Shown: positions 1 through 64,000 of the stretch, piece after piece | Numbering within the stretch: position 1 is the stretch's first letter | Layout: each line of letters begins with the position of its first letter | Origin: Hoplostethus atlanticus | Lineage: Eukaryota > Chordata > Actinopteri > Trachichthyiformes > Trachichthyidae | Reading direction: 5' to 3' | DNA: 64,000 nucleotides | NCBI GenBank assembly: GCA_034670405.1 | Contig: JAXDDX010000212.1 | Coordinates: 560,151-624,150 of the forward strand | Made by a program: the position numbers and the translations under genes | Notes under the pieces: generated by a model | The model's input: the letters and a program-made list of their open reading frames with translations, nothing else | The model's database searches: none | Told to the model about the DNA's origin: nothing

Positions 1-1836
1 ACAGTATTAGGTACATTACTTTCTAGTCCAAGCTAACCACATGATGTGTATCACTACTTGCTAACAAGATTAGCTTAACAAACTAATTACCAGCTAACCT
101 AAATGTACATGCAATTTAAAATAAAATTGTTTTGTAAAAAAAAAAATGTTTTACTACCTCATTCACAGATCAACATCTAAATGAACAGAGCGCAATTAGA
201 AACGTACGATAAAATGAGTTACGGTATATTTCGTAGGCCATCTTAAGAAGAAACTGCTGTTGGGGTTGTAGCTCGTCTGATGAAGACAAGAAAGACATTT
301 CAACATGAATATAACATCGAGCTGCAGCGTCTACCATTACATCTACAATAAATGCAGCTGTGATGTTCGTAACCAACCTGCTTTGGGGGAACAAAGCTTT
401 TCATTAAATAGGAACGGTAAAAAGTAGGGAGGTTGGTTTTCTGTCCAACTGGCTCCTGCCACAGTCTGTGAATGGTCTACCATTACAATACCTCAGGGAA
501 CAGGACAAAAGCAGTCCCTTTACTAATGGACTGCTTTTTACTGCTAACCTGATTCAGTCAAATAGACAGAGCTTCGTGGCAAGCTAACAGCCAATTCACT
601 ACCTGAATACCAAACAGGCTGGCCAATAAGCAAAAATACTGACAGAAATGTGTGACTGGAGGTGTCCTGGTGGCTTGGCAGACTATTGTGCATACATTGC
701 ATAGTGGTAGCCATCCAAAAAGTCCCATCCTGCATCTCTCCTGCACTAGTACAGCCCCTGCAGCCTATTCCTTCTCAAATGATGTAAATAGAAGTTCATA
801 GTTGTATTGTAACATACAATTCTAGTCTGTCAAACTGCTAATAGCTCAAAACGAGACACAATCTGAATTATGTGGAGCAACAACATGCGTTCTGTCAGGG
901 TTCGAACCTGGACCTGAACCGCTTGACGTCATATCTTCTCCCTCTTCCATCTTTCCTGTCACACTCCACTGTATGCTATGTAATAAAGCACAAAATGCCT
1001 TCACAATAATATTAAAAAAGAAACAGGTGCTTGCATGAATTCACATGGAGAAATGAGCCAATGACTGAGGTCTTGAGCTTCCATAAACATTACCATTGCC
1101 GACGTATGAGACAGACAACAATACGCACTTTTTTGACTTGCCTCACTGAGTGCATACACAAATCTGACATCTAACCAGGTTAAATCCTGCAGGGAGACTC
1201 GATGACAACAGTTTCTGTCTTGATCAAATCAATATTATTACCTTAGGCAAGTTAGACAGACGATGAAAGCTCAACAAAGGGGATGAGCATTGAAAACCAT
1301 GTCTTTCCCATTTACAATTGACAGGAATCATCAACAGTGTCACAACAGAGGAGCGTTAGCTAAATCCTCCTCATGAATTATTGACTATGCCTCCAGATAC
1401 AAAGCAACAGCCTTCCACCCATGACAGACATTGAAGTTGACAGAATTAGATGCCTGCAGAGAGCTCCTCCCCCCGCTGGTGGAGGGAGAAACGCTCAGAG
1501 GACAAAGTGTTTCCTATGTGAAACATTAACCATGTTGTTCCAGAGTGGATGTTTCATACTACACTCAATGCTGCACACCCAGGTATCGTTTCCATAGTTA
1601 CCCTGATATTTACATTTTCATACATTTTCACAACGAAATCAGTGTATTCAAGAGCAGGGCCCGGTGGCTAATTGGTGTGCAACACAGTTTTTACCTTTCA
1701 TTGAAGCAAATCAAGTTTTTTTGTGTGATGGCTTATTACGTTTCCAAAGTGGCAGGGTGGAAAAACACTGAGCCAACGTGTCCATCAGCAGCCTAGCATC
1801 ATTCTGCAAAACACTGAACACCTCCCTGCTCATTCT
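1..1836. other. plekha7 intron 2, distal part; no feature recognised
   Basis: No exon, RNA gene or recognisable transposon was seen on either strand. The stretch lies downstream of plekha7 exon 2 on the minus strand, so it is read as intron 2. Confidence 0.5.
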
Positions 1837-2628
1837 GTACGGTGGCGCACTGCTTGCACTGCTGCCTCACAGCAAGAAGGTCCTGGGTTCGATTCCCGCC
1901 TGGGGCGCTGTTGACTCTGGGGTGTCCAGGTGGGTTATCGTCAATTATGTGTCTGAGCTCTTGTTTATTGGCTCTTGTTCATTTGATACACTTATTTGTC
2001 TTAGCTCTTGCTTATTTGGTTCACTTATTTGTCTTAGCTCTTGTTTATTTGATTCTCTTATTTGTCTCATTTGTTTAAGATATAGTAGGTTGCTAACTTA
2101 TTGCACTCTTACCTTAACACTAGTTATGCTCTTAGTTGCTTGTTTAGGAAGGAAATGCACTTACGATTTCTGGTGACTAGTAGTTTTCTTGCCTACCTAT
2201 GTTGAATGCACTTATTGTAAGTCGCTTTGGATAAAAGCGTCTGCTAAATGACTGTAATGTAATGTAATGTAATGTAATCTCCCGGGCCTTTCTGTGTGGA
2301 GTTTGCATGTTCTCCCCGTGCTCACATGGGTCTCCTCCTATAAAGAACCCATCTAAAAACATGCAACATCCTGTCCTGTCCCTGACCAAGATGAGGACCT
2401 ACACCTGGAACTGGTCCCCGGGCACTGCCCACTGCTCCCTGGCTGTCCCTGGAGGAAGGTCGGCGGGGATGGGGAAATGCAGAGACCTCATTCAACTCGG
2501 ACACCCTACCCTGCATGTGTGTGTGTGTGTGTTGTGTTCGGCGGCCACTTCCCCCCTTGCATGTGTTGTGTGTTGGTGCGTGTGTGCACCCCGAGTTGCA
2601 AATAAAGTAATCTTCTTCTTCTTCTTCA
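1837..2628 (+). mobile_element. DANA-like tRNA-related SINE, split by a younger insertion
   Basis: The left part (1837-1937) has the fish SINE head ggtggcgcactgcttgcact and the tRNA B-box-like GGTTCGATTCC. The body resumes at 2280 with tgtgtggagtttgcatgttc, then the accgg/ctggtccccgggcactgc block, and ends near 2605-2628 with aaataaag and a (CTT)n tail. This order is known from DANA/Mermaid-type fish SINEs. A separate element (1938-2279) separates the two halves. A short second SINE-type tail (about 2629-2668) follows. The exact family is uncertain. Confidence 0.6.
1938..2279 (+). mobile_element. Young SINE-like element, copy 1
   Basis: About 340 bp, starting tcgtcaattatgtg and ending with the fish SINE/LINE tail gtaagtcgctttggataaaa followed by a (TAATG)n run. 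It holds three imperfect repeats of about 30 bp (cttatttgtcttagctcttg). No tRNA-like A/B boxes are visible. A second copy at 31428-31768 differs at only a few positions before the tail, so the family moved recently. It interrupts an older DANA-like SINE. Confidence 0.75.
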
Positions 2629-2674
2629 TTTATTGTAAGTGACTCTGAATAAGAGTGTCAGCTAAAAGCATTGG

Positions 2675-2677
<3 letters not shown>

Positions 2678-2770
<93 letters not shown>
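2678..2770 (+). repeat. (TG)46 microsatellite
   Basis: An uninterrupted TG dinucleotide run that begins just after a SINE-type tail (about 2629-2668). Fish SINE tails often seed such runs. Confidence 0.97.
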
Positions 2771-2773
<3 letters not shown>

Positions 2774-3690
2774 GTTATCAAAGCAAGAACTGAATAGCAA
2801 ATCTGGTAACTTTCATAAAAACCTATTGGACTTTTATTATGACGTATCAACGTATGTGTGTGTGGGTGGTCAAAAATATTTGTTTCTTATTTTTATCTGT
2901 ATTCATCCTAACTATACACTCCATACTCCATCACTCCATACTCGATTCCTCTCATATGTGGATGAAAGGCAAAACAGCTTTCTACCTTTTCATTTCCAGC
3001 TACTCTGTTCGATTAAGAACACATAAAACACTACAGGTGAATAGCAATCAAATAGTGCTGTAAGACCGTACACTTCAGCTTGGTCATCAAACCCCCTGCA
3101 TATTTAGCCCCTCAGTGTCGCCTGCACATTTACCTGTTTCAACACTCCAGATGCAAAACAGTGCTACTTGGGTTTGATGTGACTCCCATCCACGGTGATT
3201 TGAATTTCAAATGGTTTCTGGAGGCATATGTGGATATTCAGTGTAGATTCCATCTGGCACGGTGCATCACAGGAGGCTTTCAGAAAAGCTACTGTTTGAG
3301 TCTTTTCCATGCATTTACAACACTGAAATACAATGTAGTAGTTACTTTGCTGGGGGTTAGTGCCAAGTGAGCAATAAGTCAGATCTTTAAGTCTCAACTG
3401 AGTCTGCAAGACAATGGCAGTATAATGCAGTAACATCCAATCATTTCTACGATAATATGTCCTCTTCTGCAGCCCTCTCCAGACGGCATTAACATTACAA
3501 GGGGAGGTTGGTAATTTGATTTTGCCCATGCACATCAGTGATTTCACTGATCATCAGTCATCCGGCCGGTAAAATATTTTACTGGAGAAGCGTGGTAATG
3601 CAGGAACCCGCCACACAACATCACCTACAGTACAGCAACACTGGCTAAACTTCAAGTGCCTCCATATCATTGTAACGCCAGATGCAGCAG
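2771..3690. other. Intronic sequence, nothing recognised
   Basis: AT-rich intron sequence with no convincing coding or repeat signal on either strand. Confidence 0.5.
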
Positions 3691-3935
3691 CTCCTGTGCT
3701 CTCTCTCTTCCTTTTATTGCTTATTTTCTATTCTGTCTGTGTTCCACAATTTGATCTGTTTTTTTGGCACCAGACTGGGTTTAAATGCACCATCTCTTCC
3801 TTTTATTGCTTATTTTCTGTTATATTTGTGTGCTTATGTTCGATTCTTTTTCCCCTGCTGAATCCTTTTACTTTTGCTGCTGCAACAACCTAATTTCCCC
3901 ACAGGATCATTAAAGTTTCATCTAATCTAATGCAA
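3691..3935 (+). mobile_element. LINE 3' tail fragment
   Basis: The segment ends with ctaatttccccacaggatca, then a ttaaag signal and a (TCTAA)n tail. That is the usual form of a fish non-LTR retrotransposon 3' end. An internal duplication is present: the block tcttccttttattgctta occurs at about 3706 and again at about 3794. No coding part remains, and the clade was not determined. Confidence 0.45.
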
Positions 3936-6355
3936 AGAGTGATGCTGGTCTATCGCCAGTAGTTATAGGACCCTGGTAATCCAGATGCCATGTGGAAGTC
4001 GGCAATTGCGTGGAACACCAGACGTTGATCCGGACGGGATTAAAACTACCCCAGGTTGTCAGAATCATTTCAGATGAAACTTTCGTTCCAGGCAAGATCA
4101 AATTCCTGTAGTACTCAGCAGACCTCCTCTGGTAATGCCGTCCAGAGAGGGCTTACCCTCCCCGTTTCTTCAGCCTTGTCAGAGTCTCACAGTAGGAGGC
4201 TATCCACCTTTTTGATGGGCTGACCGGCTGAGTGGGGCTGGGCAAAGTGCTGAGCACACCACAAAGCTGTCTTACACCTCTTGCCAGCCTGATGTTTGCT
4301 TTCAGCGAGGGAGAAGTGTGTGTATGTAGTTAAAGCCCCACAGTGCGGTGTGTGTACATGTGCGTTGTGTTATGTACAGTCCCATAAAGCACACGAACAG
4401 CAGCACACCCACAACTGACAGTGTGTATGTCTACGTTTATGTTTCTCATGTACCATTAAAATCCCCTAAAGCTGACAAACCGCGCCTCACACTCCTCGTC
4501 ACACACACTTGTTATATGATGTGCAGTCTGGGTGCTGCACCACAGGGGACAGCGCTACACTCTGAAACAAGGAGCTAACAAGCTGTAATCCACTTCAGGC
4601 TCCTCAGGCACAGCGGAGAAAACCCATACCACTATAAAGAGTCTCTGTTTACACAGAGGTCAATGCTCAGCAGCACTGTGTTAAGACGTAGTTCTTTATG
4701 GTGCGTTTACCTTGTGTCACGCATCGGGTCCCACGTGGTGAATTCATATTCGTCGAGGCTAGTGACCACTTTGGCCGTCCTTGGCCAGAAGGCGTGACGT
4801 TTGATGGGCACCAGCTTGTGACCCGCCTCCCGGCTGGGGTCATGGCTGCAGCAGGTACCCATCCCTCCAGCGGACCTCTAGACGATCAGCTGCTCTTTCC
4901 GACTCGATCTCTCTTGACACATCACTGGTACTTGTTCGGCACTCTTTGTCTTCCTTTTCCCGATTTTAAACTTCTGTGAACGTTTGCCCACCTGTTCTGT
5001 GTCTTCTCCTGGCCTCTCCAAGTTTCCCTCTAGATTTTAAGTTTAAAATCTGCATGAACGTTTCTTCCAGCAAAGGTAAATACGATGCAAGAGTGCAGGT
5101 TGGACAAGGACAAGTCGACGCTCTGCTGTTCATTGTCCTCCCAGTTTTAAACAATGTCCTCTCTCACTCCATTTCTCTCCTTTGCTCTGTCCAAACCAGT
5201 ATCACCCCTTTCTTTGTGTCTCCACCATCTTCCCCTCTCCTCTCTGTCTCCAACCTCCCCAGTGCTCCTCACATGATGAAGTGGCCTGGCGCTGTCTCGC
5301 CCGTCTCCTGACAGTGGCACAATTCTTACCGTCTCCCACGAGCAGCCAGACTTTTTTAGAGGCTCAACATTGCATCAACCATCTTGTTGTCTCTCTCCCC
5401 CTGTGCATCTGTGTCCTTCAATCCCTCCTTTGTGTGTGCCCTCCTTTGCTCGGTGTTGAGTACAGATGGACCCCCGCACTTTCCAACCCCAAGCCCCCCT
5501 TGTGGTCCACGGATATCAGTCATGTCGAGAAGAGCCGAGGCAGTCCTACGCTGTCATGCCGCGTGGGCTCGTCATGTGGAGCCACAACAAATTCAACAAC
5601 AACAACAAGCTTCTGAACAATATTTTCCTTTGTTTGCGCAGCACATGTTCATTTCATACACTTTTCCTTTCTGAAGTCTGTTGTTTCCATAGCATGTAGA
5701 TTGAAGTGCTGGCTATATGGCATGCACTGGCAAAGAATAGCATCATCTTGTTAGATAGAGATGACAATGATCACTTTCACCAACATGAGCCTCTTTGCAA
5801 AATGAATTCTGCCTGGTTTTTGATCCTGTGGGTGATGTGTTCTTTAATTGACTCAACATGTATTCAAGCATTCAGTGCTTCAGTGCTCTTTCTTGATTTA
5901 GATTTTGATGTGTTTTACATCAAGGTGAAAGAGCGCATGTGGCAATCACAGATTTCCATTGATGTCTGAGAGTCCGTGGGGTCAGAGCGAGCCGCCCCAG
6001 ACATCATGTGTTGATTTGGTTGAGAGCCGTCTCATGCTCGGTCTCATTCTTACTCTTGTATTTATGAGTGTTGCGCAACTGCTTATTCAAGGGACAGAGA
6101 AAAGCAGCCAGAGAAAAAAAATCAAAGGACGGAGGAAAAAATAAAAAATAAATAAGAGTGGAGCCATCGGTAGCATGCAGAGGAGAGAGGGCGAGAGGTT
6201 TCAACAATTGTACATGGCCACAAGAAGCAGGGCTGAATAGACAAAGGACTCTTTGATAGTAAAGCTGCAAAATCACCCCTGTTTGATGACTTGACTGATT
6301 AGGGTTGGAATAAAACTGGTAATAGGTCCAAGGGTCACAGCACTCACAACCGAAA
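3936..6355. other. Intronic sequence, no gene recognised
   Basis: Several open frames of 60-144 codons exist here (for example 4698-4979 and 5182-5616), but none shows a recognisable domain or splice context. They are treated as chance frames. Part of 4690-5660 is GC-richer than its surroundings and may be an old unidentified repeat. Confidence 0.4.
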
Positions 6356-6389
6356 GACCAGACTTAGGTGTTGACACCTAAGTCTGGTC
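6356..6389. repeat. Perfect 16-bp inverted repeat, 2-nt spacer
   Basis: Arms gaccagacttaggtgt (6356-6371) and its exact reverse complement (6374-6389) are separated by TG. This is a near-perfect palindrome able to form a cruciform or hairpin. No flanking transposon end was identified. Confidence 0.9.
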
Positions 6390-6518
6390 CCCTAGTCGTG
6401 TCTATTATAGTTCCATAACCCAAAAGCAAGTATCAGTAAACCTCTACCACACTCTTCTACCACTGACATGAAAGAGGTTAAAACGTCCAATATTCTTCCG
6501 TTTCCATGGTTTTGGTTT

Positions 6519-6725
6519 TACAAGTACTGTGCAAAAGTTTTAGACACCCTGGATGTTTTTATATAAATTTGGTTTTAGATGTTTATTTTCTGCAATAGTG
6601 TTTTACATTACTGTTTATAGTATTTGTTTTGATATTTAAAAACTTTTCTTTTCATTATTTTTGAAAGCATCTTCACTTTACGGATTTTTTTTTACATGTG
6701 CCTAAGACTTTTGCACGGTACTGTA
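6519..6725. mobile_element. Tc1/mariner-type MITE
   Basis: The termini are inverted repeats built on TACTGTGCAAAAGTTTTAGA (left) and the matching CCTAAGACTTTTGCAC (right), with TA at both ends. The roughly 205-bp interior is AT-rich with no open frame. TA target sites and a noncoding core fit a mariner-type miniature element. Confidence 0.75.
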
Positions 6726-7180
6726 CAAATGCTCAGGATAGGAATCATTGTGATGTTATTCCTCTTCTGAGGACAATACTAACAGAAGCATGTGGAGGAA
6801 AGAGGTGATGAATGCTAGGAACAGCCAAACTCTTCAAGTCCTGTTTCAATTTGTGTTGCACCTTTAGGTATATGCCATTTTGAAAGAGCGTCACTTTGAC
6901 TTATGCAGAGTGACGCGTTTGTGCCAAATAGTGAGCCCTTTGTTTGTGGACTCATGTTGACCTTCATATCCTGTCAGCCGTTATTATCACCTCAAAAAAA
7001 CAAAGAACATGACAAAAACTTGCTGTGCTGCCCTTAAGTAGACGAAGGTGTCAGAGATGATGGTGCAGCCAGGAAAAAAAAGAAAAAGAAAAGAAAAAAA
7101 AATTAGTGTGTCGATCGGCATGGAGGCAGGTGTAACCATGGTGATCTCTTCTGATATCTGGCTTTTGTACTGATGGACTG

Positions 7181-7185
<5 letters not shown>

Positions 7186-7229
<44 letters not shown>
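7186..7229 (+). repeat. (CA)22 microsatellite
   Basis: An uninterrupted CA run. Confidence 0.97.
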
Positions 7230-7233
<4 letters not shown>

Positions 7234-7703
7234 TATGGTGTGTATACAAACGCATACCGCAAAGACTTATTTTGCAGGCCAATTTTGGAACTAAACTAAA
7301 ATTTGTTGTAATTTTGTGCTAACAATCCTTTAATAGGAGCAGGTGTCCCTTTAACCAAAACTGTGGATGAAGTCATACATGCACGTACATGATGTCTTGT
7401 GCGTTTCTTGTGAATTATGCTGTAGGAGTGTTTAGTTTCTGTTAAAAGCTCATTGCTATCAGACTCTGTGTAGCAAACCAGTTACATTGAGGTTACAATC
7501 TGACGTCAATGTTCCCAGAGAGATCAGTCTGACAGATCTACGTCATACTCAGATCCTCCATGAGAGGCTGTGGATTAATACCGCAGCCTCGGGGCAAGGT
7601 TACATTTTCAGAGTAACTTCAAAGGTATTGAACACACGCACACACACACGCACACGACCCCAAAGACTGTAACTACTATAGGCAGAGACAAATGGCAAAA
7701 GAC

Positions 7704-7705
<2 letters not shown>

Positions 7706-7765
<60 letters not shown>
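7706..7765 (+). repeat. (GA)30 microsatellite
   Basis: A pure GA run of 60 bp. Confidence 0.97.
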
Positions 7766-7768
<3 letters not shown>

Positions 7769-8283
7769 ACTGAAATGACAGGGTGGTGATAGTAAAATAA
7801 AAGCTAATCGCTCTGGGCGGTTTTTAACCAATACCGAATTACAGACAGAGTGTAGTTTGGTCAAAGTTCACGGATGCAACAGTCACTGTGCATAAAACCT
7901 GCTAGCTGTTTACCAGTTGGACCACAGGTAGACATTAGGTCACTTCCACTGAGGCTCCACAACTTCAACCCTGCTTAGCCTGGAGACGTAGCCTAGACTT
8001 ACACAATCACCTGCAGCTGTCATTGCAACGGACAATCATCGCAGCCTGCAGGATCTGGTGGACTTTAACTCCCGCCTTCGTCTTCTTGGCTCCCAAGACG
8101 TAGTGTATACTATTGGTGTAGGTGGGTTCACACCAGTCAAGTCCCCCTGTCTTCACTTTCACTGACAACAATTAAATAAATGAAACTGTGCACTCACTGG
8201 CAAACAGGAAGTAGCGTGACTGGAGCCCAAATCATCTGCAAATGAGTTGAAACAAGTACTTGGGGCAAAAATTAATACTACGT

Positions 8284-8418
8284 TCAAGATTCAAGATTCT
8301 TCAGCACAATATTTACAATAAGAGCACTATTTACAATAGGATAGAAATATAAACCAAAAATATAGTAAAATATGAAAAAAAATTTATATGTAATATAAAT
8401 TATGTGTAGTCGCTTCCT

Positions 8419-8461
<43 letters not shown>

Positions 8462-8711
8462 TGTGTGTGTGTGCATAAGAGGGGCAGTGTGTGTGTCTTG
8501 GTGGGGGCCCTGGTGAGGTCAGAGTTCACAGTCCTGATGGCCTGAGGAAAGAAACTCCGTCTCAGTCTCTCTGTTTTGGCAGCATGACTACGGAGTCCGT
8601 TGTTGGGGTGGTGAGGATCCTTCATGATCCTGCAGGCTCTGGTCCTGCACCTCCTGGTGTATAAGTCCTGCAGGGTGGGGAGTGTAGTTCAGCCGAACGC
8701 ACTACTCTCTG
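8284..8711 (-). mobile_element. Rex1/CR1-type LINE, 3' end
   Basis: Minus-strand translation gives the C-terminal RT tail of this LINE group: LPTLQDLYTRRCRTRACRI, then RSFFPQAIRTVNSDL. A noncoding 3'UTR follows, ending in repeated GAATCTT-type units at about 8284-8300, a habit of Rex1-like LINEs. The upstream peptide AQDRKALQRVVRSAEL is shared with the LINE at 38777-41336, so both belong to one family. The copy is strongly 5'-truncated. Its 5' end is an inverted duplication (next entry). A TG microsatellite (8421-8473) lies in the 3'UTR. Confidence 0.7.
8421..8473 (+). repeat. (TG)n microsatellite
   Basis: TG run with one interruption near 8460, inside the LINE 3'UTR. Confidence 0.95.
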
Positions 8712-8820
8712 CAGAGCCTTCCTGTCCTGAGCAGAGCTGTTGCCAACCCTAACCAGGCAGTGATGCTTCCTGTCACTGCCTGGTTTGGCAACAGCTCCAC
8801 TCAGGATAGGAAGGCTCTGT
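8712..8820. repeat. Large inverted repeat made of LINE coding sequence
   Basis: The left arm (8712-8763) carries antisense LINE sequence. The right arm (8773-8819) carries the same segment in the opposite orientation, at about 90% identity apart from a 5-bp gap. The loop is about 9 bp. Both arms correspond to the SITAWFGNSSAQDRKALQ part of the LINE. This is the structure expected from twin priming during 5'-truncated LINE insertion. Confidence 0.8.
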
Positions 8821-9334
8821 TTCCCCTCAGAGGGGAAACCACTGACACAGCCGCTCCAGGAGGGATTCAAATGATCAAACAGCTCAAGTAATAATTATAT
8901 TTACCCTACCTGCCCTGAGGAAACTAATCCTGCCCAAATGGGGCTAAAAGCCCTATTGATACGGGACTACCATTACCTGGAGATGAGATCGTCTGACTTT
9001 AATCCCACTGTAATGTGTAAAGGAAAAACTCCAGTCCAAATCACCCACGGTATTTTGGTGAATCCAGAGGTCTACTGACAAAACTCACGTGCAAATGGAA
9101 CTCTATGTCTTCTTCTTCGTCTTCGTCTTCTTCTTCTATGGAGCTAGTACTGTAATCTATAGAGGAAGGGTTTGAATGTATTTTCGGGGCAAACCTTTGC
9201 TTTGCTAAATCAGGATGTGTCAAATTGCAAAATCTTGACCTGATATAATTGTATCTGTCATTTTAGCGAATTTCATTGTCCTGTGTGCAGCGTTAGGAAA
9301 TAACAATACTTTACATGAGCGTTATATACTCGAA
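8821..9334. other. Intronic sequence, nothing recognised
   Basis: Begins with a small palindrome (tttcccctcagaggggaaac, about 8820-8840). No gene or transposon end was identified beyond that. Confidence 0.45.
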
Positions 9335-9897
9335 ATATAAGTAACTGTATTCTGTTACATTACCCCCCAAAAAAAAGTATTCTGATTACAGATACTTGTG
9401 AAAAATTACTGAGGATGTGAGGATTACTTCTGGGAATACTTTTGAAGTGAAAATTATACATGAATTCATACAATATTTATAGAATACAATATACAATTCA
9501 AATGACTAAAATATCACAAAATACCACAAAGAGATACTACATGTAGTACAACACGCAGCCATGTTTATCTTGTTGCCATGGATACAGGTAGTGCTGCGTA
9601 AGCCTTGAAATTCTTTACCAAACATAAACTGGACTGCTTGGTCTTGTTTGTTAGTCAATCAGTTGCTAATATTTTTCAATTATCAAATATCAATTCTTTA
9701 CAAATTCTATCACTTTTAGGTTTACTGGCTACTGTGGACCTACCAATAGTAATAATAATGGCCTTGCTCTCTTTTGAGGTAAATAAATGACCCGGTCATT
9801 ATTGGTTTCATTAGTTGTACTGTACCTTTACACTGTAGATATGGCACAGTAATCTTAAAGTAACTAAAAGTAATCAGAATACAGGTACTAGGTTTTT
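9335..9897. mobile_element. Probable MITE with gtaactgtattctg termini
   Basis: The left end (about 9340-9365) reads agtaactgtattctgttaca and the right end (about 9860-9890) reads agtaatcagaatacaggtac, an imperfect inverted pair. The roughly 560-bp interior is noncoding and AT-rich. Similar ends are common in fish nonautonomous DNA transposons. I did not find a convincing target duplication. Confidence 0.5.
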
Positions 9898-10765
9898 AAA
9901 GTACCCCGTGCGAATGCGTGTCACAGAATGCAGGTAAACTGTTGATTACATCAGGTCGCCACATAATATCGGGCCCGTGCAAGCAGGGCTTAAGAGAGAG
10001 AAACGAATAGATGTCTTGGCTCAAACCAGCCAGCAGCGGCCAAAGCACCAGACTGAACACGAACGCTTCCACCAGGCCGGCTGTCACTGACACCGAGCCC
10101 CAGGCGACAGGCCAGCCATTGTGTGGCCATGGTCTTCCTCTAGCTGTCCCACTACACCACAGAGACAGGACACAAGGAGAAACCATAGGACTGTCACAGC
10201 AGAGCTACCACACCAGGCGGACATGTCAAGATAAACAGCTTACATTCATCTTATAACACACGCACGCACACACACACACACACACGCACACACGCACACA
10301 CGCACGCACACGCACACACTCGCACACTAACTGCTCCTCCACAGCTGCAACCATATTGTAAAGCCGCTGTGTGAATAGACTGAATGCGATATGCTCAAAT
10401 ACATCAAAGTTTCAGCTGACAGTGTGAACTTGTGAAAGTGAAACGACACCTTAAGAGAAATACGTACAGAAGTCATTGTGGCTGAAATTGGTAAACGGAT
10501 GCACTGTATATAATCTCCAATGTCAAAATGTCTACCAGCATTTTAAGACAGACACTGAGGTAAGTATGGAAAGCACTTGGAAAGAGAAGAGCTGTAAAAA
10601 AATAAAAATAATCTTTCATGCCAATACGCCTCCTCCAAGTTGGGCTGGGGAGAGGTCTCTCTCTCGCCCTCTCTCTCTCTGTTCCACCTTCTTGACCTCG
10701 CAGAGAGAAACAGACAGAAAAATTGATGGCAGAGCTAGTGAAAGATTTGGTAGGGCAGGGCACAT

Positions 10766-10797
<32 letters not shown>

Positions 10798-13784
10798 CAG
10801 ATGCTATCTCCTGGGAAGCTTCCTCAACTCAATGAAAAAGTACTCGTCTTGTTTCCAATGACATTCACAGCAAAAACCTCAAGCCCTCCTCCTCCCAAAA
10901 CTTTTTCTTTCTCTAGGCAAACAAACATCAAATATTCATTTCACTCCAGCAGAGTGTGTTTATTCTCTTGACTTTGTGCAGGTGAAAACTACTCTATCTA
11001 GCCAAGCAAATCACAAAACAAATGCTAACCAAGTTAGAATGAAATGAATTCACGGTTCTGATTTCTCGATTGGCCAAAACATCTGAAGTGCACTTCATTA
11101 AGGATACGTGGCATTCAACCTACGTAGGATGTGCACCTGTAGAGCTTTAAGCCACATATGCAGTCACATTTCACTTGAAAAAAGGAAATTCTGGCACCGT
11201 TTCTGCCAAGGACCTTTGCAAAGACACTGCCAACTTTAAGTTGTGTGGGAACAGACAGACAGGAAGTCAGAGGACAGTGAGGGAATGATTTACCTGTGAC
11301 ACCTCTGGGAGTTACTAATTTACCTACTTACTCCAACCTAAGTTGACAGTCAAAGAGGTAAAACACAGTATGGAAATATACTACCAAAATGAGACACAAA
11401 ACGCTGAGTTGAGCCCTCGGTGTGGAAGCAGGTCCATCGCTAGCTATGCCATGCAGCCCATGAAGACAGCGTTGGATCTAAACATCGTCCTCGGGTTGCC
11501 ATGTCTGAGAAATAATCTTTAACTCTCCTGCTGTTCCGAGAAGCAAACATGGAGATTGGTTGGCCGCCTTGAACCGATGAAAACAAAAGAAAAGCTATTG
11601 TTTGCAAAGCTTTCTCCTCACAAGCCTTTATTTGGCTGCCAGGGAACTGTTGGTTCTTTGGTTTAGCCACGGCTCCACAGCAAAACAAAGACCCTTTTTC
11701 ATTTGAAGACAAAGAGCGCAAGACAGCAAACACAAACTAACCCTATGTTCTTACAACTTTAACGTGATCCATCACTTGCATGTTCAAAGCATTTTGCATC
11801 ATTGTTGAAGTTGAACATTTTTTTTCACTTTGCCTGGAAACTGAATGAAGGTGTCCTTTAAGTCTGAGCAAACAAGCTCAATGCAGCCAGTCAGTGGATC
11901 AGTGTAATGCACCACTGCGTTCTCTGCAGACAACATCTATATTTAGGCCCATTCATTATTGTGCTCACCGGGTGACCAACCACCTCTTATCCTTAATCAA
12001 GAATACATTACTTGATAATGAATGAAAAAAAATCCTTTCTCCCTTTTCTCCTTAGCTCTTATTTCCTTACCGAGCACTCACCTGTCATAAATAACCATTC
12101 TAGGGCCACGGGAGCTACCTATGGTTGCTTGTAATGTTTTCCTGCTGTTGCACTCGTTGTAAAACACACAGGATAAGAGCATCAGCTACTGTTTCACCTA
12201 ATATATAGATCTAAATCAACAGGACCATGGCTGTACGGGGCAGCCCCCAGGTGTGAATGTGTGTGACTGTACAAATGTGAAGTCGGACATTGCTGAGAAA
12301 AAGCATGCAATGCACGTTCAGCAAACCTTCCTTGGAGAAATAAAAGGTTTGAAGAAAGAATTCATTCAAACATTAAAAAGGTAGAAAACTTCAGCAGTCT
12401 TGATTGTATCTGCACCCAGTGGAGCGCTGAGCTTTAAAGGGTCTTAGTCTTGCGAGGCCATACTCCTAACATAATTGTAAGCGGCTTTGAGATAAGCCTC
12501 TTTGTCATGCCTTCATGATACTATCATTGTGCTTACACTGCCATTCATGCATCAGCATACCACTAAAATCACTGCACAACCAATTGCAGACTTTTTTCCA
12601 TGAGTATCATGTCTGCAATGCTGAGCAAGGTCCTTCTGCATACTGTAAAAGGTGAGCGTAATATTTTTAACACTGAAATTAAAGTGCACTAAGAGGAAAG
12701 TTGGATCTCTGGAGTAATTAACCATTGTAATACTCACTCACTGTTGATCCACTTTTTCATTAAAAAACTACATAGGGAAGCTTAAATGAACTAGGTACTA
12801 GAGCAAGCAAGACAGTAAAGCCAAACCCATTTATTGGTTTAGTGCGAGGTTGACCATGTTTCTCACACCTTTCTAGATTAGCGGAACTACAGGATAATGG
12901 ATCAGACAGAGCTGAGGGCAGTGGGATTGAACCACCTGACAGCTTCTATTACCAACAGGCCTTTCTGACATCTCCCTCTGTGTGTCTCTTTGGGTGTCTC
13001 TCTCTCTCTTTTTTTATTCACTGTGTGTGTGTCTCTCTCTCTCTCTGTCCTTCTCTCGTTCCTGTTGGAGCTTTATCCCTCATGCCTTGGATCTGATCGG
13101 CTCTGCTCCCCACCTCCCCATACAAGGAGCCTCCTGCTGGGTGGGGGTTGGAGAAGGAGGAGGACCCATCTGTAGCCCCTCAGGGATAGGCAGACAATCA
13201 CACATCGTGTCTGTGTGTGAGCAAACGCTAGAGAGACAGACGCACAAATGGCATGAGAGGAAGAACATTCTTAGCCAAACAAACATCATCATACGCACGA
13301 TGAGTAATACTTCTGACTCTGAGGTATGTGTAAGGGGGTTTAGCCCGGGGAGGTGGAAGTCCTCAAACAAACGCACTTCACACTTACATCCCACCGACGA
13401 GCACCGTGGCGCGTCTATAGGGGGATTATTACAACAAGCCCAGGCAAGAAACAGCTGAGCGTTAGGAGTGGGGATGGATAGGAAGGTGGTACTGCGCAAA
13501 CAGACACAATCTGGCCGCCAATGCTGCAGTTACATCATCAACACCTATAGGACTCAATGCATTGTAGAAGCAGATTGTCTATGCCAAAACCATAGAGAAG
13601 GTTTTGATGCTCCGATTCAGAAAGAGTTGGAGTTGTAGCTGAAAAACACATGAAATACAGATGTAGATGGCCAGGCAAAACAACAAAGTGGGACAACAAA
13701 AAGCTCTGTGAGGCCATTATCAAGGTTTCTTTTATCCCTGTTCTCATTGAGGGTTGAAGTTTGGGGGGGGTGTCGCTTTTCATT
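9898..13784. other. Intronic sequence with microsatellites
   Basis: CA/CG-type dinucleotide repeats lie at 10258-10318, a GA run at 10769-10797 and a CT-rich run at about 13000-13046. No plekha7 exon was seen: I looked on the minus strand for the second WW motif (GWEEGF...YFIDHN) and did not find it. Confidence 0.5.
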
Positions 13785-13870
13785 TTTCATTTATTGTGTT
13801 AAAATGTGTGCATGTGAAGCCCTTTGAGGCTGTAACTGTGATTAATAGCTATATGGGTCACTCTATTCTG
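13785..13870 (+). mobile_element. L2-type LINE 3' tail fragment
   Basis: The string tgtgaagccctttgaggctg followed by taactgtgattaa and a ctatat block matches, in the same order, the 3' end of the L2 at 41627-46610 read on the minus strand. Only the extreme 3'UTR remains. Confidence 0.55.
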
Positions 13871-16800
13871 ACCGATTGTGGGCAGTGCCAGAGGCCGGTT
13901 GCATCTATGCAGCGGTCATGTCAACACAGCTAGCTAGCTAGCTAGCAAGTACTAATTAGGTAGCATTAATCTCAATAACTACTTTCAGAGCTTACCATCA
14001 ATCATAATGATGGATGCAGTCACTCTCCAAGCATCATTTGTGAGACATTTAGTCTTTCAAATAAAACTGTAGAGAACTGAGAAGATTTGAACGGCTGGAA
14101 TCAACTTCTCGTCTATTTTGACACTTGCCAGGCAGAACTAATGTTCATGGACTGAAATCACATCAGTAGGGAAACAGGGAAGCGTAGAAATCTGAAAAGC
14201 TCTATAGGAAATGATTGGACTTCTAGTGACGTATTGATCATGTTGCTCAGTGTGACCATGGGGTTATTGTGTCATGGTGCCAGGGCTCTGAAAAGGTTGA
14301 CAATCACTTATTTGAAGCATCAGAACACATATTTATCCTCGGCACTTTCACTTTTCTCATTGCCCAACTATGAGATCTACTGCTGGAGAGATTGCTGCTA
14401 TGGCCATGTAAGGAATGTATCCCACGGCACTAGCTGTTTCTCACCCACACCCTGTTTGAGTATCTACAGGGAGATTAGGGTGGTGCTCCATCAAGTGGCC
14501 AGCGTGCCATCACATGACAAATAGGTCCTGTAATGACTTCTTGATGTGATTCATCCTGGCCAGGTACCGGTACCAAAGATGAATGAATTGCTCTAAAGGT
14601 CTCCAACTTGGATCTGCTGACTTTGTTTTGATAGAAATCCACAGGGGATCGTTCTTTTATAGCATTAAAGAAAAAGATAAAAGCTTTGGACTGTATTTCA
14701 AAGTGGACTCCCGTCACTTTGAAACACAACATCATTAAGAGATGTTTTTAAGGGGGGGGGGGGTTTGGGGGGTAAAATGGGACTTTAGTCTTGGCAAACG
14801 CCGTTACTAAGAACTCTGTCAGTGTCCGGAGACAATGAAAAACACACTCAGGCGCAGAGGGAGCCGTGTTGTTCTTTTTGCTCGCAATAAAAACATGAAA
14901 ACAATTTTCGGTCAGAAACGGCCCCAGAACAGACATTGGTTAAACCCCGAGGAGCCGTTAGATAAACATGGCCTCTGGAAAAATAGTCCCCCTTAAACTA
15001 GAATAGGATATTGGATTTCGAGGCTGTTATTACTTCACCTTGTTGTTGCTGTACAAGAAATACCATTCATAAGGCAATTAAAGGCTTGGAGAGGGAGACA
15101 GGCACAGGAGACAGATGGTATTAGTGTCAAACAAGACTCAACTTTTTCTGATGTCGGTCTTGATCACTTTTGTCTCGGCTAACCTGGGATGTAGTCTGTA
15201 CCTGATTTGTGAAATAGTGTTTTGAGTCTTATATAAATCTTTATGATCTAAAATCCATAGTATACATCATCCTAAGTAGTATCAAACTGATTTATGTTAT
15301 AGTTAAATCTGATGCTGCTGTGATACAACGGCAAATAAAGAAAGAAAACCCATCAAGCAATGTGCTGCCACACTTGACTTGGACAGCCTTGCAGCAACTT
15401 TTGCAGAGCAATTTTGATTTGTTGGTTGTGTGTCCATCTTGGCGGCTGTTGAATGTTTTCAGCTGTGTTGGATTTTGTGCTGACTGCAGCGGAACATTCA
15501 TAGAATTTGATATTTGATATTGAAGTAATATTGACATTTCAGTTATCATGACAAACTAATCCCAAACTATACATACTCTCCCTATCCTCTAGACTGGAGA
15601 AAAAACACATAAATAAATGTTTTGTTTCTACTGGTCATATGATGATTACCGATGGGAAGTCATATTTTTATTTACCACTATATCACATCACTGACTTGAC
15701 TCATACTTGACTAGGCCAGGTCTTGGTTTGTCTTCAAGTCCACTATCAATAAGCCTAGCAGTAACCTATTAGCTAACCTATTGCTAAACATGCATCCATG
15801 TGTTTATATTCTCTCTCTGACAGCCCAACATGATGATGCTATGTCTCCCAGTCTGTTACTGTAGGAGAGACAGACTAGTGTGTGTGCACTACAAATGCTC
15901 CTCTGGGGACATGCTGTTACTCAGCAAAAACACACTAAGGCCTTGATGGCCAATTAAAACACTCAACACACTGTAGGTAGGGTTGAGGTACACGGCAAGG
16001 CTAAAAAAAGAAACATGATCTTTTGCAATAAGCCTCAATTCCAACAGCATTTTCCCTAACTCTCTAAATGGAACTGTCCAGCTCTACCTGAAAATAAACT
16101 CAGTTTGTACCAAAGGAACAGACCCTTGACCTGTTTATCTACAATGACACTTTAATCTCTAAACGCCCATCTATCAGGACAATAGCTCAGTGTCATAAAA
16201 CACTAAATCACAGTGTAGTTTTTAACAACAGAACAAGACGTTCACATGACAGCAGTAGATAAACTTACCAGCCACTGTCAGCTGTTAATTTACCACCCTA
16301 CACTATATAGAAGAGGAAGTGGTGCTCTTATATGGATAATCAACTACCAGGTTGAGGCTAAGGGTTGAGGTTAGGCAACTACAACAACTTTGGTTAGGGT
16401 TAGGTTTTGGTCATGGTTAAATAAGAAAAACATTGGGTTACTGAAAATGAAAGTTGGGAGTTAAACCCCGGGTTGTCAGAGTAGAAGGCCTCCACACCCT
16501 TACTTTTCCAGTGTCTACTGCCTGCCTACTACTACTACTACTACTACTTTACTACTGTCTGTTTCAGTCATGTGAGCTCACTTGATTCATAAAATATCAT
16601 GAAATTACAGTGCATGACTTTTCATAACTACGAATCTGACATAACAGGCTGAACGTCAGGTTTTGGTGTCAGTCCCATAGAATCAAAGAGCAAGGGCTTC
16701 TTTCTAGAGAAATCCATCATAGGAGAGTGACCAATTTCTCCACCCACAGTAGCCAAGATAGCCCAGAATGCAATGCAGCCACAAGACATGTTTTGAGAAA

Positions 16801-18055
16801 GGGACTCGTGATGCTCACTTTGTCCTCTGGAAATACTCTCGCTCTCACTATGCTGTCACTATGGCTCTCTACCTACACGTATAACCCACAGCTGAACGCA
16901 ACAAGTTCAGGCCTGTTCTCTGGGGGTTGTCGAAAGGCATTCTGGGAGGAATTCACTAACTGAAGTAGAAGCAGACAAGGCTGGTTGAGGGAAAGTGGGT
17001 AAAACGTAAAAATCAATTACAACACTTCATCACAAAATAGCTCCTGGAATGCATTGAACTTCACTTGATTGATTGATTGATGTATAACAGGATGAGCTGT
17101 ACGGGGGGGGGGGTTGCATAGCCAAAGTATTTTGAACCATTTTTCTACGACAAAAACAATTAAGATGTCCAGATCAGACCCCAAGTCTCAGTGCCAGTCC
17201 AGTTGCAACTCTTATTCACTCTTGCATGTTGTATTGTTGTTTGCTGAGCACATCAATGTCAATTGCGGAAGTTGCGTTTGGTAAAAATGCACCATACATT
17301 TTTAGTGTGATGACAACACATAAATGGAGTAGACACTCCCACCTCTGTAATGTTGGAGGCTGATAATAGAGATCTCTTATCCCGTGTGAACTGGCCATTT
17401 CAGATACAGATGTCCCGTGTTAACAATAAACAACTACAGCCATATTGTCCTGAAAAGTAATAAAATGCCTAATAGGGCTTAAGCATCCGAGGGTGGATTT
17501 TTCCTTTAATGAAATAACCAGCCCAGTTAAAATGACAAAAGGAAGAATACTGAAGGGGGACCATCAACAAAAAATAAACTAACCAGTGAAAGAGAGAATA
17601 CATACTTGACTTTTGCACTGCAGATTACAAGACAAATGACAGCAGTGGGTCATCGGAGGGTCACCAGGTCAGTCCCAGTCACACCCTATTTAAATCCACA
17701 CACTCCCTGTGGTAGTAGTGAGGAATTAGCGGCACGAGCCACATTTACCTCCACGGCAACTTCAACTGATAAAGGTGACTTCATAACAACCATGCAACAG
17801 GGAAAAAAACTTACTTTATGAAGTAGCTGGCCCCTTCGTCCGTAAAACCTTCCTCCCATCCCCTCGGTAAGTCTGAAATGTAACGAAAAGAGACAGGTAC
17901 GCGTCACCTCAAAGTTTTCTTCTCCTCCTCCTCCTCCTCCAGGCAGGGCCCAAAATGTAAACAGCTCCCCACAGCAGCAACGAAAACACAATAAAGTCAA
18001 CAGACGCTGCTGGAAAAAGCCTGTCAACGAACAAATGAAAGCTGTCACAGCCTAC
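13871..18055. other. plekha7 intron 2, proximal part; nothing else recognised
   Basis: Contains a self-complementary (AGCT)n run at 13928-13947, short G runs at 14752-14763 and 17104-17113, and a CCT run at 17922-17940 near the plekha7 exon. I saw no other exon and no transposon with definable ends. Confidence 0.5.
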
Positions 18056-18342
18056 CTGAGCGGATCATGTGTCCGGAGTTGACGGGCTCACCGGAGCGGG
18101 GATGCAGCCAGGTAGTGGTCCGCGTCTCATCGCTGCCGCACAGAGAAAACACCTGTTACACCACCGGGGAGGAAACACTACAGCCAGACCTGCCAAGTCC
18201 CGTTAAACCGAGACAGACAAGCACGACACGTTCATTAAAGCGCATATTAACCGACTCACTTGATGAAGAACACCCTGCCGTCCCTGCAGACACCGTAGGA
18301 CCAGTGTTCAGGTAAGGTGTCCCGCGCGAGAGGCGCCGCCAT
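18056..18342 (-). CDS. plekha7: PLEKHA7, first two coding exons (N-terminal WW domain)
   Basis: Exon 1 coding is 18342-18260 and begins MAAPLARDTLPEHWSYGVCR, continuing GRVFFI. Its donor is AA|GTGAGT. A 127-bp intron follows. Exon 2 is 18132-18056, with acceptor GGCAG and donor CAG|GTAGGC. The AA left from exon 1 plus C from exon 2 makes Asn, and exon 2 then reads DETRTTTWLHPRSGEPVNSG, ending HMIRS. The joined frame gives a WW domain with both signature tryptophans. This is the N-terminus of PLEKHA7, an adherens-junction scaffold with tandem WW domains and a PH domain. The ATG has A at -3 and G at +4. Exon 2 ends in phase 1, as expected before the next exon starting with Asp-Leu-Pro. The rest of the gene lies beyond position 1. 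A teleost may have a and b copies, and I cannot tell which this is. PLEKHA5 fits less well: its start is MAADLNLEW and it has TYGITRGGRVFFI. Confidence 0.93.
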
Positions 18343-18700
18343 GATCCGGTCTGAAGTCCTATTTCATTTCATTCCGCCTCCGTTGAGTCTCCAGGGAGCT
18401 CAATGATCGTCTGCTAGGGCCAATGCTGCCTTCAAGGACTCCTCATAAACTCGTACTTCTAACTATCGGAGTTGTAAACAATCTGAGGCGTCAATTCACG
18501 CAAAGTCCTTGCATCTATTGTCCGTTCATGTACTAATGGGAATGTCCGACATGCGGGATTTTTAAACAGCATTGCATTTCTGTGCTACTTTGTCGGAAAA
18601 TCAAACCCGGTAGAAAAATGGTAAACGAACATGGAGACTTAAATGCCTTTTGCGGTCCTCAAATATTTATACATATTTTATATTTATATTTCACACTGCT
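18343..18700 (-). promoter_or_regulatory. plekha7: Likely plekha7 5'UTR and CpG-rich promoter side
   Basis: The sequence around exons 1-2 (about 18040-18430) is clearly richer in CpG than its surroundings, and a CCAAT box (gggccaatg, about 18418) lies upstream of the ATG. No TATA box was evident. The transcription start cannot be fixed from sequence. Confidence 0.45.
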
Positions 18701-21700
18701 CCGGTTTTGAAACACAGATTGGTTGAAATCTATAAATCTGCAAATAAAGAAAGCTTCATGGTGATGTGATCTTTTCTTCTTCTCTTCTTCCCAGTAAGAA
18801 TCCTAGCTGCCGTTTTCCGGGACAAACTGGAACAAGCAGGAATAAAATCTGCCTCTGCTTTCCATGTTCAGACTAAAACAAAACTGTCCTCTCTAGACAG
18901 ATTTTGAACCGGGGACAACTGGTGAAAGTTTGGTTATGACAGCTGATTAGCGTTATCAGTGTAGCTCCCAAAACAAATAATTTCAATCAGGGTTGTGTCT
19001 GATAATTGATCAGTAAATGATGGTGTGGAGGGGTGTTGGAGTTATGGATGGGTAGATATGGATAGATGTTTGTCATAGATGGAATAATGGTGGTGTGGGA
19101 TCGAGAGGAAAGTGGAGGGGGGCCCATAGTGGCCTTCTGTATAGAGGGCCCATAATTCCTACGCCATTGTTTGCCACCAAACCTTCTACAAATCGACTTA
19201 TATCAACTAAATGTCTGGGGACAAGTGGAGCAATTATTGATGACTGACAAGATAGTAGTATTTGGTAAATGTGAAAACTTATTAGATTTGGTCACCAGAT
19301 TATCTTTCACAGACACCTACAGCTTCGAGGAAACATTATCCATGAAGTTCCACACCTTGTCACACCCAATTGACGTTCATCGTTTTGTGATTTGCATTTG
19401 TTTTTAATTCAATTTTTACTTTCAAATTGGAGTTCAGTTTTGCATTGGTTTCAGTTATTTTCCAAACGGGGTTGTCTACTCTCTAATTTTCAGAAATGTT
19501 CAGCTTCACGTTTTTTCAGTTTCAGTGTTTTGACGGGTTGGATGAGGAAAATGTGTCCCATTTCACTATGCATGTGTCCGGCAAAAGACAGGAAGATACA
19601 CAAGTACACACAGTTGGAGAATTACCGTAGCAGTGTCATGTATGTATGAATGTAATGTGGCTTTTACTGATTTCGAGATAGTTCCACTCTATACACCACT
19701 GTAAGTTTGCCATTGACTGAAAGACTTAAACTGAAAGTAATATTTGAGTATATTTTCACTTAGTTTAGGAGGCAGTGATTATAGTTTAACTTTAGTTTCA
19801 TTTTTCATACTCTCCAATTTCTATTTTATTTCATTTCACTAAAATGTTTTATGTTTAGTTTTAGTCTTAGTTTTAGTCAACTGTAATAATCTTGATCCAA
19901 AGTGCTTTTGGTTGCAAATAATAGCAAAATGGACCTTGCTTCAAAAGGAATGTTTTGGTGGATGTTGTAATGTTGTAGAAACCAAGTGGTGCCAAGTTAT
20001 GTGCTGCTGCAGCAGAATGAGGAGGAGAAAATGTGCATCAGACATGTAATTGATGTTTTAATTTATTTACAGAGTGACAATAGAAACTAAATTAGTACAC
20101 TGTACTAATTTACAGATAATAACATTATAATAAAAGACACAACCTTTACCACCAGTTGTTTCCATGCTCTCACATCTCGGCAACTGAGGTAGGATTGAAA
20201 ACTCTCTTTTCCAGTCTTGTTGGGATATTCATTATGTGCGCTCTACTCTCAATCGCGGTATTTCCGACAGCACCTGAAGGCATCAAAAGACGCTATTAAA
20301 GGAGAGTGCCATAGGCTGCGAAGGCGAGAGGAGCAGCGACTCGGGAACTGTTTTTGCCGGCCGACATTAATTGGGGAGACGAATGAATGAAAAAAATGGG
20401 AGTTTGAGCTTTAGAAAAACATCAGCCACATTATTATTTAACTAGAGCAATGTTGGTTATTAGATTAAAAGCTCATCATTCTTAAAATATGATCACATTA
20501 AGAATGCAATTTAATATTTACTGGATATTTCAATAAATCAATATGGACTACAGAATTACCCAGCATCTTAGCCTGCTCTGTACATTGACTGCATTCTCCA
20601 CCTGAAGGTATGATAGCCTACAGACTTTCCTTTGTTCGCCAGTAGTAAACATTTTAACAGGGGTTCCTTGCTTGGCCTTGAAAATACTTGAAAGTTTGTG
20701 AGAAAATAAGTGCTGTGAACATGTTGTTGGGTTTCCTCAGTTGGTCATTTAGGTAAATAAGCCCCTCCAACAAGGCAGCTGTCAACTTATTCTGAGGTGC
20801 TCATCAGGATCCATTAGGTCATTGGAGCTGCATTTGCTAAAGTGACTCCTTATCAACCAGACATGTGGTAGCATGCTCGTGACACATTCACCATCCAGCC
20901 CTTTCTGACTACACCTATTATTTTGAATTCCACTCTCAAAGAAAACACTTCACCTGTCTTGTTTTTAACTCTGCAGTGACCAGGGATTTCCCTATGAAAA
21001 ACAATAATTTCCAAAGGTCAGAGTGGTACATGATGAAGAAGAGAATTGTGACGCTGAGGTTCTTCACACTCCTAAAGCATAGACATGAAAATAGGTGTTA
21101 GTATAGAATGAAACGTAGAAGAAGTGGATTACAGTTAGTCCAGAGAGAAAACAGTTTTCACTGCATAACTGAAACAAAACAGTTTTGAAAAGACCGTAAA
21201 TAAAAGTCAGAGAAGTCAGAGTTATTCATGAAACACATTTATTGGCAGATGTAGGCCACAACAGTTTCCATGTTGATGTTTGTTTAAAGGCAGACTGAAA
21301 TTATGGTGATTGAAGAGACAAGGAATGAAGTGAAGGAAGGAGAGGATGAAGTGACGGTGCTCCTCTTGTCCTGAGAAGCTCTCCGTATAAAACTGAGATA
21401 CAAAGTGTACGTTTTGAGTTGGATATTGTTAAGTCACAGCTGCCATTGTTCACTGTTTGAAGTTTTTACAACCCTGACAATTCAATTAAATACATTTAGC
21501 CATTTCATTTCAATTCTTAACAAGATGAGAATATTTTTGCAGGTCTTATTAGTGCAATCATGTATGCTGCCTGCAGTTTTATGGAAGAAGATGCGAACAG
21601 AGGGAAGGTCAGAGCATTGTAAGAGTTGGTAAAACTTACAGTGCCTGGGGTGTCGTTTCCTGTCCCCCTTCTGGAACTTGTGAAAGTTGCCAATTGGCTG

Positions 21701-21808
21701 TCGATCAGCCATGGTTCAATCAATCACTAATGTGAGTAATAATGCCAGGAAAAAAGATCAGTGTGTGTGTCTTCAAGTTGCAGTCATCGAAACAGAGCAA
21801 AGTTCCAG

Positions 21809-21862
21809 TTGTTCCAATAATGTGATGACATCATCCTTGTTCCAATAATGTGATGACATCAT
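21809..21862 (+). repeat. 26-bp tandem duplication
   Basis: Two identical units (21809-21834 and 21837-21862) separated by 2 bp. Each contains the near-palindromic tgatgacatca. Confidence 0.9.
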
Positions 21863-22555
21863 GAGAGCCACAGACTTGCTGCCTCACGTTGTTTTGTGTT
21901 GGGTATTTATTTATTTATTTATTTATTGCACTTTTTTATAAGTCAACTTTAAAAAAGCTTGTTCCCCTTCAGAACTCAAGGAGCTGCACATATTTAATGT
22001 GTTTTTTTTAGTATTAACAGATTGGAGGAATTTACAGCATTGACTGTCATTGCCAATATGAAGCCCATACTGACAGCTTGCAAATCACAGTTTGAATGAA
22101 GTTCTGGCTAGAATAGTGCTTCAGGGAGCTGAAAACCCTGTTTCTCTTTCAGGAATTGGTTCAACTTCTAAAACGGGAGTTGCATTTTCTCTAATAACCA
22201 GTAGGGGAATTGTATACATGTTTAGGTTATCCTAGTTGTCTCTACATCCTCTGTCTTCAACTAGAGGCTTGATCTTATTTTACATGTATACATAGGGGAA
22301 TTTGATCTAAAGCTAAAGTACATTATCCAGTCTTTCAATAATAATAAGGCCCTTAATACATTTTTCTACATCAAAGGAGTTCCCTTGGCTTTTTTTGTGG
22401 TTTCCCTGTTTTCACCTATGCTAATTCCTGTTTCCGCTAGGCTTGACTGCCAGAGGAAGGAACCCCGAGGAACCGATATGCAAGCTTAATTTGACAATTA
22501 TCCAAAACACCCTGAATTAAACAGAATTAAACCTTTTTTCACATCTGGCTGACTC

Positions 22556-22556
<1 letters not shown>

Positions 22557-22593
<37 letters not shown>
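22557..22593 (+). repeat. (TG)n microsatellite
   Basis: A TG run followed by a short GA run. Confidence 0.95.
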
Positions 22594-22604
<11 letters not shown>

Positions 22605-22930
22605 TTTCCTCTCCCCTGCTGGGTTTCAGTGGGCAGCGTGTTGGAAGCATTTCTACATCAACAAAAGAAACTCCTGACAAGGCAAGATGAGGTGTAGGGC
22701 AGGGAGAGGTCGGCACAGAGCATCGCAGCTGAAAGCACAGTTGAATTGTTTTATTTGAAGTGCGATAAAATGCTCCTATAATAGAAAGAAAAGTGCAAGA
22801 TGTGTCCAACCAAGTTATAATATTAACGGTTAATCACTCCATTAGTCAAGGCTAATGGTAATGTGGTGTGTCTGTTCATTTCAGGCACCCACTGTCCCAT
22901 TGCTGAACTTGCACACATACTGTAGAACCT

Positions 22931-22958
22931 AACACACACACACACACACACACACACT
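22931..22958 (+). repeat. (CA)n microsatellite
   Basis: A pure CA run of about 28 bp. Confidence 0.93.
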
Positions 22959-23038
22959 TTAGCATAACAAGATGTTTGATGTGTCAGTTGTAGTCCTGTA
23001 TGAGTGACATATGAATTAAATTGAACCAGAGTAGTTAC

Positions 23039-23165
23039 ATTACAGTCATTGAGCAGACGCTTTCATCCAAAGCGACTTACAAAAGGTATTTGACGCTATG
23101 TGGGGATTGAACCCACGACCCTGAGACTGAGAGTCTCATGCTCTACCGACTGAGCTGTCCGGGTC
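23039..23165 (-). mobile_element. tRNA-derived (tRNA-Lys-like) SINE
   Basis: The minus strand begins cccggacagctcagtcggta, a tRNA 5' half with A box. An anticodon-arm-like stretch follows, then the B box gggttcaatcccca. The 3' part is taagtcgctttggatgaaag and cgtctgctcaatgactgtaatg, the same tail as the SINE-like elements at 1938 and 31428. The head resembles tRNA-Lys with the anticodon triplet changed. It is not a functional tRNA, because the 3' acceptor side runs straight into the SINE body. Confidence 0.75.
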
Positions 23166-24444
23166 AGAAAGTTGTTGGCATTGATAATCAATCAACTGTC
23201 TTAGATTAAGATTGGACAACTAAAACAACGTTTAGGGGACTTTAATGGGTTACAGTTAGGGTAAGGTATTCGTCATGGTTAAATAAGAAAGAAAAACTTA
23301 AATCAGAAAATGTCTGTGTCTATTTTTCTCATATTTTAATCAGTGTGTTTTTATCACTTTGCTTCATGTTATCACAGTGCAAATAAACTACGAAATGGAT
23401 TAGTGTGGCATTAACCATGCCAGGGTTAGGGGTTTGATTACTTCTGCGCCCAACCATGCCCAAAAATATGTTCTCATTTCGATAAAATTGTACACCACAT
23501 GGCATAAGTCATCTCATTCCACCCAATACATGTATTTAAACAAAGAGCAACAACTTCCATAAAGCAGATATTATGTCTCATAAGGCAGCGGTCTAGTGCC
23601 TGTTGCTTCCCTGGTTAAGGCCACCAGGACAGCCAATATCTCCAGTTCTGTGTGGAATCAGGTGCTGAAAGAAAAGAAAGAAAACACAGCAACAGACTCA
23701 AAGAAGAGGATTCAGGAGAATATTTATACGCCCACCCACTGCAAACACCAAAACACTGCAGATTGTTTCTAGGTTTACGGCAGGGTCCTCTAATGTTTTG
23801 GATTACCTACATCATAGACAGGTATTTGGCTCAGAATTGTCATAGGTAGACATTTTAGGAGGAGACACTCTCCCACCTGACAGATTTTGTTTTTTAAAGT
23901 GACAAAATGCAGCTTTTCTGACATTAAAATAACAATACATAAATAGGATATACAGTATTATACCTCATCAGTCTGTGCCTGTCTCTGTGTGTACATGCTG
24001 AAATTGGCGTGATGTTAATGATGTTCAGGACCTGTTCAAAGACCTGTCAAAAACACAGTGAACATCAGCATTGCTTTTTTATTACTGATTGGCTGCGTTC
24101 ACCGTCTGCTTCTTCAACACTTGTGGTGGCCTTGCGATGACAGTTTCCTCAGCCTCAGGATAGATGATGTTTCAAGGTAGACAGCTCATCAAGATGAATG
24201 ACAAATGACTGGGTGGGAACTTCATCAACTGAGGGGAGGAGGGCGGGACTAACAATATACTTCCTGTCTGAAATGATGAAATGATTGAGCATATGAGCAT
24301 TGGGAAAATTGGCACCCATTATCAGAATACTACTCTCAGTACAACATTGAGTCACACTAACTAGTACTAGGCCCCTTTAGGACCCTCTCAAGGATGCTTT
24401 AGGGTCTCCAGACTTGACCTTGAGAACCACTGGCAGGGAATATA
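23166..24444. other. Intergenic, nothing recognised
   Basis: No coding or repeat signal is strong enough to name. A fragment at about 24395-24434 ends ttgagaaccactg, which resembles a hAT 3' end, but no partner end was found. Confidence 0.4.
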
Positions 24445-24625
24445 CAGCCCGTTTCAAAAGTAGGTATACATTTTTAAATACATTATTAATACTCCCTGGA
24501 TTATTAAATATTTGTCCTGTTTCAAGGTTAATATGATCAATTGAAGTTAAAAATGACATACAGTTTTGATTTTCATTATTATTGTTAAAAATTGTACTAC
24601 TTGTAACTACTTTTGAAACACCCGG
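24445..24625. mobile_element. MITE with TA target site
   Basis: The left terminus is CAGCCCGTTTCAAAAGTAGG and the right terminus reads CTACTTTTGAAACACCCGG, an inverted pair of about 19 bp with few mismatches. TA flanks both sides (24443-24444 and 24626-24627). The core is about 180 bp, AT-rich and noncoding, which fits a mariner-type miniature element. Confidence 0.75.
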
Positions 24626-27242
24626 TATTTATAGTTATAATAGATTCTGTATGTGCTTTTGGACACACAGCACTTGATTGATTCTTGTGTTGTAACCCAA
24701 CACAAGTTAATTTTGTCTTTGTGCGTCCTGTTAGCAAGAGTGCATCAGTTAGGAAGGAGAGAGGGAAGGTGAGTGTGTATAACAAGTACGGGAGATTGAA
24801 AGGATTTTTACTGGACTAGTGGAATTAAGATTCAGCTCCGAGATATCAATCAACTGAAAGTCCTCCCCGAGAGAGGCTGGATAAATGAAACCAAACTCCT
24901 CTTCATTTAAAGCAGCACTAGGCTCCAAATGGCAGCAAGAACTTAACTAAAAAATTTGAACTTCATCCTGAATTTCAAAAGATTTCCCGCCAGTGTCCAT
25001 ACCCGACGCCAGATTTAATTTGAGCATTCAGCGTCTCAACTAGCGGGATGGGATTCTCTTCTTTGTTGCAGCTCAACTCTGTGATTTAGGCTGGTAAGAC
25101 AAGGGTATTTCTACATATAAATCTTACCTAGAGCAGCTTTAGCAGCGGTAGATGTGAGACGTGTGTGTTGGTGCTGTGGGTTCAGTGGTTCTCATTCACC
25201 CAGGAAAAGTCGACTGAGCACACATGCTCTTTTGTGGTTTGCGCCACACTCTTAGACTCAAGAGCACCACCATCAATCAGTCTAGCCATAAGAGCTTCTT
25301 TAACGCTCTTTAAGGCGCCGCTCACTGCCAGTAATCTTTATCTCATAATGAGCTGCCAGTTTTAGGAGCTGAGCTTGGTGAGATGCTCTAGCAACTCTTC
25401 AGAAGGGTCATGAATGAAATCTTCAATGGTTGCCATTTCAAAGAGGGACTTAAACAAGTCACTCAATGCAACAACTCAATCACAGGTTACAAATACACAA
25501 CACAAAACACCACAACACAAGAGACCTGAATGTCCCTGTCTAGCAGAGTATCCCCACTCTATAGCACCCGAAAAACTAAAGACATGCCCGTTCACAACCA
25601 AGAGCAAACGCCACAAGCGTCCATACTAAAGCAGCCTACAGATACTGCAAAGCGGCATAACTCGAATGCTCTCCCACTAATGGCTATTAACCATAAACAA
25701 AAGTAGAACTAGAGACTACCCATCAGCTACCACAGCAGCTCAGATTACTCACTCAAACCAGTACCATTATCTCCAAATGGAACTCATTAGTAATCACAAA
25801 TGTCCTCAAGACACTAAAAAACTCAACTAGCCTACCAACAAGCTCACATCAATCACTAGAGCTTTACACAAAAACCACTTACCATAAAAGTTAGGGTCAT
25901 GGACACAAAACACAGTGCCCAATGAATAGAACATGAAACTCACCTAACTGACACCCTACCCCCACTAGACAGCACAGTGACTAAGTCGCTGAGTGCAGTT
26001 TCACAATAAAAGATGAGCAACCCCCCCCGGGTACCTGCCTATCCTATGCTATACCTACTTATCTTCTGAGGCGTGCCAGGCTCGGGGCCACTTTAAAAGC
26101 CAACGTCAGCACTAGTATGGTAGTGAACAGCTTACCCCCAACAGAGAACCTTGTCTCCACCTAGGATTAGCCTAAAAAAATAAGAAAGGAAAAATAAGAA
26201 AAGTGTGAAAATGATAATTAAGTTTATTGCAACATATACATATCTGTGTCGAACAAAAGAGGATGGTGGAGGCTGGAGACCCTGCTGCTGCAGGGTCAGC
26301 TGCCAGGACAAAGAGAGAAAGCGTTTGGTGGTGGAGGAGGGGCTTATATAGCCTTCCTGGCCAGGTGTTCCAGTTAGGGTGGCATTGTTCCAGGGCACCT
26401 GAAACTCCACAAACAGATTGTCCTATTCATAACAGCCAGTCACTCACAGGGTGTGGGGGCCTTGTTCCAGAACAGAGTAAGGCCTGGACCGTGAGTTTTG
26501 AAAGACAGAAATCTCATCTGGCAAAGTAATAGTTGAGCATCAGTATTGATCAACAACCCTATCAACCCCCTGCAGATATATGATGGGCATTTTGTGCTAA
26601 GGGACTGTAAAATCATTCAAAATGCACCTTTAAGTCAGTTGGTGTTACAAACCAGCTTAGGGTGAAAAGGTGAATAGTACATTAAAGGTAACAAACACTA
26701 AATGTCAAAACAACAATGCTCTAAACTTTCTGGTTCTCAGTGTATTGTCTATATAACAAACCCTACCCATCTGGAAAAACAAGACAGATAAAAAATGACA
26801 ATTATTTGCAAATATCTTGTGACACACGTCTGCTGTCTGCATACAACAGGTTTTATTTGACACTATTTAAGAGCACACAGGAGCAGATTTCTAACAACTC
26901 TTGGTAAAGTTGATGATACACAAAAGTAAGGGAAATATAATACTTGATCACATTCATCAAAAGTCGTACATTTTGCTTAGAGGAAGCAAGAACTGCAATA
27001 TAAACCTTTTAATCATTAGTCACTGAAGGACCATATTAAGGAGAACTATTTCCTTGTGAAGTAATTCTGAACTAATTCATTACTGATGATTTGACAACAT
27101 AAAGTGTTTTGGTTTAAGAGAGAAGAACAATTCAACAATGTGAATAGTCTCGTATTGATGGAAATGTAGGAAATAGTTATAAGGTCTTTGCCCTATCCAT
27201 ATTGAGTCAACAATTGTTGGCAGAACTGCAAACTCACATACA

Positions 27243-27246
<4 letters not shown>
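24626..27246. other. Intergenic, no gene recognised
   Basis: No exon-like or transposon-like structure with definable ends. Open frames (25414-25629, 26132-26529) lack domains. Confidence 0.4.

Positions 27247-27280
<34 letters not shown>
27247..27280 (+). repeat. (CA)17 microsatellite
   Basis: A pure CA run. Confidence 0.95.
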
Positions 27281-27282
<2 letters not shown>

Positions 27283-27326
27283 CCTAACCATACACTCCTG
27301 TAACGGTTTTTCCTATTGTGTGTTAT

Positions 27327-27480
27327 GTCAAGTAGAGTTTATTGTCATTTCAGCCATACATGTAGCACATACAGCCAAACGAAATGTCGTTCCTCACAGG
27401 ACCAAGGTGCAGAAAGAATAACAGAACATAATACATGACATAAAATACAACCACCATAATAAATAAAAGAATGTAAATGT
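27327..27480 (-). mobile_element. LINE 3'UTR fragment (Rex1/CR1-like)
   Basis: The minus strand contains ggaacgacatttcgtttggc, then a tgacaataaactc end. This block is seen at the 3' ends of fish CR1-group LINEs. No coding sequence remains. A (TC)n run (about 27544-27569) follows. Confidence 0.5.
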
Positions 27481-27919
27481 GAAGTGAATAATACATGGCT
27501 CTGTTCCATACAAGCTCCTCTGACTTGCGTAGCGGCCTGTTTTCTCTCTCTCTCTCTCTCTCTCTCTCATAACAGGTTTATCAGTTATCAGTTTTGTACG
27601 CTGTTTATTTGGAATTGAGCACAATAACTCTAGGTAGCACAACATTAGCTTAGAAAATATTGCTCGATCTTGATAAAAGATTTGTGCTGAAAAATATTTT
27701 TTAGCATTGAGTAAAAATATTAAGAACAAACTACACCACCACAGGTGATAAATGGCTTGAATACCAACAGGTTTTTTTTACAGCTTTTCCCTTTTGGACG
27801 ACTACGTTACCCACTAACTCGGTGTTGTAAGTACCATACATACTAAGGCAGCTACAGATGTAACACAAAGGCAGGTGTGGTACAATGTGCAATGGTGTGC
27901 GAGATGATCAAGAGTTTGG

Positions 27920-28170
27920 GCACATGTGCAACTACAACTACAACAACTACTCTATTTTTACATTGCCATATTGTCTACATATTTATTTTATTTGTTAAAT
28001 GTATTTGTAAGTCTTGTAGTATTTTGTATTATCTCCTAGTTTTAGCCACCTTTTCCTTTTCAACCTTAGCATAGTGATTCAGAGCATGCCACCACGCATT
28101 TCACAGCACTTTTGAACCACTATAACTGTGTATGTGACGAATAAAACTTTTTAACCTTTTGAACTTTTAC
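27920..28170 (+). mobile_element. LINE 3'UTR fragment
   Basis: The end reads catgccaccacgcatttcac, then ctgtgtatgtgacgaataaa and a T/A-rich tail, as at the 3' ends of many fish LINE copies. Upstream is AT-rich with no coding frame. The clade is not certain. Confidence 0.5.
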
Positions 28171-28306
28171 CATGCAGCCCAGACACACCCCAAATGGAGT
28201 CTTCCATCCTGAAAGCTGCTGCTCTGTTTGCTGTGTCCTTCAAGGTTCCCACCCGTCATGGAATTTCTGGAATATATATTTATATTGTAATCATTGGTTT
28301 TCCTAT

Positions 28307-29001
28307 TACAGTTTCTCAATTGATTTGGCAAATTTCTCCAAACTAAGGTCCATACTCTCAAAACAGTTAACACAGCCATCTAAACATTTGGTAATTTTGC
28401 AAAACTAATAGTACATTTTCATTGTTTTCACACAAACTATAAAACTACATACATCATTTTGCCAAACATTACAAACAAAAAGTTCAAATTTAATTTCAAT
28501 TTGCCATGATATCGCAATCACATGACATGCTCAATTTCCAGCATATTGATGTCAGGTGGGTTAGTAAAGCACACAACACAGAAAGTGCTAATTGCTAAAT
28601 TGTTCACTCAATAATCAGTGCCTGCACTTCATTATGTATAACAGGAGTCACCTGAAGTCCATTTGTTTTTGTGAAAGCTATGGAGCCTGACCAAAGAATG
28701 GAGCAAGAGAATGAAAGCGTTTTCAGATCTGTAAGAATGAGAGGAGGTAGAGTAGGTGGAGGTGGAAGAGGAGGTATGGGAGGTAGAGGACATGGAGGAG
28801 GCCTGTGGCGATATAGACATGCCAGGGATGGATCCGGCCAGAGAAAACATACTCTGTGATGTAGATGAAATGCTCTGGCCTGACAGAGGTGAAAGGGTGG
28901 ATGATGAATAAAGTCATTGGTCACAACAGTAAACATGTTTGTGTTTTTTTTCTTTTGAAGAGATTTCATGTGTAAATCAATATCTCTACCTTCTTACTGT
29001 A
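28307..29001 (+). mobile_element. Internally deleted Tc1-like transposon
   Basis: The left end TACAGTTTCTCAATTGATTT and the following tttggcaaatttctc repeats are typical of one fish Tc1-like family whose transposase begins with a Gly/Arg-rich segment. A plus-strand frame from about 28680 gives MEPDQRMEQENESVFR and a Gly/Arg-rich tract (RMRGGRVGGGGRGGMGGRG). Just downstream, in another frame, the segment DPARENILCDVDEMLWPDRG resembles the C-terminus of the same transposase. The catalytic DDE core is absent, so this is a deletion derivative. The right end (tactgta at 28995-29001) matches the left only over its first bases. Confidence 0.55.
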
Positions 29002-29350
29002 TCGTAAATAGACAAACATGATAGCTATGACTGTGGCAGGGGGGTGTGGTTCTCCCAGCAGCTGTGGGCGGAGAGAAGGGGCAGGGGCTCAGCGGGGAGG
29101 TAGACGCACCTGTGAGTGGTTTGGCGGATTGTATGGCAATTAACCTGTGCTTAAATCCCTCACAGTGAAGCTGGGTCGAGGCTAGAGATGCCTGAGAGAC
29201 AGTGGCAGCCCTCAACGACCGAAGAAGCTAAAAAGCTCGTGATTTATGTTTGTATGTTGGCCGATGGGCCCAGACTGTTTTAAGAATGAGTAAAGCCTCT
29301 GTCTCTCCTAAACCTCCCTGTGTCTGCTCCATCCATCAGTTCCCTAGTGC
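29002..29350. other. GC-richer unclassified segment beside a hAT insertion
   Basis: Starts TGTGGCAG at 29032 and ends at the hAT target site (ccctagtg, 29343-29350). It could be a piece of an old LTR, but there is no second end, no TSD and no coding part, so it is left unclassified. Confidence 0.3.
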
Positions 29351-30495
29351 AGTGGTTCCCAACCTGGGGTGCGTGCCCCCCACAGGGGGGTCGTGAGGCC
29401 TTGGACGATTTGAGGCATATGTTTAGTAATAGTCAAATATTGGTTCAAAAATTCACAAGTTAATGCAAATACAATAGGGTGACCAGACGTCCCCGTTTTT
29501 GGTGGCCTGTCCCCGGCTGGAGCTGTCCCCAGAAATGTCCCCGTTTTTAACAGTGCGTTAAAAACAGACCGCAAAGTGAAATAATATTTTACGTGGCAAG
29601 AAAGACCGGGCAGCAGAGCCTACCGGTTGACGTCTCAATCGCGTTGTGCTTGTTTTGGCCAACAGAGGGGGCTGCTCGCTAGAGCTATATATATCACTCT
29701 TCTTCTACTACTAACTATCAAACGTCGTTTCAAGCCAGGTAAATTACAATCGTTTGACATACTAGCTAGTGATGTTATAATGTCAAAATGTATTATATAG
29801 CTAGATAATAGGGTTGAGCCGAATACTCGAATGAAACGAGTATCCGGTACGGATAATGTACTTTTTACGAGCAGGAGTATCATCCGAGTAAACTTTGTCA
29901 ATATCTGTACTCGTGATGAAGGAAAATCCTCATTGGGTATCTGTGTCCACATCGTTCCGCGATAGGCAGCCACACACGGAGCTGCTCTACTAAACAGAGC
30001 CTATACATAGTTCACTGCTGCTGCCGCGCCACGCAACACAATCTGTCCATCGTCACAGCCACTCTGTCCACAGGGATTAACAGCTCGCGACTCTCACTGC
30101 TTCTACACCGGTTAGGTTTTCTTCCATCGGCTCGCTCCTACCTCGGTTTGTAAAATATCTAAAGTCAGCCGAGTTACTTGGAGAATTTGGCTGGTACCGG
30201 ACGCGGTGCTTTTGACAATAATACAGTCGCGAGGCTGAATGCATATTTCCATGTTTGATCGCCAACACGGGCTGTTTGCATAAATCACCCAGGTTCACAC
30301 CGTCAGTTCATTTAAAAAAATAAAATAAAACCAGAGTAACGATCTAGGCTGTAAATAAATAACAGGCTGAATCTTGCATTGTGTCTCTCTCACTCTCTCT
30401 CTGTCTGTCTCTCTCACTCATTCACGCGCACACACACACACGCACACCACATAATTAACATTGTGTTTTACTTTGTGTAGAAATAAAAAATACCG

Positions 30496-30514
30496 CCCCC
30501 CCCCCCCCCCCCCC
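30496..30514 (+). repeat. Poly-C tract (19 C)
   Basis: A homopolymer of 19 cytosines inside hAT B. Its length is error-prone in sequencing. Confidence 0.9.
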
Positions 30515-30975
30515 ACAAAATAGTAGTAAAAAAAGGTAGTAAAAAAGCCCTGTGATCACACACACAAACATCACACTGTTTCAGGCTGCAACAAGTTATT
30601 TTGAGTATGAAAACTCTAGTTCATGCATTTTACTTAATGTGTTGTGTTCATTGATTGAAGTTTATTCATTCAAGTTTATAAAAAACTTTTCATGGATAAC
30701 ATTAGCGTCATGTTTTCTGTTAGAGAGTGGAGAGGAGGGAGAGGAGGAAGACTGGATAAGAAGAAGAGTGAAGGAGATAGAGGAGGAAAGGTAAAGATAT
30801 GATTACAGAGCCTGCCAATTTATTATTCCAAACAATGTTTTGAGATAAAATACAAAAATGAGGCAAGCAATGGGAATCTGTTAAGCAAAGTATTTTATCT
30901 GATAGTGTACTATTTATTATTAAAGATTGGAGAGGAAGGAGAAGAGAGTGACAAGGAAAAATTAAGGGAGTAAAG

Positions 30976-31150
30976 AGATTCAAGATTTCAAGATTCAAGA
31001 AGTTTAATTGTCACATACACACACGAGGTGTGTAGTGAAATGCAAAGTGGCAATGCTTAGCAGAAATGTGCAAAATAACAGGTTCACACTATTTACAATA
31101 ACCAACACAATATTTGAGTGTGAGTGAGAGTGACGGTGAAAAGGTAAAGA
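30976..31150 (-). mobile_element. Rex1-like LINE 3' fragment
   Basis: The plus strand starts ttcaagatttcaagattcaa and gaagtttaattgtcacatac, the reverse complement of a LINE 3' end with GAATCTT-type repeats. The same repeat type ends the LINE copy at 8284. Lies inside hAT B. Confidence 0.55.
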
Positions 31151-31427
31151 GAAGGAAATATACAGATTAGGTTGGTATAAGTATATTATGAAGTCACCAA
31201 TCGCATCATCATCTTATTTCTTTATTATGTTTAGTATTTCACATACTATTGTCTCTGTTTTTTAAAATTTTTTAAACTTCTGCTCTTATTCTACCCAGAC
31301 TACCAGGACCACTGAATGGCTGTTCAGATTGGATAGTTCTGTCTTGTCTGTCGTGTTGCTGTAATATAGTGCTTGTTAGTGTTGTTGGCTCACTACCCTG
31401 ACCCTTCCTCTTAGCCTTGCCTATTTG

Positions 31428-31768
31428 TCGTCAATTATGTGTCTGAGCTCTTGTTTATTGGCTCTTGTTCATTTGATACACTTATTTGTCTTAGCTCTTG
31501 TTTATTTGGTTCACTTATTTGTCTTAGCTCTTGTTTATTTGTTCTCTTATTTGTCTCATTTGTTTAAGATAAAGTAGGTTGCTAACTTATTGCACTCTTA
31601 CCTTAACACTAGTTATGCTCTTAGTTGCTTGTTTAGGAAGGAAATGCACTTACGATTTCTGGTGACTAGTAGTTTTCTTGCCTACCTATGTTGAATGCAC
31701 TTATTGTAAGTCGCTTTGGATAAAAGCGTCTGCTAAATGACTGTAATGTAAAAAAAATGACTGTAATG
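31428..31768 (+). mobile_element. Young SINE-like element, copy 2
   Basis: Collinear with 1938-2279 from tcgtcaattatgtg to the aaagcgtctgctaaatgact tail. I count about three substitutions or small indels in roughly 320 bp before the tail. Its tail has decayed into a T/A run with a second aatgactgtaatg. It sits inside hAT B and is therefore the youngest layer of this nest. Confidence 0.8.
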
Positions 31769-32433
31769 TTGTCTGTCATAGTGTGTCTGTTACAGTGTGT
31801 CAGTCTGGTAGTGTTGCTTGTCTGTCTTCTCTGTCTTGTACGTATACCTAATTAAATACACTGTATTGAACCATTGTAGTTGGACCATTTTCTTTATTGT
31901 GTGTACCATAGTTTCCATAGCTTCACTCACCATGGTACTGTAAACTATGATTTTCTGACACGGTTTACAAAGTTACTTTGTAAAAGTTAGTACCCAATTT
32001 TATCAGTCGGCCTGCACCATAGTTTATTACAGTACAACAGTGGTCAAAATACATGAAACCGGAATTGTCCCCCTTTTTTATTTCATAGATAATAACATTG
32101 CATATTTTAATGATATATTGACCGCCGAACTGGAAATGTCCCCGGTTTTCATTTCAGAATTCTGGTCACCTTAAAATACAAACTAACAAAATCCATCACT
32201 ATATATTATTATGTATTGTATACCCTAAAAACATTGCTCTCTCTACCATGAATATAGAACTAATTCAGACAAAAAACGGCCGCTGTTGTATAACTGTCTC
32301 GGCCACGCCCGTCTCAGCCACCGTACTCAGTCTCGCACTGTTCGAAACGCAGCTAACGTTAGCAAGAAGGAAAGGGAGCTAGCTAATGTTAAACATTCGC
32401 TAACGTTAGCCTACCTGCTGTTTGTGGTGAAAT

Positions 32434-32769
32434 ATGTCGGCGAAATGTAAGGGTACTGGCGATTACGGCTCATCAGCAGCCAAAAAGCAGACTTACTTAG
32501 ATAGCTACATAGGTTTAGGTTTTATGGAGGGAACAGACAAAACTCGACCAGTGTGTGATATGCAGAGAAAGGTTAGCTAACGATAGCATGAAGCCGAGCA
32601 AGATTTACTACGACATATCTGTCAGAAACGTCCTTCAGCGCACTTGTCGTCATCAAAACAAAAGCACGCAACAAACTGGACGTTCACAACGACTTCCGAC
32701 TAGCTGTCACTCACATTACACCTAACATCCCATCCCTGGTTACGAGCATGCAAGCCCAAGGTTCTCATT
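32434..32769 (+). pseudogene. Internally deleted hAT transposase in hAT A
   Basis: The start MSAKCKGTGDYGSSAAKKQT, then YIGLGFMEGTDKTRPVC, is the N-terminus and the beginning of a BED-type finger. A stop follows soon after. The remainder is the C-terminal end of a hATC dimerisation domain (SFSALVVIKTKARNKLDV and NIPSLVTSMQAQGSH, stop at about 32769). The DDE-like catalytic middle is missing entirely. The product could not transpose the element, which must have relied on a full-length relative. Confidence 0.65.
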
Positions 32770-32779
32770 AAAACAACAA

Positions 32780-33215
32780 GACAGAAATGCACTCGTTATG
32801 GTTATGAAAAGCTGCTCGTGGTTATGCTCTTATGAAAAGGGTTTTTGAATGCACTAAAAAGAATAAAATAAAGAGCAATTAAATGTGGTAGGCCTTTGCC
32901 ATAAACAGGAATACATTTATAAATGTGAAACAAACAAATAGATGCTGTAAATGCAATGATGAATAATGAAATTGAATTGAAATTGAATGCACTTGTTATT
33001 GTTATGGTTATAAAATGCTGGTTATGCTGTAGTTGTGCACTTATGAAAAAAAAATTTTAAGAACTATCTATCCCCTCTAAAAAAGAATAAAATAAAGAGC
33101 AATGAAATGTGGTAGACCTTTGCCATAAGCAGGAATACTTATAGGCCTAAATGTGAAACAATTAGATTTAATGTGAAACACTGTAAATGCAATGATGATA
33201 TGATATGGGGGGATT
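32780..33215 (+). repeat. Two-copy tandem repeat of about 200 bp
   Basis: Blocks starting at about 32785 and 32985 share gaatgcac, tggttatgctcttatg/gtgcacttatg, aataaaataaagagcaat, aatgtggtag and cctttgccataa in the same order. This is part of the hAT A 3' region. Confidence 0.7.
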
Positions 33216-33346
33216 GTAAAATTCTACCAGCTAATAAATACATGAAAAAAAAATGCTTCTTTTAAGTAGGGGGGGGGGGCTCAGATTGAATCAGGTTTGA
33301 GTCAGGGGGGCTCTGAGAAAAAAGGTTGGGAACCCCTGCCCTAGTG

Positions 33347-35422
33347 GAGCGGTTTTCAAAGTGTGAGGCGCGCCTCCCCTGGGGGGCACCAGAGTGTTTC
33401 AAGGGAGGCGCAGAGAAACTCCTGTGTAAAATAAATTAAATAAATTGGTTTTATGTTTTGAATGAAATGTGATTTTTTTTTTTTAAAGACAAACTATCTA
33501 AAGAAATAATGGGACAGATGTGTGTTAAATTTGAGGACATTGCAGGCTGTATTACGTTCTATAAATTCAATAAATGTAGCCTTCCCACCCTACTTTGCGC
33601 CAAAACGTCAGCATTTTGATGGATGGATGGATTTGATGGACATTTTGATGGATGTCTAGCTAGCTGTTAGCAAAATGAAGAGGTTTCTGACACCAGCAGT
33701 GCCACGGCCTGAGCCTGCTGTGGCAATGGCAACAAACCGAAGCGTTGAAAATACGATGAAGCGTACATCAACTTGGGATTTACATGGATAGGATCTAGCG
33801 ATACCCCACGACCGCAATGTGTCATTTGCAAAGAGGTGCTGGCTAATGATAGCATGAGACCTGCAAAACTTCGCCGACATCTGGAAACTAAGCACAACGA
33901 GCTAGCATCAAAACCACCAGATTATTTCCAAAGGAAACTCGAGACGTTACAAGGACAAAAGCGGGTAATTACAGAATTCAGCAAAGCTAATGTCAAGGCC
34001 ACTGAGGCTTCATATCGGGTTGCATTACGCATCGCCAAAGCAGGTAAACCACACAATATTGGAGAAACCTTAGTGCTGCCAGCTGCCAAGGAAATGTCTT
34101 CCATAATGATGGGAGACAGCAGCGGCTAAGCTAGACCCTATCGCACTATCAAACAATACTGTGGCTCGCCGCATTTCGGACATGTCATTGGATATGAAGG
34201 AGCAAGTGCTGGATGGCATTCGGGAGAGCTCTTTCTTCGCTCTGCAGATTGATGAATCCACTGACGTGGCCAACTGCGCACAACTGCTTGTATATGTGCG
34301 GTACACCAAAGACATGGACATCCATGGGGAATTTTTATTCTGTCATCCCCTGCTCGCCCATATAACTGGTGAAGACATTTTCAACGCCTTGAATGACTTC
34401 ATGAGAGAGAATGGGATTGTCTGGGCACGGTGCTGTGGCATCTGTAGTGATGGGGCAAGGGCAATGACAGGCCGCCAAAGTGGTCTCATAATCAGGGTGC
34501 AAGAACTGGCTCCAGCTGCTCTTTGGACCCACTGCATGATACATCGTCAGGCCTTGGCAGCCAAGAGGATGCCAGATGAGCTGCGTACTGTCCTAAACGA
34601 TGCTGTCAAGATTGTGAACTTCATCAAGGCACGCGCCCTAAATGCCCGTCTATGTGAGGAAATGGGCGCGCACCACAAACAGCTGCTTCTTCACACTGAA
34701 GTCCGCTGCTGTCTCGGGGCAAGATCCTATGCCGCCTCTGTGATTTGTGCGAGGAAGTCCTGCTTTTCCTTTCAGATGCCAAGTCCCCACTGCTCCAGCA
34801 CAAGCTGACCTACCTCGCCGATATCTTTGAGCGCATGAACGCGCTTAATGCATCTTTGCAGGGTAAGGAGTGCAATGTGTTTTTGGCACATGAGCGGGTG
34901 TCTGCATTTAGGAAGAAGCTGGATCTGTGGGCTACCCATGTGGAGCAGGGATCTGTGGTGATGTTTCCCACCTTGGAGGACGTAATGCAGCGGGCAGAGC
35001 TGTCAGTGGTCACTGAACACCTGAGGGGATTGTGTCAGCAGTTTGCAAATTATTTTGCAGAAGAGACTGTGAAGGACGAGTGGATTCGAAATTCATTCAT
35101 GTTCAAACCAGCTTCAAGTGACCGACTGTCCATTCATGAGAAGGAGGCTTTGGCTGAGCTGAGCACTGACCGGGAGCTGCAGCAGAAGATTGGAAACTTT
35201 TGGCTGTCTGTGGAGAGCGAAAAATCACGGAAAAATCACTGACAAAGCTCCTACCCTTCACATCCACTTACCTGTGCGAGTCAGGATTTTCTGCATTGAC
35301 TTTTATCAAGAACAAGTACCGTTCAAGGCTTCAAGTGGAGAATGACCTTTGTTTATTCCTGTCATCAGTGCATCCCCGCATCCATCACCTGTGCGCAACA
35401 AGGGTGCAGATCCATCAAGGGG
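33347..35422 (+). mobile_element. hAT transposon C (BED/hATC family), 3' end lost
   Basis: The 5' terminus gagcggttttcaaagtgtga followed by ggcgcgcctccc is the start of a hAT element whose transposase resembles the domesticated ZBED5/GTF2IRD2-type genes. The coding remnant runs to about 35420. Beyond it sequence unrelated to the element begins, and no 3' terminal repeat was found. It starts directly at the hAT A target duplication. Confidence 0.75.
33674..35420 (+). pseudogene. hAT transposase, BED finger plus hATC domain (broken)
   Basis: Starts MKRFLTPAVPRPEPAV. A BED-type zinc finger follows: CVICKEVLANDSMRPAKLRR and HLETKH give C-x2-C ... H-x4-H. The catalytic core shows FFALQIDESTDVANCAQLLV, GICSDGARAMTGRQSG and HCMIHRQALAAKRMP, classic hAT blocks. 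The insertion domain and the hATC dimerisation end (STYLCESGFSALTFIKNKYR, RLQVENDLCL) follow. The expected length of about 580 residues is nearly complete, but the frame changes at about four places (near 33750, 34130, 34720 and 35230), so it is not translatable as one protein. This looks like a moderately old transposon and not a host-domesticated gene. Confidence 0.85.
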
Positions 35423-35814
35423 TGTGCCACCCTAACCCCGACTGGGAGACCCTTGCAGGCTGCCCCCGGCTGCATCCTCCGCGGACCTTGGACGGACTCC
35501 GCGGCATGAGACGGCCCGCTCCCGCTCCGTCTCTCCGGCTCCGTCTCTCCGGCTGCTGCTGGCTTGCTCTCTCTCTGTTCACAGTCGACTCCCGATCGCC
35601 TGTCGACTCTCAGTCACACAGTCAGTCACACAGTCAGCCTCTCACACTGACGCGCACACCCTCACACATCCACACACAGGTTAAAAAGGCCTCAGCTGGA
35701 ATCAGCCTCAACTGGCTGCAGCTGGTACCGGATCCAGGGAAGAGGCATTCCACCGACTCACCTCTCTCCTGGATCCAATTAAGCCTCACCCCACCCTCCC
35801 CCCAGTCTGCCACA
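35423..35814 (-). mobile_element. Possible solo LTR (fossil)
   Basis: Read on the minus strand it begins TGTGGCAG and ends GGCACA, about 390 bp. It has the TG...CA ends and mixed composition of a fish Gypsy-type LTR. No flanking target duplication and no internal region were found, so the call is weak. It lies where hAT C loses its 3' end. Confidence 0.3.
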
Positions 35815-36331
35815 ATAATATTTATCCACATTTAATTGGCTTGTCTGAATATTTGAATAGGATTGCCACCATTCAGTCTGAGTGCTCGTGTGTGTGGGGG
35901 AGTTCTCTGAAGGGAGGCTCACTGTGTTAGATTTTGAAAACACCTGCCCTAAGAGACCTGTCACAATGACATTACCAGAATTTACACTTTCCACGTGTAA
36001 AAATGTAAAATATTGCATACTGCAGTATTTGCAAAATTGTGATGAGCAGAGATGTTTTGCATAAAGAAAAGCATTGTTCATCAACAAATTATGGAAAAAG
36101 AAAAAAATCAGTTGATGAAAAAAGGGATGGCTGAACGTTCTGATAAACACATTTTAGCATTAGTACTCCTGTGTGGATATAGCTGAATATATCATCTAAT
36201 CAATAGATGACACGTGTGTATAGTCTGTTTGTGTAACAGTGTAAATATGGTCATGTTAAATCCCTGCACATGGACAACAGCGCCCTCTGGCGATGAAGTA
36301 GAGTTGAATTTTATAGATGTACCGACAGAAT

Positions 36332-37071
36332 TCTGGGTAATCCACAGCAGAACTGTACTGGAATGGTCCCTGATAAATCAGTCAAAAAGTAAAGATAAAT
36401 CACTTATATGTCATGTTCCTTTTAGTAAATTGTTAGAGTATATTTTTTTGTAATGTCCATAAAAAGTTTGGGGTCAAATGACGTCATTATGTTTTTATAA
36501 CCAAACGTCTAAATCTTTGTGAACATGTGGGTTTAAGCTAGCTAACTCAGTAGTGATGTGCTTTCTTTTAGGAGGGATGATGTTTCTATGAAAAGACCTC
36601 ACCATTCTAATATTTGTTGTACTCATTGATGCAGGTAAACCAATGTTTTGATATAGTCCTACCCAAGAATACATTTGAACTACTCTGGTTCTTCATGTAG
36701 TTTCAGTTTCATCCAGCAGAGTGCAGCAAAGTACTGTTTTCTTTTGGCACTTATGTTATGCCATGATTTTGGTTTATTTCATGTGGAGAAAGAAAAGGAT
36801 GAGTAGGTAGGTTAGTAGGATGAGGTAATAGTTTTTTTGTTTCAAGAGATTTAATTGAGGTTTGTAACATGTATTTTATTTCCATAAAACAAACTGTAAA
36901 TGTTAAAATTCACTGTACGATCACAGTAAGCTAGTAAACTAGTCCAGTAGGATATATTCTGGCCATGTTCTGAGTAATCCTCAGCAGAGCTGTACTGGAA
37001 TGCTGTGGGAGGGCTGATGTTTCTATGAAAAGACCCGACCATTCTAATATTTGTTGTACTCATTGATGCAG
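36332..37071 (+). repeat. Duplicated segment, one copy interrupted
   Basis: Copy 2 (36968-37071) is contiguous: gtaatcctcagcagagctgt ... gatgtttctatgaaaagacc ... tgttgtactcattgatgcag. In copy 1 the two halves lie at 36332-36365 and 36571-36634, separated by about 205 bp. Confidence 0.75.
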
Positions 37072-37429
37072 ACGCAGGCAACATTAAAAGAGACTACTTC
37101 TCATGCACCCTAGCCCTAGATCTGAGTGTTTACTTGGGCAGGGATGGGTACCATAGGTCACATTTGGGGCTTGTATGTTGTATGTGTTGGTAAGCCTTTA
37201 TAAAGCGGAACATCGCCCTGACCTGCCTCTGGAATACGTTCAATTCCCTCGCGTTCCCCATCTCGTTCAGTGACTCTGTCTAAGTTGATTTGCTTTGTGT
37301 ATATTTCTGCAAGGACATAAAAGGATATGCGTTGATCCTTCTTCCTTACCCCGACTGCATCCCCTTTCCCCACTTCCCCGATGACTCACCCCTGGAGAAT
37401 TAGGGGGCCGAGGAGTGCCCCTACCACCC

Positions 37430-38140
37430 CTCCGCCTCTTAAAAAGCGGGGGGCTGGAGGGGATGGAAAAATCCATCCCTCGCCCCCTCTTTCCCTTTTT
37501 TTATTTCTTTCATTTATTTTACCTATTTTATTATTTGGATTTTTTTAAATTCTTTTATTCCTCTATTTTCCCTTCCCTTCCCTTTTTTTGGGGCATACAA
37601 CACTTCCACGCACAGGACCCCCCACGCTGACTCCATGTGTGCCCAGTTTACTGAGGGCTCTGTGCGCTTTGTGTGAAGTTCCATGATGACTCCGCCGCAC
37701 GGACAGTTGCCTGCGTGGTTAACGGGGAGCCAAAGGCACAGCACTGGCTGGCGCCTGTTATTTCCTTCACCCTCCTCTCCAATTGGTAGCCACTCTCCTA
37801 CCCCCCTGCTCCCTACTCCTCAGTCCCCCCTTTTTCGATAGTTTTCCCATTCCTCCCTTAATTCTGTCTTTGTATCAATTTATTTATTTATTTATTTGTT
37901 TGCTTAATAATATATTCATTCATTTATTTATTTATTTCTTTATTCCTTCCCCTATTGCTTCATTTATTTGTCCCTTCCTGCCCTCCTTTATTCCTCACCC
38001 TCCATTCACCCCTACCACCATGCCCCTATATTTTTCCCTCGCCCTTGCCCCTCTTCCCCCTAATCTCCTCTTCTTTCTTTTTCCGTTTCCCCTTGTCACT
38101 ATTTTTCTCTTTCCCTTTTTCCACTGTTTTCAGAACACCT
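37430..38140 (+). repeat. Polypyrimidine-biased tract of about 700 bp
   Basis: The plus strand is dominated by C and T with TTTA/TTTC runs, for example 37869-37940. Strand asymmetry is marked over the whole stretch. Open frames here are low-complexity artefacts. Confidence 0.75.
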
Positions 38141-38776
38141 CTTCAGTAGTGTGCCTCAGGATCCTTGGGTGTTTCAGCCTTTTCAACACTAGACACCCTC
38201 ACCCTCACAAGATGGCCAGCTGTAGGTTGATCAGACCTCAGCTTGTGTTCTGTCACCAATTCACCTAGCCTTCACACTCACTTCATTCCCTAGCCAGCCA
38301 AAACAGTGGTGTGCAGGGAGCAGGGATTGGGAATAGCTCCAAGGAGGAGTGTGCCAGGGACCTGAAATTCGGTGTGGGGGCGTCTCAGGGGCCCATCTCG
38401 GCTCACCCGAAATTTGGTGAGGCTGGGCCCTTCGGTTCCGGAGATCCAGCAAGCGGGCCCTGCTGGCAATGGAAGTGGGTGGGCCCTAGCCCTTGGGGAA
38501 CCTACTCAAGCTGAGATCTTCACCCCGGGTGGTGAAATTCCCAGTTTGAGTGTTTGTGTATGAAAAAAAATCCTTTCTGTAGAATGTGTTCCAGGTGATA
38601 GAGGAGTGCGTTTTTGGGTAGGAGGTCCATAAAATTCGGAACCGAACTGCACTTGGGACGGGTAACGTGGGGAGTTTCAGCACCAGTGGTGATGGTGTTC
38701 CAGAATGGTTTGGGGGGGCGTTTCCCCGCATGAAATTCGGTGTGTGGGCACCACAGGGGCCCCTCTACCTGCACCA

Positions 38777-41336
38777 TGCACAGATGGCGCGGCCGTGTCT
38801 AGACGCCGTCGTGGTAGCTCCGCGGAGATTGTGCGTTTTTTTAGTTTTTGTGTTTGTTTTTAATATCTTTTTTTGCACAAACACATCGGCACTAACATCA
38901 TACGAACGCAGCACACTTTTGGACATAAACTTTTGCGCAAAACAAAGATTTTTGTCCACTTTTTCCTTCGACCCAGTGTGGCCGGCAGAGATAGTACGAG
39001 CGAGCCACAACAACAACAGTGGAGACGCATCTATGGGGAGACGAAGGAGAAAACATCGGGGAATTCGGAACAGACTGAGAGTTCAAGCCCACCGTCCACC
39101 TCTGCCCAGCATCCTTCTTGCTAACGTCCAGTCTCTGGAAAATAAGTTGGATGATGTTAGGGCGAGGATTAGATTCCAACGGGACATGAGGGATTGTAAC
39201 ATCTTTTGTCTGACGGAAACATGGCTGACCCCGCTGGTGCCGGATCGAGTCATATGCCCAACCGAGCCCTTCTCTGTTTTCTGTGCGGATAGAACGGAAG
39301 AGTCTGGCAAATCTAAGGGTGGAGGGGTTTGCTTCATGACCAACAACAAGTGATGCAACCCCAAGGACATTAAGACTCTTTCTCGTTCCTGCTCGTCGAA
39401 CCTGGAACATCTGACGATCTCATGCCGTCCATTCTACCTTCCCCGGGAGTTCAGCTCGGTCATCACCACAGCCATCTACATACCACCACAAGCGGACACC
39501 GACGTAGCACTATCGGACCTACAGGATGTGTTATGTCGGCATCAGAACAAGCATCCCGACGCGGCTATGGTGGTGGCTGGGGACTTTAATAGGGCGAACC
39601 TAAAGAAAGTCATGCCGAACTTTCACCAGCACATTACGTGTGCTACCAGAGGGGAAAGAACGTTGGACCACTGCTATACGCCGTTCAAGAGAGGCTACAA
39701 GGCTGTCTATCTCCCTCTGTTCGGCAAATCAGACCATGCCGCCATTTTCCTGCTACCGGAGTATAAACAAAGGATAGCACGGGAAGCGGTAGTGACGAGG
39801 GACGTAAAGCGGTGGTCTGACCAATCAGAGGCTGAGCTACAGGACGCTCTGTGTGACGTCGACTGGGACATGTTCCAATCCAGTTCCAGGGATGTCAGCG
39901 AGTTTACGGAAGTAGTAACGAGCTTCATAGCAACGCTAGCGGACACCATCGTCCCCACGGTAAAAGTTAGGTCCTTTCCTAACCAAAAACCGTGGGTTGA
40001 TAGATCCATCTGCGACGCTTTGAACGCCCGCACTGCTGCCTATAACTCCGGTCTTGTATCCGGCAACATGGACGAGCACAAGGCAGCGTCCTATGGACTG
40101 AGAAGGGCTGTGAAGGAGGCCAAGAGGAGGTACAGAGACAGAGTGGAGTCGCAGATGGAGTAGCGCGACACCAGACGCCTATGGCAGGGGCTACGGACTA
40201 TAACAGACTACCAGGGCAGACCCCCCGCAATTGTGAGTGCCGACGCATCCCTAGCGGACAACCTGAACTCATTTTATGCACGGTTTGAGGCTAGCAACAA
40301 CAGCGCTAGCTCGCCGGCTAACAACAACACTGTTAGCATAGCCGAAGTGAGTTCTACCGCTGGGGATGAACACACACTCTCGGTGACCGAGCACAGTGTG
40401 AGGAGGGCTCTGACGAGGGTGAACACTGCTGGTCCAGATGGCATATCTGGGCGAGTACTGAAGACCTGTGCTAATCAGCTAGCTCCAGTGTTCACCACTA
40501 TATTCAACATCTCCCTGGCTGAGTCTGTGGTCCCCGCCTGGTTCAAGAGATCCACTATTGTCCCTGTGCCCAAGAATGCTTCTCCAGCATGCTTGAATGA
40601 TTATCGACCGGTGGCCCTCACCTCGGTGGTCATGAAATGCTTCGAGAGGCTGATTAAGGACTACATCTGGATCCTGGACTTCCTGACCGCCAGGCCCCAG
40701 GTGGTCAGGGTGGGCAGACACACCTCCAACCCCCTCACCCTGAACACAGGATCCCCCCAGGGTTGCGTCCTCAGCCCCCTACTGTACTCCCTGTACACAC
40801 ATGACTGTGTGGCCAGGTTCAGCTCCAACTCCATCATTAAGTTTGTGGATGACACAGTGGTGGTGGGCCTGATCTCCAACAATGACGAGAAGGCCTACCT
40901 GGAGGAAGTTGCTGATCTGTCACTCTGGTGCCAGGACAACAGCCTCCTCTTGAATGTCACCAAAACTAAGGGGCTGATTGTGGACTTTAGGAGGACACAA
41001 CAACAGAGGACGTACTCACCACTGGGGATTAATGGGACTACTGTGGAGAGGGTGAGCAGGTATAAATACCTGGGAGTCCACATCACTGAAGATCTGACAT
41101 GGACAACACACACTGACACTCTGGTGAGAAAGGCGAGGCAGCGCCTTTACCACCTCAGGCAGCTGAGGAAATTCAAAGTCTCCCGGAGGATCCTTCAGTC
41201 CTTCTACTCTGGAGCTGTAGAGAGCATCCTGACAGGAAGCATCACTGCCTGGTTTGGCAACAGCTCCGCTCAGGACAGGAAGGCTCTGCAGAGAGTAGTG
41301 CGTTCGGCCGAACTCGTGAAAACCCGACATTATTAA
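38777..41336 (+). mobile_element. Rex1/CR1-type LINE, 3'-truncated and decayed
   Basis: The 5' part begins at about 38777 with gatggcgcggccgtgt and a T-rich leader. The coding region gives an APE-type endonuclease (LPSILLANVQSLENKLDDVR, CLTETWLTP, GDFNRANLKK, GKSDHAAIFLLP) and a reverse transcriptase (NTAGPDGISGRVLKTCANQL, NDYRPVALTSV, LNTGSPQGCVLSPLLYSLYT, FVDDTVVVG). Two in-frame stops interrupt it near 39352 and 40160, of the TGG-to-TGA and CAG-to-TAG kind. About 60 codons are missing in frame near 40663, between DYI and WILDFL. This removes RT motif A with its first catalytic aspartate (usually a YSSAFNTI-like block). The 3' end stops at RSAEL (about 41320) instead of continuing to the 3'UTR. 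It is a dead copy. The group name is from motif memory. Confidence 0.82.
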
Positions 41337-41625
41337 ATGAAATTAAATTCCCTGACGCGTGATTGGTTCGCCATTGCCAGGGGGCATGTCCCAGGGTTAG
41401 GGTTAGGTGAGATTGGTAGGCTGTCCCATGGATCCCCCCGCTTTGGCCGACGCCTCAGCAGTTATGGGTCACCACCGGCAAGGCACGGGCCATCGACCCG
41501 CCCCGAAACTACCCCGTCTATACTAAGAATAAATAGAGAACATGGATTCTGTTTTTCTTCTTTTGTAGCTTCCGTAGTTGTCTCATCGATGTTGGTCCCG
41601 AGGCAAGCCATCAGACCGTAGTTGC
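41337..41625. repeat. Module X copy 1, with TTAGGG-like repeats
   Basis: 41391-41520 contains gggttagggttagg and then a block beginning ggctgtcccatgg, followed by ctttggccgacgcctcag and ccggcaaggcacgggccatc. A second copy at about 54029-54155 is about 80% identical. It lies between the dead LINE and the 3' end of the L2. Element class unknown. Confidence 0.6.
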
Positions 41626-42346
41626 TCAACTAAAATCAAATCAAATCACATTTATTTGTATAGCCCTTAATCACCGTTACAGTCTCTAAGGGCTTCACAG
41701 TGCCCAACATGTGAAAATAATAAATGGTTAGTACACGACATCCCCCAGCCTTAGACCCTCACAGAGAACAAGGAAAAACTCCCACAAACCCTCACTGGGA
41801 AAATTGGGAGAAACCTTGGGAGGGGCTACTCAGAGAGGGATCCCCCTACCAGGACGGTTGGGCATGCAATAGATGCCGAGTTTGGGCAAGCAGCGTATAC
41901 ACAATATATGAAAGTTTATTTTGGTGGGACATCCAGATCTGATGGGGTGGCATCACAGCAACGGCAACTCAGTCAGCGTCATCATAGGACTAGGGGACCA
42001 TGCAGGCGCCAACACTGCCCAGATAGGAGAACGCAACGTCCGCTCAGTCAGCATCGTCCTAGGAGGGGGGGCCACGCAGACGCCAACTCTGCCGGGCTGC
42101 GGCCTGGAACAGATAGGAGACTCACCCACACACACCCAGACACACACTCTCACTCACACAGACAAACATGACCAGCGTCAGTGGACAGGAGCAGGTAGAC
42201 CAGGAGAATAGGACATGTAGGCAGGATGCTAGTATCCATCGGCAGGACCCTGATCTAGGATGAGCTAACTGGTCTAGCCTTACTCTGAGAAGAGACTGAG
42301 CCACTCCCTCAAGGCTGGTCAAATGACAGAGAGAATAAATGGGTTT

Positions 42347-45300
42347 TTAGCCTTGACTTAAAGACTTCGATAGAGCCTGCCTCTCTGATTGAGGCAGGCA
42401 GACTGTTCCATAGATAGGGAGCCCGGTAAGAAAAGGCTCTGTTACCTGCAGTTTTCTTTTTGACTGTTTATAAGGTTTAATCAAATCGGATAAATAGGAC
42501 GGTGCCATCCCATGTAATGATTTATATGTAAGTAAAAGCACCTTAAAGTCACACCTGGCCTGAATTGGTAGCCAGTGTAATGAGGACAGGATGGGAGTTA
42601 TATGGTCGAATTTCCTAGTTTTGGTCAGGATTCTGGCAGCAGCATTCTGGACCAGTTGTAGTTTTTTAGTGCGCCCAGTAGGTAAGCCCGAGAAAAGGAC
42701 ATTGCAATAATCGATTCTGGATGATACAAAGGCATGTACTAAAATTTCTGCGTCTGCCTCTGTTAGCATAGGTCGAATTTTGGCAATATTGCGAAGATGA
42801 TAAAACGCTGATTTAGTGATCTCCTTAATGTGCAACTCGAATGAGAGGGTAGGGTCGAATTTTACCCCAAGGTTTTTAACGTATGGGCTCTGGGAGATTA
42901 CACAACTATCAAAGTTAAGAGTACTATTCTCAAATAAGTGTCTATGTCTAGCCGGTCCCACAATCAGCATCTCAGTTTTGCTGCCATTAAGGAGTAGGAA
43001 GTTTAGGGACATCCAATATTTGACCTCTGATAGGCAGGCCTCTAGTTTTTGGAATCGGGTGTCATCGGTTGGTTTGACTGGTATGTAAATTTGGGTGTCA
43101 TCGGCGTAGCAATGGAAGTTAATGCCAAATTTGCGAATGATGCCACCAAGTGGTAGCATATAGATAGAGAATAGCAGTGGTCCTAGGACAGAGCCTTGTG
43201 GGACACCAAAGTCCATATTGCAACACTCTGAGGTCATGTTGTTGTAAAAGACGTGGTGTGATCTATCAAGTAGGTAAGACCTAAACCAAGAAAGGACTGA
43301 TCCCCGGATACCAATATAATGTTCAAGACAGTTCAAGAGTATCGCATGATCAATTGTGTCGAAGGCTGCACTCAGGTCAAGTAGCAATAGTGCTGAGGTT
43401 GAATTGGAGTCAATAGCTAACAAAAGATCATTTACCACTCTCGTGAGTGCAGTTTCGGTCGAGTGAAGGGATCTAAAGCCAGATTGGAAGGGATCAAGCA
43501 GGTTATTTTTTGACAAAAAATCTGTAAGTTGACTGGCTACTGTTCGTTCAAGTAATTTGGAGAGGAACGGCAAATTTGAGATTGGTCTATAGTTCTGAAG
43601 TACTTCGGGGTCAAGGTTCGGTTTTTTCAGTAGTGGCTTGATCACGGCCGTTTTAAAGGCGGAGGGCACCGTGCCAGTGGAGAGCGACTGATTGATCATA
43701 TAGAGAATGGAGGGTCCTAAGATAGGGAATACTTCTTTAAGCAGTTTAGCAGGTAAAGGGTCAAGCATGCAGGTCGTGGGTTTTGAAGACAGAGTTAGCT
43801 TGGTGAGAGAGTCTAAGGAAACTAAATCAAACTGTGAGAAAAGACATTCAGCCCGGGGAACACCAAGTGGACTTTTCAGGGGTGAGACGGCACCGCCAGT
43901 AGAGAGTGTACTGGTGATCTCATCTCTAATCAGCGTGATTTTCTGACTAAAAAAGGACATGAAATCATTCGGAGAAAACAGAAAGCTATCAGAGGGGGAG
44001 GGATTCCGTGTTAGCTTAGCAACAGTGTCGAATAGAAACTTTGGGTTGTTTTTATTTGCACTGATTAACCTAGAGAAGTGTGCAGTTTTGGCTGACGAGA
44101 GTGCACATTTATAATTTAGCAAGCTATCATTCCAGGCAAGCCGGAAGACTTCGAGTTTGGTCAATCGCCATTTACGTTCTAGTTTTCTACAGGCTTGTTT
44201 AAGTGCACGAGTGTCGTGGGTAAACCACGGTGCAAACTTCCTAGCGTGGTGTTTTCTAGTGACTAACGGGGCGATTGAGTCAAGCGCGTTGGTAAGGCTA
44301 GCGTTTAGTTCGTTGGCAAAATTGTCGAGTGAGCCAACATGACCGGAGAGTAGTGCGAGAAAGCTGGGCAGTTTTTCAGATAGTAACGAGGCCGTAGTGG
44401 CATTAATACGACGGCTAATATAAGTATCTTCACATTTTTGGCGTGGGAAGATCAATTTGATTTCAAATTTAATGAGATAGTGATCAGATAGGGCGGGCAC
44501 ATAAGAGGAGACCACTAAAGCAGAAACAGGAATGCCACGGGTCAGAACCAGGTCAAGGGTGTTGCCGCCATGGTGGGTTGGTTCATTAACAAATTGAGTG
44601 AGGCCGCAAGTATCAATAAGATCTAGGAAGGCCTTACTGAGAGGATCGGTGGAATTATTCAGGTGAATGTTAAAATCACCGATAATGAGAATATTATCAG
44701 CTCGGGTCACTAAGTCCGAAATGAAATTGGAGAACTCTTCTAAGAAGAGCGAATAGGGCCCAGGTGGGCGGTAAAGTACTGCTAAGTAGAATGATGGGAG
44801 ATTCGTAGCTGTAGGGCGCAGAATCAGGACTTCGAAGGATGTAAATTTGTTGTTAGTGTTGGGAGTAAGACTAAGGATAGGGTTAAATATCAGGGCAACA
44901 CCTCCTCCTTTTTTCGTCTCCCGGGCAACCTGAGAACTAAGAAAGTTTGGGGGAGAAGCTTCAATTAGAGGCAGAAACTCATTTGGCTTTAGCCAGGTTT
45001 CACAGAGACCCATCATGTCTAGATTATGTTCAGTAATCAAATCATTGATCAGTAACGCTTTTGTTGACAATGATCTTATATTGATGAAGCCCACAGTGAG
45101 GCGTTCAATACTGCTAGAGTTTTTATCAATGTTAATGGCAGTATGCGTGGGTCGAATTTCAATTAAGTTGCTGTAATTTACTCTGGGTCGGTAGGAAATT
45201 TGACGGGCGCGGTGGGAGAAAGATACAGTCTTAATTGGAAGGACTATACTGTAATTTTCAAATCGAGAGGTGCCGCTGCCAGAGGATAAAGTAAAAGCAG

Positions 45301-45433
45301 ACTGGTAAAACTCGGTAGATATGGGGGAAAAATGGCGAGGGGGGGGCACAGTCTCAGTCTGTTCTGCTGTAAGCTCTAACCTGGCAGACTCCACACCCTT
45401 TCTAGGCCTAGCAGGTTCTCTAATCACCTGCAT
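42347..45433 (-). CDS. L2 ORF2: APE endonuclease and reverse transcriptase
   Basis: 1028 codons from the first in-frame ATG. The endonuclease (about residues 110-340) has GFINIRSLS, CETWLKPNEF, GDFNIHLN and the SDH motif (PALSDHYLIKF). The RT (about 560-830) has LLDLSAAFDTIDHAILLNCL (motif A Asp), GVPQGSVLGPLLFSIYM (motif B) and FHCYADDTQIY (YADD). The ORF cuts and copies its own RNA into new sites by target-primed reverse transcription. The last 40-odd residues are out of register. After KQSKRKLQV the conserved L2 ending (AFSYRAPYLWNSLPASIREA, FKSRLKTHLF) is found in another frame, so there is a one-base slip in the A-rich run at about 42452-42461. Otherwise the frame is uninterrupted. It lies in the same frame as ORF1, one stop codon downstream. 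Confidence 0.92.
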   Translation of the reverse strand: MQVIREPARPRKGVESARLELTAEQTETVPPPRHFSPISTEFYQSAFTLSSGSGTSRFENYSIVLPIKTVSFSHRARQISYRPRVNYSNLIEIRPTHTAINIDKNSSSIERLTVGFINIRSLSTKALLINDLITEHNLDMMGLCETWLKPNEFLPLIEASPPNFLSSQVARETKKGGGVALIFNPILSLTPNTNNKFTSFEVLILRPTATNLPSFYLAVLYRPPGPYSLFLEEFSNFISDLVTRADNILIIGDFNIHLNNSTDPLSKAFLDLIDTCGLTQFVNEPTHHGGNTLDLVLTRGIPVSALVVSSYVPALSDHYLIKFEIKLIFPRQKCEDTYISRRINATTASLLSEKLPSFLALLSGHVGSLDNFANELNASLTNALDSIAPLVTRKHHARKFAPWFTHDTRALKQACRKLERKWRLTKLEVFRLAWNDSLLNYKCALSSAKTAHFSRLISANKNNPKFLFDTVAKLTRNPSPSDSFLFSPNDFMSFFSQKITLIRDEITSTLSTGGAVSPLKSPLGVPRAECLFSQFDLVSLDSLTKLTLSSKPTTCMLDPLPAKLLKEVFPILGPSILYMINQSLSTGTVPSAFKTAVIKPLLKKPNLDPEVLQNYRPISNLPFLSKLLERTVASQLTDFLSKNNLLDPFQSGFRSLHSTETALTRVVNDLLLAIDSNSTSALLLLDLSAAFDTIDHAILLNCLEHYIGIRGSVLSWFRSYLLDRSHHVFYNNMTSECCNMDFGVPQGSVLGPLLFSIYMLPLGGIIRKFGINFHCYADDTQIYIPVKPTDDTRFQKLEACLSEVKYWMSLNFLLLNGSKTEMLIVGPARHRHLFENSTLNFDSCVISQSPYVKNLGVKFDPTLSFELHIKEITKSAFYHLRNIAKIRPMLTEADAEILVHAFVSSRIDYCNVLFSGLPTGRTKKLQLVQNAAARILTKTRKFDHITPILSSLHWLPIQARCDFKVLLLTYKSLHGMAPSYLSDLIKPYKQSKRKLQVTEPFLTGLPIYGTVCLPQSERQALSKSLSQG

Positions 45434-45457
45434 CCCGGTGAGCTCTACGGACAGATG

Positions 45458-46366
45458 TCAGCTTTCCCTTAAACATCTATCTATGTTGCTAGATAATAAA
45501 GCAGCGCCTACCCCATTAGGGTGGAGGCCGTCAGCTTTCAGCAAGCCGGGTTTGCCCCAGAAGGAGGGCCAGTTATCTAAGAAGACTAATCCCTTTTCTT
45601 CACAGTACTTCACCAGCCAGAGGTTGAGGGAGACTAATCTGCTATAACTCTCATCATTGCCCCTCGCGAAAGGTAAGGGGCCAGAGACAATTAATCGATG
45701 CCGACACATCTTCCTAGCGAGGTCACATGTCCTGGCTATGTTGAGCTTGGTGACCTCCGATTGCCTCATCCCAATGTCATTGGCGCCGACATGTACTATG
45801 ATGTTGCTATACTCACTGGGTGGACCGTTTGCCTCTTTCTTACCCTTGTGTCTGAACCTATTGTTCGCCAGCACCCTTAAGTTAGCCTCAATGTCGGTAG
45901 CTCTGGCCCCAGGTAAACAGAAAACCTCGGCCGGCGACTCAAGCCTAACATTACGGGTGATGGAATCGCCGATAACTAGGGTGCGAGACAGTCGGCGGGT
46001 CCGGGGAGCAGGGGAGACGCGCCGACCACGGGGACTAGCAAGAACAGTGAAACGATTAGCCATCGGTGGCACCGGTGGCGAATCGGGCCGCACAAGTGGT
46101 GGCTGGAACCGGCGGGCTCTCCGACGTCCGGAGACCGGGACAAACTCGTCACCCACTGCCGATGGAGCTACACTATCTTCGCTAACGCTCGGGCTACTGC
46201 TAGTGCTCGTGAGCCGGCTAGATGGCCACGTATCTAGGCTGTCTGGGGTGCCCGTCTCGTCTAAGGTAATCGGCCTATCCGCTTCTAACTGACGGACACG
46301 TCTCTCTAACAGAGACAACCTCTCTAAAACGAGCACACAAGAGGGGCACGGAGAACAAGAAGCCAT
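45458..46366 (-). CDS. L2 ORF1: SGNH-type esterase with N-terminal coiled coil
   Basis: About 302 residues from MASCSPCPSCVLVLERLSLL. The open frame extends upstream to 46504, but this ATG precedes the expected CPxC and Leu-rich coiled-coil start (LERRVRQLEADRP). A Ser/Pro-rich linker follows. The esterase domain has block I LVIGDSITRN, block III VHVGANDIG and block V DGLHPNGVG, giving the Ser-Gly-Asn-His set. ORF1 esterases are known from CR1/L2 LINEs, where they act as RNA- or lipid-associated accessory proteins of uncertain role. The TGA stop (45460-45458) is followed in the same frame by nine codons and the ORF2 ATG. Confidence 0.9.
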   Translation of the reverse strand: MASCSPCPSCVLVLERLSLLERRVRQLEADRPITLDETGTPDSLDTWPSSRLTSTSSSPSVSEDSVAPSAVGDEFVPVSGRRRARRFQPPLVRPDSPPVPPMANRFTVLASPRGRRVSPAPRTRRLSRTLVIGDSITRNVRLESPAEVFCLPGARATDIEANLRVLANNRFRHKGKKEANGPPSEYSNIIVHVGANDIGMRQSEVTKLNIARTCDLARKMCRHRLIVSGPLPFARGNDESYSRLVSLNLWLVKYCEEKGLVFLDNWPSFWGKPGLLKADGLHPNGVGAALLSSNIDRCLRES

Positions 46367-46616
46367 GCTTACCCTTGCCGGTATGGTTGGGAGACTAGGT
46401 CGGGTTGTATGGGGGAGCCGGCAGCTGAGATCGAAAAATACGCTGGTGGAAAAATTGACACGGTCGGATGCAAAAAAACCAAAACAAAGACAAAACAAAG
46501 ACAAAACAAATAAAGTAAACCGAATCTGTAGTTGTCTGGTAGGATTCGGTGATCTAAAGTTTTAGATGGAGCGAAGTTTAGCGGAGCTGTTTGCAAAACA
46601 CCGGGCGGCGAGAACG

Positions 46617-46790
46617 GCAAACAGGAACAGGAACGGCAAACAGGAAACAGGAAACAGGATTGGATTTCTTTCTAAAAGGATCCTATTAAGGATTCTTGAA
46701 GATGAAGGTGAAGATGATGATGATGATGAAGAAGATGATGATGAGGAAGATGAAGATGCTGATGCTGAAGATGAGAACTTGCTCTGAAGT
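46617..46790 (+). repeat. (AACAGG)n and GAT/GAA-rich simple repeats
   Basis: 46617-46660 is a series of aacagg/aacggc units. 46700-46780 is GAT/GAA-rich and would encode an acidic run. An open frame (46566-46787) spans both, but it begins in the L2 5' region and looks like chance. Confidence 0.6.
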
Positions 46791-46799
46791 CGACTAGTA

Positions 46800-48760
46800 C
46801 ACTGTTGGCCAATGGTGTTGGAGCGGGTCCTGTTGAGGATTTCAACGTGAGGTAGATTTAATCTGTGTTTAATTCGGGGTTTAATTTAAAAGTTGAAACT
46901 GCTAGTTGGAGCGGGTCCTATTAAGGATTCTATAGAGGTGTAGTATGTAGATGTAGTATAAATATTAGTATAGATATTAGTTGTTTTGGATGTATTAATG
47001 TATAATAATAATGTATTATTTGGTGTGCGTGTCTAGGAGAGTTTAGAGAGTGGACCCCATGGTTGCGGGTGAACCACTCCCCCAGGTCAATTACCTTCAC
47101 ACTCTCCTCCCCCCCTCTCTCCCCCGGTCTATCAGTCCAGCAGAGTCGGAGGGGGAGCGCATAGCATAACTGATGTTACTGAGGAAAAGACCAGTGGAGA
47201 TCATCCAGGAGCAGCTAAGTATAGTAGGACGTGTAAATGTCTAGGAGAGCCTAGAAAGTGGACCCCATGGTTGCGGGTGAACCACTCCCCCAGGTCAATT
47301 ACCTTCACACTCTCCTCCCCCCCTCCAGTCCACCGGTCAGGTAGAGTCGGAGGGGGAGCGCACAACATAACCGGCATTGCCGAGGAACCAGTGGAGATCA
47401 TCCGGAAGCCGGTAAGTATAGTAGAACGTATAGATGTCTAGGAGAGCCTAGAGAGTTGACCCCATGGTTGCGGGTGAAACACTCCCCCAGGTCAATTACC
47501 TTCGCACTCTCCTCCCCGCCTCCGGTCTACTGGTCAGGCAGATTCAGAGGGGGAGCGCATAGCAAAACCGACGCCGTTGAGGAACAGACCAGTGGAGATC
47601 ACCCAGAGGCAGGTAAGTATAGTAGAACGTGTAAATGTTCAGGAGAGCTTAGAGAGTGGACCCCATGATTGTGGGTGAACCACTCCCCCAGGTCAATTAC
47701 CTTTACACTCTCCTCCCCCCCTCCGGTCTACTGGTCAGGTAGAGTCAGAGGGGGAGCGCATAGCAGAACCAACGTCATTGGAGAAGCAGGTGAGTAGAGT
47801 TATCAGGAAGCAGGTAAGTGATGTGAGTCATATTCTCTTATCCCCTCACCCGGTCCACCAAGTAGGCAGAATCGGAGGGGGAATGTAAGCAGGTAAGTAG
47901 AATCTTCCTCTCCCACCGGTCCATCAATTAGGCAGAGTCGGGGGGGGGGGGGAATTTTTTATTTTTATGGTGGAATTAATGTTATTTGACAAGCACGAAA
48001 GTGGAGGTTATCCTGGAAGTAGGTAAGTGATGTCAATCATGTAGAAGTCAAGGAGAGCGGATCCCATGGTTGCGGGTGAACTGCTCCACCAGGTAAATTA
48101 CATCCACATTTCTTCTTATCCCCCCCTCTGGTCCACCAATTAGGCAGAGTCGGGGGGGGGGGGACGAATAGCAGGAATGATGTTGTTGACAAGCAGGTAG
48201 TAGAAGATATCCAGAAGCAGGTAAGTAATTATTAATCTTGAAGATGACAAGGAGAGTTTGGGGAGTGGACCCCATGGTGAACCACTCCCTCAGATCAACT
48301 AACCCCACACACATTTTTTTCTTTCTTTCTCTCTCTCTTTCTCTCTCTCCCCTTCTCTACTAAGGTCCTCCCTCGGTCCACCAATTAGGCAGAGTCGGAG
48401 GGGGAGGGTATGGCAGAATTTATGTTGTTGACAGGAGGTAAGTAGAGGTTTTCCAGGAGTAGGTAAGTGATGTTGATCGTGGAAGCATTCGGGAGAGCCT
48501 AGAGAGTGGACCCCATGGTTGCGGGTGAATCACACACTCAGGTCGACTGAATCCCTGAATCACTGAATCACATTATCCTCCCCCCCGGTCCACCAATTAG
48601 GCAGAGTCGGAGAGGAAGCGAATAGCAGAGATGATGTCGTTGGCAAGCGGGTAAGTAGAGGTAATCCAGAAGTAGGTAAGTAATATTAATTGTATAGATG
48701 TTAAGGATGTCATGGATCCATGATGAGTAGAGGTCAATCCGGGTCAGGTAAGTATTTTTG
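46800..48760 (+). repeat. Degenerate tandem array of about 200-bp units
   Basis: The marker gaccccatggttgcgggtga recurs with starts near 47050, 47258, 47455, 47656, 48057, 48265 and 48506, spaced 197-241 bp or about double that. Each unit also carries gtctactggtcaggcagagt-like sequence, cggagggggagcgcatagca and a GGTAAGT motif. I count at least eight units. GTAAGT occurs at about 47412, 47613, 47814, 47893, 48023, 48221, 48438, 48463, 48651, 48676 and 48748 on the plus strand. No protein is encoded, because the unit length is not a multiple of three. Confidence 0.85.
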
Positions 48761-49184
48761 ACATAACAGTTCAAGGGGATTAGGCGGGTGGATCCTATGG
48801 GCATAAAGCTAATGGTAATTAAATAATTACATAGTCCCTATTAGGATAATATAAGTGCTCAGAGTAATTCAATTGAATTGTATTGAAGAAATAAGGGAAC
48901 CTCAGCAGGGTCATGCCAGGATCGAGTCCTTAGAATGGGTCCCAACTCATCTGGAGTTCCAAGTTTTATTATGAGCACATATTACAACAAAAACAGGTGA
49001 GTTTTGAGAACAACTATAATGTAACCCCAGGAGAAACATTAGGGCTGGGGGTAATTGTGAAGGGAATTGTAATGATTTGAACAGTAGTAATAATAAACAG
49101 TCAACAAGTTAACAAAAGGGAATTTGAACTATTTACAAGGATTCCCCAATTGAAGTGTTAAGTTGGTCCTAATAGATTGAGTGT

Positions 49185-51435
49185 TTATCTGATGTTGAGG
49201 CCTTTAGGGTGTTTAGTGCCTAGTCGATGGATCCACCCTCGTTCCGCTCTTCGTCTTTGGGCTGTAGACCATTCCGGGTTATCCTCCAGGACCAGGCCTC
49301 GGAGATGATGAATGCCATGGTCCCGGAAGTGTTGTGCCACGTACTTATCGGCATGTTGTCCAGTCCGGTGAGTGTTACTCCTTATGGTGTATCTATGGGA
49401 GTTCAAACGAGCTCCCAGCCCATTTCGGGTTTCTCCCACGTATTGTGCATTGCACAGTGTGCAGCTGAGAAGGTACACGCAATTTTTCAGTTTGTTGCTT
49501 TTCGAAGATAGATTGCTCGACCAGGTTAAGGTGTATGCCGTTCCGTCTCCTCTGTTCCTCACTGTCGGTCGTCGAGTCAAATCCAGTGTTTGGGTATTAA
49601 CCCTACCCAACTTGGTCCGGACTAAGTAGTCCTTAATGTTGGGATTTCTTTTGTAGGCCGAAATGATCTTGAAGTCCCGACCAAGGTCTTCGTCTTTCAG
49701 GATGTCTTCGAAATTCTTCTTAAGAATCCTATTAGCCCGCGTCGTATATTGTGAGTATGTCGTGATCAATGGAATGATCTGTCTGTCATCCCTTGTTGCT
49801 TTGGGTGTAGGTATTAGGTCTCCTCCTTGAGGGGTTTGAGGTTGGAAGACTTCTTTCTGGATGCGTCTCAGGAAAGATCTGGAGTATCCGCGTGTTTGCA
49901 GGGCCTTAAAGAGGGTCCTGGTCGCCCAATGCCTATCCTCCAGGCGGGTACATATCCGATGGAACCTCAAAAGTTGTGATTTGAGGATTCCGCGGAAAGT
50001 GTGTTGAGGATGAAAACTCGCTTTGTGTAAAAGGGCATGGGTATCCGTGGTCTTGAAAAAGACCTTGATATCCAAGGTTCCTGTAGCTTGGAATTCCGGG
50101 CCCTTGAATGTAGTAGTATCCAAGAAATCCATGCTAGATTCATGAATGATTGGTTTAACCTTGATTGAATGATGATGGGCATTGAAGATGGAAACGAAAT
50201 CTTCAAATTCTTCTTTCGAGTGGGACCAGATCCCCCAGATGTCGTCAAGATATCGTAGGTAAGTGGTTACATTTTGGAAAAATGGATTCCTCCCAGTCAA
50301 CCATGTAGATGTTAGCGTAAGATGGTGCAAATTTCTTGCCCATGGCTGTCCCTTTGATCTGAAGGAAGACTTCTCCATTGAACTCAAAGTCATTCTTTAG
50401 AAGACTGAGTTCCAAGAGTTGCAGAAGCTCCTTATCCGGTCGTGTGGAATCTGGGTATTTGAGGAACCATTTCTTCACTGCTGCTAATCCTGGGATAGAC
50501 TCTATGTTTGTGTAAAGACTTTCCACATCCATAGAGAAAAGGAAGCAGGGTTCCTTGAGGGTGAGGCTTTTTACTTTTGACACAAAGTCATATGTATCCT
50601 TTACATAACTGTCGTGGCGTGTCGACAGTGGATTTAGATGGTAGTCGATGTACTCAGCTATGTTGTAGCTTTCACTGCTACAATCCGACACAATCGGTCG
50701 GCCTCCTGGAATCCGGTTTGGTGTTGGCCATGATTCTGGGGGCTTATGAATTTTAGGCAGTAGGTAAAACTGCCTGGGCCGAGGTGGAGATTTTCCAATC
50801 AGGTAAGTATATTGGTCAGTGGTGATGAATTTCTTATTCATCAGTGTCTTGAGGATCTCTTTGATTTGTGTAGCCGAGGTCAAATAGATTGGTTGGGTTA
50901 ATTTGCTGTAGTATCTAGAATCCTGTAGCTGCCGGTTAGCCTCGTGGACATAGTCCACTCGGTCCATTATGACCGTTGCACTCCCTTTGTCGGCTGGTTT
51001 GATGACGATTAGGTTATTTGATCTCAATTCTTTAAGGGCCCTGATCTCCTCAGCCGTCAGGTTCTTGTTTTCTTCCTGGGTCATGAGATGTTTTATGTCT
51101 AATTGGTCTTTTTCGATAAGGCTTATAAGTTCCTTGGGAAGATCCGATCTCCTCGGTTCCCAATGGGACGGAAGTCAAAAGGGTGGCCTCTCAATAGGAC
51201 CCATGCTAGGTCCAAAGTAGGCGCATAGTTTCAGTTTCCGGTGGTAGGTTGTTAAATGAGCTGCCAGTGCCTCCTTCTTCTTGTTTGTGTTCCAGGTCGG
51301 AACAAAGGACAGGCCCTTTTTAAGTAAACCCTTTTGTGCTTGGGTTAGGGTGAGATGTTTGGACAGGTTTATAATGTCCCCACCTCGTTGATCCTGAGGC
51401 ACTGACAGCTCACCTACGCTAAAAAAGACAGCCAA
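49185..51435 (-). pseudogene. Penelope-like RT with GIY-YIG endonuclease
   Basis: N-terminal NLSKHLTLTQAQKGLLKKGL leads into the RT: IKPADKGSATVIMDR, FYLLPKIHKP, GRPIVSDCSSESYN, FLFSMDVESLYTNI (motif A), IKGTAMGKKFAPSYANIYMV (motif B) and YLRYLDDIWGIW (catalytic YLDD). The linker block TTDTHALLHKASFHPQHTFR and LLRFHRIC follows. The GIY-YIG domain at the C-terminus reads CVYLLSCTLCNAQYVGETRN and ARLNSHRY; the CxxC between the two half-motifs is typical of this group. Length is near that of a whole Penelope-like protein, but the frame is broken in a few places, so it is not expected to work. It would reverse-transcribe and integrate its own RNA. Confidence 0.88.
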
Positions 51436-53900
51436 TGTTCCCAGATGGCTCTTCCTGTTTGGGGTGTCCAGTGTATTAGATCTCTTTCTGTGGTAAACTT
51501 TTCGTGGGCCACCCTGGGGATTGTATTTGGGGTGTTCTTTATTATTGAGTTCAGGTTATTGATGTTCCGCTGGACTTGGTGCGGTAGCCGGCCTGAGCAA
51601 CGGATCAGGGGTATGTGAATTCTTGCGCTGGGGAAGGTAGCTGTAGCCGTAGTCATTCATTTCCTGATGATCTTGTCTAATTCCCGATCATTGTTGCGTT
51701 CCTTATCATTGAGTCCAAACGATAGAATTACCTCTCGAACCTCTGGGGATGTAGGCGTTTTATATCTGAGGAGGTGGATGGCATGAGAGAGTTTTGCCCC
51801 GGGATAGCAGTCCACTTGAATTTCAGCATGAAAGATCAAGGGGAGTCGGGAATTATTGGAGTCTCCAATTATGAGAATTGGTCTTTCTTTTTAGGGACCA
51901 ATTCTTATTCTTGTCGCCGTTGTGGTCGTGTTTCTTGAATAAGTTATCTTCGATAGGATTAGTAAATGAGGGGCCCGATACTTCCGTATCCACTACTACT
52001 GTTGTTGGTCTTTTTCTGTTTTCCTTTTCTTTGGCATTACAGGTCTTTCTTGTCTGTCCTGTTTTTGGGACTCTTTGTGGCTGTTGTGGCAAACCTAGTG
52101 GGTCCCAGAGGGGTGCATTTCGGTCCGGAGACCATTCTCTTCCATGTTCCTCACCCCAATCATTAGTGGTTGGGGCCATTGGCTTGACTGGTAGCCCCAA
52201 ATCTGTGTGAGGTGACTTACAGGGTGGAGGAATATCCTCGTTGGTTTGTCCCTGTGGAAAAGGGCTTCTTGAAATCTCCTGGTTTGGTATAAACAATCGG
52301 CGTTTTGGTCTTAGGGGGAATCCGGATTGGATTCTGGACAGGTCAAACTGTGGAAGGCAGGCCCTACTTGGGGTAAATTTCCCAGGGGTTAATTCTGGGC
52401 TGTAGATATTGCGTTTAGGAGGGCCCTTTGAAAGGGGTCACTGGTCCTCCGAAGACATGGATTGGTGAAGATTCAAGTTTGGGGATGAAGAATCTTTCCG
52501 TCTGCATGCTTCTGTGGGTCGATGTTATATAGGATGTTCCGGAATTACTTTCTATTCTTACCAATCTCCTGGTTGGTGACTGGATCAATGGTGTTCCTTT
52601 TTTAGGGGGGGGATTGGTCTAGATCATCCCTATTGTTTGAGCTTCGCTTGAAACCCCGGGTTGGAGGAATCAGTGGATCATGGCTTAAGGTAAGTTTTGA
52701 CTGTTTGCTGTAGGGTACTTGGTACCTTGGTTCGAGGTAACTATTGTATGTCTGTTGCAGGGTACTTGGAATCCTGGTTTGAGGTAAGTCTCGTTTGTTT
52801 GCTGCAGGAAACTTGGTATCCTGGTTTAAGGTAAGTTTTGACTGTTTGCTGCAGGGTACTAGGTGCCCTGGTTCGAGGTAAGTCTTGTCTGTTTGTTGCA
52901 GGGTACTTGGTATCCCGGTACGAGGTAAGTCTTGTTTGCTTATCTGTTTGCAGGGTACCTGGTTCCTGTAGAACGGCAATAACCTGGCGTTCTATGAGAT
53001 CGTCAGCTGATGTTTGGTTGATAATAACCGTTCTTTTTCCCACGGAAGGGGAGCGCCTGGGATCCAGGGAGCATTTTGTTGGTGAGGTTGAGGGTCTGAC
53101 CATTGTTGGATTCCGGGTAATCTCAACCGAACGTCTGGTAGAGGTATTTTTAGGGGGGTGCCCGTGTGGTGTTGGTTTTTGTGTAATTGTGATCAATCTT
53201 TGACTAAACCAAACTAAACAAATCATGGTGGGAGTATGAGGTTGAGGCCCTGTTGGTTGTTGGATTGTGGGTAATCTCAACTGAACGTCTGGTAGGGGTC
53301 TCTTTAGGGGGTTGCCCCCGTAGTAGTGGTGATGTTCGTCTTTGTGTAATTGTAACCAATCTTTGATGGTTTGATCCGGGAGGTCGGTGGTGTTGTGATG
53401 TTGGAGTGGTATCCCCAGGGAGTGGGGTCTCTTCGGGAGAGAGTAGATCCTTAAGTTCAATGGCTGTCCAATGGATTATGCCGTCATTCATTCTAGGGAA
53501 CTTATTTTTTGACCCATCTTACGGCCGTGTCCCATGGTTTCAGCCAATCAGAGTTAGATAATGTAGGAAGATTCCTCTTGGTTTCGGCAATTAGTTTCAT
53601 GTAGTGGTCTTCCAGGATTTGCCTTCCTGAATGTGCCCATTCTTTGGAGTTGGCCGTAAGGAGATCTGTCGTTTCCGTGGTGGGGTAGGCCGGTGACATG
53701 GTCTTTGTCAGACCGTCTAGAATTTGGAGTATGTGTGGAGGCAGCTGAGATTCTCCTGTGGTTCGCTGTGTCCACCATAGGTGGTAGTGGGTTCTTAGGA
53801 ATTTATAGATGGTCCGAGTCAGAGTAGCAGAGGTGGTATTCTTGGTCCTTGGAGCCATTTTGTACTGTTCAAGAAGATAAGAGCAGAATTCCATGATCAT
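51414..53900 (-). pseudogene. Upstream ORF of the Penelope-like element, with SGNH-hydrolase-like domain
   Basis: The N-terminal part (53900-53502) starts MAPRTKNTTSATLTRTIYKF and is rich in helices with no known domain. A Pro/Thr/Gln-rich middle includes a repeated motif (52965-52680). The C-terminal 160 residues (about 51900-51414) read PILIIGDSNNSRLPLIFH (block I, Ser), CYPGAKLSHAIHLLRY, EVILSFGLNDKERNN (block III, Asn) and DLIHWTPQTGRAIWEHWL (block V, Asp and His). That is the order of an SGNH hydrolase. The region is broken in a few places. I recall similar GDSN...HWT proteins from fish repeats but cannot name the published family. Enzymatic activity is inference. Confidence 0.7.
52680..52965 (+). 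repeat. Minisatellite of about 58 bp with splice-like motifs
   Basis: Five to six units, each with gaggtaagt or a close variant, a T/G-rich stretch and ttgcagggtacttgg. Read on the minus strand it encodes a repeated 19-residue motif around LPRTGIPSTLQQT and LTLNQDTKFPA in the upstream frame of the Penelope-like element. Confidence 0.85.
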
Positions 53901-53963
53901 AAGTTGAGGTACTGTGTAGTGTAATCATAAGTATTCTTTTCAGGTTCAAGAGTATGGAGGTTA

Positions 53964-54654
53964 TTGAACTGGAAGCGGTATCATGAGACTAAGGGGTCTC
54001 CCAAGGAGAGTGGAGGCACTGGCGGGTTAGGTGGGGTTGGTAAGCTGTCCCATGGCTCTCTCCACTTTGGCCGCCGCCTCAGTAGTTTGATGGAGAGCCA
54101 CCGGCAAGGCACGGGCCATCACACCACCCCTGAGATTCCCCCGTCTCGATTTAGGGTTAGGGTTAGGATTAGGTGTGGTTAGGTGAGGGGAATCAAAATG
54201 TCTGTCTGCCTTAGGGCCTACAGAATGCACGGGCACAACAAACTAATTCTCTTTTCTTTCTGCTTCCAGGTCTCCAGAAGAATCAGCATCCGCCATCCAC
54301 CCTTGGAGAATCTCCAATTCGGATTACAGGTACGTATTCGGGTAAGTATTCAAATTTACTGTACTTTTTTAATCCATCAGGTTCTACTGGATCACAGGTA
54401 AGTATTTTTCTCTTTCAGGTCTTCGGGTAAGTATTAACTTTTTGAGGATGTGAGCGGTCCAAAAAGGGGAAGGGGGGCAAGTCATAAGTGCTATAGGCTA
54501 AGTGCTCATTGTTGGAGGCCTAATAAGCATGCTAGGTCTCTTACTCCTATCCACACACACACACACAAAGTAAGTGCATAAGAATAACCTGTTTCCCTCC
54601 TCCCCATAGCTCCCTCTACTCCCGTCAGAGGATCCACTCATTCCAAGTAAATAT
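53964..54654 (+). repeat. Module X copy 2 and GTAAGT-rich segment
   Basis: 54029-54155 matches 41400-41520 at about 80%, then tttagggttagggttagg (about 54155). 54260-54435 has cttccag, ttacaggtacgtatt, cacaggtaagtattt, ctttcagg and cgggtaagtatt, that is, donor- and acceptor-like motifs in close succession. No coding potential was recognised. Confidence 0.55.
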
Positions 54655-55640
54655 TTATACTTCATTTAGGCCACTAGGAGAAATCGTATTTAATTCTCTA
54701 ATCCAGTGCCTTTCCCTGCTTATCCTCTGTCTTTGAGACCAACATGTCCCGGATTCCAGGCCTGCGATTAAAAGGTTCGCACTCCCATGGCTCCTGAAGT
54801 GCTCATATAGTACGGTAAGTTTATCGGTTCGGTTTATCCTGTAGAGGTGCTGTTTCAAACGTTCCCGTAATTGGTTTTTAGTTTGACCAATATACCATTT
54901 TCCACAGGCCCCACATTCTATCCCGTATACCAGATTTTTTGATTCCAACCCGAAGACGTTCCAGACTGGCGCACTTCTTCCCGTGTATTTATTGGTAACA
55001 TATTTTAATATTCTAAAATATTTCCTAAAAGTATCTTGTTTCTCGCTCTTTAAAGATGCATGTACCAAAAGATCCTTTATATTTTTGTTCCTTCTAAAAG
55101 CAGCTATGAGTCTAAAATCCGTCAATGGTTCCACCATCTCCTGTATTCTTTTAAAATTAGTCTTAACTATAGTGTTAAGTTCCACCGATGATGGAGAGAA
55201 TGTCGAGACAAAGGGGATAATCTTTTTATTTTCCTCTCTTTCCACAGGTCTAATGTCCCTATTAAAGCTTTGTTCTACTTCAGCTTTAATTGTCCTAAGG
55301 AAGGTTCTGCTGTACCCCCTCGGTCTAAGGGCCTGGAAGAGGGTCCTAGTTGCCGACTGGACATCAGCCGCTACTGCACAGATCCGGTGGAACCTTATAA
55401 GCTGGGATTTCACGATCCCCCTATAAGTATGCCTTGGATGGTAGCTGGATCTGTGTAGTAGGGCATGAGTGTCTGTCGGCTTAAAGAAGACCCTTGTCCC
55501 CAGCTTCATGTCCCCATCCTCCCCCTTCATCATGTATACCTCGGTGTCCAGAAACTCGATTTTCTCAGGCTGTAAGTTGTACTTCACCGAGATCGATTTG
55601 TGGTGTCCATTCAAGACGGTGATAAATTCTTTAAAATCAG
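54655..55640 (-). pseudogene. Penelope-like element 2, 5'-truncated
   Basis: The open frame of 319 codons covers the RT thumb region (KIEFLDTEVYMMKGEDGD, FFKPTDTHALLHRSSYHPRH, IVKSQLIRFHRIC), the linker and a complete GIY-YIG domain (VYGIECGACGKWYIGQTKNQ, RERLKQHLYR), ending SPSGLNEV. The RT fingers and palm are missing upstream of about 55640. It clearly differs from element 1, so it is another family. 5' truncation is normal for retroelements that integrate by target priming. Confidence 0.88.
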
Positions 55641-56435
55641 GATTAGGTTTTTGTTATAATATGTTTCTGATGGCTAAAAGCCCTTGGGGCACTGGCACAC
55701 TCCTTCCTGCCTACTGCTTCCATCAATTTTAAATGTCCCTTAGGTAGGTTTCCCAGAATCGGTAGTTATTTTATTTCTATAGACTTATTTAATGTTAAAC
55801 CAACTGATAAACAAAAAGAATAATAAATACATTGATTACAGATGAGACGGATGACAGAGTATGGAGGAGTTTTTTTATTTTTTTAGGTATGTCTATTAGT
55901 TTACTTTCTGGGGCTGAGGAGGATGAACGGTGCCCCCCCCAGCCGATGGCTTGGAGGCCCTGTGCCCCCTGCTCCAATCCCAAGTGGGCTTACCTAATGG
56001 TATGTGAGCTGGGGGGCCTACATTGTTGTATGTCCCCCAGCTCCAGAGGCAGAGGTGCTATGTGTGGGAGGGAGGGAGGGGCGGGGGGGCCCACAGTCCA
56101 GAGGTGTATTAAAGGCCCACAGTCCAGAGGTGTATTAAAGGGGGAGCCCAATGCATAAGTGCTGCTGGTCATAAATATACATATAGACTGACAAAATAAA
56201 TATTGATTCCACAGACATAAATATATATACACGCACCCACAGAAATACACATAAATAAATAAGTCAATAAATAAGGTGCAAGCACGCAAAAAGTCAAACA
56301 GCAGTAAAAACAGGCGTTTATAATAAAGTAAGTGCAAATCAATGAGTCAGTGCAATTTGTGGGCTCCCCTGTCCTCTGGTCTCCATGGGTTGGGCCCCCC
56401 CTCTCTCTCTCTCCCTCTCTCCCCCCCCGGTCCAT
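55641..56435. other. Sequence between Penelope-like elements, with a short duplicate
   Basis: No gene. A 26-bp unit is tandemly duplicated at 56089-56114 and 56115-56140 (gcccacagtccagaggtgta ...). CT-rich and C-run sequence lies at 56395-56430, just 3' of element 3. Confidence 0.55.
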
Positions 56436-57110
56436 TTATTGTTTGATGTTTAGGCCCAGTGGTGTGAGTGTTTTGATCTTTTTGATCCACTTGGACTCCA
56501 CTGCCTTCCTCTGTCTCAGGGACCAACCCGCTCCCATCTCCAGCCCCGCAATCCTCAGAGAGGAAATGTCATGGTGGTTGAAGTGCAGGACGAGCTGAGT
56601 GCTCGTCCTGCACTTTCGAATGGAGTTGATGTGTTGTGTGAGTCTGGTGCGAATAGACGCACCAGTCTCTCCAATGTATATTTTCTTGCAGATCGAGCAG
56701 GTGATGGCGTACACCACATTCTGACTCTGGATGTTGAATTTCTGTGTTATGGGGCTGGAGGTGAGAGCGTACGGGTTCTGGATCAGGGGCAACTGCTGAA
56801 AGTATTGCTGGTATGAGTCTGGTTTGTGAGTGGGAGTGTTAGAGAAGCGGGCACGCACCAGTATGTCCTGTAAATTTGGGTTTTTCCTATATGCCGAGAT
56901 TAATCTAAATGGTTGTAATGCCGAATTATTGTGTTGATGTTTTGTGAAAATGCCCTTGATTTTAGAATGCACCTTCCTGGTCTCATTTGAGAAGGTGCTG
57001 ATCAATGGGATGATTCTGTGTTGCTGCTGTTCCCTCTCTATAGCTGTATGGCGCCCAGCCAGGGTATAGTTCCGGGTAGGGTTTGTCCATTCAAGGTCAA
57101 TGTAATCTGG
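56436..57110 (-). pseudogene. Penelope-like element 3, 5'-truncated
   Basis: The in-frame region gives the linker (HRIIPLISTFSNETRKVHSK, FRLISAYRKNPNLQDILVRA) and a whole GIY-YIG domain (VYAITCSICKKIYIGETGAS, RTRLTQHINSIRKC), ending LTPLGLNIKQ. The upstream extension of the frame to 57251 does not resemble the family. The RT domain is absent. Sequence differs strongly from elements 1 and 2. Confidence 0.85.
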
Positions 57111-57239
57111 AATGATTCCATAATTCCAACTCACTTTCCTATCTACTAAACAGAAAGATGGAATCTGGAATCTGGAAGTGGCCTCTAGATGGCAGTAGAA
57201 CTCGATCATTCCAAAATTCCAACTTTGCTTCCAAATTTT

Positions 57240-58133
57240 AGCCACTTCCAAATTTCAATGTAAATAACAGTAAAATAGCATGTTTTGCCTAATTTAAGGT
57301 ATAAAGTCATATTTTCCTATTTTTAATGTTTTTTTAAACTGAACATACATCAAAAGTGTATAGCATGCCATTGTCACCCAAAAGCTCAAATAGGGTATTT
57401 TTGACCACATTTTTTGCAATGTATTGCCAAAAATCTCTTGTTTATCAGGAAACCCTTTAGAATCACGGAGGCCTTTCCTAAGATGTCTTGTATGAGGTCC
57501 TACAACCAAGTATGGCCAAGTTGGCCTCTTTGGAAGAATTGATCAGATAGGTGTAAAAGGCTATGTCTCTTCTAAAGTCTGCTGAAATCTGAACCTGTTC
57601 GGATACCAAAAAGCTGAAAAATCGAGCTACAGGTCTGATTCCGATAAAGGTGATACTGCTCCTCCTGAGCTTTCGGGAACTGTGACTCCCACGTCTCTAG
57701 CCCTGGCCGTTTCAGACTTATGACCTTTCAAAGTTGACTCGATAAAGGAGGACACTGCTGCCATCTTCTCTTCCAGGCCTTTCAGGCAAACCATATCCCA
57801 TGGCTCTATCACCTTTTGTCACAGAGTTTGGTTGGAAGTGACCACACCCACTTAGGGCTGACATATGTGATAAAAACTCTTTGAGAGCTTTCCGACAGTG
57901 TCTTTGCCTCATCCGTCAGTGCTTCCCTTACGGAGATATAACACTTAACAAGGTAAAAATTGTAAACTTTTGACGCCTTCTAGCTCCACCCACAAAGGGC
58001 GGAAAGCAACGGTTCAAAGAGTTCCTGTCCAACTCATGGAGGCCTTTCCGTCGATGCCTGGCTTGTGGCTCTACGACCTAGTATGGCCAAGTTGGCCTCT
58101 TTCATCTAATTAGGCAGGAAGGCCTGAAAGACC
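57240..58133. repeat. Unclassified modular repeat, left part
   Basis: Contains blocks that recur within itself and in 62476-63600: aagtatggccaagttggcct, gggctgacatatgtgataaa, gagagctttccgac, acaaagggcg and tcatggaggcctttcc. The spacing varies, so it is a degenerate higher-order repeat and not a simple tandem. Minus-strand frames are short and carry no domain. Confidence 0.7.
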
Positions 58134-58324
58134 TTAAAGGGGGGGTATTGTACTAATTTGGGCTATTTAAAACTGTTCCTGGGGCTCTTGAAAAGATGTT
58201 TGTGAAGTCTATATCAAAAAAAAATCCTAAAACCAGCTTCTGTGGTGTGTGTTTCAGTCTCTCATTTTCTCCATTGTAAAGAACAGGCTGTTTTGAGGGG
58301 GTGGAGTAGTATGTAATGAGCATG

Positions 58325-58394
58325 TGCTCTGATTGGCCGCCTCACGACCAATCAGAGCACGGAGTGAGGCGACCAATCGCCTGGTGGGGGCGGG
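58325..58394 (+). promoter_or_regulatory. CCAAT-box hairpin and GC box upstream of the ballast gene
   Basis: An inverted repeat with 12-bp arms, tgctctgattgg (58325-58336) and ccaatcagagca (58348-58359), presents two opposed CCAAT boxes. A third CCAAT lies at 58373-58377 and a gggggcggg GC box at about 58386-58394. The gene's ATG is 50 bp further on. NF-Y and SP1-type binding is inferred from the motifs. Confidence 0.55.
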
Positions 58395-58444
58395 AGCAGA
58401 GCGCCCATGCTGCTAAAGGGTAAACAAGCCTGACTACGTTAACC

Positions 58445-59899
58445 ATGGCGGCCGCTCCAGAAGCAACACTCAGTGTTGCAGACTCCGGCTCAAACATGTC
58501 CAGTCTCAGACCGTACATGTTTGAGCCGGAGTCTGACCCAGAATGGGAAGAGGCAGCTGAGGCAGTTCCACTTACAAGAACCCAGCAGAACGTTTCTCAG
58601 TGGTAACAATTTCGTGTAATATTGTACTTTAGTGCGTGCGTGTGTTTTGCGTTTGTGTGTATGTGGGTGTGTGAGCTACACTCTCTGCTGTAGCGGTCTG
58701 TTTATGGCTCATGTCCATAAGCTTATTGAATACAACTTGCAGACAAGCTAGGATTGACAATTTTGTTGAGCTAGTTAGCCAATATATTATTGGATGCAAC
58801 CTATTTGCATCCAAACACCGCAGCGCTACGTTGTTTGGTATACTGTAGTCATATTGAGTGAATTTTCTGCACTACTTCTCGACAGGTGTACTTGTAGAAA
58901 TTGTGCCACAATGCCAAGTGAAAGAGAAAACGTGTGCTGCAGGGAGATCCAAACGGTGACTTGTGATAAAAGACATTCTATCTTCCGTGTAATCAATGTA
59001 GTGTTTATGAAGTTTGGAAAATCCCTGTAGACTTACCGTTTCTCACTCACTTCGGCGAATGAATGAAATCCGAGAACCACCTACATGTATGGTGGATCAT
59101 AGGGGTTTCGGCAATGTTTGCTTGGACATGTTCGTCCTCCAAATGTCAGCTAACCGGTATAGAGCAGACTATGGGCGTTTACAGCATAGGCAAATGGCAA
59201 AGTAAGTATTTTAGTTATTCTATGCATGACACAATTTCTCTAATAATCATAACCAATGGATAATACTGTGCATGACAATAAAAATGAGGACAGTAAGTGT
59301 TTGCATTCGGGGTTTATTTATTTCACGTCAGCAGAAATTACATTGTCAACCGATCAATAGCAAACAAAACATGTGTTGTGATTTACTGAAGTACTTCTCT
59401 AATTTTAGCTGTACTGTTTTAGCTGCATGTAGCCCATCATCAAAATTGAATATATGAAGTATTATAACTATCTAGTGTTCATGTGCTCACACATGTTCTC
59501 TCTTGATAAGTTCAGGGTAAAGACATGTCTTTAATAATTGGTTCCATTGATTATTACATTGTCTACAGGAGCATGACAATTTGTCCTCTTTGATATTTTG
59601 AAATAATTATTAGATTCCTATAACCCACCTAACTCCCGACCAGACCACACTCACAAAGGTGGAAAAAAAAAACTTCCAACAGAAACAATACTCTAATCAG
59701 AATATTTTTTTTTATTCACACATGTACCCTCTTCTCAGTCGTTACAGGTTCATAGCATACAGATGCTTCGTCTGGTGGTGCTGGGGCTACCTAGGCCGCA
59801 GGGTCAGGGTTGTTTTACCGGCCTGTGTGGTGCAGCGGATACGCCGTGAATTCCCTGACACCAGGGGCGAGTACACGGGGTTCAGACCGGCCCTTTGAC
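58445..59899 (+). CDS. Transposon-borne P2X7-ballast-like zinc protein (multi-exon)
   Basis: Exon 1 (58445-58602) starts MAAAPEATLSVADSG in a good ATG context (aaccATGG), includes LRPYMFEPESDPEWEE and ends at a GTAACA donor. Exon 2 begins at 58886 after a GACAG acceptor. The joined codon gives Trp, and the frame reads WCTCRNCATMPSERENVCCR, with five cysteines. The next block (about 59031-59201, donor GTAAGT) has PPTCMVDHRGFGNVCLDMFV and NRYRADYG. The last exon (59739-59899, acceptor CTCAG) reads YRFIAYRCFVWWCWGYLGRR, VRVVLPACVV, and ends EYTGFRPAL. This series matches the cysteine-rich cytoplasmic C-terminus ('ballast') of P2X7 receptors, but there is no channel domain. The exon 2 to 3 junction does not keep frame with the obvious sites, so this copy may be damaged or the boundary misplaced. 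Confidence 0.75.
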
Positions 59900-60228
59900 T
59901 GAAGCAGGACACAAAGTAACTTGTAAAGTAAAAAAAATGTCACTACCTCAATTTTTCATTTGTTGTGTTTCAATTGTACTAGGAATTAAGAATAATAAAT
60001 GGGTGTGTGTGTTAAACATATGGAAAGTTGTGTCTGTGTTCACTGGCTTGGATGTGCACTCTCCGTTCTTGGCCTTGGGAAACTTCCGCGTGAAGACCGG
60101 GTCACCAGCAGATGTTGTGGCTTGGGGATGGTCAGCATCTTCAACCCAACACATACAAAGCTGGGGTGCATAAAAGAAGAGAAATACATGTTATTTCTCA
60201 CCACTCAAGAAAAAGTGTTAGCACTTGT
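59831..60228 (+). repeat. Degenerate internal duplicate of the transposon centre
   Basis: Runs parallel to 60229-61050: 59831 onward repeats the last part of the ballast exon, then sequence matching 60282-60310, 60470-60720 and 60985-61050. The parts equivalent to transposase exons 5 and 3 are missing. A second ballast-gene ending (GMYMGFRPRLY) is therefore present at about 60229-60303. Confidence 0.75.
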
Positions 60229-60283
60229 GTGGCGCTGCGTATATGCTGCAAATTACCTGATGCCGAAGGCATGTACATGGGGT

Positions 60284-62141
60284 TCAGACCGCGTCTTTAT
60301 TGAAGCGGGACACGAAGGCTGCAATTACATCCTCCTTTGCTGGTCTCTCGTACTGGGCACATAAGGTCGTCTGGGACAGGGATCTTCAACAATTCATTAG
60401 AATATGGTTGAGGGTCCTGTAACACGTACTCAAACAGGAGGTCCATCAGCTCATCTGTATAACCTGTATAGTAAAGTAAAGTTATGAAAATGCCACTACC
60501 TCAATTTTCCATATGTTGTTGCCTTTCAATTGTTCTACTTAGCAGTTGTGTATTTAGAATAATAAATAGGTGTGCGTTAAACATACGGAAAGTTGCGTCC
60601 GTCTTCACTGGCTTTGCCGTGCACTCTCTTCTTGAACTTGGGAAACTGCACTTTGAAGAGTGGGTTACCAGCACGTGTTGTGGCTTGGGGACGGTTAGCA
60701 TTTTCATTGAAATGCATGGCAGACAGGTAAAGCCTAAAAAAATAATAAGAATTTTAAAAAAGGAATAATTACAGTACTTGCATAGAGCACATATATAAAG
60801 ATGTGTTGAGACAGTGTAATATCTTGTTTACCTGCACAGCATTCCCAGAAATGGAAAGACAACATTTTTTGGAGCAAAGCGCAGGATGACACTATGGTAA
60901 GACTCCAGCGCTGAGGTCTGATGGTGAGGGCTCAGCTTCTCCACATCCTTTAGGACTCTCTTGTTTGTTAGTGCCTTCTCAAGCTTATACAAAGCTGGGG
61001 TGCCTAAAAGAAGAAAAGTACATCTTATTTCTTGCCACTTATGGAAAAGTGTTAGCAATTCTGTTTCAACATACATCAACTATTATATCATAAATGTAAA
61101 ACTCCTAATCAAAGAATAACATAGGGTGTAATAAGGAAACCTGAACAAGCCCGTAAGACACGTTAGTGCAATGCTTGAGTACACACCTGCTGTCAACCAT
61201 TTGCTCTTGTCTCTTGAAATGCGTTCTGGATGCAGACACTTTGGGAAGATGGGGTCTTCATGGTTGTGGATATCTTGCACGTGGTTGACAATTGATGTCC
61301 ACTTTGCCACCCTCTCTGGCCCAGTTGTAGAAGAAGCTGCAGTCCAGTAGATGTGGTTTTTGATACTGTGCTGCCACTTCTTCAACTGCGCACAGTCCTT
61401 GTCTTTGGAAATCTTTTCCAGTCGCTTAGACAGGCCTAATAATGTAGAAAGTAAAATTTAGTGCAACTCCTTACCTATTTTAATAAGATGTTTTAGTTTT
61501 CTTACTTCTTCTTACACACCCAACAAGCCTGTAGCTAACGTTAGCCCCGCTAGCTCGTTAGCTAACCAGCAGTCGAATATACTAACCAGACTACTTTACC
61601 AAGCAGACACGTTCGACAGACTTATAAAACAGACACTGGTCCCAACAAATAACTTTAACATGAGCCCTGACTCCAACCAATAACTTTAAAAGATGTGTCC
61701 TGACTCCAGCTTTAGTTTTCTTACTTCTTCTTACACACCCAACAAGCCTGTAGCTAACGTTAGCCCCGCTAGCTCGTTAGCTAACCAGCAGTCAAATATA
61801 CTAACCAGACTAACTTGCAAATTATATCAAAACATGGTGACACTTACCGGTTCCAAGTTTGCAGATGGGTCACGTAGAGTGGGAACTGCTCCATCTTTAA
61901 GCTTCAATTTAGTTGATAGTCCTGCTGTGAACTGGCCATAGTTGCTGAAGCAGTCCGGCGTGAAGTGGTTATCACACACAAACAAAGCTGGGCTAACTGT
62001 AGCCGGGACGTCGCCGTTAAAAATAAAATTAATCCACTCCGTCCTGGCATTTTCGCGTGTTGGGATTCTGTGCAGGGATCTATGTTGCTGGCTGCATCCT
62101 AAAACAGAACAACTCTTGCTTTGGGCTCTTGCAGTAGACAT
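60284..62141 (-). CDS. THAP-domain Kolobok-type transposase (multi-exon)
   Basis: Exon 1 (62141-61848) starts MSTARAQSKSCSVLGCSQQH. Its THAP finger has C-x4-C (CSVLGC) and C-x2-H (LFVCDNHF), with the AVPTL end, and a CCG|GTAAGT donor. Exon 2 (61435-61187) has GLSKRLEKISKDKDCAQLKK, HSIKNHIYWTAAS and PIFPKCLHPERISRDKSKWL. Exon 3 (61003-60832) has TPALYKLEKALTNKRVLKDV, LSPHHQTSALESYHSVILRF and APKNVVFPFLGMLCR. Exon 4 (60733-60583) has LYLSAMHFNENANRPQATTR. Exon 5 (60463-60284) has YTDELMDLLFEYVLQDPQPY and ends AQYERPAKEDVIAAFVSRFN KDAV. Splice sites are canonical for exons 1-3. The exon 4/5 junction is unclear, and one extra base near 60360 shifts the last 25 codons. It would bind element ends through the THAP finger and catalyse TTAA-targeted transposition. 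Introns and most of the protein are preserved. Confidence 0.8.
61492..61833 (+). repeat. 219-bp tandem duplication in transposase intron 1
   Basis: 61492 and 61711 both start tttagttttcttacttcttc and run in near identity through gttagccccgctagctcgtt to about 61833. One unit is complete and the second partial. Near-zero divergence indicates a recent event. Confidence 0.88.
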
Positions 62142-62475
62142 GTTGTTGTTGTTGTAGCTCCAATGTTCGCAATGTAAAAACAGCGGCGCTGCCGAGAGCT
62201 GCATTTTGAGACGACGTAAATGGGGGGGGTTGTTCACCTGGGCGTGGGCATGCTCTGAGAGGGGCTGGACTTGTTCCCTATGTCGTCCAAAGAAACCATT
62301 TCTGAAACGGGCCGTTTTGCTCCTATCTTTGGCAACGTTTTGGGAAAAAGGAAAATACAGAAAAACGGGTTGACTTCCAGATTTCAAATTTTCTCAGCTG
62401 TTTAGGGAAGTAATTTCCTGTAGAACATATATAAGCGCTAGGAATAAACGGCTTTCCATAATATGGGCCCTTTAA

Positions 62476-63600
62476 GTCCCACAGGCCTGGCTGCAGTCAA
62501 AAATCCATCGGGCGCCGAAATATTGACTTTGAGATACGGGCTTGATTTTGACATATGTTACAGAGCTCTGCGAGAGGCTTCGGGAACCGTTCCCCCCACG
62601 TCCCTAGCCTTTGGCATTTCCGAGTTACGGCCTTCCAAAGTCTAAAGGTCAAAAGGTCACTCTGGAAAACTTTGCACAGTATTTCTGGTGCTCGTTCAGC
62701 CATACAAAGAGATAGAGACTTGAAACCACTTTGGTGTGAAACCTGGCATCCCTCCGATGAAGTGTGTTGATTTTGGTCCCTCTGGCCCCACAGGAAGGAC
62801 CTCAAAAGGGCCCCCAAAGTCAGGGGGGTCGCCTGCTTTATGTAGATTACATTATGGAAGCATTCAGTAGATGTAAATAGATGAAAATATGGAAGGAAGC
62901 ATTTCCATCCCATCACCTGAAGTACTTGAGGGAAGAGGATGCTGAGGGCACTTTTGCATTCCTGTAATGGAGGCCTTTCAGGCGCACCCCTTCCTGTGTC
63001 TCTATCCCCTTCCGTTGCAGAGTTTGAACCAGAAGGGCGCCACCTAGCCGGCGCTGACATATGTAATAGAGCTCTCTGAGAGCTTTCCACCGGTCTTTGT
63101 CCCTCATCCCTCACTGCTTCCATTAAAGAGATATAGCACTTAACGAGGTGAAAAATCTCAAACTTTGGCGCCCTTTGGTTGCAGAGTTTGGTTGGGAGTG
63201 GCCACACCCACTTGGGGCTGACATATGTGATAAAACTCTTTGAGAGCTTTCCGACGGTGTCTTTGCCACAAAGGGCGCAGAGTGACGGTTCAAAGTGTTC
63301 CTGGCTCAGCTCATGGAGGCTTTTCCAAAGACGTCTCGTTTGAGGCCCTATGACCAAGTATGACCAAGTTGGCCTCTTGGGAAGAATTGATCAGACAAGT
63401 GTAAAAGGCTATGTCTCTTCTGAGGCCTGCTGAAATCAGTACCTACTCGGAGGCTGAAAAATAAAGTTCGAGCTATGGGTCTGATTTTGACATATGTTAT
63501 ACTGCTCCCTCTCAGCTTTGAAGACCATAGATCAACATTTGACTCACTTCCAAAATTTTGAATCGCAGAAAACACGGCCATTTTTCAAGGGTTTAAACAA
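62476..63600. repeat. Unclassified modular repeat, right part
   Basis: Continues the repeat interrupted by the Kolobok insertion. Blocks shared with 57240-58133 include ttggttgggagtggccacac, gggctgacatatgtgataaa, gaagaattgatcagacaagt and aaggctatgtctcttctgag. Internal copies of the gctttcc and gacatatgt blocks occur at about 62550, 63050 and 63215. The 286-codon minus frame (63357-62497) spans several repeat blocks and shows no domain; I regard it as noncoding. Confidence 0.65.
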
Positions 63601-64000
63601 TCTGCACATAAACTGAATTTAAAAAATGATAGAAAGTGTGGGGTCATGGATATTTAAACATTTCATAGTCATTAAGTTGTAGTAAAAATAAAAACATAAC
63701 TTCCAGATATCATATTGCTGTAAATAGATTAAAAATTGGAAGATTAAAAGTTGGAGTTTCTGTGTAACAGGAAGTAGAAAAAAAGATATATATACCAAAT
63801 TTAAATTTACTCCATATTGTGCTTCCACATTTCAATATATAGTATAAGGCATGCACATAGATTAGAACTTGGACTTCCAGGTCAACAGGAAGTAGAAAGA
63901 CCTACAGCAGCATCAACCGCATGGTGAGTAAGGGTGAGGTCTGTTTATTGATTTTTCTTGTACAAAATGTGTTGAAACTTGTATCAGTGTTTCACTATCA
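63601..64000. other. AT-rich sequence, nothing recognised
   Basis: Two similar phrases (aacaggaagtagaaa at about 63768 and 63888) hint at a duplicated unit. No gene signal. Confidence 0.4.

Follow-up and report, generated by a model that had tools for sequence, protein, structure and literature searches.

The window analysed here, a 64,000-nucleotide stretch of the Hoplostethus atlanticus genome, contains a DNA transposon at positions 58138-62471, exactly between two TTAA duplications. It very probably belongs to a young Kolobok-type family, Kol0-like in architecture, and represents a copy with an internal deletion. The complete element measures about 6.6 kb and carries two convergent genes, namely a transposase with THAP and DDE domains and KolX, a putative ballast protein of zinc-knuckle type and a homologue of the tail of the P2X7 receptor. 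The transposase presumably excises the element and inserts it into TTAA, and the window copy may have been moved by enzyme from the longer copies. Leaving the role of KolX aside, we regard this explanation as close to certain.

The TTAA target-site duplications occupy positions 58134-58137 on the left and 62472-62475 on the right. They enclose the left terminal inverted repeat AGGGGGGGTATT (58138-58149, plus strand) and the right terminal inverted repeat AGGGCCCATATT (62460-62471, minus strand, given as reverse complement), which agree at 8 of 12 places and recur in related copies. In the window and in these copies the element ends in AG...CT and thereby has the form 5'-RR/YY-3'. Such ends are weak evidence, since a loose end test yielded 16 TTAA pairs in the window against a mean of 3.0 and never more than 8 across 30 Markov shuffles, and chance plainly accounts for most of the 16; terminal repeats alone were accordingly rejected as proof of a transposon. 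The proof is provided by the flanks and by other copies. When joined, the flanks align unbroken over the junction to two paralogous host repeat units of the window that serve as witnesses of the empty site, one at 57463-57734 (plus strand, 182 of 275 positions identical) and the other at 63266-63507 (plus strand, 174 of 245). All 8 copies of the first fetched batch with both ends inside the fetched stretch (L016, L017, L018, L019, L021, L023, L025 and L026) share these ends and are flanked by TTAA left and right. Seven of them have flanks different from those of the window; L019 shares the window's flanks and is therefore the same insertion on another contig. The empty-site units, together with shared ends in different flanks, confirm that the TTAA-bounded insertion is real, and the TTAA borders and inverted ends given in the preliminary description were right to the base.

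On the plus strand, four exons encode KolX with the P2X7 ballast domain (Pfam P2RX7_C), convergent to the transposase gene. Exon 1 (58445-58602) is an open frame conserved in 14 aligned rows, and its canonical donor matches exon 2 in phase. Exon 2 (58886-58955) has splice sites and the cysteine motifs WCTCRNC and VCCRE and matches P2RX7_C at profile positions 82-106, a match that is weak alone (E 0.14). Exon 3 (59050-59201) contains CMVDH, VCLD and VLQ, and exon 4 (59739-59898), which runs from YRFIAYRCFVWWCWGYLGRR to the stop, matches profile positions 143-192 (E 7e-11) as well as P2X7 chains of the PDB (E 1.1e-8), so that the earlier reading of these exons as relatives of the P2X7 intracellular domain held. 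In the window copy a 7-nt deletion removed the splice acceptor of exon 3, leaving it without an in-frame GT-AG junction at the conserved place and breaking the frame between exons 2 and 3. Eleven of 14 aligned rows have the 7 nt; the window, L019 and L026 lack them. Unlike in the window copy, KolX is open in three longer copies (L022, L023 and L024). KolX of L022 has 180 amino acids, and P2RX7_C is its single Pfam match (E 8e-18; 65.5 bits against PF20478, where the curated cut-off is 23.5). It also matches human P2X7 (E 2.6e-11) and has all seven zinc-coordinating cysteines, of which, in a five-row alignment, six are invariant and the seventh recurs in four rows. These matches and cysteines establish as homology the relationship between receptor tail and element protein that had been put forward before. 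Among the guanine-nucleotide residues R546, H547, R574, R578 and K583 only R546 and R578 are kept in KolX; Rump 2020 makes the same statement for ballast domains of non-deuterostomes. KolX copies differ from that of L022 by 0-5 synonymous and 0-6 nonsynonymous changes, too few for a test of purifying selection.

The minus-strand transposase gene was read exon by exon, and a single continuous frame is putative. Its first exon (61848-62141), which ends in a donor site, encodes a THAP DNA-binding domain at 61875-62111 (Pfam THAP E 8.7e-13; THAP structures E 3.6e-5), and the THAP transposase named in the preliminary description was thus recovered. Open frames, splice sites and comparison with L023 define the minus-strand exons at 61187-61435 (LSKRLEK...FPKCLHP), 60832-61003 (TPALYKLEK...SALESYHSVILRFAPK), 60587-60733 (LYLSAMHF...) and 60297-60463 (YTDELMDLLFEYV...), the last of which, the final exon of the gene, has an end unlike that of L023. 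The exon at 60832-61003 likely holds the last catalytic E, which was assigned by eye. Direct repeats of 111 nt at 61492-61821 mark the site of the missing transposase core, where L022, L023 and L024 are longer. This core of about 2.3 kb includes both catalytic D exons and is present in those three copies, which have the GGDMRADSPG, VTDRHPQ and DVWH exons and with them a DDE transposase with a C/DxxH motif (D, D, DVWH) that the window copy lacks through the deletion. L023 has a frame difference in the first-D exon. The stretch HNHEDPIFPKCLHP lies in the right exon for an H2CH zinc finger between the second D and the E, as judged by eye only. The element further contains an internal duplication, in which a first copy (59824-60230) with the KolX 3' end and transposase 3' remnants is followed by a second (60226-61064) whose transposase 3' exons are the ones used; the blocks share 74-86% identity and are also found in sister copies. 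Both the loss of the core and the damaged KolX splice acceptor of the window copy had escaped the preliminary description.

All family and linkage counts refer to one genome, the window's own, of 633 Mb. Full-span copies (1-4334) were found at nine listed places with 97-100% identity, the window's own included. Pairwise comparison of L022, L023 and L024 gave 9, 19 and 22 differences over about 6610-6640 compared sites; divergence at 0.14-0.33% of sites shows that the family is young and moved recently. No relatives were found in viral and prokaryotic contig collections. KolX lies inside the TTAA-bounded unit in 12 of 12 main-family sister copies with the left half fetched, and L022, L023 and L024, the three copies in which both the core of the transposase and the whole left half were seen, all carry it. 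TTAA-bounded copies with both genes, for which the preliminary description had proposed a search, do occur in this genome, and these longer relatives retain the ballast gene.

A ballast match within 2.4 kb was detected for 14 of 19 core-exon matches, always on opposite strands, where the chance expectation is 0.01. The same convergent layout was seen in a second family (L031, L032, L034 and partly L035), a third (L036/L038, where transposase matches lie at a distance of 2.5-3.5 kb) and a fourth (L013/L014), and is common to at least four divergent families of the same genome. Five core-exon matches have no nearby ballast match (L039, L040, C591, C431 and C364). Of these, L039 and L040 were traced; both are TTAA-bounded and lost KolX by internal deletion, and L040 retains most transposase exons. 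For C591, near a contig end, no ballast match was present in the 4.4 kb fetched. Since L039 and L040 exist with KolX deleted, KolX is dispensable in cis for the existence of a copy. The 14/19 linkage, its recurrence in at least four families and the two losses by internal deletion together identify the ballast gene as an integral second gene, as the preliminary description had proposed for Kolobok-type transposons and as was also reported elsewhere (PMC9587614).

Considered alone, the single window would be compatible with a ballast gene of host origin, or one inserted separately at a later time, that lies inside a Kolobok copy by chance, and ballast exons without a nearby transposase match do occur elsewhere (e.g. 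L010, L011, L012, L027 and L030). We consider such a capture extremely unlikely, given that the gene is found in the TTAA unit of every one of the twelve sister copies and given the linkage and layout described above. In the main family, where KolX shares the borders of the element, the sister copies rule out that the ballast exons were inserted separately. The five loci form a second family of ballast repeats, mostly degenerate and read in one frame. A closer relationship of these loci to the receptor was rejected, as the match of L011 to KolX (31%, E 3e-12) exceeds that to the L009 receptor exon (25%, E 2e-8). Four open frames near these repeats had no Pfam match. A piggyBac transposon would likewise explain the TTAA duplication, which is common to piggyBac and Kolobok, and KolX-like proteins, specifically a KolX-like C-terminal part, have been reported from some piggyBac families (Kojima and Bao 2022, PMC9587614). 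However, the AG...CT termini follow the Kolobok rule 5'-RR/YY-3' (PMC9587614), THAP and DVWH motifs occur in the transposase, no piggyBac Pfam model was matched among the exons scanned, and KolX keeps its full cysteine set, which makes the probability of a piggyBac origin negligible.

Within the two-gene Kolobok reading, we tentatively propose that KolX acts in the transposase pathway, the likeliest role being that of a zinc-dependent partner binding protein or DNA. Accessory genes carried by mobile elements can counter host silencing or defences, and KolX might instead counter silencing or zinc- or nucleic-acid-sensing defences without acting in transposition. This appears unlikely; the conserved fold and convergent linkage would suit any trans-acting role. 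It is very doubtful that KolX is a guanine-nucleotide- or zinc-responsive partner and so the counterpart in trans of the GTP-binding insertion built into P-element transposase; if it were, the P2X7 tail would have inherited its nucleotide site from transposon control. With respect to the 4.3-kb copies, their shortened THAP-bearing gene could have become a repressor competing for the ends. The shortened class is amplified (the nine full-span places above) and its THAP exon is open; a Xenopus paper proposes competition by DDE-less Kolobok copies (PMC6004289), and the KP protein of the P element is a known repressor, cited in a P-element review. However, the THAP exon (phase 0) and the next kept exon (phase 1) join out of frame and would therefore yield no more than a short THAP protein that ends in an unrelated tail, and deleted copies can amplify without function. 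A repressor is thus rather improbable.

The link between KolX and the P2X7 tail is already published, as Kojima and Bao 2022 (PMC9587614) named KolX, recognised the ballast fold in it and traced the P2X7 tail back to it; the present element is a further real example. It adds independent confirmation, from raw sequence and a whole genome, of their proposal that relatives of the P2X7 tail are working parts of mobile elements. A young family with open KolX would also offer a practical system for studying the function of the ballast fold, a question shared with the receptor.

Among known systems, the family most resembles the Kol0 lineage of the Kolobok superfamily, typified by Kolobok-1_XT (Kapitonov and Jurka; Kojima and Bao 2022, PMC9587614), in its TTAA duplication, 5'-RR/YY-3' ends, DDE transposase with a C/DxxH-type motif and KolX as second gene. 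No essential difference was seen, the assignment being by architecture; the internal duplication and the amplified 4.3-kb deleted class are its own features, seen in one family of one genome. With the P2X7 ballast domain (PF20478) KolX shares homology, seven zinc-ligand cysteines and invariant arginines at human positions 546 and 578. In contrast to the receptor, KolX has no channel part, lacks H547, R574 and K583 of the guanine-nucleotide site, and is divided into four exons where the receptor ballast is one open frame (L009). Nanor proteins of zebrafish, domesticated KolX in the view of Kojima and Bao (PMC9587614), are by description similar stand-alone ballast (ZCD) proteins but are host genes. 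The transposases of the P element and THAP9 also contain a THAP domain, which PMC6004289 gives as a Kolobok feature, and P shares the C/DxxH signature with Kolobok (PMC9587614); P differs in its 8-bp duplications and in a GTP-binding insertion within the transposase itself.

The Kolobok-type transposon at window positions 58138-62471 is bounded by TTAA on each side and ends in short inverted repeats that match at 8 of 12 places. Because chance TTAA pairs are numerous in the window (16 in a loose test versus a mean of 3.0 in shuffles), an empty site was sought. The flanks of the element, once joined, match two paralogous host units of the window straight over the junction, one with 71% identity in 245 columns and the other with 66% in 275. 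Diverged, roughly tandem host repeat units (57463-57734, 57600-58137 and 62476-63507; pieces about 66-91% alike) flank the transposon, and a 297-aa open stretch in them (62500-63390, minus strand) was without Pfam match. The window also contains non-LTR retrotransposon remains, namely reverse-transcriptase frames at 42353-45457 (minus strand; RVT_1 E 1.8e-34 and, besides, an Exo_endo_phos domain) and 40164-41333 (plus strand, RVT_1 E 1.6e-14), and two minus-strand GIY-YIG domain frames (49191-50396, E 4.5e-5; 54661-55653, E 1.2e-5), which are presumably Penelope-like elements.

The window occupies positions 560151-624150 of contig C212. A genome search with the element (632.8 Mb, 1161 contigs) revealed at least nine places, window copy counted, covering element positions 1-4334 at 97-100% identity, and many partial matches, at least 87 matches altogether; these counts are lower bounds, with 40 of 1674 candidates scored. 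Twenty stretches, from 20 of the 41 places matching the P2X7 ballast domain (Pfam P2RX7_C), were inspected first. Both ends of a copy were present in eight, all with TTAA on both sides and identical ends. One of these loci, L019, is the window's insertion on another contig with shared flanks, and the other seven have different flanks. Three copies (L022, L023 and L024) carry about 2.3 kb extra at position 3355 (window ~61492), adjoining 111-nt direct repeats and encoding exons with GGDMRADSPG, VTDRHPQ and DVWH, which we take to be the Kolobok catalytic signature. A C/DxxH motif is stated for Kolobok in PMC9587614. The window copy is unable to make transposase. Long copies differ pairwise at 9/6611, 19/6610 and 22/6640 sites, so the movement of the family is recent, and the first-D exon of L023 has a frame difference, so that at least one long copy is not intact. 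Non-autonomous relatives with similar TTAA-flanked ends (L018:8020-9775 and L023:7363-9160; pieces 77-91% alike) lie 61 nt and 605 nt from a main copy, and on contig C240 a copy and a non-autonomous piece of this kind are separated by 4 nt, perhaps with a common TTAA.

The plus-strand gene KolX has four exons. Exons 1 (58445-58602) and 2 (58886-58955), and likewise exons 3 (about 59050-59201) and 4 (59739-59898), join at canonical, in-phase junctions. For exons 2 and 3 of the window copy, the conserved position offers no junction that is both canonical and in frame, and forced joins gave eight frames, each dropping or adding conserved parts. The exon 3 acceptor is supplied by a 7-nt stretch in 11 of 14 aligned rows and is missing in the window, L019 and L026. 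Scored over the four exons of these rows, KolX is open to the common stop in six (L021, L022, L023, L024, L025 and L028, with part of exon 1 altered in the last two), has a different end in four (L016, L017, L018 and L020), misses the acceptor in the window and L019, and is frameshifted in L015 and L026. Exon 1 contains a near-perfect palindrome with 28-nt arms (58479-58535), exactly where L025, L026 and L028 diverge, giving an altered N-terminus.

The 180-aa KolX product of L022 matches P2RX7_C (E 8e-18) and residues 465-592 of human P2X7 (E 2.6e-11), and the P2X7 receptor gene of the same genome (L009) matches P2RX7_C at E 3.7e-61. Together with the repeat content, that receptor gene would suit a bony fish. 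The preliminary description was right in pointing to P2X7 and the ballast domain, and it had read the raw sequence correctly. In an alignment of this product, two other KolX proteins and the P2X7 of this genome and of human, six of the seven zinc cysteines are conserved in every row, and the remaining one occurs in four of five; R546 and R578 are the only guanine-site residues conserved throughout.

The preliminary description had also proposed that ballast domains may travel as a second gene of Kolobok-type transposons. When the transposase core-exon peptide was searched in the genome and compared with the 41 P2RX7_C matches, it gave 19 matches, 14 of which have a ballast match 0.9-2.4 kb away (expected 0.01), always on the opposite strand. 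The remaining five lie on C9, C42, C591, C431 and C364, and the first three of these were inspected: L039 (C9) and L040 (C42) are TTAA-bounded copies with the ballast gene deleted, in L040 from upstream of exon 1 to the exon 4 stop codon, and on C591 no ballast frame was found in the 4.4 kb inspected. A second family (L031, L032, L034 and the broken L035) combines KolX with a convergent transposase bearing GDGRCDSPGHSAK, STDRHPQ and DPWH, and has TTAA-AAGGAACCCC ends (left end observed in three loci). In a third, opposite-strand Kolobok transposase matches lie 2.5-4 kb (L036) and 3.3 kb (L038) off, and in a fourth (L013/L014) ballast and transposase are both present. In this genome, therefore, intact relatives do not consistently lack the ballast gene and its exons are not a separate later insertion, the two outcomes that would have counted against the preliminary description. 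Elsewhere, L010:4773-5099, L011:4855-5208, L012:4884-5099, L027:4991-5221 and L030 form a dispersed, mostly degenerate, single-frame ballast repeat family, near which transposase peptide searches found no Kolobok transposase match; L037:1887-2147 and L033:1827-2117 are single ballast exons of further types.

Judging from the superfamily, the THAP domain would bind the element ends and the DDE core would cut and insert at TTAA. The role of KolX that we hold most likely, if tentatively, is that of a partner in the transposase reaction, since a small zinc-built protein has been kept beside the transposase in at least four diverged families. That KolX might supply nucleotide control to transposition is suggested by the P-element transposase, a THAP protein that shares the C/DxxH signature with Kolobok (PMC9587614) and requires GTP, bound in its own insertion (PMC7776569), together with the GDP bound by the P2X7 ballast (PMC7016195). 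However, KolX keeps just two of five guanine-site residues, and we consider such control very improbable.

Rump et al. 2020 (PMC7016195) described the ballast capture, and in the available portions of that account no word starting with 'transpos' occurs. In the literature searched the name KolX was found only in Kojima and Bao 2022 (PMC9587614), in whose available portions no proposal for its function was found. Since that study already recognised the ballast fold of KolX in Kolobok elements and derived the P2X7 tail from it, the ballast-bearing Kolobok described here is a sound rediscovery of a published connection.
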